A stretch of DNA of 64,000 bases, from assembly GCF_000430045.1 (NCBI RefSeq), contig NZ_KE387023.1:1269174-1333173 (forward strand), in the 5' to 3' direction. How positions within the stretch are numbered: the stretch's first letter is position 1; each line of letters begins with the position of its first letter. Under the pieces are notes generated by a model, which was given only the letters and a program-made list of their open reading frames with translations, did no database searches and was not told the origin of the DNA. This document shows positions 1 to 64,000 of this stretch, piece by piece. The position numbers were made by a program, and so were the translations under genes. The DNA comes from Calidithermus chliarophilus DSM 9957 (GTDB lineage: Bacteria; Deinococcota; Deinococci; Deinococcales; Thermaceae).

Positions 1-2
1 AG

Positions 3-275
3 AACGGCCGCCCCCACGCCGTCTTCGTGGACGAGCCCGAGCTCAAGGTGGCCCGCATGAACGTCAGCCGCCAGGAGGGGCGCGAGAGCGTGCTCGAGTT
101 CCACTACCTCCTCGCCCGCCCCCAGGGCGTCGAGTACTTCACCGAGGAACTGCGCCTGTTCCTGTTCACCCACGAGGAGTACATCAACGCCTTCCAGCAG
201 GCCAGTCTGAGCGTCGATTTCGACCCCCAGGGCCTTACCGGGCGGGGGCTTTACGTGGGGGTGAAGGGAGAGTAG
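3..275 (+). CDS. Class I SAM-dependent methyltransferase, C-terminal part (truncated by window edge)
   Basis: The reading frame is open from base 3 and has no start in the window, so the N-terminal SAM-binding fold lies upstream. The visible ~90 residues end in a pattern typical of class I methyltransferases: FTHEEYINAFQQAS followed by GRGLYVGVKG, the last beta-strands of the Rossmann-like fold. Substrate cannot be told from this fragment. It is followed directly by a heptamer-repeat intergenic region and a convergent HD-GYP gene. The family call rests on C-terminal similarity only. Confidence 0.6.
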   Translation, partial: NGRPHAVFVDEPELKVARMNVSRQEGRESVLEFHYLLARPQGVEYFTEELRLFLFTHEEYINAFQQASLSVDFDPQGLTGRGLYVGVKGE

Positions 276-287
276 GGGGAAGCTTTG

Positions 288-456
288 AGCCCTCAGCTAT
301 CAGCTATCAGCCGTTAGCGGTTAGCTTGTGGCTCGTGGTTTACCCCTCCCCGCACGCGGGGAGGGGGTATCCCCCCAGCCCCCCTTGCTAAGGGGGGTAA
401 AGAAAGGGCGTTTGGCGTCGGGCGTTCGGCTATCAGCTATCGACCCCCGACCCCCG
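288..456. repeat. Composite intergenic heptamer repeat, copy 1
   Basis: Contains TATCAGC-type 7-nt units, then two GC-rich hairpin modules (CTCCCCGCACGCGGGGAG near 347-366 and CCCCCCTTGCTAAGGGGGG near 378-397), then GCGTTTG/GCGTTCG units and more TATCAGC/TATCGAC units. It sits between two convergent genes, and the hairpins could act as bidirectional terminators. The same modules recur through the window. Confidence 0.8.
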
Positions 457-3400
457 CTAATCCGTCGGCCCCACCACCGAATCCAGTTGCTGCAACCGCA
501 GGAACAGCCGCACCAGGTCCTGGTCGAGGTGGCCCGTGCGGGCGCTCTGCCACAGCTCGAGCGCAGCCGCCTCCCGGCCCAGCGCCGACTTGTAGGGGCG
601 CTCGGAGGTGAGGGCGTCGAAGACGTCGCACACCGCGAAGATGCGGGCGGGGAGGGGGATGGCCTCGCCCTTGAGGCCGTCGGGGTAGCCGCGGCCGTCC
701 CAGCGCTCGTGGTGGTGGCGCACCACCTGGCGGGCGGCGAGGGGCACGAAGGGGAGGTTGCGCACCAGGTCGTCGCCCATGGGGGCGTGGGTCTTCATCA
801 GGGCGAACTCCTCGGGGCTGAGGCGGCCGGGCTTGAGCAGGATGGCGTCGGGGATGGTGAGCTTGCCGATGTCGTGCAGGTAGGCCCCCCAGCGCAGGTC
901 GCGGATGGCGGTGGGGTCGAGGCTGAGGGCCTGGCCCATCTGCGTGGCCATGGCCGCCACGCGGTCGGTGTGCCCCGCCGTCTCGCGGTCGCGGGCCTCG
1001 AGCGCCACGCCGATGGCGCGCAGGGCCCGTTCGTAGGCGTCCTCCAGGCGTTGGGTGCGCTCCAGGCGCGCCACCAAGGCCCCGATCAGCCGCGCCCCGC
1101 CGTCCATCAGGCGGCGCTCGCTCTCGCTCCAGCCGCCCTTGACCCGGCGGCAGAAGGTCAGGCCGCTTTCCGCGCCGCTCTCGCGGCTGGCCATGGTGAC
1201 GTAGAAGCTGTAGACCCCTAGGCGGGCGTAGGGCTCCAGCGCCGGGTGGTGGCTGCTGTCGGGGATGTGGGCGTGGCCGCGCTCGAAGAGCCCCAGCTCG
1301 CTCAGGGTCTTCACGCTCACCTCGGCGGCCAGCGGCCAGGGCAGCTCGAGCTCCCCCGCCACGCTGCGGGCGTGGACCGTCTCGCCCCGCCGCCGCCCCA
1401 GGATCACCAGCTCGGCCCCAGCCAACTGGCGGATGCGCTCGATGGCGCGGTCGAGCACCTGGGGGTAGGTCTCCTCGATGAGGTGGGAGAGGTCGAGGAG
1501 GGCCTGCTTCTCCTGGATCTGGGTCTGGAGGCTCTCGCTCACCTGCACCCGCTCGAAGGCGCTGCCCGCCACGTTGCCCACCAGGCTCAGCAGGTGCAGG
1601 TCCCGCTCGCCCAGCGCGCCGGCGGCCTGGCGGGCCACGTGCAGCACCCCCACCGGCGTGCCCGCGGAGTCCAGCAGGGGCAGGATCACCAGCGAGCGCG
1701 GCCAGCGCTCGCTGGCCCCGTTGCGGTAGATGCGCGGGTCGCTCCAGGCGTCGCGGACGAGGTAGGGCTGCCCGCTCTCCAGCGCGGCCCAGGCCAGGCC
1801 GGGGTTGTGGGGGGCCTCGAAGTCGGCGGCGGGGGGTAGCTCGGCCACCAGGTGCAGCCGGTCGCGGGCGCTCACCCGGTACAGGGCCACCCAGTCGGCG
1901 TGGCTGAGGTCGCGGGCCACCGCCAGCAGGGTCTGGGCCACCTCCTGGCCGCTGCGGGCGTCGCTGAGCGCGCGGGTCAGGCTGCCGATGACCTCCAGCT
2001 CGTGCACCCGCTCGAGCAGGCCCTCGGTGGTGCGCACGCGCTCGAGGGCGTTGGCGGTGAGGTTGCCGATGAGCTCGACGAGCTGGACCTCCTGGGGGGT
2101 GTAGCCGTCGAAGGCGTTGCGCCCGCAGATGAGCGCGCCCAGCGGCAGCCCGGCCGAGTCGAAGAGGGGGAGGGTGATCTGCGAGCGGTTGAGACCGCCC
2201 TCGCGGGCGGCTTCAGGGGTGAAGCCGTGGGGGTCGTCGGCCACGTCGGGGCTGTAGACGGTCTGGCGCGACTCGAGCGCGTACCAGGCCAGTCCCATGC
2301 CGCGCGGCACCCAGAAGGCCTCGACCTGGCTGAACCAGCCCGCCCCCGCCACCACCTCCAGCTCCTGGCGCGAAGGCGTCAGCGTCAGCAGCGCGGCGTG
2401 CTCGGACTGCAGCAGCCGGGCGGTCTCGCTCACCACCCGCTCCCCGATCTCCTGCCGGGTCGCGGCGTCCTTGAGGGCCTGGGAGATGTCGGCGATGGTC
2501 TGGAGCTCGCGCAGCCGCGCCTGCAGGCCCTCGCTCGAGCGCACCCGCTCCAGCGCGGAGGCGGTGACGTTGGCGATGACCTGCAGCACCCCCACGTCCT
2601 TGGGCGAGAAGGCGTTGGGCTCGTTGCGCGAGGCCACCAGCGTGCCCAGCACCTGGCCGTGTGAGTCGTACATGGGCACCACCGCCCTCGAGCGCGGCAG
2701 CTCCTGCTGGCGGAAGGCCGTATAGACCCGGGGGTCGTTGAGGGCGTCGGCGCTGAGCACGGGCTGGCCGCTTGTCACCGCCACCCAGCTCAGGCCATGG
2801 CCCTTGGGCACGCCCACCCCCAAGTAGGCGGTGAAGCTGCCGCGGGCCGCGGCCATGCGCAGCTCCTGCCCGTCGGGGCTGAGCAGGAAGATGCCCGAGC
2901 TCACCGAGCCCATCAGCTTGGTGATCTGGCCGGCCACGGTCTCGAGCACGTCCTGGGCGGCGAGAGCGTCGTTGAGGGCCTTGGAGACCTGCTCGAGCAC
3001 CTCCAGCTCGTGCAGGCGCTGGCGCAGGGCCTCGGTCTCGCGCACGCGCTCGAGGGCGGTGGCGGCCACGTTGGCCACCACCTGCAGCAGCCGCACGTCG
3101 AGGGGGCTGTAGCGCCCGGGGTGGCGGCGCCCCGAGCCCAGCACCCCCAGCGGGCTGCCGTCGGAGGCGAAGAAGGGCACCACGAGCTGCTCGTGCGGCG
3201 GGACCTTGTGGCGCCGGCGCGCCGGCGGGAGGTAGGCCCGGGGGTCCTGGGTGGCGTCGGGGGTGTGCACGGGCTGGCGCTGCTCGAGCGCCCGCCAGGC
3301 CAGCCCCCTGCCCTGGGGCACCTCCGCCCCCAGGAAGACCTCGAACAGCCCCTGGGCCGCTTCCAGGCGCAACGCGGCGTCCTTGGGGTCGAGCAGCCCG

Positions 3401-4146
3401 ACGACCACGTGCTCGGAGTTCATCAGCCGGGCGATCTCCACCTGCAGGCGCTCGGCGATGCCCCGGCTCGAGGTCGCCCCCCGCAGGGCCTCGGTCGCCG
3501 CCTCGATGACCTCGAACTCGCGCGCGCGGGCCTCGAGCTCCTCGCGGTCGCGCCGGGCCACCAGCAGCGCGGTGATCTGCAGCGCGTAGTCGCGGGCGAT
3601 GTGCACCGAGTCGGCGTCGAAGGCGGCGGGGTCGCTGAGGGAGTCGAGGTTGATCTCGGCCACCGTCTCGCCGCGCAGCACGATGGGCACCGAGAGGTTG
3701 GCCTGGATCTGGGTCATGTGCTTGCCGATGCGCTCGACGAGGTGCTGGTTGTTGGGGTCGAGCTCGATGGTGGGGTGGAGCTGTTCGCGGCTGAGGATGC
3801 GCGGCTCGCCCCGCCGCCAGCCCTCGGGGTCGCCGTACCACTGCACGGCGGCCTCCTCGCTGGTCTCGATCCCCAGCACCTCCTCGCCGAAGCCCACCTG
3901 GGCCACGAAGCGGTAGCGCTCGCCCTGGCGCAGCCGCAGGCTGCCCGCCTCGGCCCCCGGCACCACCGCCACCGCCGACTCGAGGATGCTCTGCCACGCC
4001 TCGGCCTCGCTGCGGGTGGCCAGGGCTTCGACGGTGCGCAACAAGGTGGCGTAAGGGGGCTCCGCCTTGGACTCGGCAGGACGTGCCCCGGCGCTGCGGG
4101 GGTCGGGGGCCGGGGCCATATCTCTAAATGGTAGTGCATCTTGCAT
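457..4146 (-). CDS. Multi-GAF sensor protein with C-terminal HD-GYP phosphodiesterase domain
   Basis: A 1229-residue cytoplasmic protein with no membrane segment. Residues ~45-1020 hold six GAF-like units; four carry the same signature (GxGLAWxAL... then a DPRxY motif), so they arose by internal duplication. The last unit, before the catalytic domain, is degenerate. The C-terminus (~1040-1220) is an HD-GYP domain with HDIGK (HD at ~1091) and HHHERWDGRGYP intact. It is therefore predicted to hydrolyse cyclic di-GMP, with the GAF units sensing small ligands or redox state. I chose the ATG at 4146; an ATG at 4119 is also possible, and a longer frame continues upstream without support. It is divergent from the rioA leader. 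Confidence 0.88.
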   Translation of the reverse strand: MQDALPFRDMAPAPDPRSAGARPAESKAEPPYATLLRTVEALATRSEAEAWQSILESAVAVVPGAEAGSLRLRQGERYRFVAQVGFGEEVLGIETSEEAAVQWYGDPEGWRRGEPRILSREQLHPTIELDPNNQHLVERIGKHMTQIQANLSVPIVLRGETVAEINLDSLSDPAAFDADSVHIARDYALQITALLVARRDREELEARAREFEVIEAATEALRGATSSRGIAERLQVEIARLMNSEHVVVGLLDPKDAALRLEAAQGLFEVFLGAEVPQGRGLAWRALEQRQPVHTPDATQDPRAYLPPARRRHKVPPHEQLVVPFFASDGSPLGVLGSGRRHPGRYSPLDVRLLQVVANVAATALERVRETEALRQRLHELEVLEQVSKALNDALAAQDVLETVAGQITKLMGSVSSGIFLLSPDGQELRMAAARGSFTAYLGVGVPKGHGLSWVAVTSGQPVLSADALNDPRVYTAFRQQELPRSRAVVPMYDSHGQVLGTLVASRNEPNAFSPKDVGVLQVIANVTASALERVRSSEGLQARLRELQTIADISQALKDAATRQEIGERVVSETARLLQSEHAALLTLTPSRQELEVVAGAGWFSQVEAFWVPRGMGLAWYALESRQTVYSPDVADDPHGFTPEAAREGGLNRSQITLPLFDSAGLPLGALICGRNAFDGYTPQEVQLVELIGNLTANALERVRTTEGLLERVHELEVIGSLTRALSDARSGQEVAQTLLAVARDLSHADWVALYRVSARDRLHLVAELPPAADFEAPHNPGLAWAALESGQPYLVRDAWSDPRIYRNGASERWPRSLVILPLLDSAGTPVGVLHVARQAAGALGERDLHLLSLVGNVAGSAFERVQVSESLQTQIQEKQALLDLSHLIEETYPQVLDRAIERIRQLAGAELVILGRRRGETVHARSVAGELELPWPLAAEVSVKTLSELGLFERGHAHIPDSSHHPALEPYARLGVYSFYVTMASRESGAESGLTFCRRVKGGWSESERRLMDGGARLIGALVARLERTQRLEDAYERALRAIGVALEARDRETAGHTDRVAAMATQMGQALSLDPTAIRDLRWGAYLHDIGKLTIPDAILLKPGRLSPEEFALMKTHAPMGDDLVRNLPFVPLAARQVVRHHHERWDGRGYPDGLKGEAIPLPARIFAVCDVFDALTSERPYKSALGREAAALELWQSARTGHLDQDLVRLFLRLQQLDSVVGPTD

Positions 4147-4225
4147 CGGCCGGCGGTGTACTCGGTACAAAAGCCGAGCGAAAGCGCCGGCCACGGGCGC
4201 GGGCGTGGCCTGGCCCACGGGGGGC

Positions 4226-4256
4226 TTGCGCGGGAGATGGGGGGGCGTGCTACACT
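4226..4256 (+). promoter_or_regulatory. Promoter of the rioA leader transcript
   Basis: TTGCGC (4226-4231), 19-nt spacer, TACACT (4251-4256) with an upstream TGC forming an extended -10. Start of transcription is expected near 4263, giving a ~195-nt leader before rioA. Confidence 0.55.
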
Positions 4257-4292
4257 CTCTGCATTGCACCACTCCGAAAGGAGGTGACCACG

Positions 4293-4379
4293 ATGATGAT
4301 GAGCCACTGCTTCCTTCCCCAAGCCGTCACTGGCGTCTCTTCCGTGGTTTGCCTCCGTGCCGTTATGTCGGCAGCATAG
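4293..4379 (+). CDS. Putative 28-residue leader peptide upstream of rioA
   Basis: Three consecutive ATG codons follow a strong Shine-Dalgarno GGAGG (4280-4284), which itself lies in a small hairpin CTCC-GAAA-GGAG (GNRA loop). The peptide begins MMMSHCFLPQAV, contains two Cys and ends MSAA. A GC-rich hairpin resembling a terminator follows 16 nt after the stop. This arrangement is typical of translated attenuation leaders. It could also be a non-functional short frame; no homologue is known to me. Confidence 0.5.
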   Translation: MMMSHCFLPQAVTGVSSVVCLRAVMSAA

Positions 4380-4395
4380 ACAGAACCGATTATCT

Positions 4396-4440
4396 GTCCG
4401 GGGGCACGCCAAAGGCCCCCGGACTTCCGTTTGTGTTTGC
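4396..4440 (+). terminator. Candidate attenuator/terminator hairpin before rioA
   Basis: A perfect 10-bp stem (4396-4405 with 4415-4424, GTCCGGGGGC) with a 9-nt loop is followed by a T-rich tail (TTCCGTTTGTGTTT). It stands between the leader peptide and the rioA start, so read-through would control rioA and the coupled GNAT genes. Confidence 0.55.
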
Positions 4441-4457
4441 TATTCGAGGTTGAATCC

Positions 4458-5405
4458 ATGCTCCACGACACCAAAAGCTGGCTGGACGAAGAGCTCGAGG
4501 CCGAGACGGGTCTCGAGGACGACCCCGAGACCCGGCAGCACTTCGCCGGGCGCGCCCACCGCTTAGCCCGCAAGCCCCCCCGCCGCCGCTCGGTCAAGAA
4601 GCTGTTGGAAGAGGGCCTCAAAGACCCCCGCGCCCCCAAGTTCGGCGACCCGGGCCTGCAGAGCCTTTACGAGAAAGAACAGTTCAGCGAGCTGCTGTGG
4701 GAGCTGCGCAGCGGCAAGGAGGCCACCGTCTACGTGGTGCGGGCCACCGAGAAGTCCTGGCCCGATAACCCCGAGGCCCTGCTGGCGGCCAAGCTCTACG
4801 TCGACAGCCGGGTGCGCTCGTTCAAGAACGACGCGCTCTACCGCCAGGGCCGCTTCATCGGCAACCAGCGGATGGAGAAGGCCATCGACCAGCGCAGCCA
4901 GTTCGGCATCAGCGCCCAGAACGTGCTGTGGGTGGAGGAGGAGTACCGCCAGCTCCACGCGCTGCACCAACTGGGCGTGCCCGTACCCAAGCCCGTCGCC
5001 CACGCGGGCAACGTGATCCTGATGGAGTTCGTGGGCGACGAGGACGGCCCCGCCCCGCGCCTCTCGGAGGCGGGCCTGAGCCGGGAGGAGGCCCAGGAGG
5101 CGCTCGAGCAGGCCGTTCGCAACCTGGGCCTGATCCTCTCGGCGGGCAAGATCCACGGTGACTACTCGACCTTCAACCTGCTGTGGCACGAGGGCCGGGT
5201 GGTGGTCATCGACTTCCCGCAGATGGTGGAGTGGGACAAGAACCCCCTGGCGATGCAGATTTTGCAGCGCGACGTGCGGGGCCTGTGTCGTACGTTCGGC
5301 CACCTGGGCCTCCACCCAAAGCCCGAGGCGGTGCTGCGCCAGGTCTGGCAAATTGCCCATGCCAACCCCACCCGCTTCACCCCCATGGAGGTGAGTTACC
5401 TGTGA
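4458..5405 (+). CDS. RIO1-family atypical protein kinase
   Basis: A 315-residue RIO-type serine kinase. The flexible P-loop motif SGKEATVY starts at residue 85; the catalytic loop is HGDYSTFN (D235) and the metal-binding Asp is in VVIDFPQ (D252). The RIO-characteristic flexible loop lies between, near residues 110-150. Archaeal and eukaryotic RIO kinases act in small-subunit maturation; bacterial substrates are poorly known. I prefer the ATG at 4458 (GAGG at 4446-4449) to the TTG at 4431, which lies in the attenuator tail. The stop codon overlaps the GTG of the next gene by 4 nt, so it is translationally coupled to a GNAT gene, an unusual pairing. Confidence 0.9.
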   Translation: MLHDTKSWLDEELEAETGLEDDPETRQHFAGRAHRLARKPPRRRSVKKLLEEGLKDPRAPKFGDPGLQSLYEKEQFSELLWELRSGKEATVYVVRATEKSWPDNPEALLAAKLYVDSRVRSFKNDALYRQGRFIGNQRMEKAIDQRSQFGISAQNVLWVEEEYRQLHALHQLGVPVPKPVAHAGNVILMEFVGDEDGPAPRLSEAGLSREEAQEALEQAVRNLGLILSAGKIHGDYSTFNLLWHEGRVVVIDFPQMVEWDKNPLAMQILQRDVRGLCRTFGHLGLHPKPEAVLRQVWQIAHANPTRFTPMEVSYL

Positions 5406-6349
5406 ACATCCGGCCTTTCGACTTCAGCGACGGCGACTACGCGCTCTACGTGCGGCTCAACAACGCGGTGTACCCCGACCGGCCCCGCACCCTGGAGGCC
5501 CTTCGCCACTTCGACGCCACCAAGGGCCCCGACGAGATCGCCCAGACCTTCTTCGTGGAGCACGGCGGTGAGGCGGTGGGCTGGTTCGCCTTCATGACCC
5601 CCCGCTTCAACCCGGTGCCGGGGCAGCTCGAGGTGGAGTGGGGCCTGCTGGCGGGCCACGAGGGCTTGGCCGAGGCGCTGTGGGGGGTGCTCGAGCGCGA
5701 GATCGCCCCCCACCGCCCCGAGGCGCTGGTGAGCCGGGTGCGCGAGGACTGGCCCCAGGCCGCCTTCTACGCCGCGCAGGGCTTCGAAATCTACGACCGG
5801 ATGTGGGCCAGTACGCTTGACCTCGAGCGCTTCGACCCCGCCCCCTTCCGGCGGCCCCTGCCCGAGCCCGTCAGGATCGGCACCCTGGCCGACCTCGACT
5901 ACCGCAGCGAGGCGGTGCAGCGGTGCTACTACGCCCTGATCGCGGCCCTGCTGCGCGACGTGCCCTCGGCCCAGCCGGTGGAGGTGTGGCCCTTCGAGGT
6001 GTGGCAGGAGCGGGTCATGAGCGACCGGAACATGATCCCCGAGGCCAACTTCATCGCCTTCGAGGGGGAGGCTATGGTGGGGGTGTCGCAGTTGTGGAGG
6101 TCGCCGCGCCCGCAGACCCTCCAGACCGGCCTCACCGGGGTGCTGCCCTCGCACCGGCGCCTGGGCATCGCCCTCGCCCTCAAGCTGCGGGCCCTCGAGC
6201 ACGCCCGGCAGCAGGGCTACCGCTACGTGCGCACCAACAACCACCAGGTCAACCGCCCCATGCTCGCCATCAACGAGGCGCTGGGCTTCGAGAAAGAACC
6301 CGCCCAGCTCCACCTCAAGAAAAACCTGCTCGTCCGGGAGGAAACGTGA
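5402..6349 (+). CDS. Double-GNAT acetyltransferase (array member 1)
   Basis: A 315-residue protein with two GNAT folds. The N-terminal copy (1-150) has lost the acetyl-CoA pyrophosphate-binding R/QxxGxG/A motif (it reads LAGHEGLAEAL), while the C-terminal copy (~165-315) keeps it as SHRRLGIALALK and ends with the array-wide signature NRPMLAINEALGF. One active site is therefore expected. The GTG start overlaps the rioA stop and has GGAGGTG upstream. The acyl acceptor is unknown. Mycothiol synthase has the same two-GNAT layout, but nothing in this neighbourhood indicates mycothiol synthesis. Confidence 0.85.
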   Translation: MNIRPFDFSDGDYALYVRLNNAVYPDRPRTLEALRHFDATKGPDEIAQTFFVEHGGEAVGWFAFMTPRFNPVPGQLEVEWGLLAGHEGLAEALWGVLEREIAPHRPEALVSRVREDWPQAAFYAAQGFEIYDRMWASTLDLERFDPAPFRRPLPEPVRIGTLADLDYRSEAVQRCYYALIAALLRDVPSAQPVEVWPFEVWQERVMSDRNMIPEANFIAFEGEAMVGVSQLWRSPRPQTLQTGLTGVLPSHRRLGIALALKLRALEHARQQGYRYVRTNNHQVNRPMLAINEALGFEKEPAQLHLKKNLLVREET

Positions 6350-7326
6350 AAAGCACCGTGAACCCGACCAACCTGACCATCCGCCCCTTCGCCGAGGCCG
6401 ACTACGCCGCCGCGGTGGAGGTCAACAACGCGGTCTACCCCGATTACCCCGCCTCGGTGGAGGAGTGGCGGCACACCGACCGCAACCGCGACCCCAAGTA
6501 CCGCTTCGCCCGCTTCGTGGCCGAGGCGGGGGGCCGGGTGGTGGGGGTGAGCCAGTACGGGCAGAGCGCCAGCAACTACCACCCGCGCAAGTTCTGGCTC
6601 GAGGTCTTGGTCCATCCCCAGCAGCAGGGCCAGGGCATCGGCAAGGCCCTGTACCAGCGGGTGCTGGACGCGGTGATCGCCTTCGACCCCCTCACGGTGC
6701 GGGCCGGGGTGCGCGAGGACCTGCAGCGCGGGGTGCGCTTCCTGCAAGAGCGCGGCTTCGCCGAGGAGCGGCGGGCCTGGGAGTCGCGGCTGGACGTGCA
6801 GGCCTTCGACCCCGCCCCCTACCTCCCCCTCCTCGAGCGCCTGGAGGCCGAGGGCTTCGAGTTCAAGAGCATCCGCGAGCTGGAGGCCGACCCCGAGCGC
6901 GACCGCAAGCTCTACGAGCTCGAGCTCGCCGCCGAGCGCGACATGCCCGCCCCCGACGCCTACACCGGCTACGACTTCGAGCACTTCGTCAGGCACTACC
7001 TGCAAAGCCCCGACCTCTCGCCCGATAGCTGGCTGGTGGCGCTCAAGGACGGGGAGTACCTGGCGGTGAGCACCATCTGGAAGGCGCAGGAGGGCGGCGA
7101 GCTCTACAACGGGGCCACCGGCACCCGCCCCGAGTGGCGCCGCCGGGGGCTGGCCCTGGCGCTCAAGGTGAGGAACCTGCTGTGGGCCAAGCGCGAGGGC
7201 TACGCCCAGATCAAGACCTGGAACGACTCGAGCAACCGGCCCATGCTCGCCATCAACGAGCGGCTGGGCTTCTGGAAGATGCCCGCCTGGATCACCTTCC
7301 GCAAGGACTTCGGGGACGGCGCATGA
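6346..7326 (+). CDS. Double-GNAT acetyltransferase (array member 2)
   Basis: A 326-residue two-domain GNAT protein. Both acetyl-CoA motifs are intact: QQQGQGIGKALY in the first domain and EWRRRGLALALK in the second, followed by NRPMLAINERLGF. The N-terminus reads TIRPFAEADYAAAVEV, the typical GNAT opening strand-helix. The GTG start at 6346 overlaps the previous stop by 4 nt with GGAGG just upstream; a GTG at 6358 is an alternative. A 63-nt stretch (6487-6549) is identical to member 7 at 11059-11121, suggesting recent duplication or gene conversion. Confidence 0.87.
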   Translation: MKSTVNPTNLTIRPFAEADYAAAVEVNNAVYPDYPASVEEWRHTDRNRDPKYRFARFVAEAGGRVVGVSQYGQSASNYHPRKFWLEVLVHPQQQGQGIGKALYQRVLDAVIAFDPLTVRAGVREDLQRGVRFLQERGFAEERRAWESRLDVQAFDPAPYLPLLERLEAEGFEFKSIRELEADPERDRKLYELELAAERDMPAPDAYTGYDFEHFVRHYLQSPDLSPDSWLVALKDGEYLAVSTIWKAQEGGELYNGATGTRPEWRRRGLALALKVRNLLWAKREGYAQIKTWNDSSNRPMLAINERLGFWKMPAWITFRKDFGDGA

Positions 7327-7838
7327 GCCCCGCCTTCCGGCCCTACCAGCCCCACGACCGCGAAGCCTGCCTCGCCGTCTTCCGCTCCAACGTGCCGCGC
7401 TACTTCGCCCCGCACGAGGAGGCCGAGTTCGCCGAGTTCCTGGACGAGCTGCCCTGCACCTACTTCGTGCTCGAGGCCGCGGGCGAGGTGCTGGGCTGCG
7501 GGGGCTACTACGTGGCCCCCGAGCGCGGGGAGGGCGGGCTGTGCTGGGGCATGGTGCACCGGCGCCACCACGGCGGCGGGCTGGGCCGGCAGCTGCTGCT
7601 GGAGCGCCTGTACCGCCTGGTCCAGCACCCCGAGGTGGCCTTCATCCGCCTGGACACCAGCCAGCACACCTGCGGCTTCTTCGAGAAGCTGGGTTTCGCC
7701 ACCATCAAAACCGAGTCTAACGGTTATGCTCCAGGCCTAGACCGCTACGACATGCAGCTATGGCTCGAGCCCGCCGCCCGCGCCCGCATCATGGCGGCCT
7801 GGCTCGAGGCGCAAGCCCTGCAAGGAGAACCTTCATGA
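7323..7838 (+). CDS. Single-domain GNAT acetyltransferase (array member 3)
   Basis: A 171-residue single GNAT domain, with the acetyl-CoA motif read as RHHGGGLGRQLL and a C-terminal CGFFEKLGF signature. It lacks the ALALK and PMLAIN features of the double-domain members, so it belongs to a different GNAT branch within the same operon. The ATG overlaps the previous stop (ATGA), and its own stop overlaps the next ATG in the same way, so members 1-4 and rioA form one translationally coupled run. Acceptor unknown. Confidence 0.87.
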   Translation: MSPAFRPYQPHDREACLAVFRSNVPRYFAPHEEAEFAEFLDELPCTYFVLEAAGEVLGCGGYYVAPERGEGGLCWGMVHRRHHGGGLGRQLLLERLYRLVQHPEVAFIRLDTSQHTCGFFEKLGFATIKTESNGYAPGLDRYDMQLWLEPAARARIMAAWLEAQALQGEPS

Positions 7839-8896
7839 TCAAGATTCGCCCCGTACATAAGCCCGCCGATTTCGCCGTGATCGCCCAGGTCCTCACCGCC
7901 GCCGAGCCCGAGTGGCCGGTCACCCCCGAGATGGTGGCGCGCTGGGACCAGCAGCGCAACCCCAAGTACCACAGCGCCGACTTCGTGGCCGAGTACCCCG
8001 ACGCCGGGGTGGTGGCGGTGGCCGGGCTGGGCGAGGACGACTGGGCCTGGGAAGAGGGCAAGTACTGGGTCAACGTGCGCGTACACCCCGGCTTCCGCGG
8101 CAAGGGCATCGGCCGCGCCCTCTACGAGCACCTGATGGCCCACCTCCAGACCCAAGCCCCCGTGGTGCCCAAGAAGGTGCTGTGCATGTTCGGGGAGGAC
8201 AAGCCCGAGACCCGGGCCTTCGTGGAGCGGCGGGGCTTCGTGCTCGAGTGGAAGCGCTACGAGTCGCGCCTGCAGACCCAGGGCTTCGACTTCGCCCCCT
8301 ACGCCCACATCGAGCAGCAGGTGGCGGAGGCGGGGCTGGAGATCAGGAGCCTGGCCGAGCTGATGGCCGCCGACCCCCAGGCCGCGCGCAAGCTGTGGGA
8401 GCTCGACTGGATCCTCTTCCAGGACGTGCCCATGGGCGTGACCTTCACCAAGCGCGAGTTCGAGCAGTGGATGAAGGAGGAGCTCGACGACCCCCACTTC
8501 ATCAAGGAGGCCAGCTTCGTCGCCCTCGACCCCCGGCGCGACGACCCCCTCACCGGCAGCTTCGTGGGCTACACCAGCCTGATGAAGAACCCCGGCGGCT
8601 TCTGGGTGATCGGCATGACCGGGGTGCTGCGCGAGTACCGCGGCAAGGGCTTGGCCAAGGCGCTCAAGCTGCGGGGGATGCGCTACGTGCAGGAGCACGG
8701 CGGCGGCGAGATCCGCACCTTCAACGACCCGCCCAACTTCGTGATGTACGGCATGAACCTCGCCATCGGCTTCCAGCCCTACCCCTCGAGGCTGCGCTAC
8801 ATGAAGCGCCTCGACGACCAGCCGGTCGAGCCCTTCGACGAGAGCAAGTACCGGCGGGGCCGCGAGGAGCCCGACTACGAGAAGGCCGAGGGCTAG
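7835..8896 (+). CDS. Double-GNAT acetyltransferase (array member 4)
   Basis: A 353-residue two-domain GNAT protein with motifs GFRGKGIGRALY and EYRGKGLAKALK. The C-terminal signature diverges: the Pro-Met-Leu-Ala-Ile-Asn element is replaced by NFVMYGMNLAIGF, and there is a ~35-residue charged tail absent from the others. It is the last gene of the rioA operon and ends 4 nt inside a convergent small membrane gene. The substrate is unknown; the altered signature suggests a different acceptor pocket. Confidence 0.86.
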   Translation: MIKIRPVHKPADFAVIAQVLTAAEPEWPVTPEMVARWDQQRNPKYHSADFVAEYPDAGVVAVAGLGEDDWAWEEGKYWVNVRVHPGFRGKGIGRALYEHLMAHLQTQAPVVPKKVLCMFGEDKPETRAFVERRGFVLEWKRYESRLQTQGFDFAPYAHIEQQVAEAGLEIRSLAELMAADPQAARKLWELDWILFQDVPMGVTFTKREFEQWMKEELDDPHFIKEASFVALDPRRDDPLTGSFVGYTSLMKNPGGFWVIGMTGVLREYRGKGLAKALKLRGMRYVQEHGGGEIRTFNDPPNFVMYGMNLAIGFQPYPSRLRYMKRLDDQPVEPFDESKYRRGREEPDYEKAEG

Positions 8897-9087
8897 TCCC
8901 GCAGGCCGAACAGGCGGCTGACCATGTAGTCGATGAGCAGGAAGAGCACCACCAGCAACAGCAGCAGCCCCCACCAGGGCATCTGCACCCAGACCACCAC
9001 GAACAGCCGCTCGAGCACCTTGTAGAGGATGAATCCGAAGATCAGCGTGGTGACCAGGCTGGCCAGAAAACGGCGGGCTTTGTCCAC
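8893..9087 (-). CDS. Small two-segment membrane protein, 64 aa
   Basis: Two hydrophobic segments (about residues 8-28 and 35-55) separated by VVWVQMPWW, with Lys/Arg at the N-terminus. The start is GTG at 9087. TATTCT (9094-9099) lies 6 nt upstream, giving a leaderless transcript, and this supports it as a real gene in the GNAT intergenic space. It overlaps the 3' end of GNAT member 4 by 4 nt on the opposite strand. No family recognised. Confidence 0.65.
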   Translation of the reverse strand: MDKARRFLASLVTTLIFGFILYKVLERLFVVVWVQMPWWGLLLLLVVLFLLIDYMVSRLFGLRD

Positions 9088-9118
9088 GCCCTAAGAATAG
9101 CCGACCGCCGGAGAAAGT

Positions 9119-10084
9119 ATGAAAACGCTCAACCTGACCGTTCGCCCTTTTGAAGAACGCGACTACGCCGCCATCGCCGAGGTGTTCAAGGCGGCCTGGC
9201 CCGACGAGGCCCACACCGAGGCCCGCTTGCGCGAGGACGACGACCACGCCCCCGAGGTCAAGTGGGGGCGCTTCGTGGCCGAGCTCGACGGGCGCATGGT
9301 GGGCCACGCCGAATACACCCAGTTCGAGGGGATGTACCACCCCCAGAAGTTCGCGGCCTGGGTCACGGTGCGGCCCGAGTTCCGCGGCCAGGGCATCGGC
9401 AAGGCCCTCTATGCCCGGCTGATGGAGGCCCTCGAGCCCCACGACCCGATTTCCATCCTGAGCACGGCCCGCGAGGACCAGGCCGCAGCCCTCGCCTGGC
9501 TGCAAAAGCTGGGCTACGAGGAGAAGATGCGCTACTGGGAGTCGCGCCTCGACCTGGCCGCCTTCGACTTCGCCCCCTGGGCGGGCCGCATCGAGGCCGT
9601 GGAGGGGGCGGGCTTCGAGCTCAGGAGCCTGAAGGAGCTCGAGCCTGATCCCGAGCACCGGCGCAAGCTGTACGACCTCTGGCTCGAGGCCCGCCTCGAC
9701 GTGCCCCGCCCCGACGCCATGAGCGAGGTGTCGTTCGAGGAGTACTGCCGGTGGGTCTTCGAGAGCCAATACTACCTGCCCGAGGCCCACTTCGTGGCGG
9801 TGGAGGGCTCGAGCGGCCGGTACGTCGCGCTGAGCACCCTGTGGAAGACCGACGGCGACTACCTGGCCACCGGCCTGACCGGGACCCGCCGGGCCTACCG
9901 GCGCAAGGGGCTGGCGCTGGCCCTCAAGCTCAAGGGCATCCGCTTCGCCAAGGAGCACGGGGCCCGCGAGATCCGCACCGGCAACGAGGCGGGCAACCGG
10001 CCCATGCTCGCCATCAACGAGGCGCTGGGCTTCGTCAAGCAGCCCGCCTGGATCGACTTCGTCAAGGTCTTCCGCGAGGGCTGA
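9119..10084 (+). CDS. Double-GNAT acetyltransferase (array member 5)
   Basis: A 321-residue two-domain GNAT protein. The first motif is EFRGQGIGKALYARLM and the second AYRRKGLALALK, followed by NRPMLAINEALGFVKQPAW, nearly the same ending as member 10. The ATG follows GGAG with a short spacer. It opens the second GNAT operon (members 5-8), with gaps of 33, 11 and 2 nt to the following genes. It is divergent from the small membrane gene across only 31 bp. Acceptor unknown. Confidence 0.87.
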   Translation: MKTLNLTVRPFEERDYAAIAEVFKAAWPDEAHTEARLREDDDHAPEVKWGRFVAELDGRMVGHAEYTQFEGMYHPQKFAAWVTVRPEFRGQGIGKALYARLMEALEPHDPISILSTAREDQAAALAWLQKLGYEEKMRYWESRLDLAAFDFAPWAGRIEAVEGAGFELRSLKELEPDPEHRRKLYDLWLEARLDVPRPDAMSEVSFEEYCRWVFESQYYLPEAHFVAVEGSSGRYVALSTLWKTDGDYLATGLTGTRRAYRRKGLALALKLKGIRFAKEHGAREIRTGNEAGNRPMLAINEALGFVKQPAWIDFVKVFREG

Positions 10085-10117
10085 ACGCCCCGGCACCCCC
10101 ATCAAGGAGCACCCGTC

Positions 10118-10927
10118 ATGCAATTGCAATCGCTGGGTTACCGCACCGACCTGATGTTCCGCCGCTTCGAGGGGGAGGTGGTGGGGCGCGAGCGCTACCT
10201 GGCCGTGCGCACCCCCCGCAACCCCGGCTACCGCTGGGGCAACTTCCTGATCTTCGACCGCCCCCCGCAGGCGGGCGACCTCGAGCGCTGGAAGGCGCTC
10301 TTCGCCCGCGAGATCGGGACCCCGCCCGCCTACGCCCACTTCGCCTTCGGCTGGGACGGCGCGGAGCCGGGCGAGGTGGGGCCTTTCCTCGAAGCCGGCT
10401 TCCGCCTGGAGCAAAGCGCGGTGCTCAGCGCCCGCAGCGTGGTCCAGCCGCCCAAGCTCAATACGGCCTGCGAGGTGCGCCCCCTGCTCAGCGACGCCGA
10501 CTGGGAAGAGCGCGTCGAGCTGGCGCTGGCCGTCAACGCCGCCGAGCCCCCCGAGAAGCGCGAGGGGGAGGGCTACCGCGACTTCGTGGCTCGCAAGGCC
10601 GAGGAGTACCGCCGCATGGTCGCGGCCGGGCTGGGGCAGTGGTTCGGGGCCTACCTCGAGGGCCGCCTGGCCGCCACGCTGGGCCTGTTCGTGTGGGAGG
10701 GGCTGGGGCGCTTCCAGACCGTCGAGACCCACCCCGCTTTTCGCCGCCGGGGCCTGTGCGGCACCCTGGTCTACCACACCGCCCGCATCGGCCTGCACGA
10801 GATGGGCGCCCAGACCCTGGTGATGGTGGCCGACCCCGGCTACGTCGCCATCCGGATCTACGAGTCGGTGGGCTTCCGCGTCAGCGAGCCCATGTGGGGG
10901 CTCGAGTGGCACCCCACCAACGGCTAG
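10118..10927 (+). CDS. GNAT acetyltransferase with divergent N-terminal domain (array member 6)
   Basis: A 269-residue protein. The C-terminal half is a clear GNAT domain (AFRRRGLCGTLVYHTA, then YESVGFRVSEPMW). The N-terminal ~115 residues look like a GNAT-like fold without an acetyl-CoA motif (FRRFEGEVVGRERYLAVRTP). It differs from its neighbours in lacking ALALK and PMLAIN. AGGAG lies 8 nt before the ATG. It resembles the bipartite GNATs found singly in other bacteria. Function unknown. Confidence 0.84.
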   Translation: MQLQSLGYRTDLMFRRFEGEVVGRERYLAVRTPRNPGYRWGNFLIFDRPPQAGDLERWKALFAREIGTPPAYAHFAFGWDGAEPGEVGPFLEAGFRLEQSAVLSARSVVQPPKLNTACEVRPLLSDADWEERVELALAVNAAEPPEKREGEGYRDFVARKAEEYRRMVAAGLGQWFGAYLEGRLAATLGLFVWEGLGRFQTVETHPAFRRRGLCGTLVYHTARIGLHEMGAQTLVMVADPGYVAIRIYESVGFRVSEPMWGLEWHPTNG

Positions 10928-10938
10928 AGGAACACCCT

Positions 10939-11889
10939 ATGAGCTTTCGCATCCGCCCTTTCGAGCCCGCCGATTACCCGGCCATGGTCGAACTCTGGAA
11001 CCTCCACAACCCCGACTGGTCCCGCACCGTGGCCGAGGAGCAGAACAGCGACGCCAAGCGCGACCCCAAGTACCGCTTCGCCCGCTTCGTGGCCGAGGCG
11101 GGGGGCCGGGTGGTGGGGGTGGCGCAGCACGACCAGAGCCCCGGCTCCTACCACCCCCAGCGCTTCTCGCTCGAGCTCTACCTGCACCCCGACTTCCTGG
11201 GCCGGGGCCTGGGCAAGGCCCTCTACGCCCGCCTGATGGAAGCCCTCGAGCCCTACCGGCCCCAGCACCTGCTGGCCCAGGTGCGCGAGTCCAGCGAGCG
11301 CGGGCTGCGCTTCGCGCGGGAGCGGGGCTTCCGCGAACTCAAGCGCGACTTCGTGAGCACCCTCGACCTGCGCTGCGCCGACCTGAGCCCCTACGCGGGC
11401 CTGGAGGAGAAGCTGGCCGCCGAGGGCATCCGGCTGGCGTCGTTCGCCCGGTTGCTCGAGGCCGACCCCGACGCCGCCTGCAAGCTCCACGAGCTCTTCT
11501 CCGACTTCCGCCTCGACATCCCCCGCGCCGCCCCGCCCACCCCCATCACCCTCGACTTCTTCGTGCGCAACATCCTGCAAGGCCCCGACTACGACCCCCG
11601 GCTCTTCCTGGTGGCCCTCGAGGGCGAGCGCTGGGTGGGCATGAGCGGCTTGTTCCGCGTGGGCGACTCCAAGGATCTCGACCTGTGGATCACCGGCGTG
11701 CGGCGGGAGTACCGGGGCCGCAAGATCGCGCTGGCGCTGAAGGTGGCGGGGGTCCGGCTGGCGCGGGAGCTGGGCTTCGAGAGCATCCGCACCGACAACG
11801 ACTCGCGCAACGCCCCCATGCTGGCGATCAACCGAAAGCTGGGCTTCGTGCCCGGCCCCGCCAGCCTGACGCTGCAAAAGGAGCTGTGA
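10939..11889 (+). CDS. Double-GNAT acetyltransferase (array member 7)
   Basis: A 316-residue two-domain GNAT protein. The N-terminal domain has DFLGRGLGKALYARLM. The C-terminal domain has EYRGRKIALALK, where the second Gly of the acetyl-CoA loop is Lys, so activity of that half is doubtful. The ending is NAPMLAINRKLGF. Bases 11059-11121 are identical to member 2 (6487-6549) although the flanks differ, a local conversion tract. It is separated from member 6 by 11 nt and from member 8 by 2 nt. Confidence 0.87.
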   Translation: MSFRIRPFEPADYPAMVELWNLHNPDWSRTVAEEQNSDAKRDPKYRFARFVAEAGGRVVGVAQHDQSPGSYHPQRFSLELYLHPDFLGRGLGKALYARLMEALEPYRPQHLLAQVRESSERGLRFARERGFRELKRDFVSTLDLRCADLSPYAGLEEKLAAEGIRLASFARLLEADPDAACKLHELFSDFRLDIPRAAPPTPITLDFFVRNILQGPDYDPRLFLVALEGERWVGMSGLFRVGDSKDLDLWITGVRREYRGRKIALALKVAGVRLARELGFESIRTDNDSRNAPMLAINRKLGFVPGPASLTLQKEL

Positions 11890-11891
11890 GC

Positions 11892-12845
11892 ATGGGCCTC
11901 CGCTTCCGGGAAGCGAGTTTCCCCGCCGACTACGCGGCCATGGCGGCGGTGCTGAGCGCGGTCTACCCCGAGTGGCCCCGCAGCGCCCAGGACCTCGAGC
12001 GCGACGACGCCACCCGCGACCCCCGCTACTACTGGAAGGTCTTCCTGGCCGAAGAGGACGGGGAGGTGGTGGGGGTGGCGAGCGCCGGCCACCTGAGCGC
12101 GATGCACCGGGAAGGCCGTTTCGGGGTGCGGCTGAGCGTGCTCCCGCACGAGCGCAACCGGGGCATCGGCGGCCTGATGTACGAGCGGCTGCTCGAGCAC
12201 CTGCGCTCCCTGGGCGCCCGCGAGCTGCTCTGCTCGCTCGACGAGCGGCGCGGCGAGGCCCTGGCCTTCGCCCGGCACCGGGGCTTCGAGGAGTTCTGGC
12301 GGATGTTCGAATCGCGGCTCGACCCCAAGGCCTTCGACTTCACGCCCTACGCCCTTCTCGAGCAGCGCCTGGGGGCCGAAGGTTACGCCCTGCGCACCTA
12401 TGCCGAACTCGCCGACCCTCAGGGCGAGCAGAAGTTCTACGAGTTGCATTGGCAGCTCATGCAGGACATCCCCATGGACGAGCCCCCCCAGCGCGAGCCC
12501 CTCGAGCAGTGGCGCAAGCAGTGGACCCAAAACCCCCGCGCCCTGCCCGAGGCCTGCTACGTCGCCCTCAAGGACGGGCGGTGGGTGGGCATCTCTAACC
12601 TGTGGGCCTACGACGGCTACTACCTCATCGCCCTCACCGGGGTGCTGCGCGAGCACCGGGGCAGGTCGCTGGCGCTGGCGCTCAAGCTGGCCGGGATCCG
12701 CTACGCCCTGGAGCACGGGGGCCTCGAGATCCGCACCTTCAACGACTCGCCCAACCGGGCCATGCTGGGCCTCAACCGCAAGCTGGGCTTCGTGCCCCAG
12801 GCCGCCACCATCCAGATGCGCAAGACGCTGGCCGCCGAGCTCTGA
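11892..12845 (+). CDS. Double-GNAT acetyltransferase (array member 8)
   Basis: A 317-residue two-domain GNAT protein with ERNRGIGGLMYERLL in domain 1 and EHRGRSLALALK in domain 2, where Gly is replaced by Ser. It ends NRAMLGLNRKLGF. It is the last gene of the second GNAT run and is convergent with the split chromate transporter genes. The start lies 2 nt after the previous stop, so it is probably translated by reinitiation. Acceptor unknown. Confidence 0.86.
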   Translation: MGLRFREASFPADYAAMAAVLSAVYPEWPRSAQDLERDDATRDPRYYWKVFLAEEDGEVVGVASAGHLSAMHREGRFGVRLSVLPHERNRGIGGLMYERLLEHLRSLGARELLCSLDERRGEALAFARHRGFEEFWRMFESRLDPKAFDFTPYALLEQRLGAEGYALRTYAELADPQGEQKFYELHWQLMQDIPMDEPPQREPLEQWRKQWTQNPRALPEACYVALKDGRWVGISNLWAYDGYYLIALTGVLREHRGRSLALALKLAGIRYALEHGGLEIRTFNDSPNRAMLGLNRKLGFVPQAATIQMRKTLAAEL

Positions 12846-12875
12846 AGCCGGCCCCTGCCCAGAGGTAAGGACGTG

Positions 12876-13400
12876 CTATCCCCAAAGCAGGCTGACCGAC
12901 AAGCCCAGCACGCCCCCGCCCAGCATCACCGCCAGGATGTTGGCCCCGCGGTAGATCAGGAGGGTCGCCAGCGCCATCACCGCGAAGCTCCAGGGCTTGT
13001 CCATCCCCAGCTCGATCAGCACCAGCAGCATGCTCAGCGAGAGACCCATGCTCACCGGGACCAGCGCCTTGCGCAGGGCGCGGCTCCAGCGGGCGCGGGC
13101 CATCCACCGCCAGCCGTGCACCAGCACGACGGCCCCGGCGGCCCCCGGCAGGAACATGCCCAGCAGCGCGGCCAGCGCCCCCAGCGGCCCGGCGGCGCTC
13201 AGGCCGTAGAACACCACCGCCAGCATGTTGGGCCCCGGCACGAACTGGCCCAGCGCGAAGCCGTCGGCGAACTGCTGCGGCGTGACCCAGCCCTGGGCGA
13301 TGAGGGTGCGGGCCATCTCGGGCAGGTTGGCCATCCCGCCCCCGAAGCTGATGAGCCCCAGCCGCAGGAAGGTGAGGAAGACCTCGAGCCCCTCGCTCAC
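12876..13400 (-). CDS. Chromate transporter, C-terminal-type half (short-chain CHR protein)
   Basis: A 174-residue membrane protein of the CHR family. It contains FLRLGLISFGGGMANLPE and VTPQQFADGFALGQFVPGPN, the conserved CHR motif block, and five to six hydrophobic segments. The family exports chromate, and short-chain members work as pairs. The GTG start overlaps the stop of the upstream half by 4 nt, so the two halves are translationally coupled. Longer readings of the frame are shadows. It sits between GNAT members 8 and 9 on the opposite strand. Confidence 0.85.
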   Translation of the reverse strand: MSEGLEVFLTFLRLGLISFGGGMANLPEMARTLIAQGWVTPQQFADGFALGQFVPGPNMLAVVFYGLSAAGPLGALAALLGMFLPGAAGAVVLVHGWRWMARARWSRALRKALVPVSMGLSLSMLLVLIELGMDKPWSFAVMALATLLIYRGANILAVMLGGGVLGLSVSLLWG

Positions 13401-13942
13401 CCCGCCTCGGCCTCCCGCCAGTACAGCGCCACCCCCACCGGCACGGTGAGCAGCAGCACCAGGAGCAGCGACCAGTGCAGCAACCCGTAGGTCACGAACA
13501 CCACCAGCGCCAGCAGCACCGCCTTGAGCGAGTCCAGCCCGATCCGGGCCTGGCGCAGCACGGTAGCCAGGATCAGCCCGATGGCCGCCGCCGCCACCCC
13601 GCTCAGCGCACCCTCGACGCTCGAGCCCGGCAGCGCCCCGAAGCGGAAGTAGGCCAGGCTCAGGAGCAGCATCAGGCTCACGCCGGGCAAGAGCACCCCC
13701 GCCAGGGCCGCGACCCCGCCCAAAGCCCCGCCCAGCCGCGCGCCCAGGTGGGCGGCCAGGTTGGCGAACACCGGCCCCGGCAGCACCCGGCACAGGGCAG
13801 TGGTTTCGAGGAACTCCCGCTCGCTCAGCCAGCCCCGCCGCACCACCATGAGCTCGTAGATGTGGGCGGTGCCCCCGCCGCCGAAGGCGGTGAGGCCGAC
13901 GTAGAGAAAAGCGGTAAACAATTGAGGCAACGGCACGCGCAC
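13397..13942 (-). CDS. Chromate transporter, N-terminal-type half (short-chain CHR protein)
   Basis: A ~181-residue CHR-family membrane protein containing FLYVGLTAFGGGGTAHIYEL and ETTALCRVLPGPVFANLAA, with the Pro-Gly-Pro motif typical of CHR proteins. It forms a pair with the downstream half through a 4-nt overlap. The start is uncertain: GTG at 13942 or 13936, neither with a good Shine-Dalgarno. An ATG further upstream would run into the divergent GNAT gene. Chromate export is inferred from the family; sulfate-like anions are possible. Confidence 0.8.
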   Translation of the reverse strand: MRVPLPQLFTAFLYVGLTAFGGGGTAHIYELMVVRRGWLSEREFLETTALCRVLPGPVFANLAAHLGARLGGALGGVAALAGVLLPGVSLMLLLSLAYFRFGALPGSSVEGALSGVAAAAIGLILATVLRQARIGLDSLKAVLLALVVFVTYGLLHWSLLLVLLLTVPVGVALYWREAEAG

Positions 13943-13960
13943 GCTGGAAGTGAGGATACT

Positions 13961-14869
13961 ATGCTCAGGCCCGCCCATCCCGCCGATTACCCGGCCATCG
14001 CCCGCATCCACAACACGCTGTGGCCCGAGCACTTCCGCAGCCTGGAGGACTTCGCCCACCTCGACCGCCACAACCCCGTGCGGCGCTTCCTGCTCGAGCT
14101 CGACGGGCCGGTGGCGGTGGCCGGCCTGCGTGACCGGGGTGCTTTCTACGAGTTCGAAGTCGGCGTGCTCCCCGAGTTCGAGGGCCGGGGCCTGGGGCGC
14201 GAACTCTACGCCCGCTTGCTGCGCGAGCTCGAGGCCCTGCCCCCCAAGCGCACCCTGGCCTTCGTGAAGGAGAGCCACCCCTACGCCCTGGCCTTCGCCG
14301 CCCGGCGGGGCTGGCGGGAGTCGCTGCGCGGCTACCACCAGCACCTCGACCTCGCCGCCTTCGACCCGGCGCCCTTCGAGGGCCTGAGGCGGCGGCTCGA
14401 GGCCGAGGGCTACGCCTTCCACAGCTACGCCGTCCTCCCCGACCCCGAGCGCCTGTACCCCCTGCTGCGGCAGACCTACCTGGACGTGCCCCGCTCCGGC
14501 GAGGCCGAGCCGCTAAGCCTGGAGGAGTTCCGCCGCCGCTTCGTCCTGCACCCCGCCTTCCACCCTCAGACCAGCTTCGTCGCCGTGCGGGAGGGGGAGT
14601 GGGCGGGCCTGAGCCTGGTCCGGCGGCGCGGCGAGAGCGGGCTGCACTCGGCCATGACCGGCGTGCTCCCCGCGCACCGGGGCCGGGGCCTGGCGACGGC
14701 GCTCAAGGTTTGCTCGATCCTCGAGGCCCGCCGCCTGGGTTTCGCCGAACTCCACACCAACAACGCCGCCGGCAACGCCCCCATGCTGGCGGTCAACGCC
14801 CGGCTGGGCTTCGTCCGCGAGCCCGCCCAGATCGAACTCGAACTCACCAAGGAGTCGCTATGGACCTGA
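13961..14869 (+). CDS. Double-GNAT acetyltransferase (array member 9)
   Basis: A 302-residue two-domain GNAT protein, the shortest double-domain member. Motifs are EFEGRGLGRELYARLL and AHRGRGLATALK, both intact, ending NAPMLAVNARLGF. The ATG has GTGAGG upstream. It overlaps member 10 by 10 nt. Its 5' end is divergent from the chromate transporter pair with under 20 bp between them, so the two promoters must overlap. Confidence 0.86.
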   Translation: MLRPAHPADYPAIARIHNTLWPEHFRSLEDFAHLDRHNPVRRFLLELDGPVAVAGLRDRGAFYEFEVGVLPEFEGRGLGRELYARLLRELEALPPKRTLAFVKESHPYALAFAARRGWRESLRGYHQHLDLAAFDPAPFEGLRRRLEAEGYAFHSYAVLPDPERLYPLLRQTYLDVPRSGEAEPLSLEEFRRRFVLHPAFHPQTSFVAVREGEWAGLSLVRRRGESGLHSAMTGVLPAHRGRGLATALKVCSILEARRLGFAELHTNNAAGNAPMLAVNARLGFVREPAQIELELTKESLWT

Positions 14870-15816
14870 TCATCCGGCCCTTCACCCCCGAGGACCACCT
14901 GCCCGCCCTCGAGATCCACAACGCCATCTGGCCCGATACCCCCCAGACCCTCGAGGACCGGCTCGAGGCCGACGGGCGCCGCCGCGCCGACCTGGTGTTC
15001 CGCCGCTACGCCGCCGAGGTGGGCGGCCAGGTGGTGGCGACGGGCTCCTTCCAGCACATGGAGTGGTTCTTCCACCCCCGCAAGTTCGCCATCGGCATGC
15101 AGGTCCACCCCCGGTGGCAGGGCCGGGGCGTCGGCGGGCGGCTCTGGCGCCACCTGCTGGCCGAGCTCGAGGCCTTCGAGCCCCTCAGCCTGCACGCCTC
15201 GGTGCGCGAGGACAAGAACGGCTGGGCCGTGGCCCGGCACTACGGCTTCGCCGAGGAGAGCCGGGCCTGGGAGTCGCTGCTCGACCTCAGCACCTTCGAC
15301 CCCGCGCCCTTCGGCGACGCGGTGGAGCGGGTGCGGGCGGCGGGCTACCGCATCCTGAGCTGGGCCGAGCTGGGCGACACTCCCGAGAATCGCCGCAGGC
15401 TGTGGGAGCTCGACGTCGAGGTCTCCGAGGACGTGCCCCACACCCACCCCTTCACCATGCCCACCCTCGAGCGCTACGAGCAACAGGTCTTCGGCAGCCG
15501 CGACTTCCAGCCCGAGACCCTGCTCGTCGCGCTGTCCCCGGACGGGGAGTTCGCCGGGGTCAGCCAGCTCTGGAAAACCCAGCCCGAGCACCGCCTGCAC
15601 AACGGCCTCACCGGCGTGCGCCGCGCCCACCGCCGCAAGGGGCTGGCCCTGGCGATGAAGCTGGAGAACGTGGCGCGGGCCAGGGCCCTGGGCAAGCGCG
15701 AGATCCGCACCTTCAACGACCAGACCAACCGGCCCATGCTCGCCATCAACGAGGCCATGGGCTTCGTCAAGCAGCCCGCCTGGATCGACGTGGTGCGGGT
15801 GCTGCGCTCGGAGTAG
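14860..15816 (+). CDS. Double-GNAT acetyltransferase (array member 10)
   Basis: A 318-residue two-domain GNAT protein with RWQGRGVGGRLWRHLL and AHRRKGLALAMK motifs and the ending NRPMLAINEAMGFVKQPAW, closest to member 5. The ATG lies inside the 3' end of member 9 with AAGGAG 5 nt upstream. A small inverted repeat follows the stop (15816-15832, GACTCCC/GGGAGTC), which may end the transcript. Acceptor unknown. Confidence 0.87.
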   Translation: MDLIIRPFTPEDHLPALEIHNAIWPDTPQTLEDRLEADGRRRADLVFRRYAAEVGGQVVATGSFQHMEWFFHPRKFAIGMQVHPRWQGRGVGGRLWRHLLAELEAFEPLSLHASVREDKNGWAVARHYGFAEESRAWESLLDLSTFDPAPFGDAVERVRAAGYRILSWAELGDTPENRRRLWELDVEVSEDVPHTHPFTMPTLERYEQQVFGSRDFQPETLLVALSPDGEFAGVSQLWKTQPEHRLHNGLTGVRRAHRRKGLALAMKLENVARARALGKREIRTFNDQTNRPMLAINEAMGFVKQPAWIDVVRVLRSE

Positions 15817-15907
15817 ACTCCCTGCGGGAGTCGCCGATAGCCGACAGCCACGCCGGGCACGCCCTTCGGTTAATGGCGGGTGCTTCCGCGGGAGGTTAAA
15901 TACAGGC

Positions 15908-16687
15908 ATGGATTACGTGGTGGGGGATGTTCACGGCTGCTTGCCCGCGCTGGTGGCGCTGCTCCAGCGGGCGGGGCTGCTGGGGCCGCGCGCGGAGTGG
16001 ACCGGCGGCGAGGCCCGGTTGTGGCTGCTGGGCGACTACACCGACCGCGGCCCCGACGGGGTGGGGGTGATCGAGCTGCTGATGCGCCTGGAGGAGCAGG
16101 CCTACCGCGCCGGGGGTGCGGTGCACGCCCTGCTGGGCAACCACGACGTGCTGCTGCTGGAGGCCTACCACTTCCCCGACGAGCCCAGCGGCTTCCGCCA
16201 CGACGGCATCACCCTCACCTTCCGCGAGCTGTGGCTGCGGGCGCGGGGCCAGCCCGCCGACCTCGAGCGCCTGCGCCCCGAGCACGCCGAGTGGCTGGCC
16301 CACCGCCCCGCCCTGGCCCGGGTGGAGGGCACCCTGCTGATGCACGCCGACAGCGACTTCTACCTCGAGTACGGCTCGAGCCTCGGCGAGATCAACGCCA
16401 ACATCCGCGCGGTGCTCCACTCGCGCGACCCCGTGCGCTGGGACAGGCTCGAGGAGCGCTTCGCCTCGAGGATGGCCTTCTGGAACGGCGGGGCCCCCAA
16501 GGCCCGTGGGTTGCTGGCCCTGCTGGGCGCGGGCCGCCTGGTCCACGGCCACACCCCCATCTACAGCGTGCTCGAGCGCCACCCCGAGGAGGTCCGCGAG
16601 CCGCTGGTCTACGCCGAGGGGCTGTGCGTCAACCTCGACCACTGCCTGTACCAGGGGGGACCGGGGTTCGTGTACCGGTTGGACTAG
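15908..16687 (+). CDS. PPP-type metallophosphatase (calcineurin-like)
   Basis: A 259-residue member of the calcineurin-like phosphoesterase superfamily. The three dimetal-site motifs are present: GDVHG near the N-terminus, GDYTDRG and GNHD. The later His motifs MHAD and HGHTP also match. The GD-GDxxDRG-GNHD set is that of PPP serine/threonine and diadenosine tetraphosphate phosphatases. It lies right after the GNAT array whose other end is a protein kinase; whether they share substrates is unknown. GGGAGG is about 12 nt before the ATG. Confidence 0.87.
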   Translation: MDYVVGDVHGCLPALVALLQRAGLLGPRAEWTGGEARLWLLGDYTDRGPDGVGVIELLMRLEEQAYRAGGAVHALLGNHDVLLLEAYHFPDEPSGFRHDGITLTFRELWLRARGQPADLERLRPEHAEWLAHRPALARVEGTLLMHADSDFYLEYGSSLGEINANIRAVLHSRDPVRWDRLEERFASRMAFWNGGAPKARGLLALLGAGRLVHGHTPIYSVLERHPEEVREPLVYAEGLCVNLDHCLYQGGPGFVYRLD

Positions 16688-16689
16688 GG

Positions 16690-16860
16690 CGCGGGGGGTA
16701 GAACATGTGAGGCGCCGGATGCCGGAAGATGCCCAACGCCGAACGCCCAACGCCCGGCGATGGACCATGGCTGGGGCGAGAACTTTCCCCGAGCGAGGCG
16801 TCACCCAGGGTCCTGTGGCCGCTTTTGCTGAGGTCTGATAGCTGATAGCTGCTAGCTTTT
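16690..16860. repeat. Degenerate heptamer repeat, copy 2
   Basis: Carries GCCGAAC/GCCCAAC units at ~16735-16760 and TGATAGC/TGCTAGC units at ~16835-16858, the same families as elsewhere but shorter. It lies between two same-strand genes. Confidence 0.55.
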
Positions 16861-16874
16861 CCAACGGAGATTCC

Positions 16875-17972
16875 ATGAGCCTGCCTTACGTCAAACTTTC
16901 CGGTTCGCCCTACGACCAGGGCCTTACCCAGGGCCGCGCCCTGGCCGACGCCATCGCGCACAACCTCGAGGTCTACTTCCGCCGCTTCGAGGTCGAGGGC
17001 AAGCTGCCCCCTGCCGAAGCCCGGCGGCGTGGGGAGGTCTACCTGGGGGCCATCCGAGGGCAGAGCCCGGCCTATGCCCAGGGCATCGAGGGGATCGCGG
17101 CGGGCTCGGGGCAGAGCCTCGTCGACATCGCCACCCTCAACGTGCGCTACGAGATCCTCTACTACCAGTTCGCCCAGGACGACACCGTCGTCTACCACGG
17201 CCACGAGGCCCCCAACGGCTGCACCGCCTTCGCCCTGCTGCCCGCCCACAGCGCCGACGGGGCGTTGTGGATGGGCCAGAACTGGGACTGGATCGAGGAC
17301 GCCAAGGGCGCCCTCCAGCACGTCACCGAGCCCGACGGGACGCGGGTGCTGGCCTTCACCGAGGCCGGGATCTTCGGCGGCAAGATCGGGCTGAACTCGC
17401 ACGGGCTGGGCCTGTGCATCAACGGGCTGGTGGCGGTGGGCGACAACTGGGCGGGGCTGGGCAAGCCCTTCCACCTGCGCACCTACGAGGCCCTGCGCTC
17501 GCGCACGCTGGCCGAGGCCGAGGCCAAGGTGAGCGCCGCCCCGCGCACCGCCTCCGGCAACTTCCTGCTGGGGCAGGGGGAGGTGGCCGTAGACCTCGAG
17601 GTTTCCCCCGCCAAGGTGGTGCGCTGGCAGGACGAGCGCCAACTCGTCCACGCCAACCACTTCCTCGACCCCCAGGCCCACGGCATCGAGGTGCCGCCCA
17701 TCGAGTGGCTCGACCGCTCCGACCACCGCCACCAGCGGCTCGAGGAGCGCCTGCGGCAGGTGGAAAAGCCGGGCCTGGCCGACCTTCAGGAAGCCCTGCG
17801 CGACCGCGACGGCGCGCCCTACGCCGTCTGCCGCACCGCCAGCGCCGAGGAGTACGAGCTGGGCGAGCCCTACCGCACCGTGGCCTCGGTGATCCTGAAC
17901 CTCCGCACCCTCGAGCTATGGATCTCCGACGGCCCGCCCCACGAGAACCCGTACGAGCACTACGCTCTGTGA
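16875..17972 (+). CDS. C45-family autoproteolytic acyltransferase/hydrolase
   Basis: A 365-residue Ntn-hydrolase. The Asn-Gly-Cys-Thr motif (NGCTAFALLP, Gly115-Cys116) matches the self-cleavage site of acyl-CoA:6-aminopenicillanate acyltransferase, where the Cys becomes the N-terminal nucleophile. WMGQNWDW and IGLNSHGLGLCINGL are also family blocks. The length suits the family, and no signal peptide is seen, so it is probably cytoplasmic. In bacteria these enzymes act on N-acyl amides of unknown type. It is followed 6 nt later by a GNAT gene, a possible acyl-transfer pairing. Confidence 0.85.
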   Translation: MSLPYVKLSGSPYDQGLTQGRALADAIAHNLEVYFRRFEVEGKLPPAEARRRGEVYLGAIRGQSPAYAQGIEGIAAGSGQSLVDIATLNVRYEILYYQFAQDDTVVYHGHEAPNGCTAFALLPAHSADGALWMGQNWDWIEDAKGALQHVTEPDGTRVLAFTEAGIFGGKIGLNSHGLGLCINGLVAVGDNWAGLGKPFHLRTYEALRSRTLAEAEAKVSAAPRTASGNFLLGQGEVAVDLEVSPAKVVRWQDERQLVHANHFLDPQAHGIEVPPIEWLDRSDHRHQRLEERLRQVEKPGLADLQEALRDRDGAPYAVCRTASAEEYELGEPYRTVASVILNLRTLELWISDGPPHENPYEHYAL

Positions 17973-17978
17973 ACCCTT

Positions 17979-18767
17979 ATGGTCATTGACCTCGAACTCG
18001 CCCGACGCCTCGAGCGCGTGGACGCGCTCAACTCCGCCGACTACGCCCTCACCCTCGCCCGCCTCGAGCCCGGCAGCCGCGCCGCCCTGGTCCCGCTGGG
18101 GCCGGGCTACGCCTTCGGCATGGGGCCCGACTACCCCATCAACAAGATGGCCTGCCTCGAGTTCACCGAGCCCGACGAGGCCCTGCTCGAGCAGGGCGAG
18201 GCCTTCCTGGCCGAACTCGGCGTGCCCGCCCGCATCTCCTTCTGCCCGCTAGGCCGCAGCGCCGTGCTGGAGCTGCTGGCGCGGCGGGGCTACCAACCGA
18301 GGCACTTCATCAACCTGTACGTGCGCCGGGTCGAGCCGCCCGCCGAGGCCCCCTTGCCCAGAGGCCTCGAGATCGGCCCGCCCCGCGACCTCGAGGAGTG
18401 GCTGGCCGCGAGCCGGGCGGCCTGGGAGCTGAGGGGCACCCTGCAGGAGGCGCGCTTCGGGCAGGTCGCGCTCGAGCGCCCCGAGGCGGTGAGCCTGGTG
18501 GGCCGCGTGGAAGGCCAGGCCGTAGCGGTGGGGGCCATGCGCGTGCGCGAGGGGATCGCCTTCCTCAACGGCGCGGCCACCGCGCCCGCCCACCGCGGGC
18601 GCGGCATCCAGGCCGCCCTGCTGCGCGAGCGGCTGCGCCGGGCCTGGGAGGGGGGGTGCGAGTACGCGGCGATCTCCGCCACCCCCGGCAGCACCTCGGC
18701 CCGCAACATCGAGCGCCAGGGCTTCCGCCTGGCCTACACCCGCCTCTCCCTCGAGAAACCGCGGTGA
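17979..18767 (+). CDS. GNAT acetyltransferase (member 11, outside the main array)
   Basis: A 262-residue protein. The C-terminal half is a GNAT domain with AHRGRGIQAALLRERL and NIERQGFRLAYTR. The N-terminal half is GNAT-like without a clear acetyl-CoA loop. It resembles member 6 more than the ALALK type. The ATG lies 6 nt after the C45 gene, and the stop overlaps the GTG of the next gene. Acceptor unknown. Confidence 0.84.
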   Translation: MVIDLELARRLERVDALNSADYALTLARLEPGSRAALVPLGPGYAFGMGPDYPINKMACLEFTEPDEALLEQGEAFLAELGVPARISFCPLGRSAVLELLARRGYQPRHFINLYVRRVEPPAEAPLPRGLEIGPPRDLEEWLAASRAAWELRGTLQEARFGQVALERPEAVSLVGRVEGQAVAVGAMRVREGIAFLNGAATAPAHRGRGIQAALLRERLRRAWEGGCEYAAISATPGSTSARNIERQGFRLAYTRLSLEKPR

Positions 18768-19168
18768 GGGTCCGGGCCAGCCTCGAGGTGCGCCTGCTCA
18801 AGGCCCTCGACCCCGAGCGCTTCAGCAAGGTGGTGGGCCTGTGGCCCACCCGCGCCCGCCGCAAGGGCGAGGAGGGGGCCGAGGCCGCGCTTTGGGCGCT
18901 GGAAACCCCCTGGCTCGAGGCCCCCGACCCCCGAGCCGCCCTGCGAACCCTCCTCGAGCCCCTGAAAGCCAAGGCTCCCCTGCTGGCCGTGCTGGTCGAG
19001 CAAAAGGCCATCCGGGTCGGGTTCTCCTGCACCGTCGAGGCGGCGGGGGCCGCCTCCCTCGAGCTCGACCCCGACACCCTCGCCCTCCTCGCCCGGCTCG
19101 AGGCGGCGGTGCGGCTCGAGCTGCGCCCCTCGCCGGTCCCCGACCCCCCGGGCCGGCCCCTGAACTAA
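18764..19168 (+). CDS. DUF4279-like protein
   Basis: A 134-residue cytoplasmic protein. Its N-terminus ([20 protein letters not shown], then [14 protein letters not shown]) matches the layout of DUF4279 proteins: a beta-strand, a Leu-Asp-Pro helix start, G-x-x-P-T-R and a Lys-Gly turn, followed by WALETPW. Function of that family is unknown. The GTG start overlaps the previous stop by 4 nt, so it is the last gene of the C45-GNAT operon. Confidence 0.65.
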
Positions 19169-19178
19169 CCCGCTGGCC

Positions 19179-19190
19179 TACACTCTAGCT
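19179..19190 (+). promoter_or_regulatory. -10 box of a leaderless promoter for the macro-domain gene
   Basis: TACACT at 19179-19184 stands 6 nt before the ATG at 19191, and there is no Shine-Dalgarno. This fits a leaderless mRNA starting at the ATG. Confidence 0.55.
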
Positions 19191-19670
19191 ATGGCCCGCA
19201 TCCACGTCGCCCAGGGCGACATCACCGACTTCGCAGGGGACGCCATCGTCAACGCGGCGAACAACCACCTCGTCCTCGGCTCCGGGGTGGCCGGGGCCAT
19301 CGCCCGCAAGGGCGGCCCCGAGATCCAGGAGGAGTGCTACCGCCACGGCAAGATCCGCGTCGGGGAGGCCGCCATCACCGGCGCGGGCCGCCTGAGGGCC
19401 CGGCACGTCATCCACGCGGCGGCCATGGGCGACGAGCCCGCCACCCTCCAAACCGTCCGCTCCGCCACCCGCCACGCCCTGCGCCTGGCGCTCGAGCACG
19501 GCCTCAAAACCGTCGCCTTCCCCCTCCTGGGCACCGGCGTCGCCGGCCTCCCCCGCGACGGCGTGATCGGCGTGATGCTCGAGGAACTCCGCTCCGCCCA
19601 CGAAAGCCTGGAAGTAACCCTCTACGGCTACTCCCAAGCCGACGCAGACGCGATAAGGGCACAGCTTTAG
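19191..19670 (+). CDS. Macro-domain protein (ADP-ribose binding/deacylating)
   Basis: A 159-residue stand-alone macro domain. [19 protein letters not shown] holds the adenine-binding Asp and the Asn-Ala-Ala-Asn catalytic segment. GSGVAGAI is the diphosphate loop and [12 protein letters not shown] the second loop. Such proteins bind ADP-ribose, and many hydrolyse O-acetyl-ADP-ribose or ADP-ribosyl esters. Proximity to acetyltransferases is suggestive but the gene has its own promoter. It is followed by a palindromic, possibly mobile, segment. Confidence 0.9.
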
Positions 19671-19683
19671 GGCAGAGGAAGCC

Positions 19684-19850
19684 AGTGATACCGGATTCAA
19701 AAAGATAATCACCCAAACGAAAGACCTTCAGAGGCTATCTTTTTGAATCCTAGAGCACACCCCTCCCTGACGGCCGGCGAAGAAAGCGTATCCCTTCGGT
19801 CGGGTCAGGTCGTCCCCATTCGGGAACGAACTGACCGAATCTGGTATGAC
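19684..19850. repeat. MITE-like palindromic segment
   Basis: A perfect 15-bp inverted repeat (GGATTCAAAAAGATA at 19690-19704 and its complement at 19736-19750) lies inside a ~165-bp block. The outer ends are imperfect inverted repeats of each other (TGATACCGGATTC near 19686; complement of TCATACCAGATTC near 19835). The block also holds several hairpins and no gene. The AT-rich core differs from the surroundings. It could be a MITE or a decayed repeat; no second copy is in this window. Confidence 0.45.
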
Positions 19851-20002
19851 GTATGGCTCGTGGCCCGTGGTTCGTCAAGGGTCTAGGGCCAAGGCGTCTG
19901 GCGTCTTGCGTTTTGCGTTTTGCGTACGACGTACGACCGGCGTTAGGCGTTGGGCGTTCGGCTATCAGCTATCAGCTATCGACCATCGACCCTCGACCTC
20001 CC
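19851..20002. repeat. Composite heptamer repeat, copy 3
   Basis: Starts with the GGCTCGTGGCCCGTGG/GTCAAGGGTCTAGGGCC module, then GCGTTTT and GTACGAC units, then TATCAGC and CATCGAC units up to the stop codon of the MFS gene. The region 19671-20002 (332 nt) otherwise holds only the MITE-like segment. Confidence 0.8.
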
Positions 20003-21253
20003 TCACACACGCTCCGCCACCGGCGCCGCAACCGGCACCCCTTCCGCCTCCCCTGGGGGCACCCGGCGGAAGGTCAGCCAGGTGTTGAGGAAGCCCAGCC
20101 CGTACAGGAGGGCGCCCACGAAGAAGGGCGTCCCCACCAGCCAGGAGGGCACCTCGGGGCGGGCCACCTGACCCAGCAGGAAGCCGCCGAAGAGCGGGCC
20201 CACCATGCCGGTGAGGCTCACCAGGGCGCTCAACGCGCCCTGCACGGCGCCCTGCTCGCGGGCCGAGACCGACCTCGAGATCAGCGCCTGGCTGGCGGGC
20301 TGGCTCACGTTGCCGATGGAGCCCAGCAGGATGGTGGCGTACATCATCCAGCCCTGGGTGGCCAGGCCGTAGAGGGTAAAGCTCACGATCCCCGCGCTCT
20401 GCCCCAGCAGCACCGAGCGCCGCTCGCCCAGCCGCCCCACCACCACCCGCACCAGCCCGCCCTGCACCAGCATGGCGGTGATGCCCACCAGCACCAGCGA
20501 GAGGCTGGTCTGGAGGATGCTCCACTCGAAGCGGTAGGTGGTGTACTGCACCCACACCGTCTGCAGGATCTGGAAGGCCAGGTTGATCAGCAGCACGCTC
20601 CCGCTCAGGCCCAGCAGCAGCGGGGTGCGGGTCAGGATGCCCAGCGCCGCGAAGGGGTTGTTGGAGGTGCGGCTCAGGTTGCGGTTCTCCGGCTTGAGCG
20701 ACTCCGGCAGCACGAACCAGCCGTAGAGCCCGTTGAGGAAGGCCAGCAGCGCGGCGAAGTAGAAGGGCAGCCGCAGGTCGATCTGGCCCAGCACCCCCCC
20801 GATGCCCGGCCCCAGGATGAAGCCCAGCCCGAACACCGCCCCGATGAGGCCGAAGTTCTTGGCCCGATCCTCGGGCTTAGAGACGTCGGCGATGTAGGCG
20901 TTGGCGGTGCTGAAGCTCGCCCCCAGGATGCCCGCGACCAGCCGGGCCACGAACAGCAGCCAAAGCGCGGGGGTGAGGGCGGCGATGAGGTAGTCGAGTG
21001 CGGTGCCGAAGGAGGCCGCCAGCAGCACCGGCCGGCGGCCGTAGCGGTCGCTCAGCCGCCCCAGGACGGGGGCGAAGACGAACTGCATGGCGGCATAGAC
21101 GGCGATGAAAATGCCGTTGAAATAGGCCCCCGCCTGCACGCTCCCGGCCAACGCCTCGATGAGCTTGGGCAGGACCGGGATCACCAGCCCCAAGCCCATC
21201 ACGTTGATGAGCACGCTGACGAGGATGAAAACCATGCTGGCCTGACGTTTCAC
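20003..21253 (-). CDS. MFS drug exporter (tetracycline-resistance-like)
   Basis: A 416-residue, twelve-segment major facilitator transporter. Motif A between TM2 and TM3 reads [12 protein letters not shown], and the TM5 motif C region reads [15 protein letters not shown], as in drug/H+ antiporters of the TetA type. It is predicted to export a hydrophobic drug in the cytoplasmic membrane. It starts with GTG after GGGAGGAATT. The gene stands alone on the minus strand, with a heptamer array directly after its stop. The substrate cannot be inferred. Confidence 0.88.
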
Positions 21254-21384
21254 TCAATTCCTCCCGCGAGGCGCGGCAATTCCGGCGCCGCGCGCATGAC
21301 GTTGTAGGATACCTCGAGCGCGCGGTATGTTCCAGACCCATTCCGGTGCTTGGATCATGTATAAAGCGTAACGGTGGGCGGGCC

Positions 21385-22601
21385 TTACGCCGGGGCCTTA
21401 GCGAGGCCGGAGCGCCGGGGGCCGCCGCGCTCGGGCAGGCTCTCCAGGGCGCGGGCGAGCTGCTCGAGGCTGTAGAGGTTGTGCACGGGTAGGAAGTCGT
21501 CCACGAAGGGCAGCGCGGCCACCAGGCCCCGCGTGAGCGGCTGGTAGCCGGGGGTGCCCAGCAGGGGGTTGAGCCAGATCAGGCGGTGGCAGGACTTCTG
21601 CAGCCGCTCGATCTCGAAGGCCAGCAGCTCGGGGTCGCCCTGGTCCCAGCCGTCGGAGATCAACAGCACCACCGCGCCGCGCCCCAGCACCCGCTTGGCC
21701 CAGGTGCGGTTGAACTCGCGCAGGCTGCCGCCGATGCGCGTACCCCCCGACCAGTCCTTCACCAGCCGACCCACCTCGAGCAAGGCCGCGTCCACGCTGC
21801 GCTTTTTCATGGGGCGGGTGATGCGGGTGAGGCGGGTGCCGAAGGCGAAGGCCTCCACCGTGCGCACCCCCTGGCGGTTCTGGGCCTGGGCGAAGGCGTG
21901 CAGGAAGTGCAGCAGCATGCGGGCGTAGCGCTCCATCGAGCCCGAGACGTCGGCCAGCACCACCAGGGGGCGGGGCTTGGTCTTGCGCCCCTGCCAGGCC
22001 AGCCGCACGAACTCGCCCTGGTGCTTCAGCGCCTTGCGGAAGCTGCGGCGCAGGTCGAGCAAAGCTCCCGAGCCGGCGGGCTGGAGCCTTCGGGTAGGAC
22101 GTTCGGAGATACGCCAGTCGAAGTCCTGCAGCAGGCGGCGGGCGACCTCGATTTCTTCCGCGCTCATGGCCTCGAAGGAGCGCTGCTTGAGGGTTTCGTC
22201 GGTGCTGTAGGTGAGGCTGCGGTCTACCAGGGGAACGGGCGGCTTATCGGATTGCGCTTCGCCCGAGCGGGGCACCGACGCCACCTCCAGCGGGCGGGGC
22301 CGGGGTTTGGCGGGCAGCAGCCCCAGCGCGTCCTTGAACAACTCGCTCAGGCTGTTCTCGCTATCGAACTCCCGCCAGAAGCGCACAAACAGCGCGTGGA
22401 AGCGGTCGTAGTCCTCTCGCCGGGTGAGCAGGCTGGTCCTGGCGGCGTAGTAGAAGCTGCCGGCGTCGAGGAGGGAAATCTGCTCCAGAGCACGGACGAA
22501 GGTCATGGTCTGGCCCGGAGTCACCACCACCCCCCCTTCGCGCAGGAGCCGGGTGAAGCGCACCACGTGGGCCAGCAGGTGACCGCTGGGGAGGGAAGGG
22601 G

Positions 22602-22605
<4 letters not shown>
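21385..22605 (-). CDS. coxE: VWA-domain protein, CoxE-like
   Basis: A 406-residue protein with a C-terminal von Willebrand A-type domain. The MIDAS motif DVSGSM and a later SDGWDQGDP are present. Such CoxE proteins act with a MoxR/CoxD AAA+ ATPase to mature the active site of CO-dehydrogenase-type molybdenum hydroxylases. The ATG overlaps the stop of the upstream ATPase gene (ATGA), so the two are coupled. It is the last gene of the cox-like cluster. Confidence 0.85.
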
Positions 22606-23507
<902 letters not shown>

Positions 23508-23544
23508 GGCTCCATTTTCGCCGAATGCCGAGGGCCAAACGCAA

Positions 23545-23754
23545 GGCGAGCGACACTTAGCTTTCAGCCATCAGCGGTCAGCCGTCAGCTAGTGGCCTGT
23601 GGTTACCCCCACCCCGACCCTCCCCGCACGCGGGGAGGGTTTATCCCCCCAGCCCCCCTTGCTAAGGGGGGAACAAGGCGTTTGGCGTTTGGCGTACGGC
23701 GTAGGACGTACGACGTCCGACCCGCGCCCGGCATTCAGCACTCGATCCCGAGCG
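23545..23754. repeat. Composite heptamer repeat, copy 4 (inside the cox gene run)
   Basis: Carries the CTCCCCGCACGCGGGGAG and CCCCCCTTGCTAAGGGGGG hairpin modules (23620-23681) followed by GCGTTTG and GTACGAC heptamers. It lies between two same-strand cox genes, so it must be transcribed if they share an mRNA, and the hairpins could reduce read-through. Confidence 0.8.
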
Positions 23755-24615
23755 CTAAACCAGCCGCAGCAGCGCCCGCTTGGCCAGCACGTCGATGAGG
23801 TGGGCGCGGTACTCGGCGGAGTGGTTGTGGTCGCCCATGAGCTGCGCCGGGTCCACCAAGTTCTGGCAGGCGGCCTCGACGGTCTGGGGGTCGAGGGGTT
23901 TGCCGGAGAGGGCCTGCTCGAGCTTGCTCAGGCGCATGGCGTGCTCGCCCGCGCCGGTGAAGGCGGCCCGGACGCCGCTCACCCCGATCACCACCGCCAC
24001 CCCGGCTACGGCGTAGCGGGAAGCAGGGTGGGGGAACTTCTCGTACGCCATCCGGACAGCCTGTGTGGGGGCATGGGCCGATGGGCTGGCCGAGCTGAGC
24101 GGAATGTGGATCTCGGTGAGGATTTCGTCCTGTCCAACAGCGGTGGTGAACATGCCCTGGAAAAACGAGTCTACGTCTACTACCTTGGCTCCACTGGGCC
24201 CCTGAATTTTCAGCCTGGCATCCAGGGCCAGCACCACGGCGGGAAGGTCGGCGGCAGGGTCAGCGTGGGCCAGCGAGCCGCCGATGGTGCCCTTATTGCG
24301 TACCATCGGATCACCGATCTGCTCGATGGCCTCGGGCAGGGCGGGTATGGTTTGCCTGATCAAGTCCGAGGTTTCAATCTCGTAGTAGGTGGTCGCCGCG
24401 CCGATCACCAGGGTGTTGCCTTCACGGCGGATACCCTTCAGCTCGGGCACCCTCGAGATGTCGATGAGGGCCGGGGGAGTCGCCAGCCGCAGTTTCATGG
24501 CCGGGATCAGCGAGTGGCCTCCTGCCAGCAGCTTGGCCTCGGGGTTTTGCTGAAGCATCTGCAGGGCCTCGGAGAGGCTTTTGGCCCGGTGGTAGGTGAA
24601 TTCAGCGGTGTACAT
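23755..24615 (-). CDS. coxM: FAD-binding subunit of CO-dehydrogenase/xanthine-dehydrogenase-type molybdenum hydroxylase
   Basis: A 286-residue CoxM-type flavoprotein. AGGHSLIPAMKLRLA is the FAD pyrophosphate loop, and RNKGTIGGSLAHADPAADL is the second FAD motif. The C-terminal part is the CO-dehydrogenase flavoprotein C-terminal domain. It passes electrons from the iron-sulfur subunit to an acceptor. GGAGG precedes the ATG. It lies downstream of the large-subunit gene with a heptamer array between. Confidence 0.9.
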   Translation of the reverse strand: MYTAEFTYHRAKSLSEALQMLQQNPEAKLLAGGHSLIPAMKLRLATPPALIDISRVPELKGIRREGNTLVIGAATTYYEIETSDLIRQTIPALPEAIEQIGDPMVRNKGTIGGSLAHADPAADLPAVVLALDARLKIQGPSGAKVVDVDSFFQGMFTTAVGQDEILTEIHIPLSSASPSAHAPTQAVRMAYEKFPHPASRYAVAGVAVVIGVSGVRAAFTGAGEHAMRLSKLEQALSGKPLDPQTVEAACQNLVDPAQLMGDHNHSAEYRAHLIDVLAKRALLRLV

Positions 24616-24619
24616 GGAA

Positions 24620-24708
24620 CCTCCGTTTGGGTCGTACGTCGTACGCTATACGTCTTACGCCGGATGCTCTTGACATGGGACGTACGGCGTGGCGTATGAC
24701 GCGCGACT
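24620..24708. repeat. Short heptamer array, copy 5 (between coxL-like and coxM-like genes)
   Basis: Consists of GTCGTAC/GTCTTAC/GCGTATG-like 7-nt units. The gap holds nothing else. Confidence 0.65.
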
Positions 24709-27093
24709 CTAATCAGCGGCCTGGCCCATCTGCCGGCTGTTCTGGATGGCCCGCCAGACTTTTTCCGGGGTGGCCGGCATCTGCAGGTGCTTGATGCCAA
24801 AGGGTGAAAGCGCGTCGATCACGGCGTTCATCACCGCCTGCGCGCTGGCGATGGTTCCAGCCTCCCCCGCGCCCTTCACGCCCATGGGGTTCACGGGGGA
24901 AGGGGTGACGGTGTGGCCCAACTCGTACCTGGGCAGCATGGCGGCAGTGGGCACGGCGTACTCGAGCAGGTTGGAGCTGCGAAGCTCGCCGTCTTCGTCG
25001 TAGTAGCCGTGCTCGTAGAGGGCCTGGGCTACGCCCTGAGCGATGCCGCCATGAAGCTGGCCCTCCACGATCAGCGGGTTGATGATGTTGCCCACGTCGT
25101 CCACCGCCACGTAGCGCTTGAGGTCTACCTTGCCCGTGTCCGTGTCCACCTCCACGATGGCGATGTGGGTGCCGAAGGGGAAGGTGCAGTTGGGCGGGTC
25201 GTAGTAGGTGGTCTCGTCGAGGAAGGGCTCCACCCCCGACGGCAGGCTGTAGGCCAGCGAGGCTTGCAGGGCGACTTCGGCCAGGGTCTTGGCCTTGTCG
25301 GGTGAGCCTTTGACGTAGGCCTTGCCGTTTTCGAAGACCATGTCTTCGGGAGCGGCCTCGAGCATGTGCGCGGCGATGATCTTGGCCTTCTCCTTGATCT
25401 TCTGCACGCTCTTGTGCACCGCCGTTCCGCCCACCGCCAGGCTGCGGCTGCCGTAGGTGCCGTAGCCGAAGGGGGCCGCCAGGGTGTCGCCCCACTCAAT
25501 GGTCACGTCTTCGTAGGGCACGCCCAGCTCGTCGGCCACGATCTGGGCGAAGGTGGTCTCTACCCCCTGTCCGTGCGGCAGCGAGCCGGTGGTCACCACC
25601 ACCTTGCCGGTGAGGTGGACCCGCACGTTGGCGCTTTCGAACAGGCCCGCGCCCCAACCCTGGCCCACCGCGCCGATCCAGGCGCTGGGGGCCACCCCGC
25701 AGATCTCCACGTAGGAACTGATGCCCAGCCCCAGGTAGCGCCCTTGCTTGCGAGCCTCGGCCTGTTCTTTGCGGAAGTTCTCGTAATCCACCATTTGCAG
25801 GGCCTTATTCAGCGCGGGTTCGTAGTTGCCGCTGTCGTAAGGCAGCATGCCCAGGCCGTTGTCGTAGGGGAAGTCCTGGGGCTGGATGAAGTTTCTCCGC
25901 CGCACCTCGGCTGGGTCCATGCCGATCTCGGCGGCGAAGCGGTCCATCATCCGCTCGATGAGGTAACTGGCCTCGGGACGGCCCGCGCCCCGGTAGGCGT
26001 CCACCATCGCAGTGTTGGTGTACACGCCCCAGACCTTGACGTGTGCGGCGGGAATCTTGTACACCCCGGTGGTGATGCGCCCGTAGAGGGTGGTGGGAAT
26101 CCCTCCGGCGATGGTGGAGAAGTAGCCGCCCAGGTTGGCCCAGGTTTTCACGCGCAGCCCCGTGACCTTGCCGTCACGGGTCCCGGCGATCTCCACCTCG
26201 GTGACGTGGTCGCGCCCGTGAGTCGAGGCCTTGTAGTTCTCCGAGCGGTCCTCGACGTACTTGACCGGGCGACCCAGCTTGCGCGCGGCCCACATGGTGA
26301 AGGCGTAGTCGGCGTAGCAGAAAATCTTCTGCCCGAAGCCGCCTCCCACGTTGGGCGCGATGCAGCGCAGCTTGGTCTCGGGGATGCCGAAGACGAAGGC
26401 GGTCAGCAGCAGGCGGTGAACGTGCGGTGCCTGCGAGGTCATCCACAGCGTGAACTCACCCGTCGCCACGTCGTAGCGGGCCACGCAGCCCCGCGTTTCC
26501 ATGGGGGTGGGGATCAGGCGCTGGTTGATGATCTCTTCCTTGACCACCACCTCGGCACCGGCGATGGCGGCATCGGCTTTCTCCTTGCTGCCGCACTCCC
26601 ACTCCATGCAGATGTTGTTAGGGGCTACCTCGTGCAGCAGCGGCGCACCGGGTTCGGTGGCCTTGCGAGCATCCACCACTGCCGGCAGGGGCTCGTACTC
26701 CACCTCGACCAGGTCTACGGCGTCGCGGGCGGTATACCTGTCCTCGGCCACCACCAGCGCCACCCCGTCGCCCACGTGGGTTACCTTGCCTACGGCCAGG
26801 GCCCTGGGGGTTACCGCGTTGCTCTTCACCCCACCCGCCTGCCAGGCCGCGGGCATGGGGTTGATGTCCATCATGTCCTCGCCGGTGAACACAGCCACCA
26901 CGCCGGGATAGGCCAGGGCCCTGGACACATCGATGCGCTTGATCCTGGCGTGCGCGTAAGGGCTGCGCACCACCGCCGCGTGGAGCATGCCGGGGAGCTT
27001 GATGTCGTCCAGGAAAGTTCCCCGCCCCTGGATCAGCTTGGGGTCTTCGCGGCGTTTGATGGCTTTCCCAACCATCTTGGTCACATCAGCCAT
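24709..27093 (-). CDS. coxL: Molybdenum-binding large subunit, form II CO-dehydrogenase-like
   Basis: A 794-residue xanthine-oxidase-family large subunit with the N-terminal a/b hammerhead (GTFLDDIKLPGMLHAAVVRS) and the molybdopterin-binding domain. The active-site loop near residue 365 reads AYRGAGR, the form II signature, rather than the AYxCSFR of proven aerobic CO dehydrogenases. A C-terminal GVKGAGEAG carries the catalytic Glu. It oxidises a carbon substrate by hydroxylation at Mo; CO is possible but not established for form II enzymes. It acts with the adjacent FAD and iron-sulfur subunits in an (LMS)2 complex. Confidence 0.9.
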   Translation of the reverse strand: MADVTKMVGKAIKRREDPKLIQGRGTFLDDIKLPGMLHAAVVRSPYAHARIKRIDVSRALAYPGVVAVFTGEDMMDINPMPAAWQAGGVKSNAVTPRALAVGKVTHVGDGVALVVAEDRYTARDAVDLVEVEYEPLPAVVDARKATEPGAPLLHEVAPNNICMEWECGSKEKADAAIAGAEVVVKEEIINQRLIPTPMETRGCVARYDVATGEFTLWMTSQAPHVHRLLLTAFVFGIPETKLRCIAPNVGGGFGQKIFCYADYAFTMWAARKLGRPVKYVEDRSENYKASTHGRDHVTEVEIAGTRDGKVTGLRVKTWANLGGYFSTIAGGIPTTLYGRITTGVYKIPAAHVKVWGVYTNTAMVDAYRGAGRPEASYLIERMMDRFAAEIGMDPAEVRRRNFIQPQDFPYDNGLGMLPYDSGNYEPALNKALQMVDYENFRKEQAEARKQGRYLGLGISSYVEICGVAPSAWIGAVGQGWGAGLFESANVRVHLTGKVVVTTGSLPHGQGVETTFAQIVADELGVPYEDVTIEWGDTLAAPFGYGTYGSRSLAVGGTAVHKSVQKIKEKAKIIAAHMLEAAPEDMVFENGKAYVKGSPDKAKTLAEVALQASLAYSLPSGVEPFLDETTYYDPPNCTFPFGTHIAIVEVDTDTGKVDLKRYVAVDDVGNIINPLIVEGQLHGGIAQGVAQALYEHGYYDEDGELRSSNLLEYAVPTAAMLPRYELGHTVTPSPVNPMGVKGAGEAGTIASAQAVMNAVIDALSPFGIKHLQMPATPEKVWRAIQNSRQMGQAAD

Positions 27094-27117
27094 ATTTGTG
27101 CCCCCTTCGGTCGCGCT

Positions 27118-27183
27118 GATAACTCGTGGTTCATAGCTGATAGCTTTTTCGCTTTTGCCATCGGCTATCAGCCATCGGCATCT
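27118..27183. repeat. Short degenerate heptamer array, copy 6
   Basis: CATAGCTGATAGC and CATCGGC/TATCAGC units lie between the iron-sulfur subunit and large subunit genes. Confidence 0.55.
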
Positions 27184-27690
27184 CTAGTCGTCCGCCACCG
27201 CTCCCGTCACCGGCTCGCCGCGCAGCTTGGCGGCGGCGTATTGTATGGCCAGCACGATGTTCTGGTAGCCGGTGCAGCGGCAGAGGTTGCCCTCGAGCGC
27301 GTGGCGAATTTCCCCCTCGCTGGGGTTGGGGTTTTTGTTGAGCAAATCCACCGCCGCCATGATCATGCCGGGGGTGCAGAAGCCGCACTGCAGGCCGTGC
27401 TTTTCCCAGAAGCCTTCCTGAACGGGGTGGTAATTCCCATCCTTGGCCAGTCCCTCGATGGTGGTCACGCGGCTGCCGTCGGCCTGGACGGCGAACATCG
27501 TGCACGACTTCACCGCCTTGCCGTCGACGTTGACGGTGCAGGCCCCGCACTGGCTGGTGTCGCAGCCGACGTGGGTGCCCGTGAGCCCCAGGGTCTCGCG
27601 CAGGTAGTACACCAATAATTGCCGGGGTTCGACCTCGTGCTCGTGCTGGACCCCGTTGACGTTAACGCTGATCCTGACCTTCTCTGCCAT
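27184..27690 (-). CDS. coxS: [2Fe-2S] small subunit of the molybdenum hydroxylase
   Basis: A 168-residue CoxS-type protein. The N-terminal plant-ferredoxin-like domain has [11 protein letters not shown] plus a later Cys for the first cluster. The C-terminal four-helix domain has CGFCTPGM and CRCTGYQ for the second. It carries electrons from Mo to FAD. It is the first gene of the cox-like run, has AGGAGG before its ATG, and is preceded by a ~235-nt structured leader. Confidence 0.93.
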
Positions 27691-27699
27691 AGCGCCTCC

Positions 27700-27925
27700 T
27701 GACGTGCAATAGCCGTGCTCGAGCCTACGCCTCAGGGCTTCCAGGGGGCCCAGGACCCCGCGCCGGGCCCCCCGGCACCTGTGCGCTCGAGCGGATGCCT
27801 GTACTTCCGTCGCGACTGCTGAGCGTCAATCTGCACCTCCTGGGAGTCGGGGCTTGACGAGGGGAAAATCACGCTGCGACGAGCCCGGTAGGCCGGTCGC
27901 TTCCCGTCCTGAAATAACTGTTCGC
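27700..27925 (-). promoter_or_regulatory. Long structured 5' leader of the cox-like operon (candidate cis-acting RNA)
   Basis: Read on the minus strand, it holds a nested stem near the 5' end: GCGACCGG pairs with a downstream CCG...GTCGC, enclosed by GACGGGAA pairing with TTTTCCC...GTC. Near the gene there is a strong 8-bp GGGGGCCC/GGGCCCCC hairpin. A 66-codon open frame starting at 27932 crosses it but has no ribosome site. I do not recognise a known riboswitch class; a molybdenum-cofactor or redox-responsive element would suit the operon. Confidence 0.45.
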
Positions 27926-27931
27926 CAACCA

Positions 27932-27962
27932 CTATACCCCTTAAACCTCCCGCCTTTTCAAG
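27932..27962 (-). promoter_or_regulatory. Promoter of the cox-like operon
   Basis: On the minus strand TTGAAA (27957-27962), 19-nt spacer, TATAGT (27932-27937). Start of transcription is expected near 27925. The stretch 27963-28054 upstream holds nothing I can identify. Confidence 0.55.
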
Positions 27963-28192
27963 AAATCCAACGCATTCGCACCATGTGCGAAACGCGATTT
28001 TTCACCTTGGTTGTCGAGCGTTTGCGAGGACAAGCACAAAGGCGGGTTAGGAGGTGGGAGGCCCGTGGCTCGTGGTGAAAGGCACCCCAACCCTCCCCGC
28101 GCCGGCGGGGAGGGTTTATCCCCCCTGGCCCCCCTTGCTAAGGGGGGAACAAGGCGTCTTGCGTCTTGCGTCTGGCGTTTGGCTATCGGCTA

Positions 28193-29515
<1,323 letters not shown>

Positions 29516-29521
29516 GCCTCG

Positions 29522-29569
29522 ACGGTAGAACCGCCGCACAACGTTGTCAATCTTGACTACAAAATCAAG
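29522..29569. promoter_or_regulatory. Divergent promoter/operator between LeuA-like and HTH-citrate synthase genes
   Basis: Minus strand: TTGACA (29545-29550), 17 nt, TACCGT (29522-29527), then 6 nt to the ATG. Within the -35 region lie GTCAA-TC-TTGAC (29546-29557) and CTTGA...TCAAG (29552-29556, 29565-29569), three interleaved half-sites that a dimeric HTH protein could bind, shutting both genes together. Confidence 0.6.
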
Positions 29570-29591
29570 CTATTCCGAGGTAAGCTGCGGC

Positions 29592-30794
29592 ATGGCCCGA
29601 TACCTCAGCGCCGAGGAGGCCGCCCGCCGCTTAGGCGTCAGCCGCGCCACCCTCTACGCCTACGTGAGCCGGGGCCTGATCCGCTCCCAGCCCGGCGGCA
29701 AGAACCGCGAGCGCGACTACCTGGCCGAGGACGTCGAGCGGCTGCTGCAGCGCAAGGAGCAGCGCCGAAACCCCGCCAAGGCGGTGCAGGAGGCCCTGCA
29801 CTGGGGCGCCCCGGTGCTCGACTCGAGCCTCTGCCTCATCCGCGACGGGCGCCTGTTCTACCGCGGCCACGACGCGGTGGAGCTTTCCCGCCGCGCCGCC
29901 TTCGAGCAGGTCACAGCCCTGCTGTGGACCGGCCGGATGGAGGAGGCCGAGGCGCTGTTTCACAGCCCCTTCAGCCCCCCTCGAGCCCTCGAGCGCCTCC
30001 GGGGCGAGCTCAAGGGGCTGAGCCCGGTCGAGGCCTTCCAGGCGGTGCTGCCCTTCGCCGCCGCCCAGGACCTCGCCGCCTACGACCTCAGCCCCCCCGC
30101 GGTGAGCCAAGCCGCGACCCGCGTCCTGCGGCTGCTGGTGACGGTAGCCACCGGCCACGACCCCCAGGCCCGTCCCCTGGCCGAAGCGCTCAGCCGGGCC
30201 TGGACCCGCGGCACCGCTGCCGCGCCCTTGCTGGACCAGGCCCTGATCCTGTGCGCCGAGCACGAGCTCAACGTCTCGAGCTTCACCGTGCGCTGCGTGG
30301 CCTCGGCGGGGGCGACCCCCTACGCCGCCGTGCTGGCGGGCCTGTGTGCTTTCCAGGGCAGCCGCCACGGGCGCATGGTCGAGCGCGTCGAGGCCTTCCT
30401 GCGCGAGGCCGAGGCGGCCGGAGCCCGCGCCGCCCTCGCCGCCCACCTGCGCCGGGGGGAGGGGGTGCCCGGCTTCGGCCACAAGATCTACCCCGAAGGC
30501 GACCCGCGCGGGCGGGCGCTGCTGGATGCGCTGGACGCGCGCCACGGCGACGCCCCGGCCCTGGCGCTGGTGCGGGAGGTCGTCGGCCAGGTGCAGCAGG
30601 AGCTGGGCCAGCAGCCCACCATCGACTTAGGCCTCGCGGCCCTCGCCCGCGTGCTGGGGCTCCCCCCCGGCGCGGCGATGGGGGTCTACGCCATCGGCCG
30701 CACGGCGGGCTGGGTCGCGCACGCCCTCGAGGAGTACCGCGGCGGCCGACTAATCCGCCCCAGGGCACGGTACATTGGACCGACTCCGCCCTAA
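29592..30794 (+). CDS. Citrate synthase fused to an N-terminal helix-turn-helix domain
   Basis: A 400-residue fusion. Residues 1-55 are a MerR/excisionase-type HTH (SAEEAARRLGVSRATLYAYV, then a short wing). Residues ~70-400 are a citrate synthase fold with the catalytic residues present: His in GSRHGRM, His in GFGHKIYPEGDPR and Asp in PTIDLG. AEHELNVSSF and GWVAHALEE also match. It is shorter than housekeeping citrate synthases. The fusion may couple acetyl-CoA or oxoacid level to DNA binding. An operator-like palindrome set lies just upstream. Weak GAGG precedes the ATG. Confidence 0.85.
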   Translation: MARYLSAEEAARRLGVSRATLYAYVSRGLIRSQPGGKNRERDYLAEDVERLLQRKEQRRNPAKAVQEALHWGAPVLDSSLCLIRDGRLFYRGHDAVELSRRAAFEQVTALLWTGRMEEAEALFHSPFSPPRALERLRGELKGLSPVEAFQAVLPFAAAQDLAAYDLSPPAVSQAATRVLRLLVTVATGHDPQARPLAEALSRAWTRGTAAAPLLDQALILCAEHELNVSSFTVRCVASAGATPYAAVLAGLCAFQGSRHGRMVERVEAFLREAEAAGARAALAAHLRRGEGVPGFGHKIYPEGDPRGRALLDALDARHGDAPALALVREVVGQVQQELGQQPTIDLGLAALARVLGLPPGAAMGVYAIGRTAGWVAHALEEYRGGRLIRPRARYIGPTPP

Positions 30795-30803
30795 GATAAA
30801 CCC
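30792..30803 (+). promoter_or_regulatory. -10 box of a leaderless promoter
   Basis: TAAGAT (30792-30797) lies 6 nt before the GTG at 30804. No Shine-Dalgarno is present. Confidence 0.5.
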
Positions 30804-31046
30804 GTGGACATCCTGCTCGCCGCCCTCATCCTCGGCCTCGCGGTGTACTTCCTATTCCGCATCGGCCGGGCCTTCTGGCCCAAGCGCTTCGGCAGCGCGT
30901 CCCTCCCCGGCAGCTCGAGCCGCCTGCGCTGCCCCCTCTGCGGCGACCGGCTCAACAACGCCGAAGTAGAAGCCCTCCGCCAGGGACGGCGCAAATGCCC
31001 CCACATGGCCGAGTGCCCTTACCAGCGGAGCCGGTGGTTGAACTAG
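30804..31046 (+). CDS. Small membrane-anchored zinc-ribbon-like protein, 80 aa
   Basis: One N-terminal hydrophobic segment (residues 3-20) is followed by a basic linker and a possible metal site: CPLCGDRLN and, 23 residues later, CPHMAECP. The Cys pairs suggest a zinc ribbon on the cytoplasmic side. The leaderless promoter supports it as a real gene. No function known. Confidence 0.65.
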   Translation: MDILLAALILGLAVYFLFRIGRAFWPKRFGSASLPGSSSRLRCPLCGDRLNNAEVEALRQGRRKCPHMAECPYQRSRWLN

Positions 31047-31077
31047 CGAGGCGAGCTATTGGCCGCAGGCAGGGTTG

Positions 31078-31206
31078 GGGGCTAAAGGCTAATGGTCTGT
31101 GGCTCGTGGCTTGTCAAGGGTCTAGGGCCAAGGCGTCCGGCGTACGACGTAGGACGTACGACGTAAGACCTAAAACGTACGACCCGCGCCCGGCTACCGG
31201 CGTTTA
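31078..31206. repeat. Composite heptamer repeat, copy 8
   Basis: Begins with GGCTCGTGGCTTGTCAAGG/GTCTAGGGCC as in copy 3, then GTACGAC-type units. The gap 31047-31304 otherwise holds the terminator below and a small inverted repeat ATATCC...GGATAT (31235-31256). Confidence 0.75.
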
Positions 31207-31207
31207 A

Positions 31208-31232
31208 CAAAAAAATCGCGGCTCTCGGCCGC
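31208..31232 (-). terminator. Rho-independent terminator of the DinB-family gene
   Basis: On the minus strand a GCGGC-GCCGC stem (31218-31222/31228-31232) is followed by a run of eight T residues (31208-31215). Confidence 0.65.
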
Positions 31233-31304
31233 TGATATCCTCAGTATAACCGGATATGCAAAAATGTAAAGTGGTATGCAAGAAGCCCGGCCTGGACGGG
31301 GAAA

Positions 31305-31835
31305 TTACGCCCCCTCGAGGCGGGCGGGGATCTGGGCGAGGTGGTGGCGCTCGTGGAAAACGGCGGTCTGCAGCCACCCCAGGCCGTTGAGGTCGCCGAA
31401 GAAGGCGTGGGTGAAGGTGGCGGGGTGCTCGAGCAGCTCCCCGCTCTTCTCCGCCTCTCCCAGCAGGAAGGCCCGCTGCTCGGCCAGGAGCTGCGCGATC
31501 TGGGCCTTGTCCAGGCCGCCCTTGGGCCGGATGACGGCCGGGGCCTGGGCCCTGCCCTCGCGCCACTCCCCCGCCGGCACGCTCACGGCCTCGAGCGCCT
31601 CCCCCTGCGCGACGCGGCGCAGGCGGCGGATCACGCGGGCGAAGGAGTTTTCGGCCAGGGCGACGTGCTCCATCAGCAGCGCGACGCTCCAGGTCTCGGG
31701 GTCGGGCTGGCGGAAGAAGGCCTCGTCGGGGATGGTCTCGAGGTGGTGCAAAAGCTCGCGCCTGGAGCGCTCGAGGTGGCGCAGGCAGTGGGCTTTATCC
31801 CCGAAGCGCTGGAGGAAGGTTGGGTCGGTGAGCAT
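31305..31835 (-). CDS. DinB-family metalloenzyme-like protein
   Basis: A 176-residue DinB/YfiT-like four-helix protein. The three metal-binding His are expected in LLMEHVALAE, in AFFGDLNGL's preceding helix, and in VFHERHHLAQI near the C-terminus; the last is the clearest family mark. Members include thiol transferases and many uncharacterised proteins; in bacillithiol users they are S-transferases. The gene stands alone on the minus strand with its own terminator. Confidence 0.82.
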   Translation of the reverse strand: MLTDPTFLQRFGDKAHCLRHLERSRRELLHHLETIPDEAFFRQPDPETWSVALLMEHVALAENSFARVIRRLRRVAQGEALEAVSVPAGEWREGRAQAPAVIRPKGGLDKAQIAQLLAEQRAFLLGEAEKSGELLEHPATFTHAFFGDLNGLGWLQTAVFHERHHLAQIPARLEGA

Positions 31836-31867
31836 GGGGGCATTCTACGGCGCCCAGGCGGTGCGAG

Positions 31868-31893
31868 GCGGGCGGCCCCTCGGGGCCGCCCGC
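31868..31893. terminator. Strong GC hairpin between two minus-strand genes
   Basis: A perfect 12-bp stem (GCGGGCGGCCCC and complement) with a 2-nt loop. It lacks a clear T-tract on the minus strand, so it may be a processing or pausing signal after the 74-aa gene. Confidence 0.45.
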
Positions 31894-31907
31894 GGATGGG
31901 CGGGGTT

Positions 31908-32132
31908 TTAGCTGATGAGGCTGTGGCGGGCCTGCGCGTCGAGGCTCAGCCGGACCACGCCCTTGAGGTAGAGGTCGTGCAGGGCGTGCCCGCCCAGCAC
32001 CCGCTCGAACTGGTCAATGCCGACCTCGAGTTCGCTGTCCTCCAAACGCAGCCGTATGCGATCGAGCGTCCCCGGAACCCAACGGCATTCGACCTTTTCG
32101 CCCGTCCTGCTCTTCGGGTATTTCAGTGACAT
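31908..32132 (-). CDS. Conserved-looking 74-aa hypothetical protein
   Basis: A small soluble protein rich in charged residues, opening MSLKYPKSRTGEKVECRW. GGAGGAGGG precedes the ATG with good spacing, and a TTTGTA-18-TACAAA promoter lies upstream (32185-32214, minus strand). These signals make it a likely gene. No family recognised; the beta-rich pattern suggests a small nucleic-acid- or PilZ-like fold, which I cannot support further. Confidence 0.6.
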   Translation of the reverse strand: MSLKYPKSRTGEKVECRWVPGTLDRIRLRLEDSELEVGIDQFERVLGGHALHDLYLKGVVRLSLDAQARHSLIS

Positions 32133-32184
32133 ACGACCCTCCTCCTGATTTGGGTTCGACGTTGGGGATTAAGGGGTGCATCAA

Positions 32185-32214
32185 TTTGTAGCACAAAGCC
32201 TACGCAAATACAAA
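32185..32214 (-). promoter_or_regulatory. Promoter of the 74-aa gene
   Basis: Minus strand TTTGTA (32209-32214), 18 nt, TACAAA (32185-32190). Confidence 0.5.
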
Positions 32215-32392
32215 CGATTCGTGAGAGGGAAGAATGTCCCCATCGCGTTATTTGAACTCGGTACTTCTTGACGCGAACTAATGGCTGTAAGTGCTTTTAA
32301 TAAAGATTCATTGGCCTCCTTCTCCTGATGCTTTCATCGGCCCGTGCTTTCAGGGCCAGCTCCAGGAAAGGTGGGATAAGATACTCATCACT

Positions 32393-33181
32393 ATGGTTTC
32401 GATCGACCTGTCGGGCAAAAAAGCATTGGTAATGGGCGTGACCAACGAGAGCAGCCTGGGCTGGGCCATCGCCCAGAAGCTCCACCAGGCGGGGGCGAGC
32501 CTGGCCTTTAGCTACCAGGGCGAACGCCTGAAGGAGAAGATCGAGAAGCTCACCGCGGGCATGAGCGGGGTGCGCCTGTACGAGGTCGACGTGACCAACG
32601 AGGAGGCCATCCGGGCCATGATGGCCGACCTCAAGGAGGCCTGGGGCGGCCTGGACTGCCTGGTGCACTCCATCGCCTTCGCGCCCCGGCCTGCGATGGA
32701 GGGCCGCTACATCGAGACCACCCGCGAGGACTGGACGCTGGCCCTGCAGGTCTCGGCCTACTCCCTGCTCGCGGTGGTGCGCGAGGCCGAAGCCCTGCTC
32801 AACGAGGGGGCCTCGGTGGTGACGCTCAGCTACTACGCTGCCGAGAAGGTGGTGCCCAAGTACAACGTCATGGGCATCGCCAAGAGCGCCCTCGAGGCCA
32901 CCGTGCGCTACCTCGCCTACGACCTCGGGCCTAAGAACGTGCGCGTCAACGCGGTCTCGGCCGGGGCCATCCGCACCGTCGCCAGCATGAGCATCCCCGG
33001 CTTCCGCAAGATGACCGCCAAGTACAACGCCATCGCCCCCCTCAAGCGCATGATCACCCACGAGGAAGTGGGCAACCTGGGCCTTTACCTGCTCTCGCCG
33101 CTCTCGAGCGGCACCACCGGCCAGACGATCTACGTAGACGCCGGCTACAGCATCATGGGCATGGACTTCGGCGAGGAATAG
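32393..33181 (+). CDS. fabI: Enoyl-[acyl-carrier-protein] reductase (NADH), FabI
   Basis: A 262-residue short-chain dehydrogenase-type enoyl reductase for the last step of each fatty-acid elongation cycle. It has the FabI-type nucleotide-binding start (LVMGVTNESSLGWAIA) and the Tyr-x6-Lys catalytic pair in KYNVMGIAK. SIAFAPRPAMEG and SAGAIRTVAS are further FabI blocks. The ATG at 32393 follows GATACT by 7 nt, suggesting a leaderless start; the longer upstream frame is not supported. The 260-nt gap upstream holds only the divergent promoter. Confidence 0.95.
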   Translation: MVSIDLSGKKALVMGVTNESSLGWAIAQKLHQAGASLAFSYQGERLKEKIEKLTAGMSGVRLYEVDVTNEEAIRAMMADLKEAWGGLDCLVHSIAFAPRPAMEGRYIETTREDWTLALQVSAYSLLAVVREAEALLNEGASVVTLSYYAAEKVVPKYNVMGIAKSALEATVRYLAYDLGPKNVRVNAVSAGAIRTVASMSIPGFRKMTAKYNAIAPLKRMITHEEVGNLGLYLLSPLSSGTTGQTIYVDAGYSIMGMDFGEE

Positions 33182-33659
33182 CGTAGAGAGGTGCCGATAG
33201 CTGGTAGCCCATAGCCGATAGCTAGGCGTGGAACATTCGCTCACCGTTCACGGTGAGCGCCTTTTTCTCTGCTTGCTGGTGGGGGAGGGGCGGTTTGCGG
33301 TGCTTTGATTTGGCGACCGCGGTTCCGCCGTCGGAGGGTGTAGGGGGAGGCCATTCCACGTGGCGAGGGCATCGCGGTACGCGATCCGGCATACGCCGGA
33401 AACCTGCTCCCCCTGGGCTCCCCCGAGGGACTCGCAGACATGCCGCCGGGGCCGGCGGCATGCTCGTCTGCGCCACCTCCCTCACCCCCTCCCGCGTGAG
33501 CCGCATAGTCACGACTGGGGCACGGCAGCGACCACCGAGCGCCCTTCCACGGGGAAGTGGGGCTGTAGTCGGCCTGCGGGGCGGGCACAACCCCAGTGGA
33601 TGATCGATTTCAAAAGGCGTTCGGCTATCAGCTATGGGCTATCGACCATCGACCATCGA
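33182..33659. repeat. Heptamer array plus ~320-bp structured repeat, copy A
   Basis: Bases 33285-33604 match a second copy at 52031-52310. Shared parts include CGGTTTGCGGTGC near the start, a long hairpin (33433-33439/33440-33449 with 33452-33461/33466-33472) and CACAACCCCAGTGGATGAT at the end. The copy differs in an internal segment (33360-33425) replacing a hairpin arm. TATCAGC/CATCGAC heptamers flank it (33190-33225 and 33610-33665). There is no gene in these 478 nt. Confidence 0.75.
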
Positions 33660-34685
33660 CTATCGCCCCTCCCTCAGCACCCCGATCGGCCCGCCGGCCT
33701 CGAGCACGTCCTCCAGCCTCGACAGCGGGATTACGGTCTCGATGTAGTCGCCCAGCACGTGCGGCACGGACCAGTAGACGTGCAAGCCCTTGGGGCTTAG
33801 GGCCCACTGGAGGTAGCGAGGGTCGAGGTTTTGCTCGATGGCTTCCCGGGCCGAGGCGTCGTAGGTGCTGGTGGCGATTTCCACGCCGAGTTCGCGCAGG
33901 CGGGCCAGGTAGTTGCTGCCTTTTTTGAAGAGCTGGCTGAGGGCAACGCGGTTGCCGGTGGGGGGCTCGAGGGTGTAGGCCTGCACGAAGCCGCTGGGGT
34001 GGGCGCAGCCGCCGGGGCCGCAGCCGTAGCCGGTCATGACCACGCTCAGCAGGCGGTCGGTGCCCAACAGGAGCTGGTAGTCGAGCTCGAGGGCGCCCAT
34101 CTCGAGCTGCCAGCGCTCGATCTCGCCCTTGCGGAAGCGGTCGAGGGCTTCGGCGTAGTCCTGGCGGTACTGCTGGACGAGGCGCGTGGGCTCCTGGGCG
34201 AGCGCCTGGTTGACCCGGTTCCAGCCCGCCGCCTTCTCGACGCCGCCGAACTGGGGGTAGAGCACCTCGAGCCCGCTCTTCGCGTCGGCGATGACCCTGG
34301 TGGTCAGGCGGGCCTGGGCGAAGCGGTGGTCCTGCCGGGTGAGGCTGACCTTGCCCTTGCGCTTGCCGTCGGGGCTGGTCCAGGTGCCCTCAAGGCTCCC
34401 CTCGCCCATCCGCACGTCGAAGCTCCCGGTGAGCTGCCCTCCGGCGTACTCGCGCAGCTTCAGGCGTCCCTGCTCGAGGCTCCCCTCCAGCCGCAGCGGC
34501 TTGCCGATCTTCTCGTAGACGTAGGAGCCGGTGGCCTTGCCGCCGCTGGTCTTGAGGTTCATCCGGACGGGCAGGCTCTGGGGGCCGACCTCGAGGCGGC
34601 CCCGGAACACCTGCTCGGGGTTGGGGGTCGTGGCCGCCAGGGCGAGGGGCAGAAGGAGGGCCAGGAACAGCCGGTGAAAGCGCAT
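33660..34685 (-). CDS. Secreted protein with DUF3298/RsiV-like C-terminal domain
   Basis: A 341-residue protein with a signal peptide (MRFHRLFLALLLPLALAA) and probably a periplasmic location. The N-terminal ~110 residues form a beta-rich region with repeated Gly. The C-terminal ~200 residues resemble DUF3298: a GYGCGPGGCAHPSG insertion and an end block IETVIPLSRLEDVL. RsiV-like domains bind lysozyme in Bacillus; here no sigma factor is near. TATGCT lies 6 nt before the ATG (leaderless). Confidence 0.7.
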   Translation of the reverse strand: MRFHRLFLALLLPLALAATTPNPEQVFRGRLEVGPQSLPVRMNLKTSGGKATGSYVYEKIGKPLRLEGSLEQGRLKLREYAGGQLTGSFDVRMGEGSLEGTWTSPDGKRKGKVSLTRQDHRFAQARLTTRVIADAKSGLEVLYPQFGGVEKAAGWNRVNQALAQEPTRLVQQYRQDYAEALDRFRKGEIERWQLEMGALELDYQLLLGTDRLLSVVMTGYGCGPGGCAHPSGFVQAYTLEPPTGNRVALSQLFKKGSNYLARLRELGVEIATSTYDASAREAIEQNLDPRYLQWALSPKGLHVYWSVPHVLGDYIETVIPLSRLEDVLEAGGPIGVLREGR

Positions 34686-34691
34686 GCCCCA

Positions 34692-34697
34692 AGCATA
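34692..34697 (-). promoter_or_regulatory. -10 box of a leaderless promoter
   Basis: Minus strand TATGCT, 6 nt before the ATG at 34685. Confidence 0.45.
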
Positions 34698-34739
34698 GCC
34701 AGCCCGGCGCGGGTTGTGTTGCAGTGGGGCCGGTCCAAC

Positions 34740-34768
34740 TTGACAGAAAGGCCCCCCTTTCGCATAGT
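34740..34768 (+). promoter_or_regulatory. Promoter of the tRNA-Ser pair
   Basis: TTGACA (34740-34745), 17-nt spacer, CATAGT (34763-34768), about 38 nt before the first tRNA. Confidence 0.75.
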
Positions 34769-34805
34769 AGTAGAGCGGCCAGTGACCCGGCTTCGGGTTG
34801 CCCAT

Positions 34806-34895
34806 GGAGGGATGGCCGAGCGGTTGAAGGCGGCGGTCTTGAAAACCGTTATGGGCGCAAGCTCATCGGGGGTTCGAATCCCTCTCCCTCCGCCA
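34806..34895 (+). tRNA. tRNA-Ser (anticodon TGA)
   Basis: A 90-nt class II tRNA with acceptor arms GGAGGGA/TCCCTCC, a long variable arm, GGTTCGAAT in the T-loop and an encoded CCA. The anticodon loop CTTGAAA gives TGA. Confidence 0.97.
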
Positions 34896-34909
34896 AACAA
34901 GATCAGCCT

Positions 34910-35001
34910 GGAGAGGTGGGTGAGTGGCTGAAACCACAGGTTTGCTAAACCTGCATAGGGGGTAACCCCTATCGAGGGTTCGAATCCCTCCCTCTCCGCC
35001 A
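34910..35001 (+). tRNA. tRNA-Ser (anticodon GCT)
   Basis: A 92-nt class II tRNA with acceptor arms GGAGAGG/CCTCTCC, long variable arm and encoded CCA. The anticodon loop TTGCTAA gives GCT. It lies 14 nt after the first tRNA and is cotranscribed with it. Confidence 0.97.
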
Positions 35002-35005
35002 AGCA

Positions 35006-35032
35006 AGAGCCCGTCCGGGCTCTTTTGTTTTT
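35006..35032 (+). terminator. Terminator of the tRNA-Ser operon
   Basis: An 8-bp AGAGCCCG/CGGGCTCT stem with a 2-nt loop, followed by TTTGTTTTT. Confidence 0.9.
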
Positions 35033-35034
35033 GC

Positions 35035-35040
35035 GATAAT
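35035..35040 (+). promoter_or_regulatory. -10 box of a leaderless promoter
   Basis: GATAAT, 7 nt before the ATG at 35048, just after the tRNA terminator. Confidence 0.5.
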
Positions 35041-35047
35041 CCGTGGG

Positions 35048-35824
35048 ATGCACCTGCGGTTATTGGGCCAAACCCCCGCCATCCCCTCGCCCGGCCTCGA
35101 GCTCCTCGCCTACCTCTGCGCCCGGGGGGAGGCCCTGCGGGAGGAGGTGCGCTCGGTGGTGCCGCTGGGGGCGGCGCTGCAGGCGTTGCACGCGACGCCC
35201 TGGGGTGAGGGGGTCGTGGCCCGGGGGGAGAGCTTCGCCTGGGCGGGGGAGAGCGACCTGGGCTCGCTGCGCCGGGCGTTGCGGGGGCGGCGCTGGCTGG
35301 AGGCCTGGGGGCTGTACGGCACGCTGCTGCCGGGATTCAGGAGCGGGCATGCGGCCTTTCAGACCTGGCTCGAGGCCGAGCGGGCCTGGCTGCACTCGGC
35401 CATGCACGGGCTGAGCCTGGCGCTGCCGGCGGAGGAGGTGTTGCGGCTGAGCGAGGCCGAGCTGAAGGCCCCTTCCGACAAGGAGCGTGCGCTGATGGCC
35501 CTGCTGATGCAGGGGCAGGCCCTCCTGCGCCAGGAAAAAGGCAAGGAGGCGGTGCTGGTGCTGGGGCAGGCTTTGGGGATGCAGGAGTTCGGCGGCGGGG
35601 AGTTCTCCGCGCTCTCGCTGGCGCTGCTGGCCGAGGCCCACTGGCAGTGGGGCAAGGGGCCCAAGGCCCGCCAGACGGCCGAGAAGGCCCTCCAGCGCGC
35701 GGCCGACGCCTACGGCCAGGCCCGGGCCTACCGGGCGTGGCACCTCGTCAGCGGGGACGCGGGGGCGCTCGAGCAGGCCCGGCGGCTGGCCGAGGGCCTG
35801 GGCATCGCCGACTTGCTGGGCTAG
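35048..35824 (+). CDS. BTAD/TPR-like protein (SARP-regulator-related)
   Basis: A 258-residue protein. Residues ~75-125 ([22 protein letters not shown], then [13 protein letters not shown]) match the start of the bacterial transcriptional activator domain of SARP/AfsR regulators. The remainder is helical TPR-like repeat ([18 protein letters not shown]). The N-terminal winged helix that binds DNA in SARPs is reduced to ~70 residues and not clearly present. It may be a protein-interaction adaptor rather than a DNA-binding regulator. Confidence 0.6.
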
Positions 35825-36837
35825 GCCCCCACCAGCACCGACTCGATGCGCCGCAGCGCCTCGGGGATGTCCTCGTCGGAGAGGTCGCGGTGGGTGACCA
35901 GGCGGATCTTGCCGCCCAGCGCGTTGCAGAGAACCCCGGCTTGCGTCAGGCGGGCGGCCAGCCCGGCGGGGTCTTTGGGCTTGAAGTAGACCATGTTGGT
36001 CTGCACGGCCCTGAGGTCGACCTCGAGGCCCAGACGCACCAGCCCCTCGGCCAGGGCGCGGGCCATCTGGTGGTCGCGGGCGAGCTGCTTGGGGCCTTCG
36101 GTCAGGGCCAGGATTCCCGCGGCGGCGAGCACGCCGGCCTGCCGCATCCCGCCCCCCAGCATCTTGCGGTAGCGCCAGGCCTCGGCCTTGAGCGCCTTGG
36201 GCAGCAGCAGCACCGAGCCCACCGGTGCCCCTAGGCCCTTGGAGAGGCAGATGGACACGGTGTCGAAGCCCCGGGCGAGCTCGGCGGCGGCGACCCCCAA
36301 GGCCACGGCGGCGTTGAACAGGCGGGCGCCGTCGAGGTGGATGGGCAGCCCGGCCTCGCGGGCGACCTGCTGCACGGCGCGCTGGGCCTCGAGCCCCACC
36401 ACGGTGCCCCCGGCGGCGTTGTGGGTGTTCTCGAGCGAGATCAGCCCGGTGGGCGCTTGGTGGATGGAGGTGTGGACGGCGGCCCTGACGTCGGCGGGGT
36501 CGGGGATGCCGTAGGGGGCCTTCACCAGCCGGATGGTCCCGCCCGCGAGCACCGCCAGCGAGCCCGGCTCGTACTCGTAGATGTGGGCGCCCTCGGGGGC
36601 GATCACCTCGTAGCCGCGCCGCAGGTGCAGCATCAGGGCGATCTGGTTGCTCATCACCCCGCTGGGCACGAACAGCCCGGCCTCGAAGCCTAGGGTCTCG
36701 GCGGCGAGGGCCTCGAGGCGGTTTACGGTGGGGTCTTCGGAGTAAACGTCATCGCCCACCTCGGCCGCGGCCATGGCCTGGCGCATGGCGGGGGTGGGCT
36801 TGGTGACGGTGTCGGAGCGGAGGTCAATTACGTGCAT
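35821..36837 (-). CDS. ltaE: Low-specificity L-threonine aldolase
   Basis: A 338-residue fold-type I PLP enzyme that cleaves L-threonine or allo-threonine to glycine and acetaldehyde. [11 protein letters not shown] at the N-terminus and [13 protein letters not shown] are family blocks. [14 protein letters not shown] binds PLP, and the Lys in [13 protein letters not shown] forms the Schiff base. The ATG at 36837 follows TAAGCT (36845-36850) by 7 nt, a leaderless start. It overlaps the convergent BTAD-like gene by 4 nt. Confidence 0.93.
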
Positions 36838-36849
36838 AAGCCTTAGCTT

Positions 36850-37092
36850 ACGCCGGTTGAGGGTCGATAGCCTATAGCCGATAGCCGGGCGCGGGTCGTA
36901 CGTCGTACGCAAGACGCAATACGCCAAACGCCAAACGCAAGACGCCTTGTCACCCCCCTTAGCAAGGGGGGCTGGGGGGGATAAACCCTCCCCGCGTGCG
37001 GGGAGGGAAGGGGAGGGGTAATCATGGGCCACGAGCCATGGGTCACGAGCCTCCCGCTGATGGCTGAAAGCTGACGGCTGATAGCTGCCCGC
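36850..37092. repeat. Composite heptamer repeat, copy 10 (inverted orientation at left)
   Basis: Inverted GGTCGATAGCC units, GTCGTAC and CAAGACG/CAAACGC units, the two hairpin modules (36952-37010), CATGGGCCACGAGCC, then TGATGGC/TGATAGC units. It lies between divergent genes, so it is upstream of both ltaE and hisC. Confidence 0.8.
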
Positions 37093-37097
37093 TAAGG

Positions 37098-37103
37098 TAA
37101 AAT
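37098..37103 (+). promoter_or_regulatory. -10 box of the hisC-hisB-hisH operon
   Basis: TAAAAT, 7 nt before the GTG at 37111; leaderless. Confidence 0.55.
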
Positions 37104-37110
37104 CGCGTTT

Positions 37111-38169
37111 GTGAATGCCTTCAAGCCGCACCTGCGCGGTCTGCCCAGCTACCCCTACAAGAAGGTCGAGGCGCGTGTCAAGCTCGACCAGAACGAGAGC
37201 CCCCTCGACCTCCCGGCGGCGCTCAAGCAGCGGGCGCTCGAGCGGCTGGCGGCTTTGCCCTGGAACCGCTACCCCGAGCTGCACGCCGAGGACGTGCGGG
37301 CGAGGCTGGCCGAGGCGCTGGGGTGGCCCTTCGAGGGCGTCGTGATGAGCCCGGGGTCCAACCTGCTCATCCAGAGCCTGGTGCAGGCCACCAACTGCGT
37401 GCTGGACACGGCGCCCTCCTTTCCCCACTACGCCTTCTCGGCCAAGATCAACGCGGCGCCCTACCACGCGGTGCGGCTGGGGCGGCGCTTCGAGCTGCCG
37501 CTCGAGGAGCTGCTGGGGGCCATGGAGGGCGAGCCCGGCGTGCTCTTTTTGCCGGTGCCTCACGCGCCCACGGGGGCGCTCTTCGCCCCGGCCGACGTCG
37601 AGGCCCTGGCCCGGCACGCCGCCCAGAGCGGCTGGTTGCTGGTGATCGACGAGGCCTACCACCAGTTCTCGGGCACCGACTACCGCGCGCTGGCCCGGTC
37701 CAACCCCCACGTGGCCCTGCTTCGCACCTTCTCCAAGGCCTGGGGGCTGGGGGGCATCCGCGCCGGGTACCTGCTGGCCTCGCCGGAGGTGGCGGCAGTG
37801 GTGCAGAACCTGGTCCCGCCCTTCGGCCTGCCGGCGCACACCGCTGCCATCCTGCTCGCCGTGCTCGAGCAGCCGGGTTACGCGACGGAGCGGGCCCAGG
37901 CCACCGTGCTCGAGCGCCAGCGCCTCTACCACGCCCTGCTCGAGCACCCCACCTGGAGTGTCTACCCCAGCCACACCAACTTCCTGCTGGTGCGCACCCC
38001 CGACGCGGCGGCCGCCTTCGCCGGGCTGGCGGAGCGCGGGGTGCTGGTGCGGCGGCAGGACCACTACGCCGGGCTCGAGGGCTGCCTGCGGGTGAGCGTG
38101 GGCACGCCCGCCGAGAACGACGCCTTCCTCGGGGCCGCCTTCGCCCTGGACGAGGTGGGGCATGCGTAG
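37111..38169 (+). CDS. hisC: Histidinol-phosphate aminotransferase
   Basis: A 352-residue fold-type I PLP aminotransferase that converts imidazole-acetol phosphate to histidinol phosphate. [11 protein letters not shown] near the N-terminus, [16 protein letters not shown] and [10 protein letters not shown] match HisC. The PLP Lys is K209 in [17 protein letters not shown]. The GTG start is set by the -10 box at the leaderless distance. It overlaps hisB by 8 nt. Confidence 0.93.
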
Positions 38170-38746
38170 CGCGACGGTCGAGCGGGCCACCGCCGAGACC
38201 TGGATCCGGCTCACCCTGGGCCTCGACGGCCCCGTGGAGGGCCAGGTCGCCACGGGGTTGCCCTTCCTCGACCACATGCTCCACGCCTTCCAGCGCCACG
38301 GGCGCTTCCGGCTGGTCGTGGAGGCCAAGGGCGACCTCGAGGTCGAGCCCCACCACCTCGTCGAGGACACCGGCATCGTGCTGGGGCAGGCGCTGAAGCA
38401 GGCCATCGGCGACGGGCGGGGGCTCGAGCGCTACGGCGAGGCCACCGTGCCCATGGACGAGACGCTGGTGCAGGCTGTGCTCGACCTCTCCGGGCGGCCC
38501 CACCTGGCCTTCGCGCCCGAGGAGCTCGCCATCGACGGGGCGCCCGGGGGCGTGACCGCCTACCACCTGCGCGAGTTCCTGCGCGGGCTGTGCAACCACG
38601 CGGGCATGACGCTCCACCTGCGCCTGCTGGCGGGCCGGGAGGCCCACCACGTGCTCGAGGCCGGCTTCAAGGCGCTCGCCCGCGCCCTCCACGCCGCCAC
38701 CCGCCTCACCCGCGACGACCTACCCAGCACCAAGGAAAGCCTGTGA
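38162..38746 (+). CDS. hisB: Imidazoleglycerol-phosphate dehydratase
   Basis: A 194-residue monofunctional HisB catalysing the sixth step of histidine synthesis. The manganese-binding repeats are present: [15 protein letters not shown] with HHLVEDTGI, and the second-half counterparts [10 protein letters not shown] with [12 protein letters not shown]. The C-terminal phosphatase of the enterobacterial enzyme is absent, as usual outside that group. It overlaps hisC by 8 nt and hisH by 4 nt. Confidence 0.96.
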
Positions 38747-39339
38747 AGACCCTGCTCATCGACTACGGCTCGGGCAACCTCCGCAGCGCGGCCAAGGCGC
38801 TCGAGGCCACCGGCTACGGCGTGAAGGTCTCCCACGACCCCGCCGACGCCCGCTCCGCCGACCTGCTGGTGCTGCCCGGCCAGGGCCACTTCGGCCAGGT
38901 CATGCGCTCCTTCCAGGCCTCCGGCTTCGAGGGCGCCGTGCGCGAGCACATCGCCGCCGGGAAGCCCTTCCTGGGCATCTGCGTGGGGATGCAGATCCTC
39001 TTCGAGGGCTCCGAAGAAGCCCCCGAGGTGGCCGGGCTGGGCTTAGTCCCCGGCACGCTGGCCCGCTTCACGGCCCCCCGGGTGCCCCAGATGGGCTGGA
39101 ACACCGTGGAGTACAGGGGCGCCTTCGAGGCCCTGTCGGGCCGCTACTTCTACTTCGTACACTCCTACTACGCGCCCGTGCTCGAGGGCAGCGTGGGCGT
39201 CAGCGAGTACGCGGGCACCCGCTTCACCGCCGTGTACGCCCACGGCAACGTGGTGGCCCCGCAGTTCCACCCCGAGAAGAGCGGCGAAAGCGGGCTGAGC
39301 CTGCTGCGGGCCGTTCAGGACTACTTCAAGCGGCTTTGA
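38743..39339 (+). CDS. hisH: Imidazole glycerol phosphate synthase, glutaminase subunit
   Basis: A 198-residue class I glutamine amidotransferase that supplies ammonia to HisF. The nucleophile Cys is in LGICVGMQILF, and the His/Glu pair is in QFHPEKSGESG. DYGSGNLRS opens the protein as in all HisH. The GTG start overlaps the hisB stop. No hisF or hisA follows; a PfkB gene is convergent. Confidence 0.96.
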   Translation: MKTLLIDYGSGNLRSAAKALEATGYGVKVSHDPADARSADLLVLPGQGHFGQVMRSFQASGFEGAVREHIAAGKPFLGICVGMQILFEGSEEAPEVAGLGLVPGTLARFTAPRVPQMGWNTVEYRGAFEALSGRYFYFVHSYYAPVLEGSVGVSEYAGTRFTAVYAHGNVVAPQFHPEKSGESGLSLLRAVQDYFKRL

Positions 39340-39394
39340 AGGCCCGGATCAGGGCCACCGGCGGGCGCAGCGACTCCCAATAGGCCAACTCCGG

Positions 39395-39538
39395 CTCGGG
39401 GTTGGGGAGGGGGTATCCCCCCAGCCCCCCTTGCTAAGGGGGGAACCAGGCGTTTTGCGTTTTGCGTCTTGCGTCTTGCGTTTCGCGTTCGACGTTGGGC
39501 GTTGGGCGTACTACGCACGCCCCGCGCGGCACCTCCGC
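39395..39538. repeat. Composite heptamer repeat, copy 11
   Basis: GGAGGGGGTATCCCCCC and CCCCCCTTGCTAAGGGGGG (39400-39443), then a clear run of nine 7-nt units (GCGTTTT, GCGTTTT, GCGTCTT, GCGTCTT, GCGTTTC, ...) at 39452-39515. Confidence 0.85.
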
Positions 39539-40456
39539 CTACTTCGTCTGCAACAGGTCTTGCTGGGTCACCAGCCGCCCCTGCGCCCCGATGGCCGTCG
39601 CGGCCAGCGCTCCGGCCAGGTTGCCCAAGCGGGCAGCCGTCACCAGGTCCCGGCCCTCCATCACGGCGTGGGCGAAGGCGGCGGTGAAGGCGTCGCCGGC
39701 CCCCGTGGTATCCACGACGTTCTCCACCGGGAAGGGCTCGACGAGCTCCTGCTGCTTGGCGGTGACCACGATGGAGCCCATCGCCCCCACCTTCACCACC
39801 ACGTTCTCGAGGCCGTACCCCTGCAGCGCCCCCACCCCCTCGCTGATGGAGTCGGTCTCGGTGAGGGCCAGCAACTCCTGCTGGTTCATGGTGATGTAGG
39901 GCACGCCGCGCACGTACTCCAGCAGGGTTTTCCCCACCGAGCGTACCGCGCCCGTGCCGAGGTCGACGAAAATGGGCAGCCCGCGCTTGCGCGCGGTGTC
40001 GAGGGCCTTGACGGCGTACTCGCGCTGCGGCCCGCCCACCAGGGCATAGGCCGAGAGCACCAGGGCGTCCACCTGGTCGAGGTGCTTGGCCTTGAACTCG
40101 GCCGCGTCGAGGTAGCGGCTGGCGCCCCCGGCCGAGATCATCGAGCGCTCCCCGCCCGGCACCACCAGGATCAGGATGCTCGAGGTCTGGCGCTCGGGGT
40201 CTTCCTGCAGGTAGCGCAGGTCCACGCCGGTGCGCTCGAGCTCGCTCAAGGCCACGCGGCGGAAGGGGTCTTCGCCCACCCGCCCCGCCAGGAACACCTT
40301 GTGCCCCAGGCTGGCCAACTGCGCCGCCAGGGTACCCCCCGCCCCCCCCGGCTTCATCAGGGCCCGTTGCGCAGGCACCTCCTCGCCGGGTTCCGGAATT
40401 CGTTCAAGAAAGTAGATTAGGTCTACGGAGACGTCTCCCAAAACAAAAAAACGCAT
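39539..40456 (-). CDS. PfkB-family carbohydrate kinase
   Basis: A 305-residue ribokinase-fold sugar kinase. The C-terminal PfkB signature DTTGAGDAFTAAF holds the catalytic Asp and anion hole, and KPGGAGGTLAAQLASLG is the N-terminal sugar-binding block. It phosphorylates a sugar or nucleoside; ribokinase, fructokinase and adenosine kinase are all possible. GGAGG lies 8 nt before the ATG. The gene stands alone between two heptamer arrays. Confidence 0.88.
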   Translation of the reverse strand: MRFFVLGDVSVDLIYFLERIPEPGEEVPAQRALMKPGGAGGTLAAQLASLGHKVFLAGRVGEDPFRRVALSELERTGVDLRYLQEDPERQTSSILILVVPGGERSMISAGGASRYLDAAEFKAKHLDQVDALVLSAYALVGGPQREYAVKALDTARKRGLPIFVDLGTGAVRSVGKTLLEYVRGVPYITMNQQELLALTETDSISEGVGALQGYGLENVVVKVGAMGSIVVTAKQQELVEPFPVENVVDTTGAGDAFTAAFAHAVMEGRDLVTAARLGNLAGALAATAIGAQGRLVTQQDLLQTK

Positions 40457-40579
40457 AACTCCGGCCTCCCTGCGCCTTGGAGTTCCTGGGTAACAAGGTC
40501 ATTGTACCGCAGGAAGCCTTATCGCTTCGTTTCGGAGTATACGTCGGACAGGTTGGGAAATCCATAACAAGGGGTTCGC

Positions 40580-42978
<2,399 letters not shown>

Positions 42979-43065
42979 TGGCTTTCATTTTACTCAAATT
43001 TCCCGTTTGTGCCGCGTCAACCTCCCGTTTACCCCCTTCACACCCGCGGTTTACCCCCGCCGGGC

Positions 43066-43071
43066 TAGGCT
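43066..43071 (+). promoter_or_regulatory. -10 box of a leaderless promoter
   Basis: TAGGCT, 6 nt before the ATG at 43078. Confidence 0.5.
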
Positions 43072-43077
43072 GGCCTC

Positions 43078-43440
43078 ATGAAGCGCTGGTTCGTCTGCCT
43101 CCTCCTGGCGCTGGGCTCGCTGTCGCTGGCCCAGCAGATCACCGTTTACGGCCCCTCGATCACCCTCAGCGCCGAGCTGCGCATCACCTTGGTGCCCAAC
43201 CTCGTCGTCGTGCAGCGCTTCCCCGAGCCCCAGGGCGTGGTGGTGGTCTACCAGACCAGCCGCCTCGAGCCCGTTTTCGGCTACCACGACCGCGACCTGC
43301 GCTCGCGCGGCTGGCAGCGGGTGAAGTACGAGTACAAGAAGGGCAGCTACAAGGCCGAGTACCGCCGGGGCAAGGGCAAGGCGCGGCTCGAGGTCAAGGA
43401 CAAGAAGGGCCGCGTGGAGGTCCGGGTCAAGGAAGGCTAG
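43078..43440 (+). CDS. Small secreted basic protein, 120 aa
   Basis: A signal peptide (MKRWFVCLLLALGSLSLAQ) is followed by a short beta-rich domain (about 20-75) and a very basic C-terminal third with many Lys/Arg (YKKGSYKAEYRRGKGKARLE). A periplasmic or envelope-bound location is expected, possibly binding acidic polymers. No family recognised. Confidence 0.65.
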   Translation: MKRWFVCLLLALGSLSLAQQITVYGPSITLSAELRITLVPNLVVVQRFPEPQGVVVVYQTSRLEPVFGYHDRDLRSRGWQRVKYEYKKGSYKAEYRRGKGKARLEVKDKKGRVEVRVKEG

Positions 43441-43466
43441 ACAGCCCCCGCCGCCCCCGCTAAGAT
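43438..43466 (+). promoter_or_regulatory. Promoter of tRNA-Ala
   Basis: TAGACA (43438-43443, overlapping the stop of the previous gene), 17-nt spacer, TAAGAT (43461-43466). Confidence 0.65.
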
Positions 43467-43481
43467 AGTGAGCGCGGGCGA

Positions 43482-43557
<76 letters not shown>

Positions 43558-43561
43558 GACC

Positions 43562-43597
43562 AGGGCGGGATCCCTCGAGGGATCCCGCCCTCCGTTT
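43562..43597 (+). terminator. Terminator of tRNA-Ala
   Basis: A perfect 15+15-bp palindrome at 43562-43591 followed by CCGTTTT. Confidence 0.8.
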
Positions 43598-43671
43598 TCC
43601 CCTTCAGTGGCAGAAGCCCGCGGGGGCCTACCCGGCCCTACAAGACAAAACCCCTTAGCCAGCCGTGCCCA

Positions 43672-43712
43672 ACGCAGCTATCGACTATCGGCTATCGGCT
43701 ATCGACTTCACT
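43672..43712. repeat. Short heptamer array, copy 13
   Basis: Five CTATCGA/CTATCGG units next to the stop of the DUF59 gene. Confidence 0.7.
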
Positions 43713-44014
43713 CACCCCCAGCCCAGCGCCTTACGCGCCTCCGGCGAGAGGCGCGCCGGGGTCCAGGGCGGGGTCCAGACCAGCTCGACGGTCACGTTCT
43801 CGACGCCGGGGAGCCCCGTGAGCGCCCGGCGCACGGCCTCCTGCATGGACTCGTGCAGGGGGCAGCCGGGGGTGGTGAGGGTCATGCGCACGTGGGCGGC
43901 AGGGGGTTTGACCTGGATCTCGTAGATCAGGCCGAGGTTGACCACGTCGAGGCCGAGCTCGGGGTCGTAGACCTGGGTGAGCAGGCGGCGGGCTTGTTCT
44001 TCCAAGGGGTTCAT
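43712..44014 (-). CDS. DUF59/MIP18-family metal-sulfur cluster assembly factor
   Basis: A 100-residue single-domain protein of the SufT/PaaD-like family: [19 protein letters not shown] and [13 protein letters not shown], with the conserved Asp-Pro-Glu and the Cys thought to act in Fe-S delivery. The extended [11 protein letters not shown] ending is typical of PaaD/SufT-like members. It overlaps the upstream membrane protein gene by 4 nt, so an iron-sulfur or metal-insertion role for that operon is plausible. Confidence 0.88.
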
Positions 44015-45180
44015 GAGCGGAGCACCTCCTCAAGGGCGTACGCGCATAGCAGGCCCCCGGCCGCGCACACCCACAGGGCGGGCGGCCAGAAGGGCGTCAG
44101 CAGCGCGCCCAGCCCGAGCAGCAGCCCGGCGGCGTCGGCGGCGCGCTCGGGCAGCATGTCTTTGAGGGCGGGGACGGGCTCGAGGCCCACCCGGGGCGCG
44201 TAGCGCTGGGTCCAGACCAGGAAGGGCACGATCTTGTAGAGCATGCCGCTCACCACCAGCCCCAAGAAGCCCAGGCCGAACCACAGCCCGGCCCGCAGGG
44301 GCTCCCCGGCGAGCAGGGCCCCCAGGGAAAGCGGCAGGAAGGCCAGCCCGGCCAGGTAGTGCCGCACTCCCACGTCCAGCGCCCGCTTGACCCGCTGGCG
44401 CAGGATGCGCCAGGTGTCGTAGAAGGCCAGCACGAGGCCCAGCGCCAGCAGGCCCAGGCCCATCGGCTGCCCCAGGGCCAGCCCCAGCAGGCCCAGGTTG
44501 AGCACCCACAGCAACAGCCCCAGCACGCCCTCGTCGGTGCCGTGGCTGAGGGTGAACATCGAGACGAGCTTGTGCCCGACGCCCAGGATGGAGAGCAGGA
44601 ACACACCCACCAGCCCGGCCAGCACGTGCCAGGCCATGCGCTCGGGGTCGTAGAAGCCGTAGCGCAGGGTGAGGGCTTGCAGCATCCCCAGCAGGGGGGT
44701 GAGGGCCAGGTAGAAACTCACCCAGGCCAGCGCGGTGGCGACGGGGCTCCACCTCGAGGCCCGCCGGAAGGCCAGCGCCAGGTGCCCGGCGAAGAGCAGC
44801 AACCCCAGCAGGACCAGGCCGCCGCCCAGCGCGACCCAGCGGGGGTCGGCCTGGAGGAAGCCCAGGGTTTGCAGGGGCAGCCCCGCCCCCCACAGCGCGA
44901 GGGTGGGGTAGCCCAGGGCGGGGCGGGGGAGGGGGGACTCGAGCACCACCGGCACCAGCGGGTGCAGCGCGCCCACCAGCACCCCCACGCCGAAGCCCAG
45001 GAACAGCAGGTGGCTCGAGGCCAGCAGCACCGGGTGGCGGACGGCCTGCAGGGCTTCGGGGTGGATCGCCAGCAGCAGCAGGCCCCACAGCAGGAAGGCC
45101 GTCCCCGCCGCGAAGAAGCCCAGCGGCAGGCTGAGCGGCACCGCGGGGGTGGGGGTGAGGCTGGGGGCCCGGCCGGTCAT
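44011..45180 (-). CDS. Polytopic membrane protein with conserved intramembrane His (NnrS/heme-copper-like)
   Basis: A 389-residue protein with about eleven to twelve hydrophobic segments. His residues lie in or near membrane segments ([40 protein letters not shown]), a pattern seen in NnrS and heme-copper oxidase-like proteins. I cannot place it firmly. The ATG at 45180 follows TAAGGT (45188-45193) by 7 nt, and a Fnr-type box is centred 41.5 bp upstream of that start. With NirK and Rrf2 next to it, a role in nitrogen-oxide metabolism is likely. Confidence 0.65.
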
Positions 45181-45187
45181 CGCTTCC

Positions 45188-45229
45188 ACCTTAGTTCTGC
45201 GGGGGCCGAGGGGCCATGACCCACGTCAA
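45188..45229 (-). promoter_or_regulatory. Fnr/Dnr-type box and leaderless promoter of the membrane-protein/DUF59 operon
   Basis: ATGAC-CCAC-GTCAA at 45216-45229 is the TTGAY-N4-RTCAA pattern of Fnr/Dnr proteins. Its centre (45222.5) is -41.5 from a start at 45181 set by TAAGGT (45188-45193): the class II activator position. The box overlaps the stop codon of the Rrf2 gene. Confidence 0.65.
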
Positions 45230-45636
45230 GCCATCATCTGGTCGAGGGTGTAGCTGCCGAGCACCTCGCGCACCTTGCGGCTGCTCTCGTTCCACACCGG
45301 CTTGAGGTAGCAGAAGCCCCGCCGCTGCTCGGTGGCGCAGCGGGGCTTGGTCTGGCAGGTGTCCATCACCACCGGCCCGGACAGCGCCTCGATGACGCTG
45401 AGCAGCGAGATGCTCTTGGGGTCGGCCTTGAGCCACACGCCCCCCCCGCGCCCGGGGCGGTTCTCGATCAGCCCGGCCTTGGCGAGCTTGGCGAGCACCT
45501 TCGCCAAGAAGGCGGGCGGGGCTTGCAGCCGCTGGGCGATCTCGGCGGCGGGGATTCCGGGGCTCTCGGCGGCGCTCATCAGGGCGTGCACGCCGTAGCT
45601 TTCTTCGCGTTTTAACAGGGTGCGTAAGGCTCTCAT
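45226..45636 (-). CDS. Rrf2-family transcriptional regulator (NsrR/IscR-like)
   Basis: A 136-residue winged-helix regulator. IPAAEIAQRLQAPPAFLAKV is the recognition helix region and NRPGRGGGVWLKADP the wing. Three Cys (DTCQTKPRCATEQ, then RGFC) match the [2Fe-2S] ligands of NsrR/IscR, so NO or iron-sulfur status may be sensed. AAGGAGGG precedes the ATG. It is divergent from nirK with a palindrome between them, which suggests it represses nirK. Confidence 0.88.
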   Translation of the reverse strand: MRALRTLLKREESYGVHALMSAAESPGIPAAEIAQRLQAPPAFLAKVLAKLAKAGLIENRPGRGGGVWLKADPKSISLLSVIEALSGPVVMDTCQTKPRCATEQRRGFCYLKPVWNESSRKVREVLGSYTLDQMMA

Positions 45637-45668
45637 GGGCCCTCCTTACCTAATTTGCTCGAGCCCTT

Positions 45669-45686
45669 TTGGGACATTATTCCCAA
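45669..45686. promoter_or_regulatory. Palindromic operator between rrf2-like gene and nirK
   Basis: TTGGGA-CATTAT-TCCCAA is a perfect 6-6-6 inverted repeat, about 33 bp from the regulator start. A possible nirK -10 (TAATCT, 45712-45717) follows. It is unlike the Fnr-type boxes nearby, so a separate regulator, probably the Rrf2 protein, is expected. Confidence 0.6.
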
Positions 45687-45762
45687 GCCATCTGTCCCGA
45701 CGCTCGTGGGCTAATCTTATCTCAGACAAAAAGGTCCGAGTTTAGGGCCGAAAGGAAATAAG

Positions 45763-46905
45763 ATGATCGAGACGAAAAAAACCCAACGCAACGCCGCCCC
45801 CCTCATCCTCATGCTCATCCTCGGGGCGCTGGCCTCGGCGGCGGTCCTGCTCACGGTCCAGATCATGGCCGGCAAGGGCGGCAACGCGGCGCAGGCCCCG
45901 GCGCCCGCCCAGGCCCAAACCACCGCCCCGGCGGCCGCGGCCCCCGTCGCCCTCGAGCCCGTCCCTGCCAACCTGCCCAAGATCGCCTACGACCCCACCG
46001 ACATCCCCGCCCCCATCGGCAAGCGCGCGCCGCAACTGGTCAAGGTCAACATCGAGGCGCTCGAGGTCGAGGCCGAGCTGGCCCCCGGCGTGAGCTACAC
46101 CTACTACACCTTCGGCGGCAAGGTGCCCGGCCCCTTCGTCCGCGTCCGGGTGGGCGACACGGTCGAGGTGACCTTCACCAACAACGCCAAGAACAGCATG
46201 TACCACTCCGTCGACTTCCACTCGGCCACCGGCCCCGGCGGCGGCGGCGCGGTGACGCAGGCGGCCCCCGGCGAGACCAAGGTCTTCAGCTTCAAGGCCC
46301 TCAACCCCGGCCTCTTCGTCTACCACTGCGCCACCCCCCTGGCCGCCCACCACATCACCAACGGGCAGTACGGCCTGATGCTCGTCGAGCCCGAGGGCGG
46401 GCTGCCCAAGGTGGACCGCGAGTTCTACGTGATGCAGGGCGAGATGTACACCGCCGCCCCCTACAACACCCCCGGCCGCCAGAGCCTCGACATGCAGAAG
46501 CTCCTCGACGAGCGCCCCGAGTACCACGTCTTCAACGGCTCCACCACCGCCCTCACCGAGGACTACCCCCTGAAGGCCAAGGTGGGCGAGAAGGTCCGGC
46601 TCTTCTTCGGCGTCGGCGGCCCCAACGTGATCTCCACCTTCCACGTCATCGGCGAGGTCTTCGACACCGTCTACGACCAGGCCTCCCTCAGCAGCCCCCT
46701 CACCGACACCCAGAGCGCCATCACCGGCCCCGGCAGCGCCTCCATCGTCGAGATGAAGCTCGACTACCCCGGCAAGTACATGCTCGTCGACCACGCCCTC
46801 TCCCGCGCGGCCCGCGGCCTGGTGGGGCACCTGATGGTCGAGGGCAAGGAAGACCCCAGCGTCTTCCACACCCAGACCCCCGTGACCAACTCCGGCGGCC
46901 ACTAG
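45763..46905 (+). CDS. nirK: Copper-containing nitrite reductase
   Basis: A 380-residue two-cupredoxin-domain NirK that reduces nitrite to NO. An N-terminal hydrophobic segment (13-35) and an Ala/Pro-rich linker suggest membrane anchoring or export. Ligands by alignment: type 1 Cu His148, Cys189 and His197; type 2 Cu His153, His188 and His294 (STFHVIGE). The position of the type 1 axial Met in HIANGMYG-type enzymes is Gln here (HITNGQYGLM, Gln202). AAAGGAAAT precedes the ATG. No nor genes follow directly. Confidence 0.92.
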   Translation: MIETKKTQRNAAPLILMLILGALASAAVLLTVQIMAGKGGNAAQAPAPAQAQTTAPAAAAPVALEPVPANLPKIAYDPTDIPAPIGKRAPQLVKVNIEALEVEAELAPGVSYTYYTFGGKVPGPFVRVRVGDTVEVTFTNNAKNSMYHSVDFHSATGPGGGGAVTQAAPGETKVFSFKALNPGLFVYHCATPLAAHHITNGQYGLMLVEPEGGLPKVDREFYVMQGEMYTAAPYNTPGRQSLDMQKLLDERPEYHVFNGSTTALTEDYPLKAKVGEKVRLFFGVGGPNVISTFHVIGEVFDTVYDQASLSSPLTDTQSAITGPGSASIVEMKLDYPGKYMLVDHALSRAARGLVGHLMVEGKEDPSVFHTQTPVTNSGGH

Positions 46906-46923
46906 AGGCGCCGATAGCTGCGG

Positions 46924-46957
46924 GCGGGTGCGGCGATTCGCCGCACCCGCCGCTTTT
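46924..46957 (+). terminator. Terminator of nirK
   Basis: A perfect 12-bp stem (46924-46935 with 46939-46950) with a 3-nt loop, then CGCTTTTG. Confidence 0.75.
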
Positions 46958-46983
46958 GCTCCATGCCCCCTTGACAAGGGGGC

Positions 46984-47021
46984 TATTTATGATGACCATA
47001 ATATTATGGTCATCATAAATA
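46984..47021. promoter_or_regulatory. 38-bp perfect palindrome upstream of lpdA (candidate operator)
   Basis: Each 19-nt arm is the exact complement of the other (arm begins TATTTATGATGACCATAAT). It is AT-rich in a GC-rich setting, abuts the ribosome site AAGGAGG (47021-47027) and follows a second small palindrome CCCCCTT-GAC-AAGGGGG (46966-46982) that contains TTGACA. The TetR gene at the end of the operon is the most likely ligand. Confidence 0.7.
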
Positions 47022-47031
47022 AGGAGGCGGC

Positions 47032-48462
47032 ATGGCGCTCGAGCTTTATGACGCGATCGTGATCGGCGGGGGGCCGGGCGGGTACGTCGCGGCGATCCGG
47101 CTGGGGCAACTGGGCCTGAAAACCCTGGTGGTGGAGAAGGAGGCCATGGGCGGGGTCTGCCTCAACTGGGGCTGCGTGCCCTCCAAGGCCCTGATCTCGG
47201 CGGCCGGGCTGGCCCACAAGGCCCGCCACGCCCAGGCGATGGGGGTTCAGGCGGGCGAGGTGCGCGTAGACGTGCCGCAGATGCAGGCCTGGAAGGACGG
47301 GATCGTGCAGCGCATGACCGGCAACGTCGCCAGCCTGGTCAAGAGCAACGGCGGGGAGATCGCCTACGGCACCGCCCGGCTGACCGGCGCCAGCACCGTC
47401 GAGGTGCTCACGCCCGAGGGGGCCCGGCGCGGCTTCACGGCCCGCAAGGGGGTCGTGGTGGCGACGGGGGCCCGCATGGTGCGGGTGCCGGGCCTCGAGC
47501 CCGACGGCGAGGTGGTGATCACCGCCCGCGAGGCGATCAGCCTCCAGAGCGTGCCCGAAACGCTGCTGGTGGTGGGGGGCGGGGTGATCGGCCTCGAGCT
47601 GGGCTCGGTCTACCAGAAGCTCGGCAGCCGGCTGGTCGTCGTGGAGATGGCCGAGCAACTCCTGCCCAGCCTCGACCCCGACGTGGTGCGGGTGGTGGCG
47701 CGGCGGCTCGAGGCCGCCGGGGCCGAGCTGCTCACCCAGTCCAGGGTCGTCGCGCTGGAGAAGCGTTCGGGGAAGGCGGTGGTCACGCTCGAGCAGCAGG
47801 GCCAGCGCCGCACCCTGGAAGCCGACAAGGTGCTCGTGGCGGTGGGCTTCGCCCCCAACTCGCAGGGGATCGGGCTCGAGGAACTGGGCGTCGCCCTCGA
47901 CGCGCGGGGCCACGTCCTCACCGACGAGCGCGGCGAGACCACCGTGCGGGGGGTCTACGCCATCGGCGACGTGGCCGGGGCGCCCTACCTGGCCCACAAG
48001 GCCTCCAAGGAGGGCGAGGTGGTGGCCGAGGTGATCGCCGGGCACCATGCCGCCAAGGACTGGCACTACATGCCCGCCGCGGTCTTCAGCGACCCCGAGA
48101 TCGCCACCGTGGGCCTCAGCGAGCGCGAGGCCAGGGAGCAGGGGCTCGAGGTGCGCGTGGGCAAGTTCCCCTTCAGCGCCTCGGGCCGCGCGCAGGCCCT
48201 GGCCGAGACCGACGGCTTCGTCAAGGTGATCGCCGACGCCCGCACCGACCGGGTGCTCGGCGTGAGCCTGGTGGGCCCGGAGGCCAGCGAACTGCTGGGG
48301 GAGGTCACCGCCGCGATGGAGATGCACGCCTCCGCCGAGGACCTCAGCCTCATCGTCCACGCCCACCCCACCCTCGCCGAGGCGGTGATGGAGGCGGCCA
48401 AGCACGCCCGGGGCGAGGCCATCCACATCCTCAACCGCCGCCCGGCCCGCCCGGTGGCCTGA
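47032..48462 (+). CDS. lpdA: Dihydrolipoyl dehydrogenase (orphan copy)
   Basis: A 476-residue flavoprotein disulfide reductase. It has the FAD loop VIGGGPGGYVAAIR, the redox-active disulfide GGVCLNWGCVPSKAL, the NAD loop LVVGGGVIGLELGS, and the His-Glu pair near the C-terminus (HAHPTLAEAV). It reoxidises protein-bound dihydrolipoamide of 2-oxo acid dehydrogenases. No E1/E2 genes are near, so it serves enzymes encoded elsewhere or another disulfide substrate. A 38-bp palindrome lies before it, and a hydrolase and TetR gene follow on the same strand. Confidence 0.93.
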   Translation: MALELYDAIVIGGGPGGYVAAIRLGQLGLKTLVVEKEAMGGVCLNWGCVPSKALISAAGLAHKARHAQAMGVQAGEVRVDVPQMQAWKDGIVQRMTGNVASLVKSNGGEIAYGTARLTGASTVEVLTPEGARRGFTARKGVVVATGARMVRVPGLEPDGEVVITAREAISLQSVPETLLVVGGGVIGLELGSVYQKLGSRLVVVEMAEQLLPSLDPDVVRVVARRLEAAGAELLTQSRVVALEKRSGKAVVTLEQQGQRRTLEADKVLVAVGFAPNSQGIGLEELGVALDARGHVLTDERGETTVRGVYAIGDVAGAPYLAHKASKEGEVVAEVIAGHHAAKDWHYMPAAVFSDPEIATVGLSEREAREQGLEVRVGKFPFSASGRAQALAETDGFVKVIADARTDRVLGVSLVGPEASELLGEVTAAMEMHASAEDLSLIVHAHPTLAEAVMEAAKHARGEAIHILNRRPARPVA

Positions 48463-48485
48463 ACGACCTGAACCAGGAGGTTCGT

Positions 48486-49313
48486 ATGTCCGACGCCGTG
48501 ATCGCAGACCTGACCATCCCCCAAGCCGTGGACCTCTTCCTCACCCCGGCCCGCCGGGGCGAAGCCACCTACCCCGAAGTCTTCGAGCAGGCCACCCTCC
48601 TGCGCGTGCCCTACCGGCAACGCGTCTTCCTGCGGCCCGAAGGGGAGGCGGTCGAAGTGCAGGCGTACGCCTGGGGGCCTGCCCAGGCGCCAGGGGTGCT
48701 GTTGGTGCACGGCTGGGAGAGCCATGCCGGGCGCATGGGGGGCTTCGTGGAGCCCCTGCTGCGGCAGGGCTACCGGGTGCTGGCCTTCGACGCCCCGGCC
48801 CACGGGCGCTCGGGGGGCCGGCAGGCCAGCATGGCCGACTTCGCCGGCGCCATCGAGGCGCTCTCGAGCCGCTTCGCCCCCGTCGTGGGCCTGATCGGGC
48901 ACTCGCTGGGCGGCGGGGCCGCGCTGTGGCACCTGGCCCACACCCCTGCTGCCCCCCTGCGCAAGGTGGTTGCGCTGGGGGCTCCGGCCCGCATCGCCGA
49001 CCCGCTGCGGGGCTTCGCCAGGGCCCTGGGCCTCTCGCGCGAGGCCACCGCCGAGCTGTTCGCGGCTTTCGAGCAGCGTTTCGGGCAGCCGGTGGAGTTC
49101 TTCGGCATTGACCGCTTGCGCTTCCCACCGGAGGTGGAGGTGCTGCTGGTGCACGACCGCGAGGACGACGTCATCCCCTACGCCCACGCCGAGGCCTTGC
49201 AAGGCGGCATCCCTGCCGCGCGGCTCCAGTCCACCACCGGGCTGGGCCACCGGGCTATCCTGAAGGAGGAGAGCGTGATCGCGCAGGTGGCCCGCTTCCT
49301 GGGCGGGCCCTGA
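48486..49313 (+). CDS. Alpha/beta hydrolase
   Basis: A 275-residue serine hydrolase. LLVHGWESHAGRM is the oxyanion loop, GLIGHSLGGG carries the nucleophile, and the Asp in VHDREDDVIPY and His in GLGHRAI complete the triad. Substrate unknown; esters or thioesters are typical. GGAGG lies shortly before the ATG, and it is 23 nt after lpdA. Confidence 0.88.
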   Translation: MSDAVIADLTIPQAVDLFLTPARRGEATYPEVFEQATLLRVPYRQRVFLRPEGEAVEVQAYAWGPAQAPGVLLVHGWESHAGRMGGFVEPLLRQGYRVLAFDAPAHGRSGGRQASMADFAGAIEALSSRFAPVVGLIGHSLGGGAALWHLAHTPAAPLRKVVALGAPARIADPLRGFARALGLSREATAELFAAFEQRFGQPVEFFGIDRLRFPPEVEVLLVHDREDDVIPYAHAEALQGGIPAARLQSTTGLGHRAILKEESVIAQVARFLGGP

Positions 49314-49323
49314 AGGAGGTGGG

Positions 49324-49911
49324 ATGCCCTATTCGAAGGAACACAAGACCAGGGTGCGGGAGAAGATCCTGGAGTGCGCCACCGGCGCCTTCCGCCAGCA
49401 CGGCCTCGAGGCGGTGACGGTGCCCGAGGTGATGAAGCGGATGGGCCTGACCCACGGCGGCTTCTACGCCTACTTCGAGAGCAAGGACGCGCTGGTGGCC
49501 GAGGCCTGCCGCCGGGGGCTGGAGGAGACCCTCGAGGCCTTCTTCCGCTCGGCCGAGGAGGCCCCCGAGGGCACGCTGCACGCGGTGATCCGGCGCTACG
49601 TGAGCCGGGCCCACCGCGACCACCCCGAGGCCGGCTGCGTGATCCCGGCCCTGGGGGGCGAGGTGGCCCACCACCCCTCGCCCCAGGTGCGCCAGGCCTT
49701 CACCGAGTCGGTCGAGGGCTTTTTGGGGGCGCTCGAGCGGGCGCTGCCGGCCGAGCTGCCGCCCGAGGAGCGCCGGCAGCAGGCCATCGCCCTGGCCGCG
49801 GGGATGGTCGGCGCGGTGCTCATGGCCCGCGCGGTGGCCGACCCCGAGCTGAGCGACCGGATCATCCGGGCGGGCCGCGAGCACCTGCTCAAGACCTTCG
49901 CCGCCCGGTAG
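49324..49911 (+). CDS. TetR-family transcriptional repressor
   Basis: A 195-residue regulator with a TetR-type N-terminal HTH (VTVPEVMKRMGLTHGGFYAYF). The C-terminal ligand-binding part resembles the AcrR/NemR-like type (CVIPALGGEVAHHPSPQVR). Cys in the ligand domain might sense electrophiles, as in NemR. It is the third gene after lpdA and the hydrolase, so it probably controls the operon through the palindrome at 46984-47021. Confidence 0.88.
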   Translation: MPYSKEHKTRVREKILECATGAFRQHGLEAVTVPEVMKRMGLTHGGFYAYFESKDALVAEACRRGLEETLEAFFRSAEEAPEGTLHAVIRRYVSRAHRDHPEAGCVIPALGGEVAHHPSPQVRQAFTESVEGFLGALERALPAELPPEERRQQAIALAAGMVGAVLMARAVADPELSDRIIRAGREHLLKTFAAR

Positions 49912-49923
49912 CGGCCCGGGGGT

Positions 49924-49937
49924 TTGACCCAAGTCAT
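49924..49937 (+). promoter_or_regulatory. Fnr/Dnr-type box of the DUF2249 operon
   Basis: TTGAC-CCAA-GTCAT, centre 49930.5. A weak -10 (CAGAGT, 49960-49965) would give a start near 49972, placing the box at about -41.5. Confidence 0.6.
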
Positions 49938-49987
49938 CGCGCGGGGGCGGGGCTTGGGCCAGAGTGGGGGGCGTGAAGGAGGCAAGC

Positions 49988-50212
49988 ATGAAAACCCTGG
50001 ACGTTCGCACCATCGCCCCCCGTGAGCGCCACCCCACCATCTTCAACCTCTTCGACGGCCTCGAGCCCGGCCAGGCCTTCGAGCTCGTCAACGACCACGA
50101 CCCCAAGCCGCTGTACTACCAGTTCAGCGCCGAGCGCAACGGGCGCTTCGCCTGGGAGTACCTCGAGCAGGGCCCCGAGGTCTGGCGGGTGAGGATCGGC
50201 AAGCGAGGCTGA
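49988..50212 (+). CDS. DUF2249 domain protein, 74 aa
   Basis: A single DUF2249 domain: LDVRTIAPRERHPTIFNLFD, then the HDPKPLYYQF motif with conserved His-Asp and Lys-Pro. These small proteins are related to TusA-like folds and are common beside denitrification and anaerobic genes. AAGGAGG precedes the ATG. It is the first gene of a five-gene operon controlled by a Fnr-type box. Confidence 0.88.
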   Translation: MKTLDVRTIAPRERHPTIFNLFDGLEPGQAFELVNDHDPKPLYYQFSAERNGRFAWEYLEQGPEVWRVRIGKRG

Positions 50213-50217
50213 AGGCC

Positions 50218-51012
50218 GTGATCCGCCCCGAGATGCGGGTAAGCCAACTGCTCGACGAGCACCCCGAGCTGCTGGAGGTGCTCATCGAGGCCAGCCCGGC
50301 CTTCGCCAAGCTCAAAAACCCCCTGCTGCGCCGCACCATGCCCCGGCTGGTGACCCTGGCCCAGGCCGCGCGGATCGGGGGGCTCGAGCCCGCCGCGCTC
50401 GTCGAGCGGCTCAACCGGGCGCTGGGCGTGGAGACGCTGGCGGCGGAGGCGCCTTCGGTGAACGCGGAGTCGAGGCTGGGCACCCCGCCCCCCGAGTGGC
50501 TGGGGGCGCCGCTGGGCTTCCGCCTGGACGTGCGGCCCATCCTGGCCGCCGGGGGCGAGCCCTTCGGGGCCATCATGGCCGCCGCCCGCGAGGTGGCCCC
50601 GGGCCAGCGCCTGTGCCTGGAGGCCCCTTTCGAGCCGCTGCCGCTGTACCGGGTGATGGAGCGCAACGGCTTCAGCGCCTGGTGCGAGCAGGCCGGCCCC
50701 GAGCACTACCGGGTCCACTTCCTGCGCCGCATGGGGCCGGGCGCCGCGCCCCGTGGCCCCCGTTCGCTCGGCGACGCGGACTGGGCGGTCTACGCCGCCG
50801 AGGTCAGCGTCGAGGCCAACCTCGAGCCCCCCCTGCCCATGATGCGGGTGCTGGAGGCCCTGGCCCGCCTCGAGCCCGGCCAGCGGCTGCTGGTGCACCA
50901 CGTGCGCCGCCCGGTGCACCTGCTGGCGCGGCTGGAGCAGGACGGCCACCCCTATGCCCTGCGCGAGCTCGGCCCGGGCCAGGTCGAGCTGCTGATCGAG
51001 AAAGGGAGCTGA
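50218..51012 (+). CDS. DUF1858 plus DUF2249 fusion protein
   Basis: A 264-residue protein. The N-terminal ~65 residues are a DUF1858 domain (VSQLLDEHPELLEVLIEASP, then LRRTMPRLVTLAQAARIG). Two DUF2249-like units follow (LDVRPILAAGGEPFGAIMAA with LCLEAPFEPLPLYRVM, and a second ending HPYALRELGPGQVELLIEK). Redox or sulfur-carrier roles have been suggested for such domains; none is proven to my knowledge. GTG start 5 nt after the previous stop. Confidence 0.82.
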   Translation: MIRPEMRVSQLLDEHPELLEVLIEASPAFAKLKNPLLRRTMPRLVTLAQAARIGGLEPAALVERLNRALGVETLAAEAPSVNAESRLGTPPPEWLGAPLGFRLDVRPILAAGGEPFGAIMAAAREVAPGQRLCLEAPFEPLPLYRVMERNGFSAWCEQAGPEHYRVHFLRRMGPGAAPRGPRSLGDADWAVYAAEVSVEANLEPPLPMMRVLEALARLEPGQRLLVHHVRRPVHLLARLEQDGHPYALRELGPGQVELLIEKGS

Positions 51013-51015
51013 GCC

Positions 51016-51276
51016 ATGCCCCACGTGATCGCCGAGCCGTGCATCGGCGTGAAGGACCGCAGTTGCCAGGAGGTCTGCCCGGTGGAGTGCATCTACGACG
51101 GGGGTGAGCAGCTTTACATCCACCCCGACGAGTGCATCGACTGCGGGGCCTGCGTGCCGGTGTGCCCGGTCTCGGCCATCTACCCCGAGGAGGACCTGCC
51201 CGAGCAGTGGGAGAGCTACATCGAGAAAAACCGCTCCCTCTCGAGCGGGCCCAACCTCCACCGCCGGGAGGGCTGA
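51016..51276 (+). CDS. Ferredoxin, seven-iron type
   Basis: An 86-residue ferredoxin. CIGVKDRSCQEVCPVECI and CIDCGACVPVCPV give ligands for two clusters. The first motif has the wider spacing found in [3Fe-4S][4Fe-4S] ferredoxins of thermophiles, and the C-terminal EEDLPEQW...Y is shared with the next gene. It probably carries electrons for the operon's membrane partner or for NO/nitrite reduction. Confidence 0.9.
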   Translation: MPHVIAEPCIGVKDRSCQEVCPVECIYDGGEQLYIHPDECIDCGACVPVCPVSAIYPEEDLPEQWESYIEKNRSLSSGPNLHRREG

Positions 51277-51279
51277 GCC

Positions 51280-51531
51280 GTGGCCTACGTGATCGCCGAG
51301 CCCTGCCGCAGCCAGCGCTGCGCGGCCTGCTACGCGGTCTGCCCGGCGGAAGCCATCGGCGGCGGCTACCACGACCCGCAGATGTACATCGACCCCGACC
51401 GCTGCATCGAGTGCGGCCTGTGCCAGGAGGCCTGCCCCAGCGGGGCCATCTTCCTCGAGGAAGACCTCCCCGAAGCCTGGGCCGAGTACGCCCGGCTCAA
51501 CCGCGAGCACTTCCGCCGCAACCGTGCCTGA
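51280..51531 (+). CDS. Second ferredoxin, 4Fe-4S dicluster-like
   Basis: An 83-residue protein resembling the previous gene. CRSQRCAACYAVCPAEAI and CIECGLCQEACPSG give the Cys set for two clusters; the first motif lacks the downstream Asp/Val pattern of the neighbour. It begins with GTG 3 nt after the previous stop. The two are probable duplicates that have diverged in one cluster site. Confidence 0.88.
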   Translation: MAYVIAEPCRSQRCAACYAVCPAEAIGGGYHDPQMYIDPDRCIECGLCQEACPSGAIFLEEDLPEAWAEYARLNREHFRRNRA

Positions 51532-51547
51532 ACCCTGAGGAGCCCCC

Positions 51548-51997
51548 GTGTCGTTCTGGCAATTCCTGTTCGTGCGCTCGAGCCTGTTCTACCTGCTCTA
51601 CACCGCCCTCACCGGCTCGGCCTTCTACCTCTGGCCCGCGCTGGTGGGCTACTTCAAGACCACCCACGTCCACGCCGGGCTGGTGGGCTTCTTCCTCTCG
51701 ATGGTGATGGGCGTGGCCTACTGGATGATGCCGCGTCCCGGCCAGATCCGCCAGGAGGGCCTCGAGGGCCTGACCTACGTGCTGCTCAACGCCGGGCTGC
51801 TGCTGCGGCTGGTGCTCGAGCCGCTGATGCTCTACACCGGCAACGCCGACCTGCGTTTGGCGCTGGCCGCGAGCGGGCTGCTGCAGGCCGGGGCGGTGGC
51901 GGTGTTCGCCTACGCCATGAGCCAGCGGGTCTTCACCAAAGAGCGCCTGTTCCAGATGGCCGAGGAGCGCAAACGCCGCCAGCAGGCGTCTTCCTGA
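51548..51997 (+). CDS. Small four-helix membrane protein, cytochrome oxidase subunit I-like fragment
   Basis: A 149-residue protein with four hydrophobic segments (about 10-32, 42-62, 72-95, 108-130). HVHAGLVGFFLSMVMGVAYWMMPR in two pieces resembles the first helices of cbb3-type/NorB subunit I. It is much shorter than a catalytic subunit, so it may be a heme-binding anchor or a scaffold. Last gene of the DUF2249 operon; GTG start with GAGG upstream. Confidence 0.7.
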   Translation: MSFWQFLFVRSSLFYLLYTALTGSAFYLWPALVGYFKTTHVHAGLVGFFLSMVMGVAYWMMPRPGQIRQEGLEGLTYVLLNAGLLLRLVLEPLMLYTGNADLRLALAASGLLQAGAVAVFAYAMSQRVFTKERLFQMAEERKRRQQASS

Positions 51998-52394
51998 GCC
52001 TCGAGTTTGTTTTTCCCCTCCCTGCCAGCGGGGAGGGGTTGGTTTGCGGTGCTGTGGTTTAGTGACCCCCGCTCCGCCGTCGGAGGGTGCGAGGGGGAGG
52101 CCATTCCACATGGCCTCCCCCTCGCACCCTCCGAGGGACTCGCAGACATGCCGCCGGGGCCAGCGGCATGCTCGTCTGCGCCACCTCCCTCACCCCCTCC
52201 CGCGTGAGCCGCACACCCCGGCCGGGGACGGGCCCGCAGGACGAGCGGATGTCCCCTGGGGAGTGGGGCTGTAGTCGGCTGTCGGGCTGGGCACAACCCC
52301 AGTGGATGATTTATCCCAACAAGGCGTTTGGCGTTCGGCTATCGGCGTTCGGCTATCAGCTATCGACCATCGACCATCGACCATCGACTATCGA
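51998..52394. repeat. Structured repeat copy B plus heptamer array
   Basis: 52031-52310 is the second copy of the 33.3-kb element. It holds a 23-bp perfect hairpin (52080-52102 with 52112-52134, 9-nt loop) and a second hairpin around ATGCCGCCGG near 52150-52175, and ends CACAACCCCAGTGGATGAT. GCGTTCG, TATCAGC and CATCGAC heptamers follow to 52397. No gene in 397 nt. Confidence 0.8.
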
Positions 52395-53840
52395 CTATTG
52401 ACAACTCCCCCCCACACAGTTGTTCCGCAACTCGTTCGGCTTCGCGATCACCCCCTCGACCTGGCTCTGGGTGTACGAAAGCCCGGCGCGCTCGAGCTCT
52501 TCCTGGCTGGGGAGCAGGATGCGTACCGGCGTCTCGCGCAGGTGGCCCAGGCGGTTGTTCTCGATGCGCACCTGGCCGAGGCCGGCGGTGGGGAGGCAGA
52601 CTTTGAAGGTGTCGGTGACGGCCTCGAGGGTCACGACGTCGTCGAGTTCGGCGATGGCGTTGCCGCGGATGAGGTGCCTGATCTGGGGGTAGTGGCCGAC
52701 CTCCTCGGGGAAGCGCCGGGAGCACATGGGGTTGACGGCGACGAAGTGGTTGACCAGGCCGGGGACCTCGTTGGCCTCGACCAGGCTGTCGGCGGCGGTC
52801 ATGGCGATGGCGGTGTTGATGTTGGGGTAGGTGTTGTGGGCGAGCACCAGGTAGCGGCCGTTGCGGTACTCGTCGGGCTGGACGCCGTCGCGGGGGAGGT
52901 CGGTGTCTTCGGTGAAGTCGTCGTTGGTGAGGAAGAGGTTGGAGGTGCTCTTGGTGCCGGCCATGTCGGAGTAGATGACCCCGCCGCCGTGCAGGCCGTC
53001 CATGTAGGTGGCGATGGAGTAGGGGGCGCCGGGGGCGGCCTCGAGGAAGCGCCCGCCGCGCACCCAGACGTTGTTGACGGCGCTGGCGGCCTCGAGCTGC
53101 CCGGCGTGGTGGGAGTCGGGGTCGATGGTGTTGTTGCGGAAGGTCACGTTGTCGAGCACCACGTCGCGCGCGGAGCGCACGTTGACCAGCGGGGCGATGA
53201 ACTCGCCGTTCCCGTCGAAGGTGATGTTTTTGATGTAGACGTTGCCGGGGAGGTCGCGCAGCACCTGGAGGCAGTCCTCGTAGTAGGGGTGGTAGTAGCT
53301 GGCCTTGCACAGCGAGGACTCGTCGTAGGTGCGCACCTCGGGCTCTTTGGAGCCCTTCGGCATGGCGAACTGGATGCCGCTGATGAGGATGCGGCCCTTC
53401 ACCACCACGGTGCCGGGCTCGTCGGCGACGAGCTGGATGTTGCTGTAGCCGCGCGTGACCACGCTGAAGCGGGCGGTGGGGTCGGTGGGGTGGTCGTGGA
53501 CGAGGGGCCAGTAGTAGGTGCCGGGCTCGAGGCGGATGGTCACGCCCTGGTCCTGGTATTTATCGATCACGGCCTGGACGTCGTCCCCGGGGCGCAGGGT
53601 GACCACGTTGCCGAAGGGCGCGACGCCGCCGATGGGGATGCCGCCCTTGGCGTCGGGGTTGAGGGGGTGGCGGGCCCACCAGTCGGCCACGCTCAGGCCA
53701 TAGTCGGGGTCCACGCGGGGCACGCCCTGCCCCGGCTGGCGGGGTACGGGTACGACCGGCTGCGGCTGCCCGGCCTGCTGGCAGGCCGCCAGCAGGCCCA
53801 GCAAGGCCACGCTGCTCCAGATGAGCCAGCTTCGCTTCAT
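52395..53840 (-). CDS. Lipoprotein with right-handed beta-helix (pectate-lyase-like) domain
   Basis: A 481-residue lipoprotein: signal with lipobox LLAACQQ, then a Pro/Gln-rich spacer. From ~75 on there are repeated beta-strand units of the parallel beta-helix type (YIKNITFDGNGEF, VVLDNVTFRNNTI, NVWVRGGRFLEAA, LFLTNDDFTED). Such folds cleave or bind acidic polysaccharides. The stop codon lies in the heptamer array. AAGGGAGGAAC precedes the ATG. It forms an operon with the glycosidase-like lipoprotein upstream. Confidence 0.78.
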   Translation of the reverse strand: MKRSWLIWSSVALLGLLAACQQAGQPQPVVPVPRQPGQGVPRVDPDYGLSVADWWARHPLNPDAKGGIPIGGVAPFGNVVTLRPGDDVQAVIDKYQDQGVTIRLEPGTYYWPLVHDHPTDPTARFSVVTRGYSNIQLVADEPGTVVVKGRILISGIQFAMPKGSKEPEVRTYDESSLCKASYYHPYYEDCLQVLRDLPGNVYIKNITFDGNGEFIAPLVNVRSARDVVLDNVTFRNNTIDPDSHHAGQLEAASAVNNVWVRGGRFLEAAPGAPYSIATYMDGLHGGGVIYSDMAGTKSTSNLFLTNDDFTEDTDLPRDGVQPDEYRNGRYLVLAHNTYPNINTAIAMTAADSLVEANEVPGLVNHFVAVNPMCSRRFPEEVGHYPQIRHLIRGNAIAELDDVVTLEAVTDTFKVCLPTAGLGQVRIENNRLGHLRETPVRILLPSQEELERAGLSYTQSQVEGVIAKPNELRNNCVGGSCQ

Positions 53841-53862
53841 ACGCTTTGTTCCTCCCTTGTCC

Positions 53863-55794
53863 TCACTGCACCAGCTCGAACACCCGCCCGTCGCCAGGGG
53901 CGTACTCGAGCGCCGTTCCTTGTGCGTAAACCTGGCCGGTCTCGAGGTCCTTGAGCCGGCCCTGGATCTCGTCGGAGCGCACCGCCAGGCGGCGGGCGCT
54001 CTGGCAGTCGCGGTTGACCACCACCACGTAGTGCCGCCCGTCGCGGTGTTGCAGGCTGCTGGCGTAGGGCACGTCGGCCCCGCTCACCTCGAAGCGGTCG
54101 GGGGCCTTGAAGAGGTCCTTCAGCACCCCGCGCAGCGCGGCTACCCGCCGGGTCTGGCGGCTCACCTCGTCGTAGAGGGCGGGGTTGTCCTTCAGGCCGT
54201 TCCAGCCCTGCTGCGAGCTGTAGATGAACCAGAAGATGCCCTTGGCCCCCTCGCCCACCGCCAGCCAGTTCTGCGCCCGCACCTCCGCGGGCGTGGGCTC
54301 GCGGAGCTGGTCCTCGAAGGAGTGGGTCTGCAGGATCAGCCACAGCGGCACGCTGCGGGGCTTGTCCTTGGTGAGCACGCGCAGGTAGCTCACGAAGTCG
54401 AGGTCGCTGTAGCCGAAGCCGGTGAGGGTGAAGTCGCCCACCGCGTTGGCGTAGCCCACCGGGTAGACGTCGAGCAGCATCACGTCGGGGCGGGTCTGCT
54501 GGTAGGCCAGCTCGGCCCGCCCGCGCCCGATGAGCACCGACATCGCCGGGCGGTCGAAGTCGGCGTCCTGGAAGGCTTTTTGCAGCGGCGCGACCTTGGG
54601 CAGGTCCTTGAGGAAGGGCTCGTCGGCCACGTAGTAGCCGCCCAGGCTGGGGTGGCTCGAGAGCCGCTGCACCATCTCCTGGGCGATGCGGCGGGCGAGG
54701 GCGGGGTCGGGGGAGACGTCGTCGGGCCACCAGTCGCGGTTGAGGTCGTCGCCGGGGTTGAAGTAGACCTTGAGGCCCGCCTCGTCGGTGGCGCGCAGCC
54801 CGTCGTCGTCGGCGCGCTCGGCCACGTTGGCGTTGATGAGCATCACCGAGTCGAAGCCCCGGGCCTTGAGCTCGGCCGCCCAGCGCTTCATCTCGTCGTA
54901 GCCGTGGGTCATGTTGGCGTCCTCGAAGAGGCCCAGCGGGAAGCCGAACTCGGTGCCCCGGGCGGTGCGCTGGAGGGTGGTGGCGACGGGGGGCAGGCCC
55001 TGCACCTCGGCCCGGACCGTCACCGGCCCGCTCCCCCCGTCGCTCCGGTAGGTGATGTGGGCCCAGCCGTCCTGGGCGGGGGCTGGGTTGGGCCCGAGCA
55101 GGCGGCCGGGGCCCTCGAGGCTGAAGCGCACCGCGTCCTGCGCCTCGGTGGCGGTCTGGCCCGAGGCGTCGAGCAGCCGCACGGCGACCTCGACCTCGCC
55201 GCCCTGCTGGCGCACGCTGCGGGCCTGGGGGTAGATCTCGAGCGAGGCCGAAGGGGCTACGCCCAGGTAGAGGTCGTCGATCCAGACCTCGGCGCCCGGG
55301 TTGAGCCCGTCCCACAGCACGTCCACCCGCCCGCGCCCGTCGGCCTCGGTGGTGAACACCGTCCAGACCTCGCGCCAGTCGCCGCTGGAGCGCAGGGGCT
55401 GGGTGTCGGAGGAGCCGCCCGAGGCCGGGGCCCAGCGCAGCCGCACCTCGCCCGCCGTGAGGTTGCGGGCCCGGACCCAGCCGTGCAGCAGGTAGGGGGT
55501 GTGGGGCTGGAGCTCGAGGTTCTGCGTGGTGTAGACCTCGGCCGTGGGCCCACTGACCTTGAGCGCGACCTCGCCCGCGTGGGCGGCGCCCCGGTCGGCC
55601 TTAGCGCCCTCGCGCTCCTCCCACTCAGCCGGGTAGCCGCCAGGGCCCAGCGCCTCGAAGGAGGGGTTTCGCAGCAGGTTTGGGCCCTGCCAGTGCGGCC
55701 CGGCCGGGGCCTGGGGCGGGGCGGTGGTGCAGGCGGTCAGGAGGAGCAGGGAGCTCAGCAGGGTCAACACACCAAGTCGGTACAAAGTCATCAC
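53863..55794 (-). CDS. Lipoprotein, carbohydrate-binding module plus glycoside-hydrolase-like TIM barrel
   Basis: A ~643-residue lipoprotein with lipobox LLLTACT. Residues ~35-190 form a CBM4/9-like jelly roll (NLLRNPSFEALGPGG, WIDDLYLG). An Ig-like region follows, then a (beta/alpha)8-type region (~290-560) with GGYYVADEPFLKDLP and MLLDVYPVG, where conserved acids occur at strand ends as in clan A hydrolases. Substrate unknown. The start is GTG 55794 (6 nt after TAGGCT) or ATG 55791. Four 11-bp direct repeats lie ~60 bp upstream. Confidence 0.72.
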   Translation of the reverse strand: MMTLYRLGVLTLLSSLLLLTACTTAPPQAPAGPHWQGPNLLRNPSFEALGPGGYPAEWEEREGAKADRGAAHAGEVALKVSGPTAEVYTTQNLELQPHTPYLLHGWVRARNLTAGEVRLRWAPASGGSSDTQPLRSSGDWREVWTVFTTEADGRGRVDVLWDGLNPGAEVWIDDLYLGVAPSASLEIYPQARSVRQQGGEVEVAVRLLDASGQTATEAQDAVRFSLEGPGRLLGPNPAPAQDGWAHITYRSDGGSGPVTVRAEVQGLPPVATTLQRTARGTEFGFPLGLFEDANMTHGYDEMKRWAAELKARGFDSVMLINANVAERADDDGLRATDEAGLKVYFNPGDDLNRDWWPDDVSPDPALARRIAQEMVQRLSSHPSLGGYYVADEPFLKDLPKVAPLQKAFQDADFDRPAMSVLIGRGRAELAYQQTRPDVMLLDVYPVGYANAVGDFTLTGFGYSDLDFVSYLRVLTKDKPRSVPLWLILQTHSFEDQLREPTPAEVRAQNWLAVGEGAKGIFWFIYSSQQGWNGLKDNPALYDEVSRQTRRVAALRGVLKDLFKAPDRFEVSGADVPYASSLQHRDGRHYVVVVNRDCQSARRLAVRSDEIQGRLKDLETGQVYAQGTALEYAPGDGRVFELVQ

Positions 55795-55800
55795 CACGGC

Positions 55801-55806
55801 AGCCTA
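55801..55806 (-). promoter_or_regulatory. -10 box of the lipoprotein operon
   Basis: Minus strand TAGGCT, 6 nt before the GTG at 55794. Confidence 0.45.
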
Positions 55807-55848
55807 GAAGAGGAGCGCCGGGACAAGTAGGGAAATTCTCGAGCGCGG

Positions 55849-55892
55849 TTCTTGAGCGTTCCTTAGCCTGTTCTTGAGCCTTTCTTAGCCTT
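55849..55892. promoter_or_regulatory. Four 11-bp direct repeats (candidate OmpR/PhoB-type operator)
   Basis: TTCTTGAGCGT, TCCTTAGCCTG, TTCTTGAGCCT and TTCTTAGCCTT in perfect 11-bp register, the spacing used by OmpR/PhoB-family response regulators. They are located upstream of the lipoprotein operon's -10 box. Confidence 0.55.
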
Positions 55893-55911
55893 CGCGAAAC
55901 GGCTTATTTAG

Positions 55912-56140
55912 AGTGGCTCGTGGTGAAAAAGACACCCCTTGCCGCCGGCGGTAAGCCGTCAGCTTTCAGCCCTCAGCCGTCAGACTTCCCACCCACCCCC
56001 GTCCCCTCCCTCCGGCCGGAGGGAGGGGGGTTTAGCGTTTTGCGTCTTGCGTTTTGCGTTTGGCTTTTTACGTACGGCGTAGGACGTACGCCGTACGACC
56101 CGCGCCCGGCTATCAGCTATCGGCTATCAGCGTTCATCAA
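55912..56140. repeat. Composite heptamer repeat, copy 16
   Basis: GGCTCGTGGTGAAAAAG, CAGCTTTCAGCCCTCAGCCG, a CCCTCCCTCCGGCCGGAGGG hairpin module, GCGTTTT/GCGTCTT units, GTACGGC units and TATCAGC units. The gap 55795-56140 holds only this and the direct repeats. Confidence 0.75.
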
Positions 56141-56938
56141 CTACACCCGCACGCCCAGCGCCGTGAGCACCACCACCAGCAGCCCGAAGGCCATCTGGCT
56201 CCAGCCCACCACTTTGGCGGGCACCGGGGGCCGGGCGAAGGTATAAGCCGAGAAGGGCAGCAGCAGCCCCACCGCCAGCACGCTCAGCCAGGGGACCCAG
56301 CCCGTGGCCGCCCCCAGCAGCAGCCCGCCGATGGCGATGAGCTGGGCCAGGTAGGCGGGGCGGAAGGGGACGGCGAGCCCTCGAGCCCGCATCACCTGGG
56401 TGCGGGCGTAGTGGATGGCGGCGTAGGAGCGCGCGGCCAGCACCAACCACAGGCCCAGCGCCAGCGAAGGCTCCAGGCCCCCCACCAGCCCGATGCCCGC
56501 GGCCACCGAGCCCATCGCGGCGGCCCCGGCCACCTCGGGCAGCAGGTTGCGGCCCTTGTTGTGCGCGTCGAACCAGAGCTGCACGGCGATGAGCGGGAGC
56601 GCGGCGAGCAGGGGCCAGTAGAAGGGCCCCTCGGCCCTCACGAAGGCCAGGAGCAGGCCCAGCACCCCGACGGTGCCGTAGGCCAGGGCGAAGCGGCCGG
56701 CCACGGGCGTGCGGGGGAAGCGCTTGCCCTTGCGCACGTCGGCGAGCCAGAGCTTGAGCGGGTGGCGGGTGAAGAAGGCCGCCAGCGCGAAGACGCCCAG
56801 CCCCAGCCCGGCGAGCGTGGGGGCGACGAGCAGCCCCAGCAGGACGGGCTCGAGCGTGAAGCCCCAGCCGCCGTGCTCGTTGGGAAGGGCTATGGTCTTG
56901 AGCGGGACTTTCACGCGGGGTTGGGGCTGGACGGTCAT
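56141..56938 (-). CDS. YwiC-like membrane protein
   Basis: A 265-residue protein with about eight hydrophobic segments. The N-terminal ALPNEHGGWGFTLEPVLLGL is the YwiC-like signature, and FTRHPLKLWLADVRKG is a conserved cytoplasmic loop. In Bacillus subtilis ywiC lies in the fnr/narK region, and related proteins accompany anaerobic genes. The ATG overlaps the cupin stop by 4 nt, so both are under the Fnr-type box at 57303-57316. Confidence 0.82.
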   Translation of the reverse strand: MTVQPQPRVKVPLKTIALPNEHGGWGFTLEPVLLGLLVAPTLAGLGLGVFALAAFFTRHPLKLWLADVRKGKRFPRTPVAGRFALAYGTVGVLGLLLAFVRAEGPFYWPLLAALPLIAVQLWFDAHNKGRNLLPEVAGAAAMGSVAAGIGLVGGLEPSLALGLWLVLAARSYAAIHYARTQVMRARGLAVPFRPAYLAQLIAIGGLLLGAATGWVPWLSVLAVGLLLPFSAYTFARPPVPAKVVGWSQMAFGLLVVVLTALGVRV

Positions 56939-57267
56939 GCCGGGGTCTCCTTGGGCAACAAGGTTAGCAGCAGGGTGAGGGGACTTTCGGCCCGGATGGC
57001 GTGGACCAGCCCGGCGGCCATGTAGGCCCAGGTGCCGGGGCGGGCCTCGAGCTCGTCCGGCCCCAGCCTGAGGGTGCCCGTGCCGGAGAGCACCTGGACG
57101 ATGGCGGGCCTGCTGGCGGTGTGCTCGGTGAGCTCCTGGCCGGTGTCGAAGGCGAAGATCACCGTGCGGACGCCGCCCTCGTTGTGCAGCACGCGGCTCA
57201 AGATGCCGTCCGGCTGGACGGCGGCTTCCTGGTGGAGGTCGGGGAGGTAGCGGTAGGTCGCGGTCAT
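56935..57267 (-). CDS. Cupin-domain protein
   Basis: A 110-residue single cupin barrel. The first motif is reduced (FDTGQELTEHTASRPAIVQVL) and the second is PGTWAYMAAGLVHAI. One His and a Glu of the metal site remain in motif 1 and one His in motif 2, so metal binding is likely weaker than in enzymes. TGCAAT lies 6 nt before the ATG (leaderless), with a Fnr-type box at -41.5. Sensor or metal-binding function unknown. Confidence 0.85.
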   Translation of the reverse strand: MTATYRYLPDLHQEAAVQPDGILSRVLHNEGGVRTVIFAFDTGQELTEHTASRPAIVQVLSGTGTLRLGPDELEARPGTWAYMAAGLVHAIRAESPLTLLLTLLPKETPA

Positions 57268-57273
57268 GGCCTC

Positions 57274-57316
57274 ATTGCACTCCCGCCGCCGGGGTGCGGG
57301 CCATGACCTGGGTCAA
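57274..57316 (-). promoter_or_regulatory. Fnr/Dnr-type box and leaderless promoter of the cupin-YwiC operon
   Basis: ATGAC-CTGG-GTCAA at 57303-57316 (centre 57309.5) and TGCAAT (57274-57279). From a start at 57268 the box is at -41.5, the same geometry as at 45188-45229. Confidence 0.65.
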
Positions 57317-57380
57317 GGCTCGGGTGATCCGACAAACCCCGCCCGCCGGCGGGCCGAGGCTCGGGAGCCGAGCGGCGGGG

Positions 57381-58103
57381 TCAGCGGCCGACCCGCACCC
57401 CGCTGCTAGCCCCGGGGGCGGGCGGGATGACGGCGAAGGGGCTACGGCCCAGCCAGGTGGGGAAGGCCCGCTCGAGGTCGGGCGGCCCCTCGAGCCGGAT
57501 CAGGCCGGAGTCGAGGGCCTCGAAGATGTTCCGCCGCCCCACCCAGACCCGGTGCAGGGTGAGGGTGTCGGCGGTGACCCGCAGGTCCACCTCGTAGCCC
57601 GGATCGTGGTTGCAGATCTCCAACTCGGGGTGGCCCCGGCTGCGCTTCAGAAGCAGCCACCAGCTCTCTTTGCGGTCCCCTACGAAGTCGAAGCGTACCA
57701 CCACCCGGTGCTCGGGCATGCGCTCGAGGGGGAAACGGCGCCGGATACTCCGCATCAGGTAGGCGGGGTCCAGGTCGCTGGGCCGGAGGTCGCCGTTGAA
57801 CCAGCGCTGGCCCCAGTTGCCCAGGCACTCGATCACCGCCTCGAGTTCCCGCCCGCTCTGGCTCAGGTGGTACTCCACGTGCCGCCTCGGCCCGCTGCGG
57901 CGCTCGATGATCCCCTGCTGCTCGAGAAAGCGCAGCCTTTGGGAGAGCAAGGCCTTGGAGACGCCCGGCAATCCGGCCTCGATCTCGTTGAAGCGGCGGC
58001 TGCCCATCATCAGCTCGTGCAATATCAAGGGCGTCCAGCGCTCGGCGAAGAGCTCGCTCGCCTTGGCCACGGGGCAGAAAATGTTGTAGCTGAAATTGCC
58101 CAT
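57381..58103 (-). CDS. HxlR-family transcriptional regulator with SCP2-like C-terminal part
   Basis: A 240-residue protein. Residues ~1-105 are an HxlR winged helix: CPVAKASELFAERWTPLILH with the conserved Cys near the N-terminus, and GVSKALLSQRLRFLEQQGII. The C-terminal ~110 residues resemble an SCP2-like lipid-binding domain, a known HxlR combination. TACACT (58110-58115) with CTTGAG 17 nt upstream gives a leaderless start at 58103. It is divergent from the PAP2 gene, with GAACTT half-sites between. Confidence 0.85.
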   Translation of the reverse strand: MGNFSYNIFCPVAKASELFAERWTPLILHELMMGSRRFNEIEAGLPGVSKALLSQRLRFLEQQGIIERRSGPRRHVEYHLSQSGRELEAVIECLGNWGQRWFNGDLRPSDLDPAYLMRSIRRRFPLERMPEHRVVVRFDFVGDRKESWWLLLKRSRGHPELEICNHDPGYEVDLRVTADTLTLHRVWVGRRNIFEALDSGLIRLEGPPDLERAFPTWLGRSPFAVIPPAPGASSGVRVGR

Positions 58104-58109
58104 GGCCCC

Positions 58110-58138
58110 AGTGTAGACCTGCACACGAAGCCCTCAAG
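58110..58138 (-). promoter_or_regulatory. Promoter of the HxlR gene
   Basis: Minus strand CTTGAG (58133-58138), 17 nt, TACACT (58110-58115), 6 nt to the ATG. Confidence 0.65.
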
Positions 58139-58148
58139 TACAGTTTTT

Positions 58149-58228
58149 GAACTTGACTCTCAGGGTCTTTCGTGGGCTTCTCGAAGTTCAAATTCCGAAC
58201 TTGATACTGCTGTCTGTGACGCTAGATT
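58149..58228 (+). promoter_or_regulatory. HxlR operator candidates and PAP2-gene promoter
   Basis: Half-sites GAACTT (58149-58154), AAGTTC (58184-58189) and GAACTT (58197-58202); the last two form an inverted repeat with a 7-nt centre. The promoter CTTGAT (58200-58205), 17 nt, TAGATT (58223-58228) overlaps the third half-site, so binding would block the PAP2 gene. Confidence 0.55.
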
Positions 58229-58330
58229 CAGGGGTAGAGCCACGCTCCTCGAGTGAGGAACGCCGAGGGAACATCACCGTTCTACTCTAGCGTTCAGGGT
58301 TTCCAGGGGAGGCTCGGTAAGGAGAGCGCC

Positions 58331-59698
58331 ATGAACAAGCTGGTTATTGCGGGATTGGTATTTATAGCCGCGTTCACACTGGCCCAAGCCCAGGGTGTTG
58401 GGCCAGTAGAGCCCACGGCGGGAAGCTGGAAGACCTGGGTCATCGGCTCGGGTAAGGAATTCCGCCTGCCCCCGCCGCCCGATAGCGCGGCCACCAGGGC
58501 CGAGATTGCCCAACTCGAAGCCCTGGCCAAGGAACGGGATGCGGCTGCACAAGACCTCATCCGCTACTGGGACAGCGGTTCGCCCGGCTACCGCTGGAAC
58601 GAGTTGGCCGTCCAGCAAGCTCTCAAGAGCGGGGTGGTCGCCAACCGGGCAGCCCGCATGCTGGCCCTGCTCAACGTGGCCATCTACGACGCGACGGTGG
58701 CGGCCTGGGACTCCAAGTACGCCTACCGGCGAGCCCGTCCCATGATGCTACAGCCCATGTTGCGAACCGCCATCCCAACCCCCTCCAGCCCCGCTTACCC
58801 CTCCGAACACGCTGTCGCGGCAGGTGCGGCTTCGGTGGTGCTGGCCTATCTCTTCCCGGGCGACGCCGCCGTGTTCCAGGCCAAGGCTGAGCAGGCGGGT
58901 CGTTCACGTCTGCTGGCGGGTACGGACTACCCCAGTGATGTAACCGCAGGTCTGGAATTGGGCCGTAAGGTTGCCGCAAAAGTTATCGAACGCGCCAGAA
59001 TCGACGGTTCCGATGCCAGGTGGACGGGCAGTGTACCCACGGAAAAGGGCAAGTGGAACGGGCAAAACCCGGTCGAGCCCCTGGGCGGAACCTGGAAGAC
59101 CTGGGTGCTCGCTTCCCCCAGCCAGTTCCGCCCCGGCCCGCCCCCGGCCTACGATTCGGAACAGATGGCTAAGGATTTGGCCGAACTCAAGGAGTTCAGG
59201 CGCACTAACCTGACCAACCTCACGGCCAGCTACTGGGAGTACTACGGCGGAAGGGCTTCCTTCGAGTTCTACACCAATCTGCTGGGGCAGAAGCTCTTCG
59301 AGTACCGCCTCGACGCCAACCCACCCCGGGCCGCGCGAGCCTATGCCCTGGCAAGTGTCGCCTACTATGACATTTTCGCGGCCTGTTGGGATGCCAAGTA
59401 CGCCTACTGGCAGATCCGGCCCTTCCAACTGGACCCCACCCTGACCACTGTCTTCCCCACCCCCAACCACCCCAGTTACCCGGCGGCGCACGCCTCGATC
59501 GGCGGGGCCATGGAGACGGTGCTGGGATATCTGTTCCCCCCCGACGCCGCCCAGTTCGGCAAGATCGCCGACGACGAGAGCTGGTCGCGGCTGTGGGCGG
59601 GCATCCACTTCCGCAGCGACATCGAGGCCGGACGGGCGCTGGGCCGCAAGGTGGCGGGCGCGGTGGTCGAGTGGGCCGAGCGGGACGGCTCAAGGTAG
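58331..59698 (+). CDS. Secreted tandem PAP2/vanadium-haloperoxidase-like protein
   Basis: A 455-residue exported protein (signal peptide MNKLVIAGLVFIAAFTLAQA) made of two homologous halves, each opening with a SWKTWV or TWKTWV block. Motifs of the acid phosphatase/haloperoxidase fold occur twice. Half 1: KYAYRRARP, PSEH, and SRLLAGTDYPSD, where the catalytic His is Asp. Half 2: KYAYWQIRP, PAAH, and SRLWAGIHFRSD with His present. Half 2 is probably the catalytic one. Phosphatase or halogen chemistry cannot be distinguished. AAGGAG precedes the ATG. Confidence 0.8.
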   Translation: MNKLVIAGLVFIAAFTLAQAQGVGPVEPTAGSWKTWVIGSGKEFRLPPPPDSAATRAEIAQLEALAKERDAAAQDLIRYWDSGSPGYRWNELAVQQALKSGVVANRAARMLALLNVAIYDATVAAWDSKYAYRRARPMMLQPMLRTAIPTPSSPAYPSEHAVAAGAASVVLAYLFPGDAAVFQAKAEQAGRSRLLAGTDYPSDVTAGLELGRKVAAKVIERARIDGSDARWTGSVPTEKGKWNGQNPVEPLGGTWKTWVLASPSQFRPGPPPAYDSEQMAKDLAELKEFRRTNLTNLTASYWEYYGGRASFEFYTNLLGQKLFEYRLDANPPRAARAYALASVAYYDIFAACWDAKYAYWQIRPFQLDPTLTTVFPTPNHPSYPAAHASIGGAMETVLGYLFPPDAAQFGKIADDESWSRLWAGIHFRSDIEAGRALGRKVAGAVVEWAERDGSR

Positions 59699-59746
59699 GA
59701 CTTTGGCCCGAGGTGTACCCTCGAGGCAACCCCGAGGAGGTAGCCC

Positions 59747-60943
59747 ATGACCGAAACCGCGCTCAAGCCCGGCTTCTACCGCCCCACCCCCGTTAAAGAA
59801 GGGGACGACCGCTTCGTAGGGCTGGCCCATGAGCTGGGCACCGAGTTCGCCCCCCGCGCGGCCCAGCACGACCGCGACAACACCTTCGTGGCCGAGAACT
59901 TCCAGCGCCTGAGGGAGGCCGGCTACCTGCGGCTGGCGGTGCCTAAGGAACTGGGCGGGTTGGGGGCCAGCATGCGGCAGGTCTGCTACGCGCAGGCCGA
60001 ACTGGCCAAGCACTGCGCCTCCACGGCGCTGGCGGTGAACATGCACCTCTACCTCGTGCTGGCTACGACGTACCGCTGGCGCAAGGGGGTTACGGCTGCC
60101 GAGGGCCTGCTGCGCCGGGTGGCCGCCGAGGGCACGGTGCTGATGACCAGCGGCGGCTCGGACTGGACCTACCCTACCGGGACCGCCCGGAAGGTGGAGG
60201 GCGGCTGGCAGGTGAGCGGGCGCAAGACCTTTTGCAGCCAGGCCCCGCTGGCCGGGGTCTTGGTCACCTCTGCCCGCTACGAGGACCCCCAGGAGGGGAC
60301 CGTGGTGCTGGCCCTTAGCGTCCCCACCGACAGCACCGGCCTGCGCGTCGTGGAGACCTGGGACACCCTGGGCATGCGCGGCACCGCCAGCCACGACGTG
60401 GAATTGGAGGGGGTGTTCGTCAGCGAGGACAGGGTGTTGGGGCGGCGGCCTTGGGGCAGGCTGGACCCCGTCCTGCGCAGCGCCCTCGTCCACTTCTCGC
60501 CCCCGGCCTCGGCGGTCTACTGGGGAGTGGCGGCCGCCGCCCGCGACGAGGCGGTGCGGGAGGTGCTGGGACGCAGGCTGGGCGACGGGCGGCCCCTGGC
60601 CCAAGAGGCCCTGGTGCAGCGGCTGGTGGGGCTGATGGAGCACAAGCTCAAGGCCGCCTGGTGGTCGCTGCTGGGGGCCCTGGACGAGCTGGGCCCGGAC
60701 TATCAGCCCGACGACCGCGCCGTGAGCTTGGTGCAAGCCGCCAAGCGCACGGTAGTGACGGAGGCGGTGGAGGTGGTGGACCTGGCCCTGCAGGCGGTGG
60801 GCGGGGCTTCGTACTTCAAGCGCTCGCCCCTCGAGCAGGCCTACCGCGACGTGCGGGCCGGGGAGTACCACCCCATGACCCCCGAGGTCACGCTGCTCTA
60901 CCTGGGCCGCCTGGCGCTGGGCCAGCCGGCGGACACGCCCTGA
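59747..60943 (+). CDS. Acyl-CoA dehydrogenase family protein
   Basis: A 398-residue flavoprotein of the acyl-CoA dehydrogenase superfamily. VPKELGGLGASMRQVCYAQ, TSGGSDWTYPTGTARKVEGG and WDTLGMRGTASHDVELEGV follow the family order. The catalytic Glu position is not obvious, so it could be a DszC/hydroxylase-type monooxygenase rather than a dehydrogenase. GAGGAGG precedes the ATG. It is 48 nt after the PAP2 gene, possibly in the same operon. Confidence 0.85.
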   Translation: MTETALKPGFYRPTPVKEGDDRFVGLAHELGTEFAPRAAQHDRDNTFVAENFQRLREAGYLRLAVPKELGGLGASMRQVCYAQAELAKHCASTALAVNMHLYLVLATTYRWRKGVTAAEGLLRRVAAEGTVLMTSGGSDWTYPTGTARKVEGGWQVSGRKTFCSQAPLAGVLVTSARYEDPQEGTVVLALSVPTDSTGLRVVETWDTLGMRGTASHDVELEGVFVSEDRVLGRRPWGRLDPVLRSALVHFSPPASAVYWGVAAAARDEAVREVLGRRLGDGRPLAQEALVQRLVGLMEHKLKAAWWSLLGALDELGPDYQPDDRAVSLVQAAKRTVVTEAVEVVDLALQAVGGASYFKRSPLEQAYRDVRAGEYHPMTPEVTLLYLGRLALGQPADTP

Positions 60944-61033
60944 GCCTTGTCGCCGGCGCCTCGCGGCCAGCCGCCCGGCTCCCTAGGGCGGTTGGCCGGT
61001 TTGCTTTACCATGGGTCTTGAAAGCAGGGCCCC

Positions 61034-62416
61034 ATGTTCGAGGCGTTCTTACGCAAGGTGCCGCTCTTCGCGGAGCTGCTCGAGGAGGACCTGGCCCGCC
61101 TGTGCCGGATGGCCGAGGAGGTGCGCCTCCCCGCCGGGCAGGTCCTGTTCGTCGAGGGCAGCCTGGCCGACAGGGCCTATGTCCTCTACGAGGGCGAGCT
61201 CGAGATCGTCAAGCACCTCGACGGCCGCGAGGTGCTCATCGACGTGCAGCACGTCCCCGGAACGGTCATCGGGGAGATGGCCCTGCTGGAGGAGACGACC
61301 CGCCTGGCCACCGTGCGCGCCAGCCGCGACTCGGTGCTGCTGGGCCTGAGCCACCGGGAGGTGAACGAGCTCTTCAACCTCAACCCCGGCGCGGCCAAGA
61401 TCATGCTCCGCACGCTGATGGGCCGCTGGCGGGCGCTCGAGACCCAGGTGCGGCTGAGCGAGAAGATGGTCCAGCTCGGCACCTTCACCGCCGGCATCGC
61501 CCACGAGCTGAACAACCCGGCCGCCGCCGTCCTGCGGGGCGCGGGCCAGCTCCAGGAACTCCTGGACGCGGCCATCCGGGCCCATGCGGCGCTGGAGCGC
61601 CTCGGCCTTTCACAGCAGCAGCAGGCCCGGGTGGAGGCCCTGGAGCGCCAGGTCCGGGAGCGGGTCGCCAGCCCCCTGGCCCTCGACCCCCTCTCCCGCA
61701 GCGACCGCGAGGAGGAGCTGGAGGCGTGGCTGGAAGGGCGGGGCCAGGGGGCCGCCTGGAAGCTGGCGCCCGGCCTGGCGGAGCTGGGCCTCGAGGCCGC
61801 CCACCTCGACGAGCTCGCCCGGGCCTTCTCGCCCCAGCAATTCCCGCTGCTCGTGGAGTGGTTGGCGACCCGCCACGCCGTCCACGGCCTGCTCCGCGAG
61901 ATCGCGCTGGGGGCCGGCCGGATCAGCGAGATCGTCGGGGCGCTGAGGTCGTACGTCTACCTCGACCAGGCCCCCCTGCAGAACGTGGACGTGCACGCGG
62001 GCCTGGAGAACACCCTGACCCTCCTCCGCCACAAGCTACAGCCCGGCGTCGTCGTGCGGCGGGAGTACGCCCCCGGGCTTCCGCCGGTCCCGGCCTACGG
62101 CGGCGAACTCAACCAGGTCTGGACCAACCTCGTCGACAACGCCCTCGACGCCCTGGACGGCCGGGGGCAGCTCACCCTCCGCACCCGGCAGGAGGGCGAG
62201 GTGGTCGTCGAGGTCGAGGACAGCGGCCCGGGCATCCCCCCGGAGCACCTGCCCAGGATCTTCGACCCCTTCTTCACCACCAAGCCCCTCGGGAAGGGCG
62301 TGGGCCTGGGGCTCAGCCTCAGCTATAACATCGTGCACAAGCACAAGGGGCACATCTCCGTCGCCTCCGAGCCGGGCCGGACCGTGTTCCAGGTGCGCCT
62401 GCCGACGCACGGGTGA
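61034..62416 (+). CDS. Cyclic-nucleotide-domain sensor histidine kinase
   Basis: A 460-residue soluble kinase. Residues 1-130 are a Crp-type cyclic-nucleotide-binding domain ([17 protein letters not shown] is the phosphate-binding cassette). [13 protein letters not shown] carries the phospho-accepting His (~157), followed by a long helical insert. The ATPase domain has N box [13 protein letters not shown]1 EDSGPGIP, F box FDPFFTTK and G2 GVGLGLS. No response regulator is adjacent. It probably senses a nucleotide or cAMP-like ligand. The start has only a weak ribosome site. Confidence 0.88.
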
Positions 62417-62765
62417 GGTCGCGGGGCCGGGCCCTCCCTTCCTGGGAAAATTCGCGCCTCGGCCGGGGCGTCGGTACTATACTCAAGGAACCAGTCAAAG
62501 GCCGGTGCCGTGCATTCGTGGGTAGCCATTCGGCGTGACCGCAGTCAGCGGGCGTATTGCTGGGGAAATGAGGGAGATTCCATTGGGCTGGGCCAGGCGG
62601 TGCGATTGACCCCGTGAAAGACGAGCCCTCGAGGCGACCCCCCGGTCGCCGCCCCGGGTGTTGGGCGGGGAGGAGCCCGGGTCGGCCGCTGCACAGGGGC
62701 CGGGCCCTGGGCGCGTGGCTGGGCACGGCGACCGTGCCCGAAGCTGTTCGTTCAAGGGAGGGATC
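62417..62765 (+). promoter_or_regulatory. 349-nt intergenic region with a possible promoter
   Basis: TATACT at 62478-62483 is a good -10 with no clear -35. A weak Fnr-like box GTGAC-CGCA-GTCAG lies at 62535-62548. No reading frame here has coding character. Confidence 0.35.
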
Positions 62766-63059
62766 GTGTACGCACGGATCATTACTTCCCAGACCCAGCC
62801 GGGCAAGACCGACGAGGCCACCCGGATCTGGAACGAGTCGGTAGTCCCCATCCTCAGGCAGCAGAAAGGCTTCGTCGGCGCATACATGGTCGGCGACCGC
62901 GCCACCGGCAAGGGCGTGGTGATGACGCTGTGGGAGGGTGAGGACGACGCCCAGGCCATCGACACCAGCGGGGTCTACCAGCGCTCCATCGCGCTGTTCG
63001 CCCAGGTGCTCGCGGGCCCGCCCACCCGCGAGCAGTACGAGGTGCTCGTCAAGGTCTGA
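62766..63059 (+). CDS. Antibiotic-biosynthesis-monooxygenase-like (ABM) small protein
   Basis: A 97-residue dimeric alpha-beta barrel-type protein. YARIITSQTQPGKTDEATRI, then GFVGAYMVGDRATGKGVVMT and a Trp-Glu segment, are the ABM pattern. Such proteins may be heme-degrading or quinol monooxygenases, or simply ligand-binding. The GTG start has AGGGAGG upstream. A GYD-domain gene, also a ferredoxin-like fold, follows 173 nt later. Confidence 0.78.
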   Translation: MYARIITSQTQPGKTDEATRIWNESVVPILRQQKGFVGAYMVGDRATGKGVVMTLWEGEDDAQAIDTSGVYQRSIALFAQVLAGPPTREQYEVLVKV

Positions 63060-63116
63060 GAGCGGTTCGCGGAATGGCTGGCCGATGCAAACGGGTGGAA
63101 TTGGCGTCCTACAGCC

Positions 63117-63181
63117 GGTTTTGCCGCCGGGCCAGCGGCCTGTTCGCGAGTTCCTGTTCGGGGGCGAGGAGCGGCAAAACC
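63117..63181. repeat. Intercistronic inverted repeat
   Basis: GGTTTTGCCGC (63117-63127) and its exact complement (63171-63181) enclose 43 nt between the ABM and GYD genes. Confidence 0.5.
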
Positions 63182-63232
63182 ACAGCCAACCGCGCTGAAC
63201 GCCCTCGAGCCGTCTCGAGAAAGGAGACGATC

Positions 63233-63559
63233 ATGCCCACGTACATGACGCAGTTCGCCTACACCGCCGACACCTGGCGCAAGCTCGCCCGCAACCCCGA
63301 AGACCGCAGCATCCCCATCCGGGGGCTGGTGGAGAGCCTGGGCGGCCGGCTGCTGGGGCTGTACTACATGTGGGGCGAGTACGACGGCTTCATCCTCTAC
63401 GAGCTCCCCGACGCCCGCACGGCCACCGTCGCCGTGATCACCGCCGCGCTGGCGGGGCACCTGCGGGCGGTGAGGACCACCCACCTTTTTACCGTCGCGG
63501 AGGGGATGGAGATCCTGGGGAACGCGGGCAAGCTGACCTACGCCGCACCCAAAGGATAA
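63233..63559 (+). CDS. GYD-domain protein
   Basis: A 108-residue protein with the GYD pattern: YMTQFAYTADTWRKLARNPE, then LGLYYMWGEYDGFILYELPD, whose GEYDGF segment gives the family its name. These form dimeric ferredoxin-like folds; function is unknown. AAGGAGA lies 6 nt before the ATG. Confidence 0.85.
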   Translation: MPTYMTQFAYTADTWRKLARNPEDRSIPIRGLVESLGGRLLGLYYMWGEYDGFILYELPDARTATVAVITAALAGHLRAVRTTHLFTVAEGMEILGNAGKLTYAAPKG

Positions 63560-63571
63560 AAACCGGCCCGC

Positions 63572-64000
63572 TCAGGCTTCGGCGACCTCGCGCAGGGCGG
63601 CGGGGTCGTCGATCCACACCCGGCGCTCGGCGAGCCGGATCAGGCCCTGGCGGAACAGCTCGCCCAGCTTGCGGCTCACCGCCTCGGGCACCGTGCCCAG
63701 CAGCGCCGCGAGCTCGGGGTTGGTGGGCAGGCGGAAGCCCTGCCCCTCGGCCTCCAGCCGCCCCAGCAGGTACTCGGCCAGCCGCGCCGAGACCTCGTGG
63801 AAGACCAGCCGGTCGAGCAGGTGCACGAGCTGCCCCTGGCGGCGGGCCAGGAAGCGGATGAGGGCGCGGGAGAGGGCGGGGTGGGTCTCGAGCAGCCGGT
63901 GGAAGGCCTCGGTGGGCAGGGCCAGCAGCAGGCTGTCCTCCAGGGCTTCGGCCGAGGCCGGGTAGCGGGGCTTCTCCAGGAAGATCGCCACCGCGGCCAC
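63572..64000 (-). CDS. Crp/Fnr-family regulator, C-terminal part (cut by window edge)
   Basis: The frame runs off the right edge, so the first part of the effector domain is missing. The visible 142 residues hold the end of the cyclic-nucleotide-like barrel, the dimer helix (LETHPALSRALIRFLARRQ) and a winged-helix domain with recognition helix GTVPEAVSRKLGELFRQG. No Cys cluster is visible in this part. The Glu-x-x-Ser-Arg helix core is the Fnr type and could read the TGAC-N4-GTCA boxes found at 45, 50 and 57 kb. Confidence 0.87.
   Translation of the reverse strand: MAAVAIFLEKPRYPASAEALEDSLLLALPTEAFHRLLETHPALSRALIRFLARRQGQLVHLLDRLVFHEVSARLAEYLLGRLEAEGQGFRLPTNPELAALLGTVPEAVSRKLGELFRQGLIRLAERRVWIDDPAALREVAEA

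Follow-up and report, generated by a model that had tools for sequence, protein, structure and literature searches.

Tandem double-GNAT genes beside a C45-family gene in Calidithermus chliarophilus: an old paralog set with a possible role in small-molecule N-acetylation

The DNA analysed here (the window, 64,000 nucleotides of contig NZ_KE387023.1 from Calidithermus chliarophilus DSM 9957) contains eleven GNAT acetyltransferase genes at positions 5402–18767, ten of them inside 5402–15816 (10.4 kb) and the eleventh at 17979–18767. Eight of these genes encode full-length double-GNAT paralogs. Their subfamilies diverged before the split between Thermaceae and its sister families, and relatives have since lost members piecemeal. 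As the best explanation overall, to which we assign a probability of about one half, we propose that this old set, located beside a gene of the C45 family, encodes small-molecule amine N-acetyltransferases with differing acceptors.

Organization of the GNAT array

All eleven proteins exceed the gathering cut-off of the Pfam GNAT domain (PF00583), which together with the ORF positions confirms the gene count and clustering given in the earlier note. The whole C. chliarophilus genome has 58 GNAT-domain matches in 4.69 Mb, so the density in this region is far above chance. The array is the largest among 111 genomes of the phylum. Its genes (m1–m11) and their neighbors are as follows.

4458–5405, plus strand: rioA, RIO1-family kinase-like (Pfam RIO1, 4e-37), overlapping m1 by 4 nt
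5402–6349, plus: m1, double GNAT of the m1 clade, N-terminal P-loop degenerate, C-terminal domain intact
6346–7326, plus: m2, double GNAT of the m2 clade, P-loops intact in both domains
6487–6549, plus: 63-nt tract in m2, identical to the m7 tract 11059–11121
7323–7838, plus: m3, single-domain GNAT, not in the paralog family
7835–8896, plus: m4, double GNAT of the m4 clade
8893–9087, minus: small ORF between m4 and m5
9119–10084, plus: m5, double GNAT, the most conserved member
10118–10927, plus: m6, GNAT of another family, domain recognizable in the C-terminal half only
10939–11889, plus: m7, double GNAT of the m7 clade, domain-2 P-loop RGRKIA (RGRGIA in orthologs)
11892–12845, plus: m8, double GNAT, domain-2 P-loop RGRSLA, sister to the m4 clade
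13961–14869, plus: m9, double GNAT, grouping with a copy from family f3 in the full-length tree
14860–15816, plus: m10, double GNAT of the m10 clade, overlapping m9 by 10 nt
15908–16687, plus: calcineurin-like metallophosphatase (Pfam Metallophos, 1.8e-13), often neighboring in Thermaceae by synteny
16875–17972, plus: C45/AAT family autoproteolytic acyltransferase/hydrolase (NCBIfam C45_proenzyme, 248 bits; PDB 2x1d, 4e-22)
17979–18767, plus: m11, from a different GNAT family, with the domain in its C-terminal half
19191–19670, plus: macro-domain protein (Pfam Macro, 7e-33), a stable partner of the C45 gene

The paralog family comprises m1, m2, m4, m5, m7, m8, m9 and m10 (27–47% identity), and no additional full-length double-GNAT paralog is found elsewhere in the genome. 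Seven duplicates sharing a second-domain signature had been proposed from the sequence; the duplication stands, and the count rises to eight, as all eight full-length paralogs carry the signature in exact or loosened form. The remaining genes, m3, m6 and m11, fall into GNAT families other than this one. Relatives of m3 adjoin m4 in two other genomes; in C. roseus m3 is missing and m11 is reduced to 35 codons.

Overlaps of 4 nt (GTGA/ATGA) join rioA/m1, m1/m2, m2/m3 and m3/m4, in keeping with the coupling of members 1–4 to rioA that the earlier note described, but the link to the kinase is local, as most array-bearing Thermaceae lack rioA. Because the small minus-strand ORF lies between m4 and m5, and a minus-strand chrA pair between m8 and m9, the row is more than one operon. 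A promoter and terminator scan returned nothing. No relatives of the array were found in viral contigs, and the plasmid matches consist of four Deinococcus records at 27–29% identity.

Origin and retention of the paralogs

In the phylogenetic tree, every one of the eight paralogs has relatives beyond Calidithermus, the orthology of m8 being loose. In the AU test, a single-clade origin confined to Calidithermus is rejected with p-AU 3.5e-47, and one confined to Thermaceae with p-AU 2.6e-34. The size of the array and the stretch that m2 and m7 have recently exchanged might be taken to indicate a tandem expansion specific to the Calidithermus lineage and serving a diversifying function, as the earlier note suggested, but given the relatives outside the genus and the AU tests this account is scarcely tenable. 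The exchange itself, the identical 63-nt tract, is probably a gene conversion judging from the sequence, since the longest identical tract in 200 synonymous-codon simulations was 47 nt. Separate trees of domain 1 and domain 2, a check that had been recommended, largely agree, so the two domains have travelled together.

C. roseus has four paralog copies and other array-bearing Thermaceae have two to three, while one genus represented by 27 genomes, probably Thermus, has no array members. Breakage of most members in relatives, which would have spoken against a functional array, is not general: dN/dS is 0.21–0.44 in the four pairs comparable with C. roseus, indicating purifying selection, and the in-frame stops in some relatives' members are isolated. 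The identity of m5 is 93% to its C. roseus counterpart and about 76% to that of another genus (g3). A scan with a single protein gave C. roseus as its sole match. An identical set of 17 genomes contains m1 and m5, and in the two genomes that keep other members each of them is either missing or broken; this co-occurrence amounts to four independent changes (sign test, p = 0.125), at least two of which are losses of the whole array.

Fold and active sites

AF2 models of m5 and m1 have a pLDDT of 92. The best PDB fold matches of m5 are the tandem GNATs 3tt2, MAB_4324, ORF14, MshD and a glucosamine N-acetyltransferase. The family belongs with tandem GNATs of the ORF14 type, to which it is homologous over the full length of both domains and with which it shares the signature of domain 2: the family profile matches ORF14, from the clavulanic acid cluster of Streptomyces clavuligerus (PDB 2wpw/2wpx), at 1.6e-22 over positions 43–308, its best sequence match, with the signature aligned and common to both (LLK; TANAEDNHPMIAVNAALGF); the fold match is 2e-20 and the lengths are comparable. 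Unlike the array members, ORF14 is a lone gene within a beta-lactam cluster, has about 22% identity and lacks a paralog array; we know of no C45 neighbor. MAB_4324c of Mycobacterium abscessus (PDB 7q3a) is likewise a tandem-repeat GNAT (fold match 6e-22), but a lone gene under WhiB7 with 23% identity. MshD (PDB 1ozp; fold match 4e-17) is a double GNAT with P-loops in both domains and an active C-terminal domain (PMC4964394); the array members fall far under its equivalog cut-off, scoring at best about 32 bits against the 163 bits of NCBIfam TIGR03448, and a mycothiol synthase identity is rejected. Aminoglycoside acetyltransferase identity is rejected in the same way (21–25 bits against NCBIfam AAC cut-offs of 140–325), as is RimI identity, with scores below cut-off; RimI and Naa-like chains are among the weak profile matches. 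An anti-phage defence system was also rejected, the sole PADLOC match among ten scanned proteins being a weak one of the macro-domain protein to DarG (30 bits).

At least one domain of each of the eight double-domain members carries the P-loop consensus Q/R-x-x-G-x-G/A. As the earlier note had recognized, m1 lacks the acetyl-CoA loop of domain 1, and m7 and m8 deviate in domain 2. In m7 and m8 the variable glycine G264 alone is changed, with R261, K270, N289, N293 and N300 retained, and these substitutions read as single-lineage changes at a variable position with no clear loss of the site. In the m1 clade the domain-1 loop is gone in 17 of 17 genomes and the domain-2 consensus kept in all 17. 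This architecture resembles that of PamZ from Paenibacillus larvae, with a pseudo-GNAT N-terminal domain and an active C-terminal domain (PMC9054821), as predicted for m1; PamZ differs in being an antibiotic self-resistance gene product of about 275 aa and is not among the best 50 fold matches of m5. The domain-1 loop is kept in seven of the eight window paralogs, so catalysis at two sites may also be possible.

Across 75 sequences, 15 residues reach a conservation of at least 95%, and 14 of them lie at or beyond m5 residue 196, C-terminal to domain 1. In domain 2, Asn300 occupies the position of the catalytic Tyr of many GNATs, and its chemistry may therefore differ. Class-specific residues are not clearly unevenly distributed over the regions as a whole. 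In the domain-2 alpha1–alpha2 segment, whose boundaries were refined after a first look at these residues, they are enriched for the top 50 (p = 0.009); for the top 30, p is 0.31 with m1 and 0.003 without it. Distinct acceptor pockets, as had been proposed, thus find some encouragement at certain cut-offs and none at others.

Gene neighborhood

The C45 gene is a better-supported partner of the array than the RIO kinase: in 17 genomes from four families (f1–f4) its distance to the GNATs is at most 6 kb, with a spacing of 6 nt and 24 nt in two of these genomes, whereas rioA, which in Thermaceae is found solely beside the array, is missing from most array-bearing members of that family. A fixed partnership with the kinase is ruled out on this ground. 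The C45 assignment is well above the cut-off of the NF040521 model (85 bits), and the sequence contains a Gly-Cys pair (NGCTAF), a candidate autoproteolytic site; rioA scores under the cut-off of the PA4780-type RIO1 model. The C45 and macro-domain genes remain in three genomes without a detectable array, and in one further genome the C45 gene is 214 kb from the GNATs, so it does not depend on them. MFS and ChrA genes also lie near the array.

The double-GNAT architecture is already known; the array itself is unusual. Expanded GNAT paralogs have been reported in the phylum from Deinococcus, where scattered GNATs were counted by COG and a tandem double-GNAT array is not described (PMC1978522). 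The open-access papers searched yielded no account of such an array.

Possible functions

In the explanation that we favor, each paralog would be an acetyl-CoA-dependent N-acetyltransferase of an amine-bearing small molecule. The working acetyl-CoA site would be in the C-terminal domain, as suggested by the concentration of conserved residues there and by the opposite fates of the two loops in the m1 clade, and the N-terminal domain would mainly line the opposite side of a groove between the domains, having become a pseudo-domain in that clade. The subfamilies would differ chiefly in the acceptor taken. More speculatively, the C45 protein might act in this small-molecule economy too, by hydrolyzing or transferring the acyl group, and one pathway might include both m1 and m5.

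Several other functions can be considered. Detoxification of xenobiotics or antibiotics, by resistance acetyltransferases against ribosome-targeting or cationic amines like PamZ, Eis and MAB_4324c, draws on the fold match to MAB_4324 (its gene, induced by WhiB7, brings modest relief from amikacin sensitivity, and its purified product mildly acetylates amikacin; PMC10727445), on the PamZ-like layout of m1 (PMC9054821) and on the nearby MFS and ChrA genes. We regard it as unlikely, since the AAC-type scores are far under cut-off, the chromosomal neighborhood is fixed rather than mobile, and vertical inheritance with a conserved m1 and m5 core fits housekeeping better than drug defence. That core, the adjacency of the C45 gene in four families and the continued clustering of distinct members could instead reflect a multi-step pathway in which members act on successive intermediates and the C45 protein cleaves or transfers an amide; this is improbable, since a linear pathway could not withstand the piecemeal gain and loss of members and no further enzyme of evident biosynthetic role is encoded among the genes.

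Acetylation of proteins, for example at ribosomal or N-terminal targets, under regulation by the coupled RIO kinase and phosphatase would account for the rioA/m1 overlap, the confinement of rioA to the array in Thermaceae and the RimI and Naa-like matches. It is very unlikely, because most array-bearing Thermaceae lack rioA and the nearest structural matches of known substrate act on small molecules. A bolder extension of the small-molecule explanation, which we offer as a long shot, is an ancient Deinococcota system of combinatorial N-acylation, in which several double-GNATs of differing specificity, with m1 and its pseudo-acetyl-CoA domain as an obligate partner of m5, and the C45 protein would make and unmake undescribed N-acylated amines.

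Double-GNAT enzymes are common, and few have known substrates. At this one locus, eight subfamilies that have already separated in nature can be compared; they have clear orthologs, their losses follow a defined pattern, and an acyltransferase/hydrolase gene is conserved beside them. Nature provides in the m1 clade a clear-cut example of a conserved pseudo-acetyl-CoA domain, and genomes that retain different subsets of the members make substrate assignment testable.

Organization of the GNAT array

Gene models, settled from start codons and overlaps, bear out the array of eleven GNAT genes (m1–m11) described in the earlier note. Each junction of rioA, m1, m2, m3 and m4 carries a 4-nt overlap, in line with the proposed coupling of the first four members to rioA, and two more same-strand runs follow (m5–m8 and m9–m10). 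The features are as follows.

4458–5405, plus: rioA, RIO1-family kinase-like gene
5402–18767: eleven GNAT genes, all above the Pfam GNAT cut-off
8893–9087, minus: small ORF splitting m4 from m5 (64 aa, with a hydrophobic stretch), likely a membrane protein
about 12876–13960, minus: two-gene chromate-transporter (ChrA) pair inside the array, between the m8 and m9 runs, named from sequence reading only; syntenic in many Thermaceae, placed between GNATs and C45
15908–16687, plus: calcineurin-like metallophosphatase gene
16875–17972, plus: C45, C45/AAT acyltransferase/hydrolase gene
18764–19168: ORF of ~134 aa without annotation, overlapping the m11 stop (GTGA)
19191–19670, plus: macro gene
about 22600–27690, minus: genes resembling a MoxR-type ATPase and a molybdenum hydroxylase set (of the CO dehydrogenase or xanthine dehydrogenase kind), judged from protein starts only

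All-against-all BLAST gives full-length alignments at 27–47% identity among m1, m2, m4, m5, m7, m8, m9 and m10; m3, m6 and m11 match these only weakly. The suggested paralogy thus stands, with eight members instead of seven. All eight lie within the array; the search of the own genome outside it returned no further full-length member, merely short weak matches.

Distribution and age of the family

Order-, class- and phylum-level searches gave the same 111 genomes, of which 40 carry family members, including 19 of the 50 Thermaceae genomes; genus g4 has none across 27 genomes. The window genome has eight copies and C. roseus four; the remaining Thermaceae with an array have two or three each. 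One genome of family f3 (G056) has a tandem row of five members, flanked by rioA (1.1 kb upstream) and C45 (1.8 kb downstream). The C. roseus locus lacks m3, m7–m10 and the phosphatase gene; its m11 ortholog (L041 16722–16826) is shortened to 35 codons, is 97% identical and stands immediately ahead of the macro gene. Arrays of other genera hold an extra GNAT, 27–32% identical to array members, that has no window counterpart (L029 11532–12419 in G016, L026 6562 in G008, L023 9040 in G003).

Tandem expansion as a new event conflicts with the phylogeny. In an IQ-TREE analysis of 83 sequences, window members fall in separate clades, alongside sequences from other genera and families. Most genomes of genera g2 and g3 carry orthologs of m1 and m5; m4 has orthologs in five g1–g3 genomes and also in f3, m7 in g3 and f3, m2 in families f2 and f3, m9 in f3, and m10 in g3. 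The orthology of m8 is loose because it is sister to the m4 group. Forcing the 12 Calidithermus sequences into one clade cost 924 log-likelihood units (p-AU 3.5e-47), and forcing the 51 Thermaceae sequences cost 426 (p-AU 2.6e-34), so that a single-clade origin is rejected at both levels. Separate domain-1 (N-terminal) and domain-2 (C-terminal) trees recover mostly the same groups, except that domain 1 leaves m2 unplaced and domain 2 leaves m9 unplaced. The relatives outside the genus and family, together with the rejected trees, show an array that is old and eroded rather than newly expanded. Inter-family transfer may be a minor contributor.

Some sequence exchange among array members appears to continue: m2 and m7 have 63 identical nt in common (the longest tract in 200 synonymous-codon simulations was 47), and C. 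roseus m2 differs across this tract.

Breakage of members in relatives is not general: dN/dS relative to C. roseus orthologs is 0.21–0.44 in four pairs (m1, m2, m4 and m5); it is 0.23 for m6, 0.19 for C45 and 0.21 for rioA. Members m7–m10 have no close ortholog in C. roseus and hence lie outside this set.

Conserved neighbours and co-occurrence

By manual count, C45 lies within 6 kb of a GNAT family member in 17 genomes of families f1–f4, with the smallest gaps 6 nt (G050) and 24 nt (G058). The two are within 13 kb in one more genome, 214 kb apart in G015, and on separate contigs in six. Three genomes (G007, G010 and G014) have lost the GNATs and still have C45 and the macro gene. A rioA match occurs in five Thermaceae only, beside the array in all five; most array-bearing Thermaceae have none. 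A short rioA-like fragment adjoins the array in G018.

The 17 genomes with m1 are also the 17 with m5. In G002, m1 is absent and the m5 ortholog (L022 8909–9994) is split by an in-frame TAA, possibly a joint decay; G011 has neither, yet keeps other members. Mapped on the C45 tree, the pattern amounts to four independent changes, too few to reach significance.

Active sites and proposed function

Fifteen residues are conserved in 95% or more of the 75 sequences compared, and 14 of them lie within m5 196–305, chiefly the domain-2 acetyl-CoA loop (P-loop; R261/A266/K270) and the signature T287-N289-N293-M296-N300-G304-F305. The reported absence of the domain-1 loop from m1 extends throughout its clade (17/17 genomes), and the domain-2 loop is kept in all 17; the m5 clade keeps both loops in 18 of 19. 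The domain-2 substitutions reported in m7 and m8 are present, but they fall at G264, which is variable elsewhere too and is glycine in the remaining m7-clade members.

AlphaFold predicts both m5 and m1 confidently (pLDDT 92), and the m5 model matches the tandem GNATs 3tt2, MAB_4324, ORF14 and MshD, as well as a glucosamine N-acetyltransferase. Tandem-GNAT proteins usually have one active domain, in bacteria often the C-terminal one (PMC12219266, PMC4964394, PMC9054821).

The homology, age, co-location and conservation pattern of the array come directly from these comparisons. Family knowledge suggests, with a probability of about 0.5, that the proteins would transfer an acetyl group to the nitrogen of a small-molecule amine, with domain 2 as the catalyst and the groove between the domains in use. 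More speculatively, C45 might perform a reverse or transfer step, and m1 and m5 might act in one pathway.
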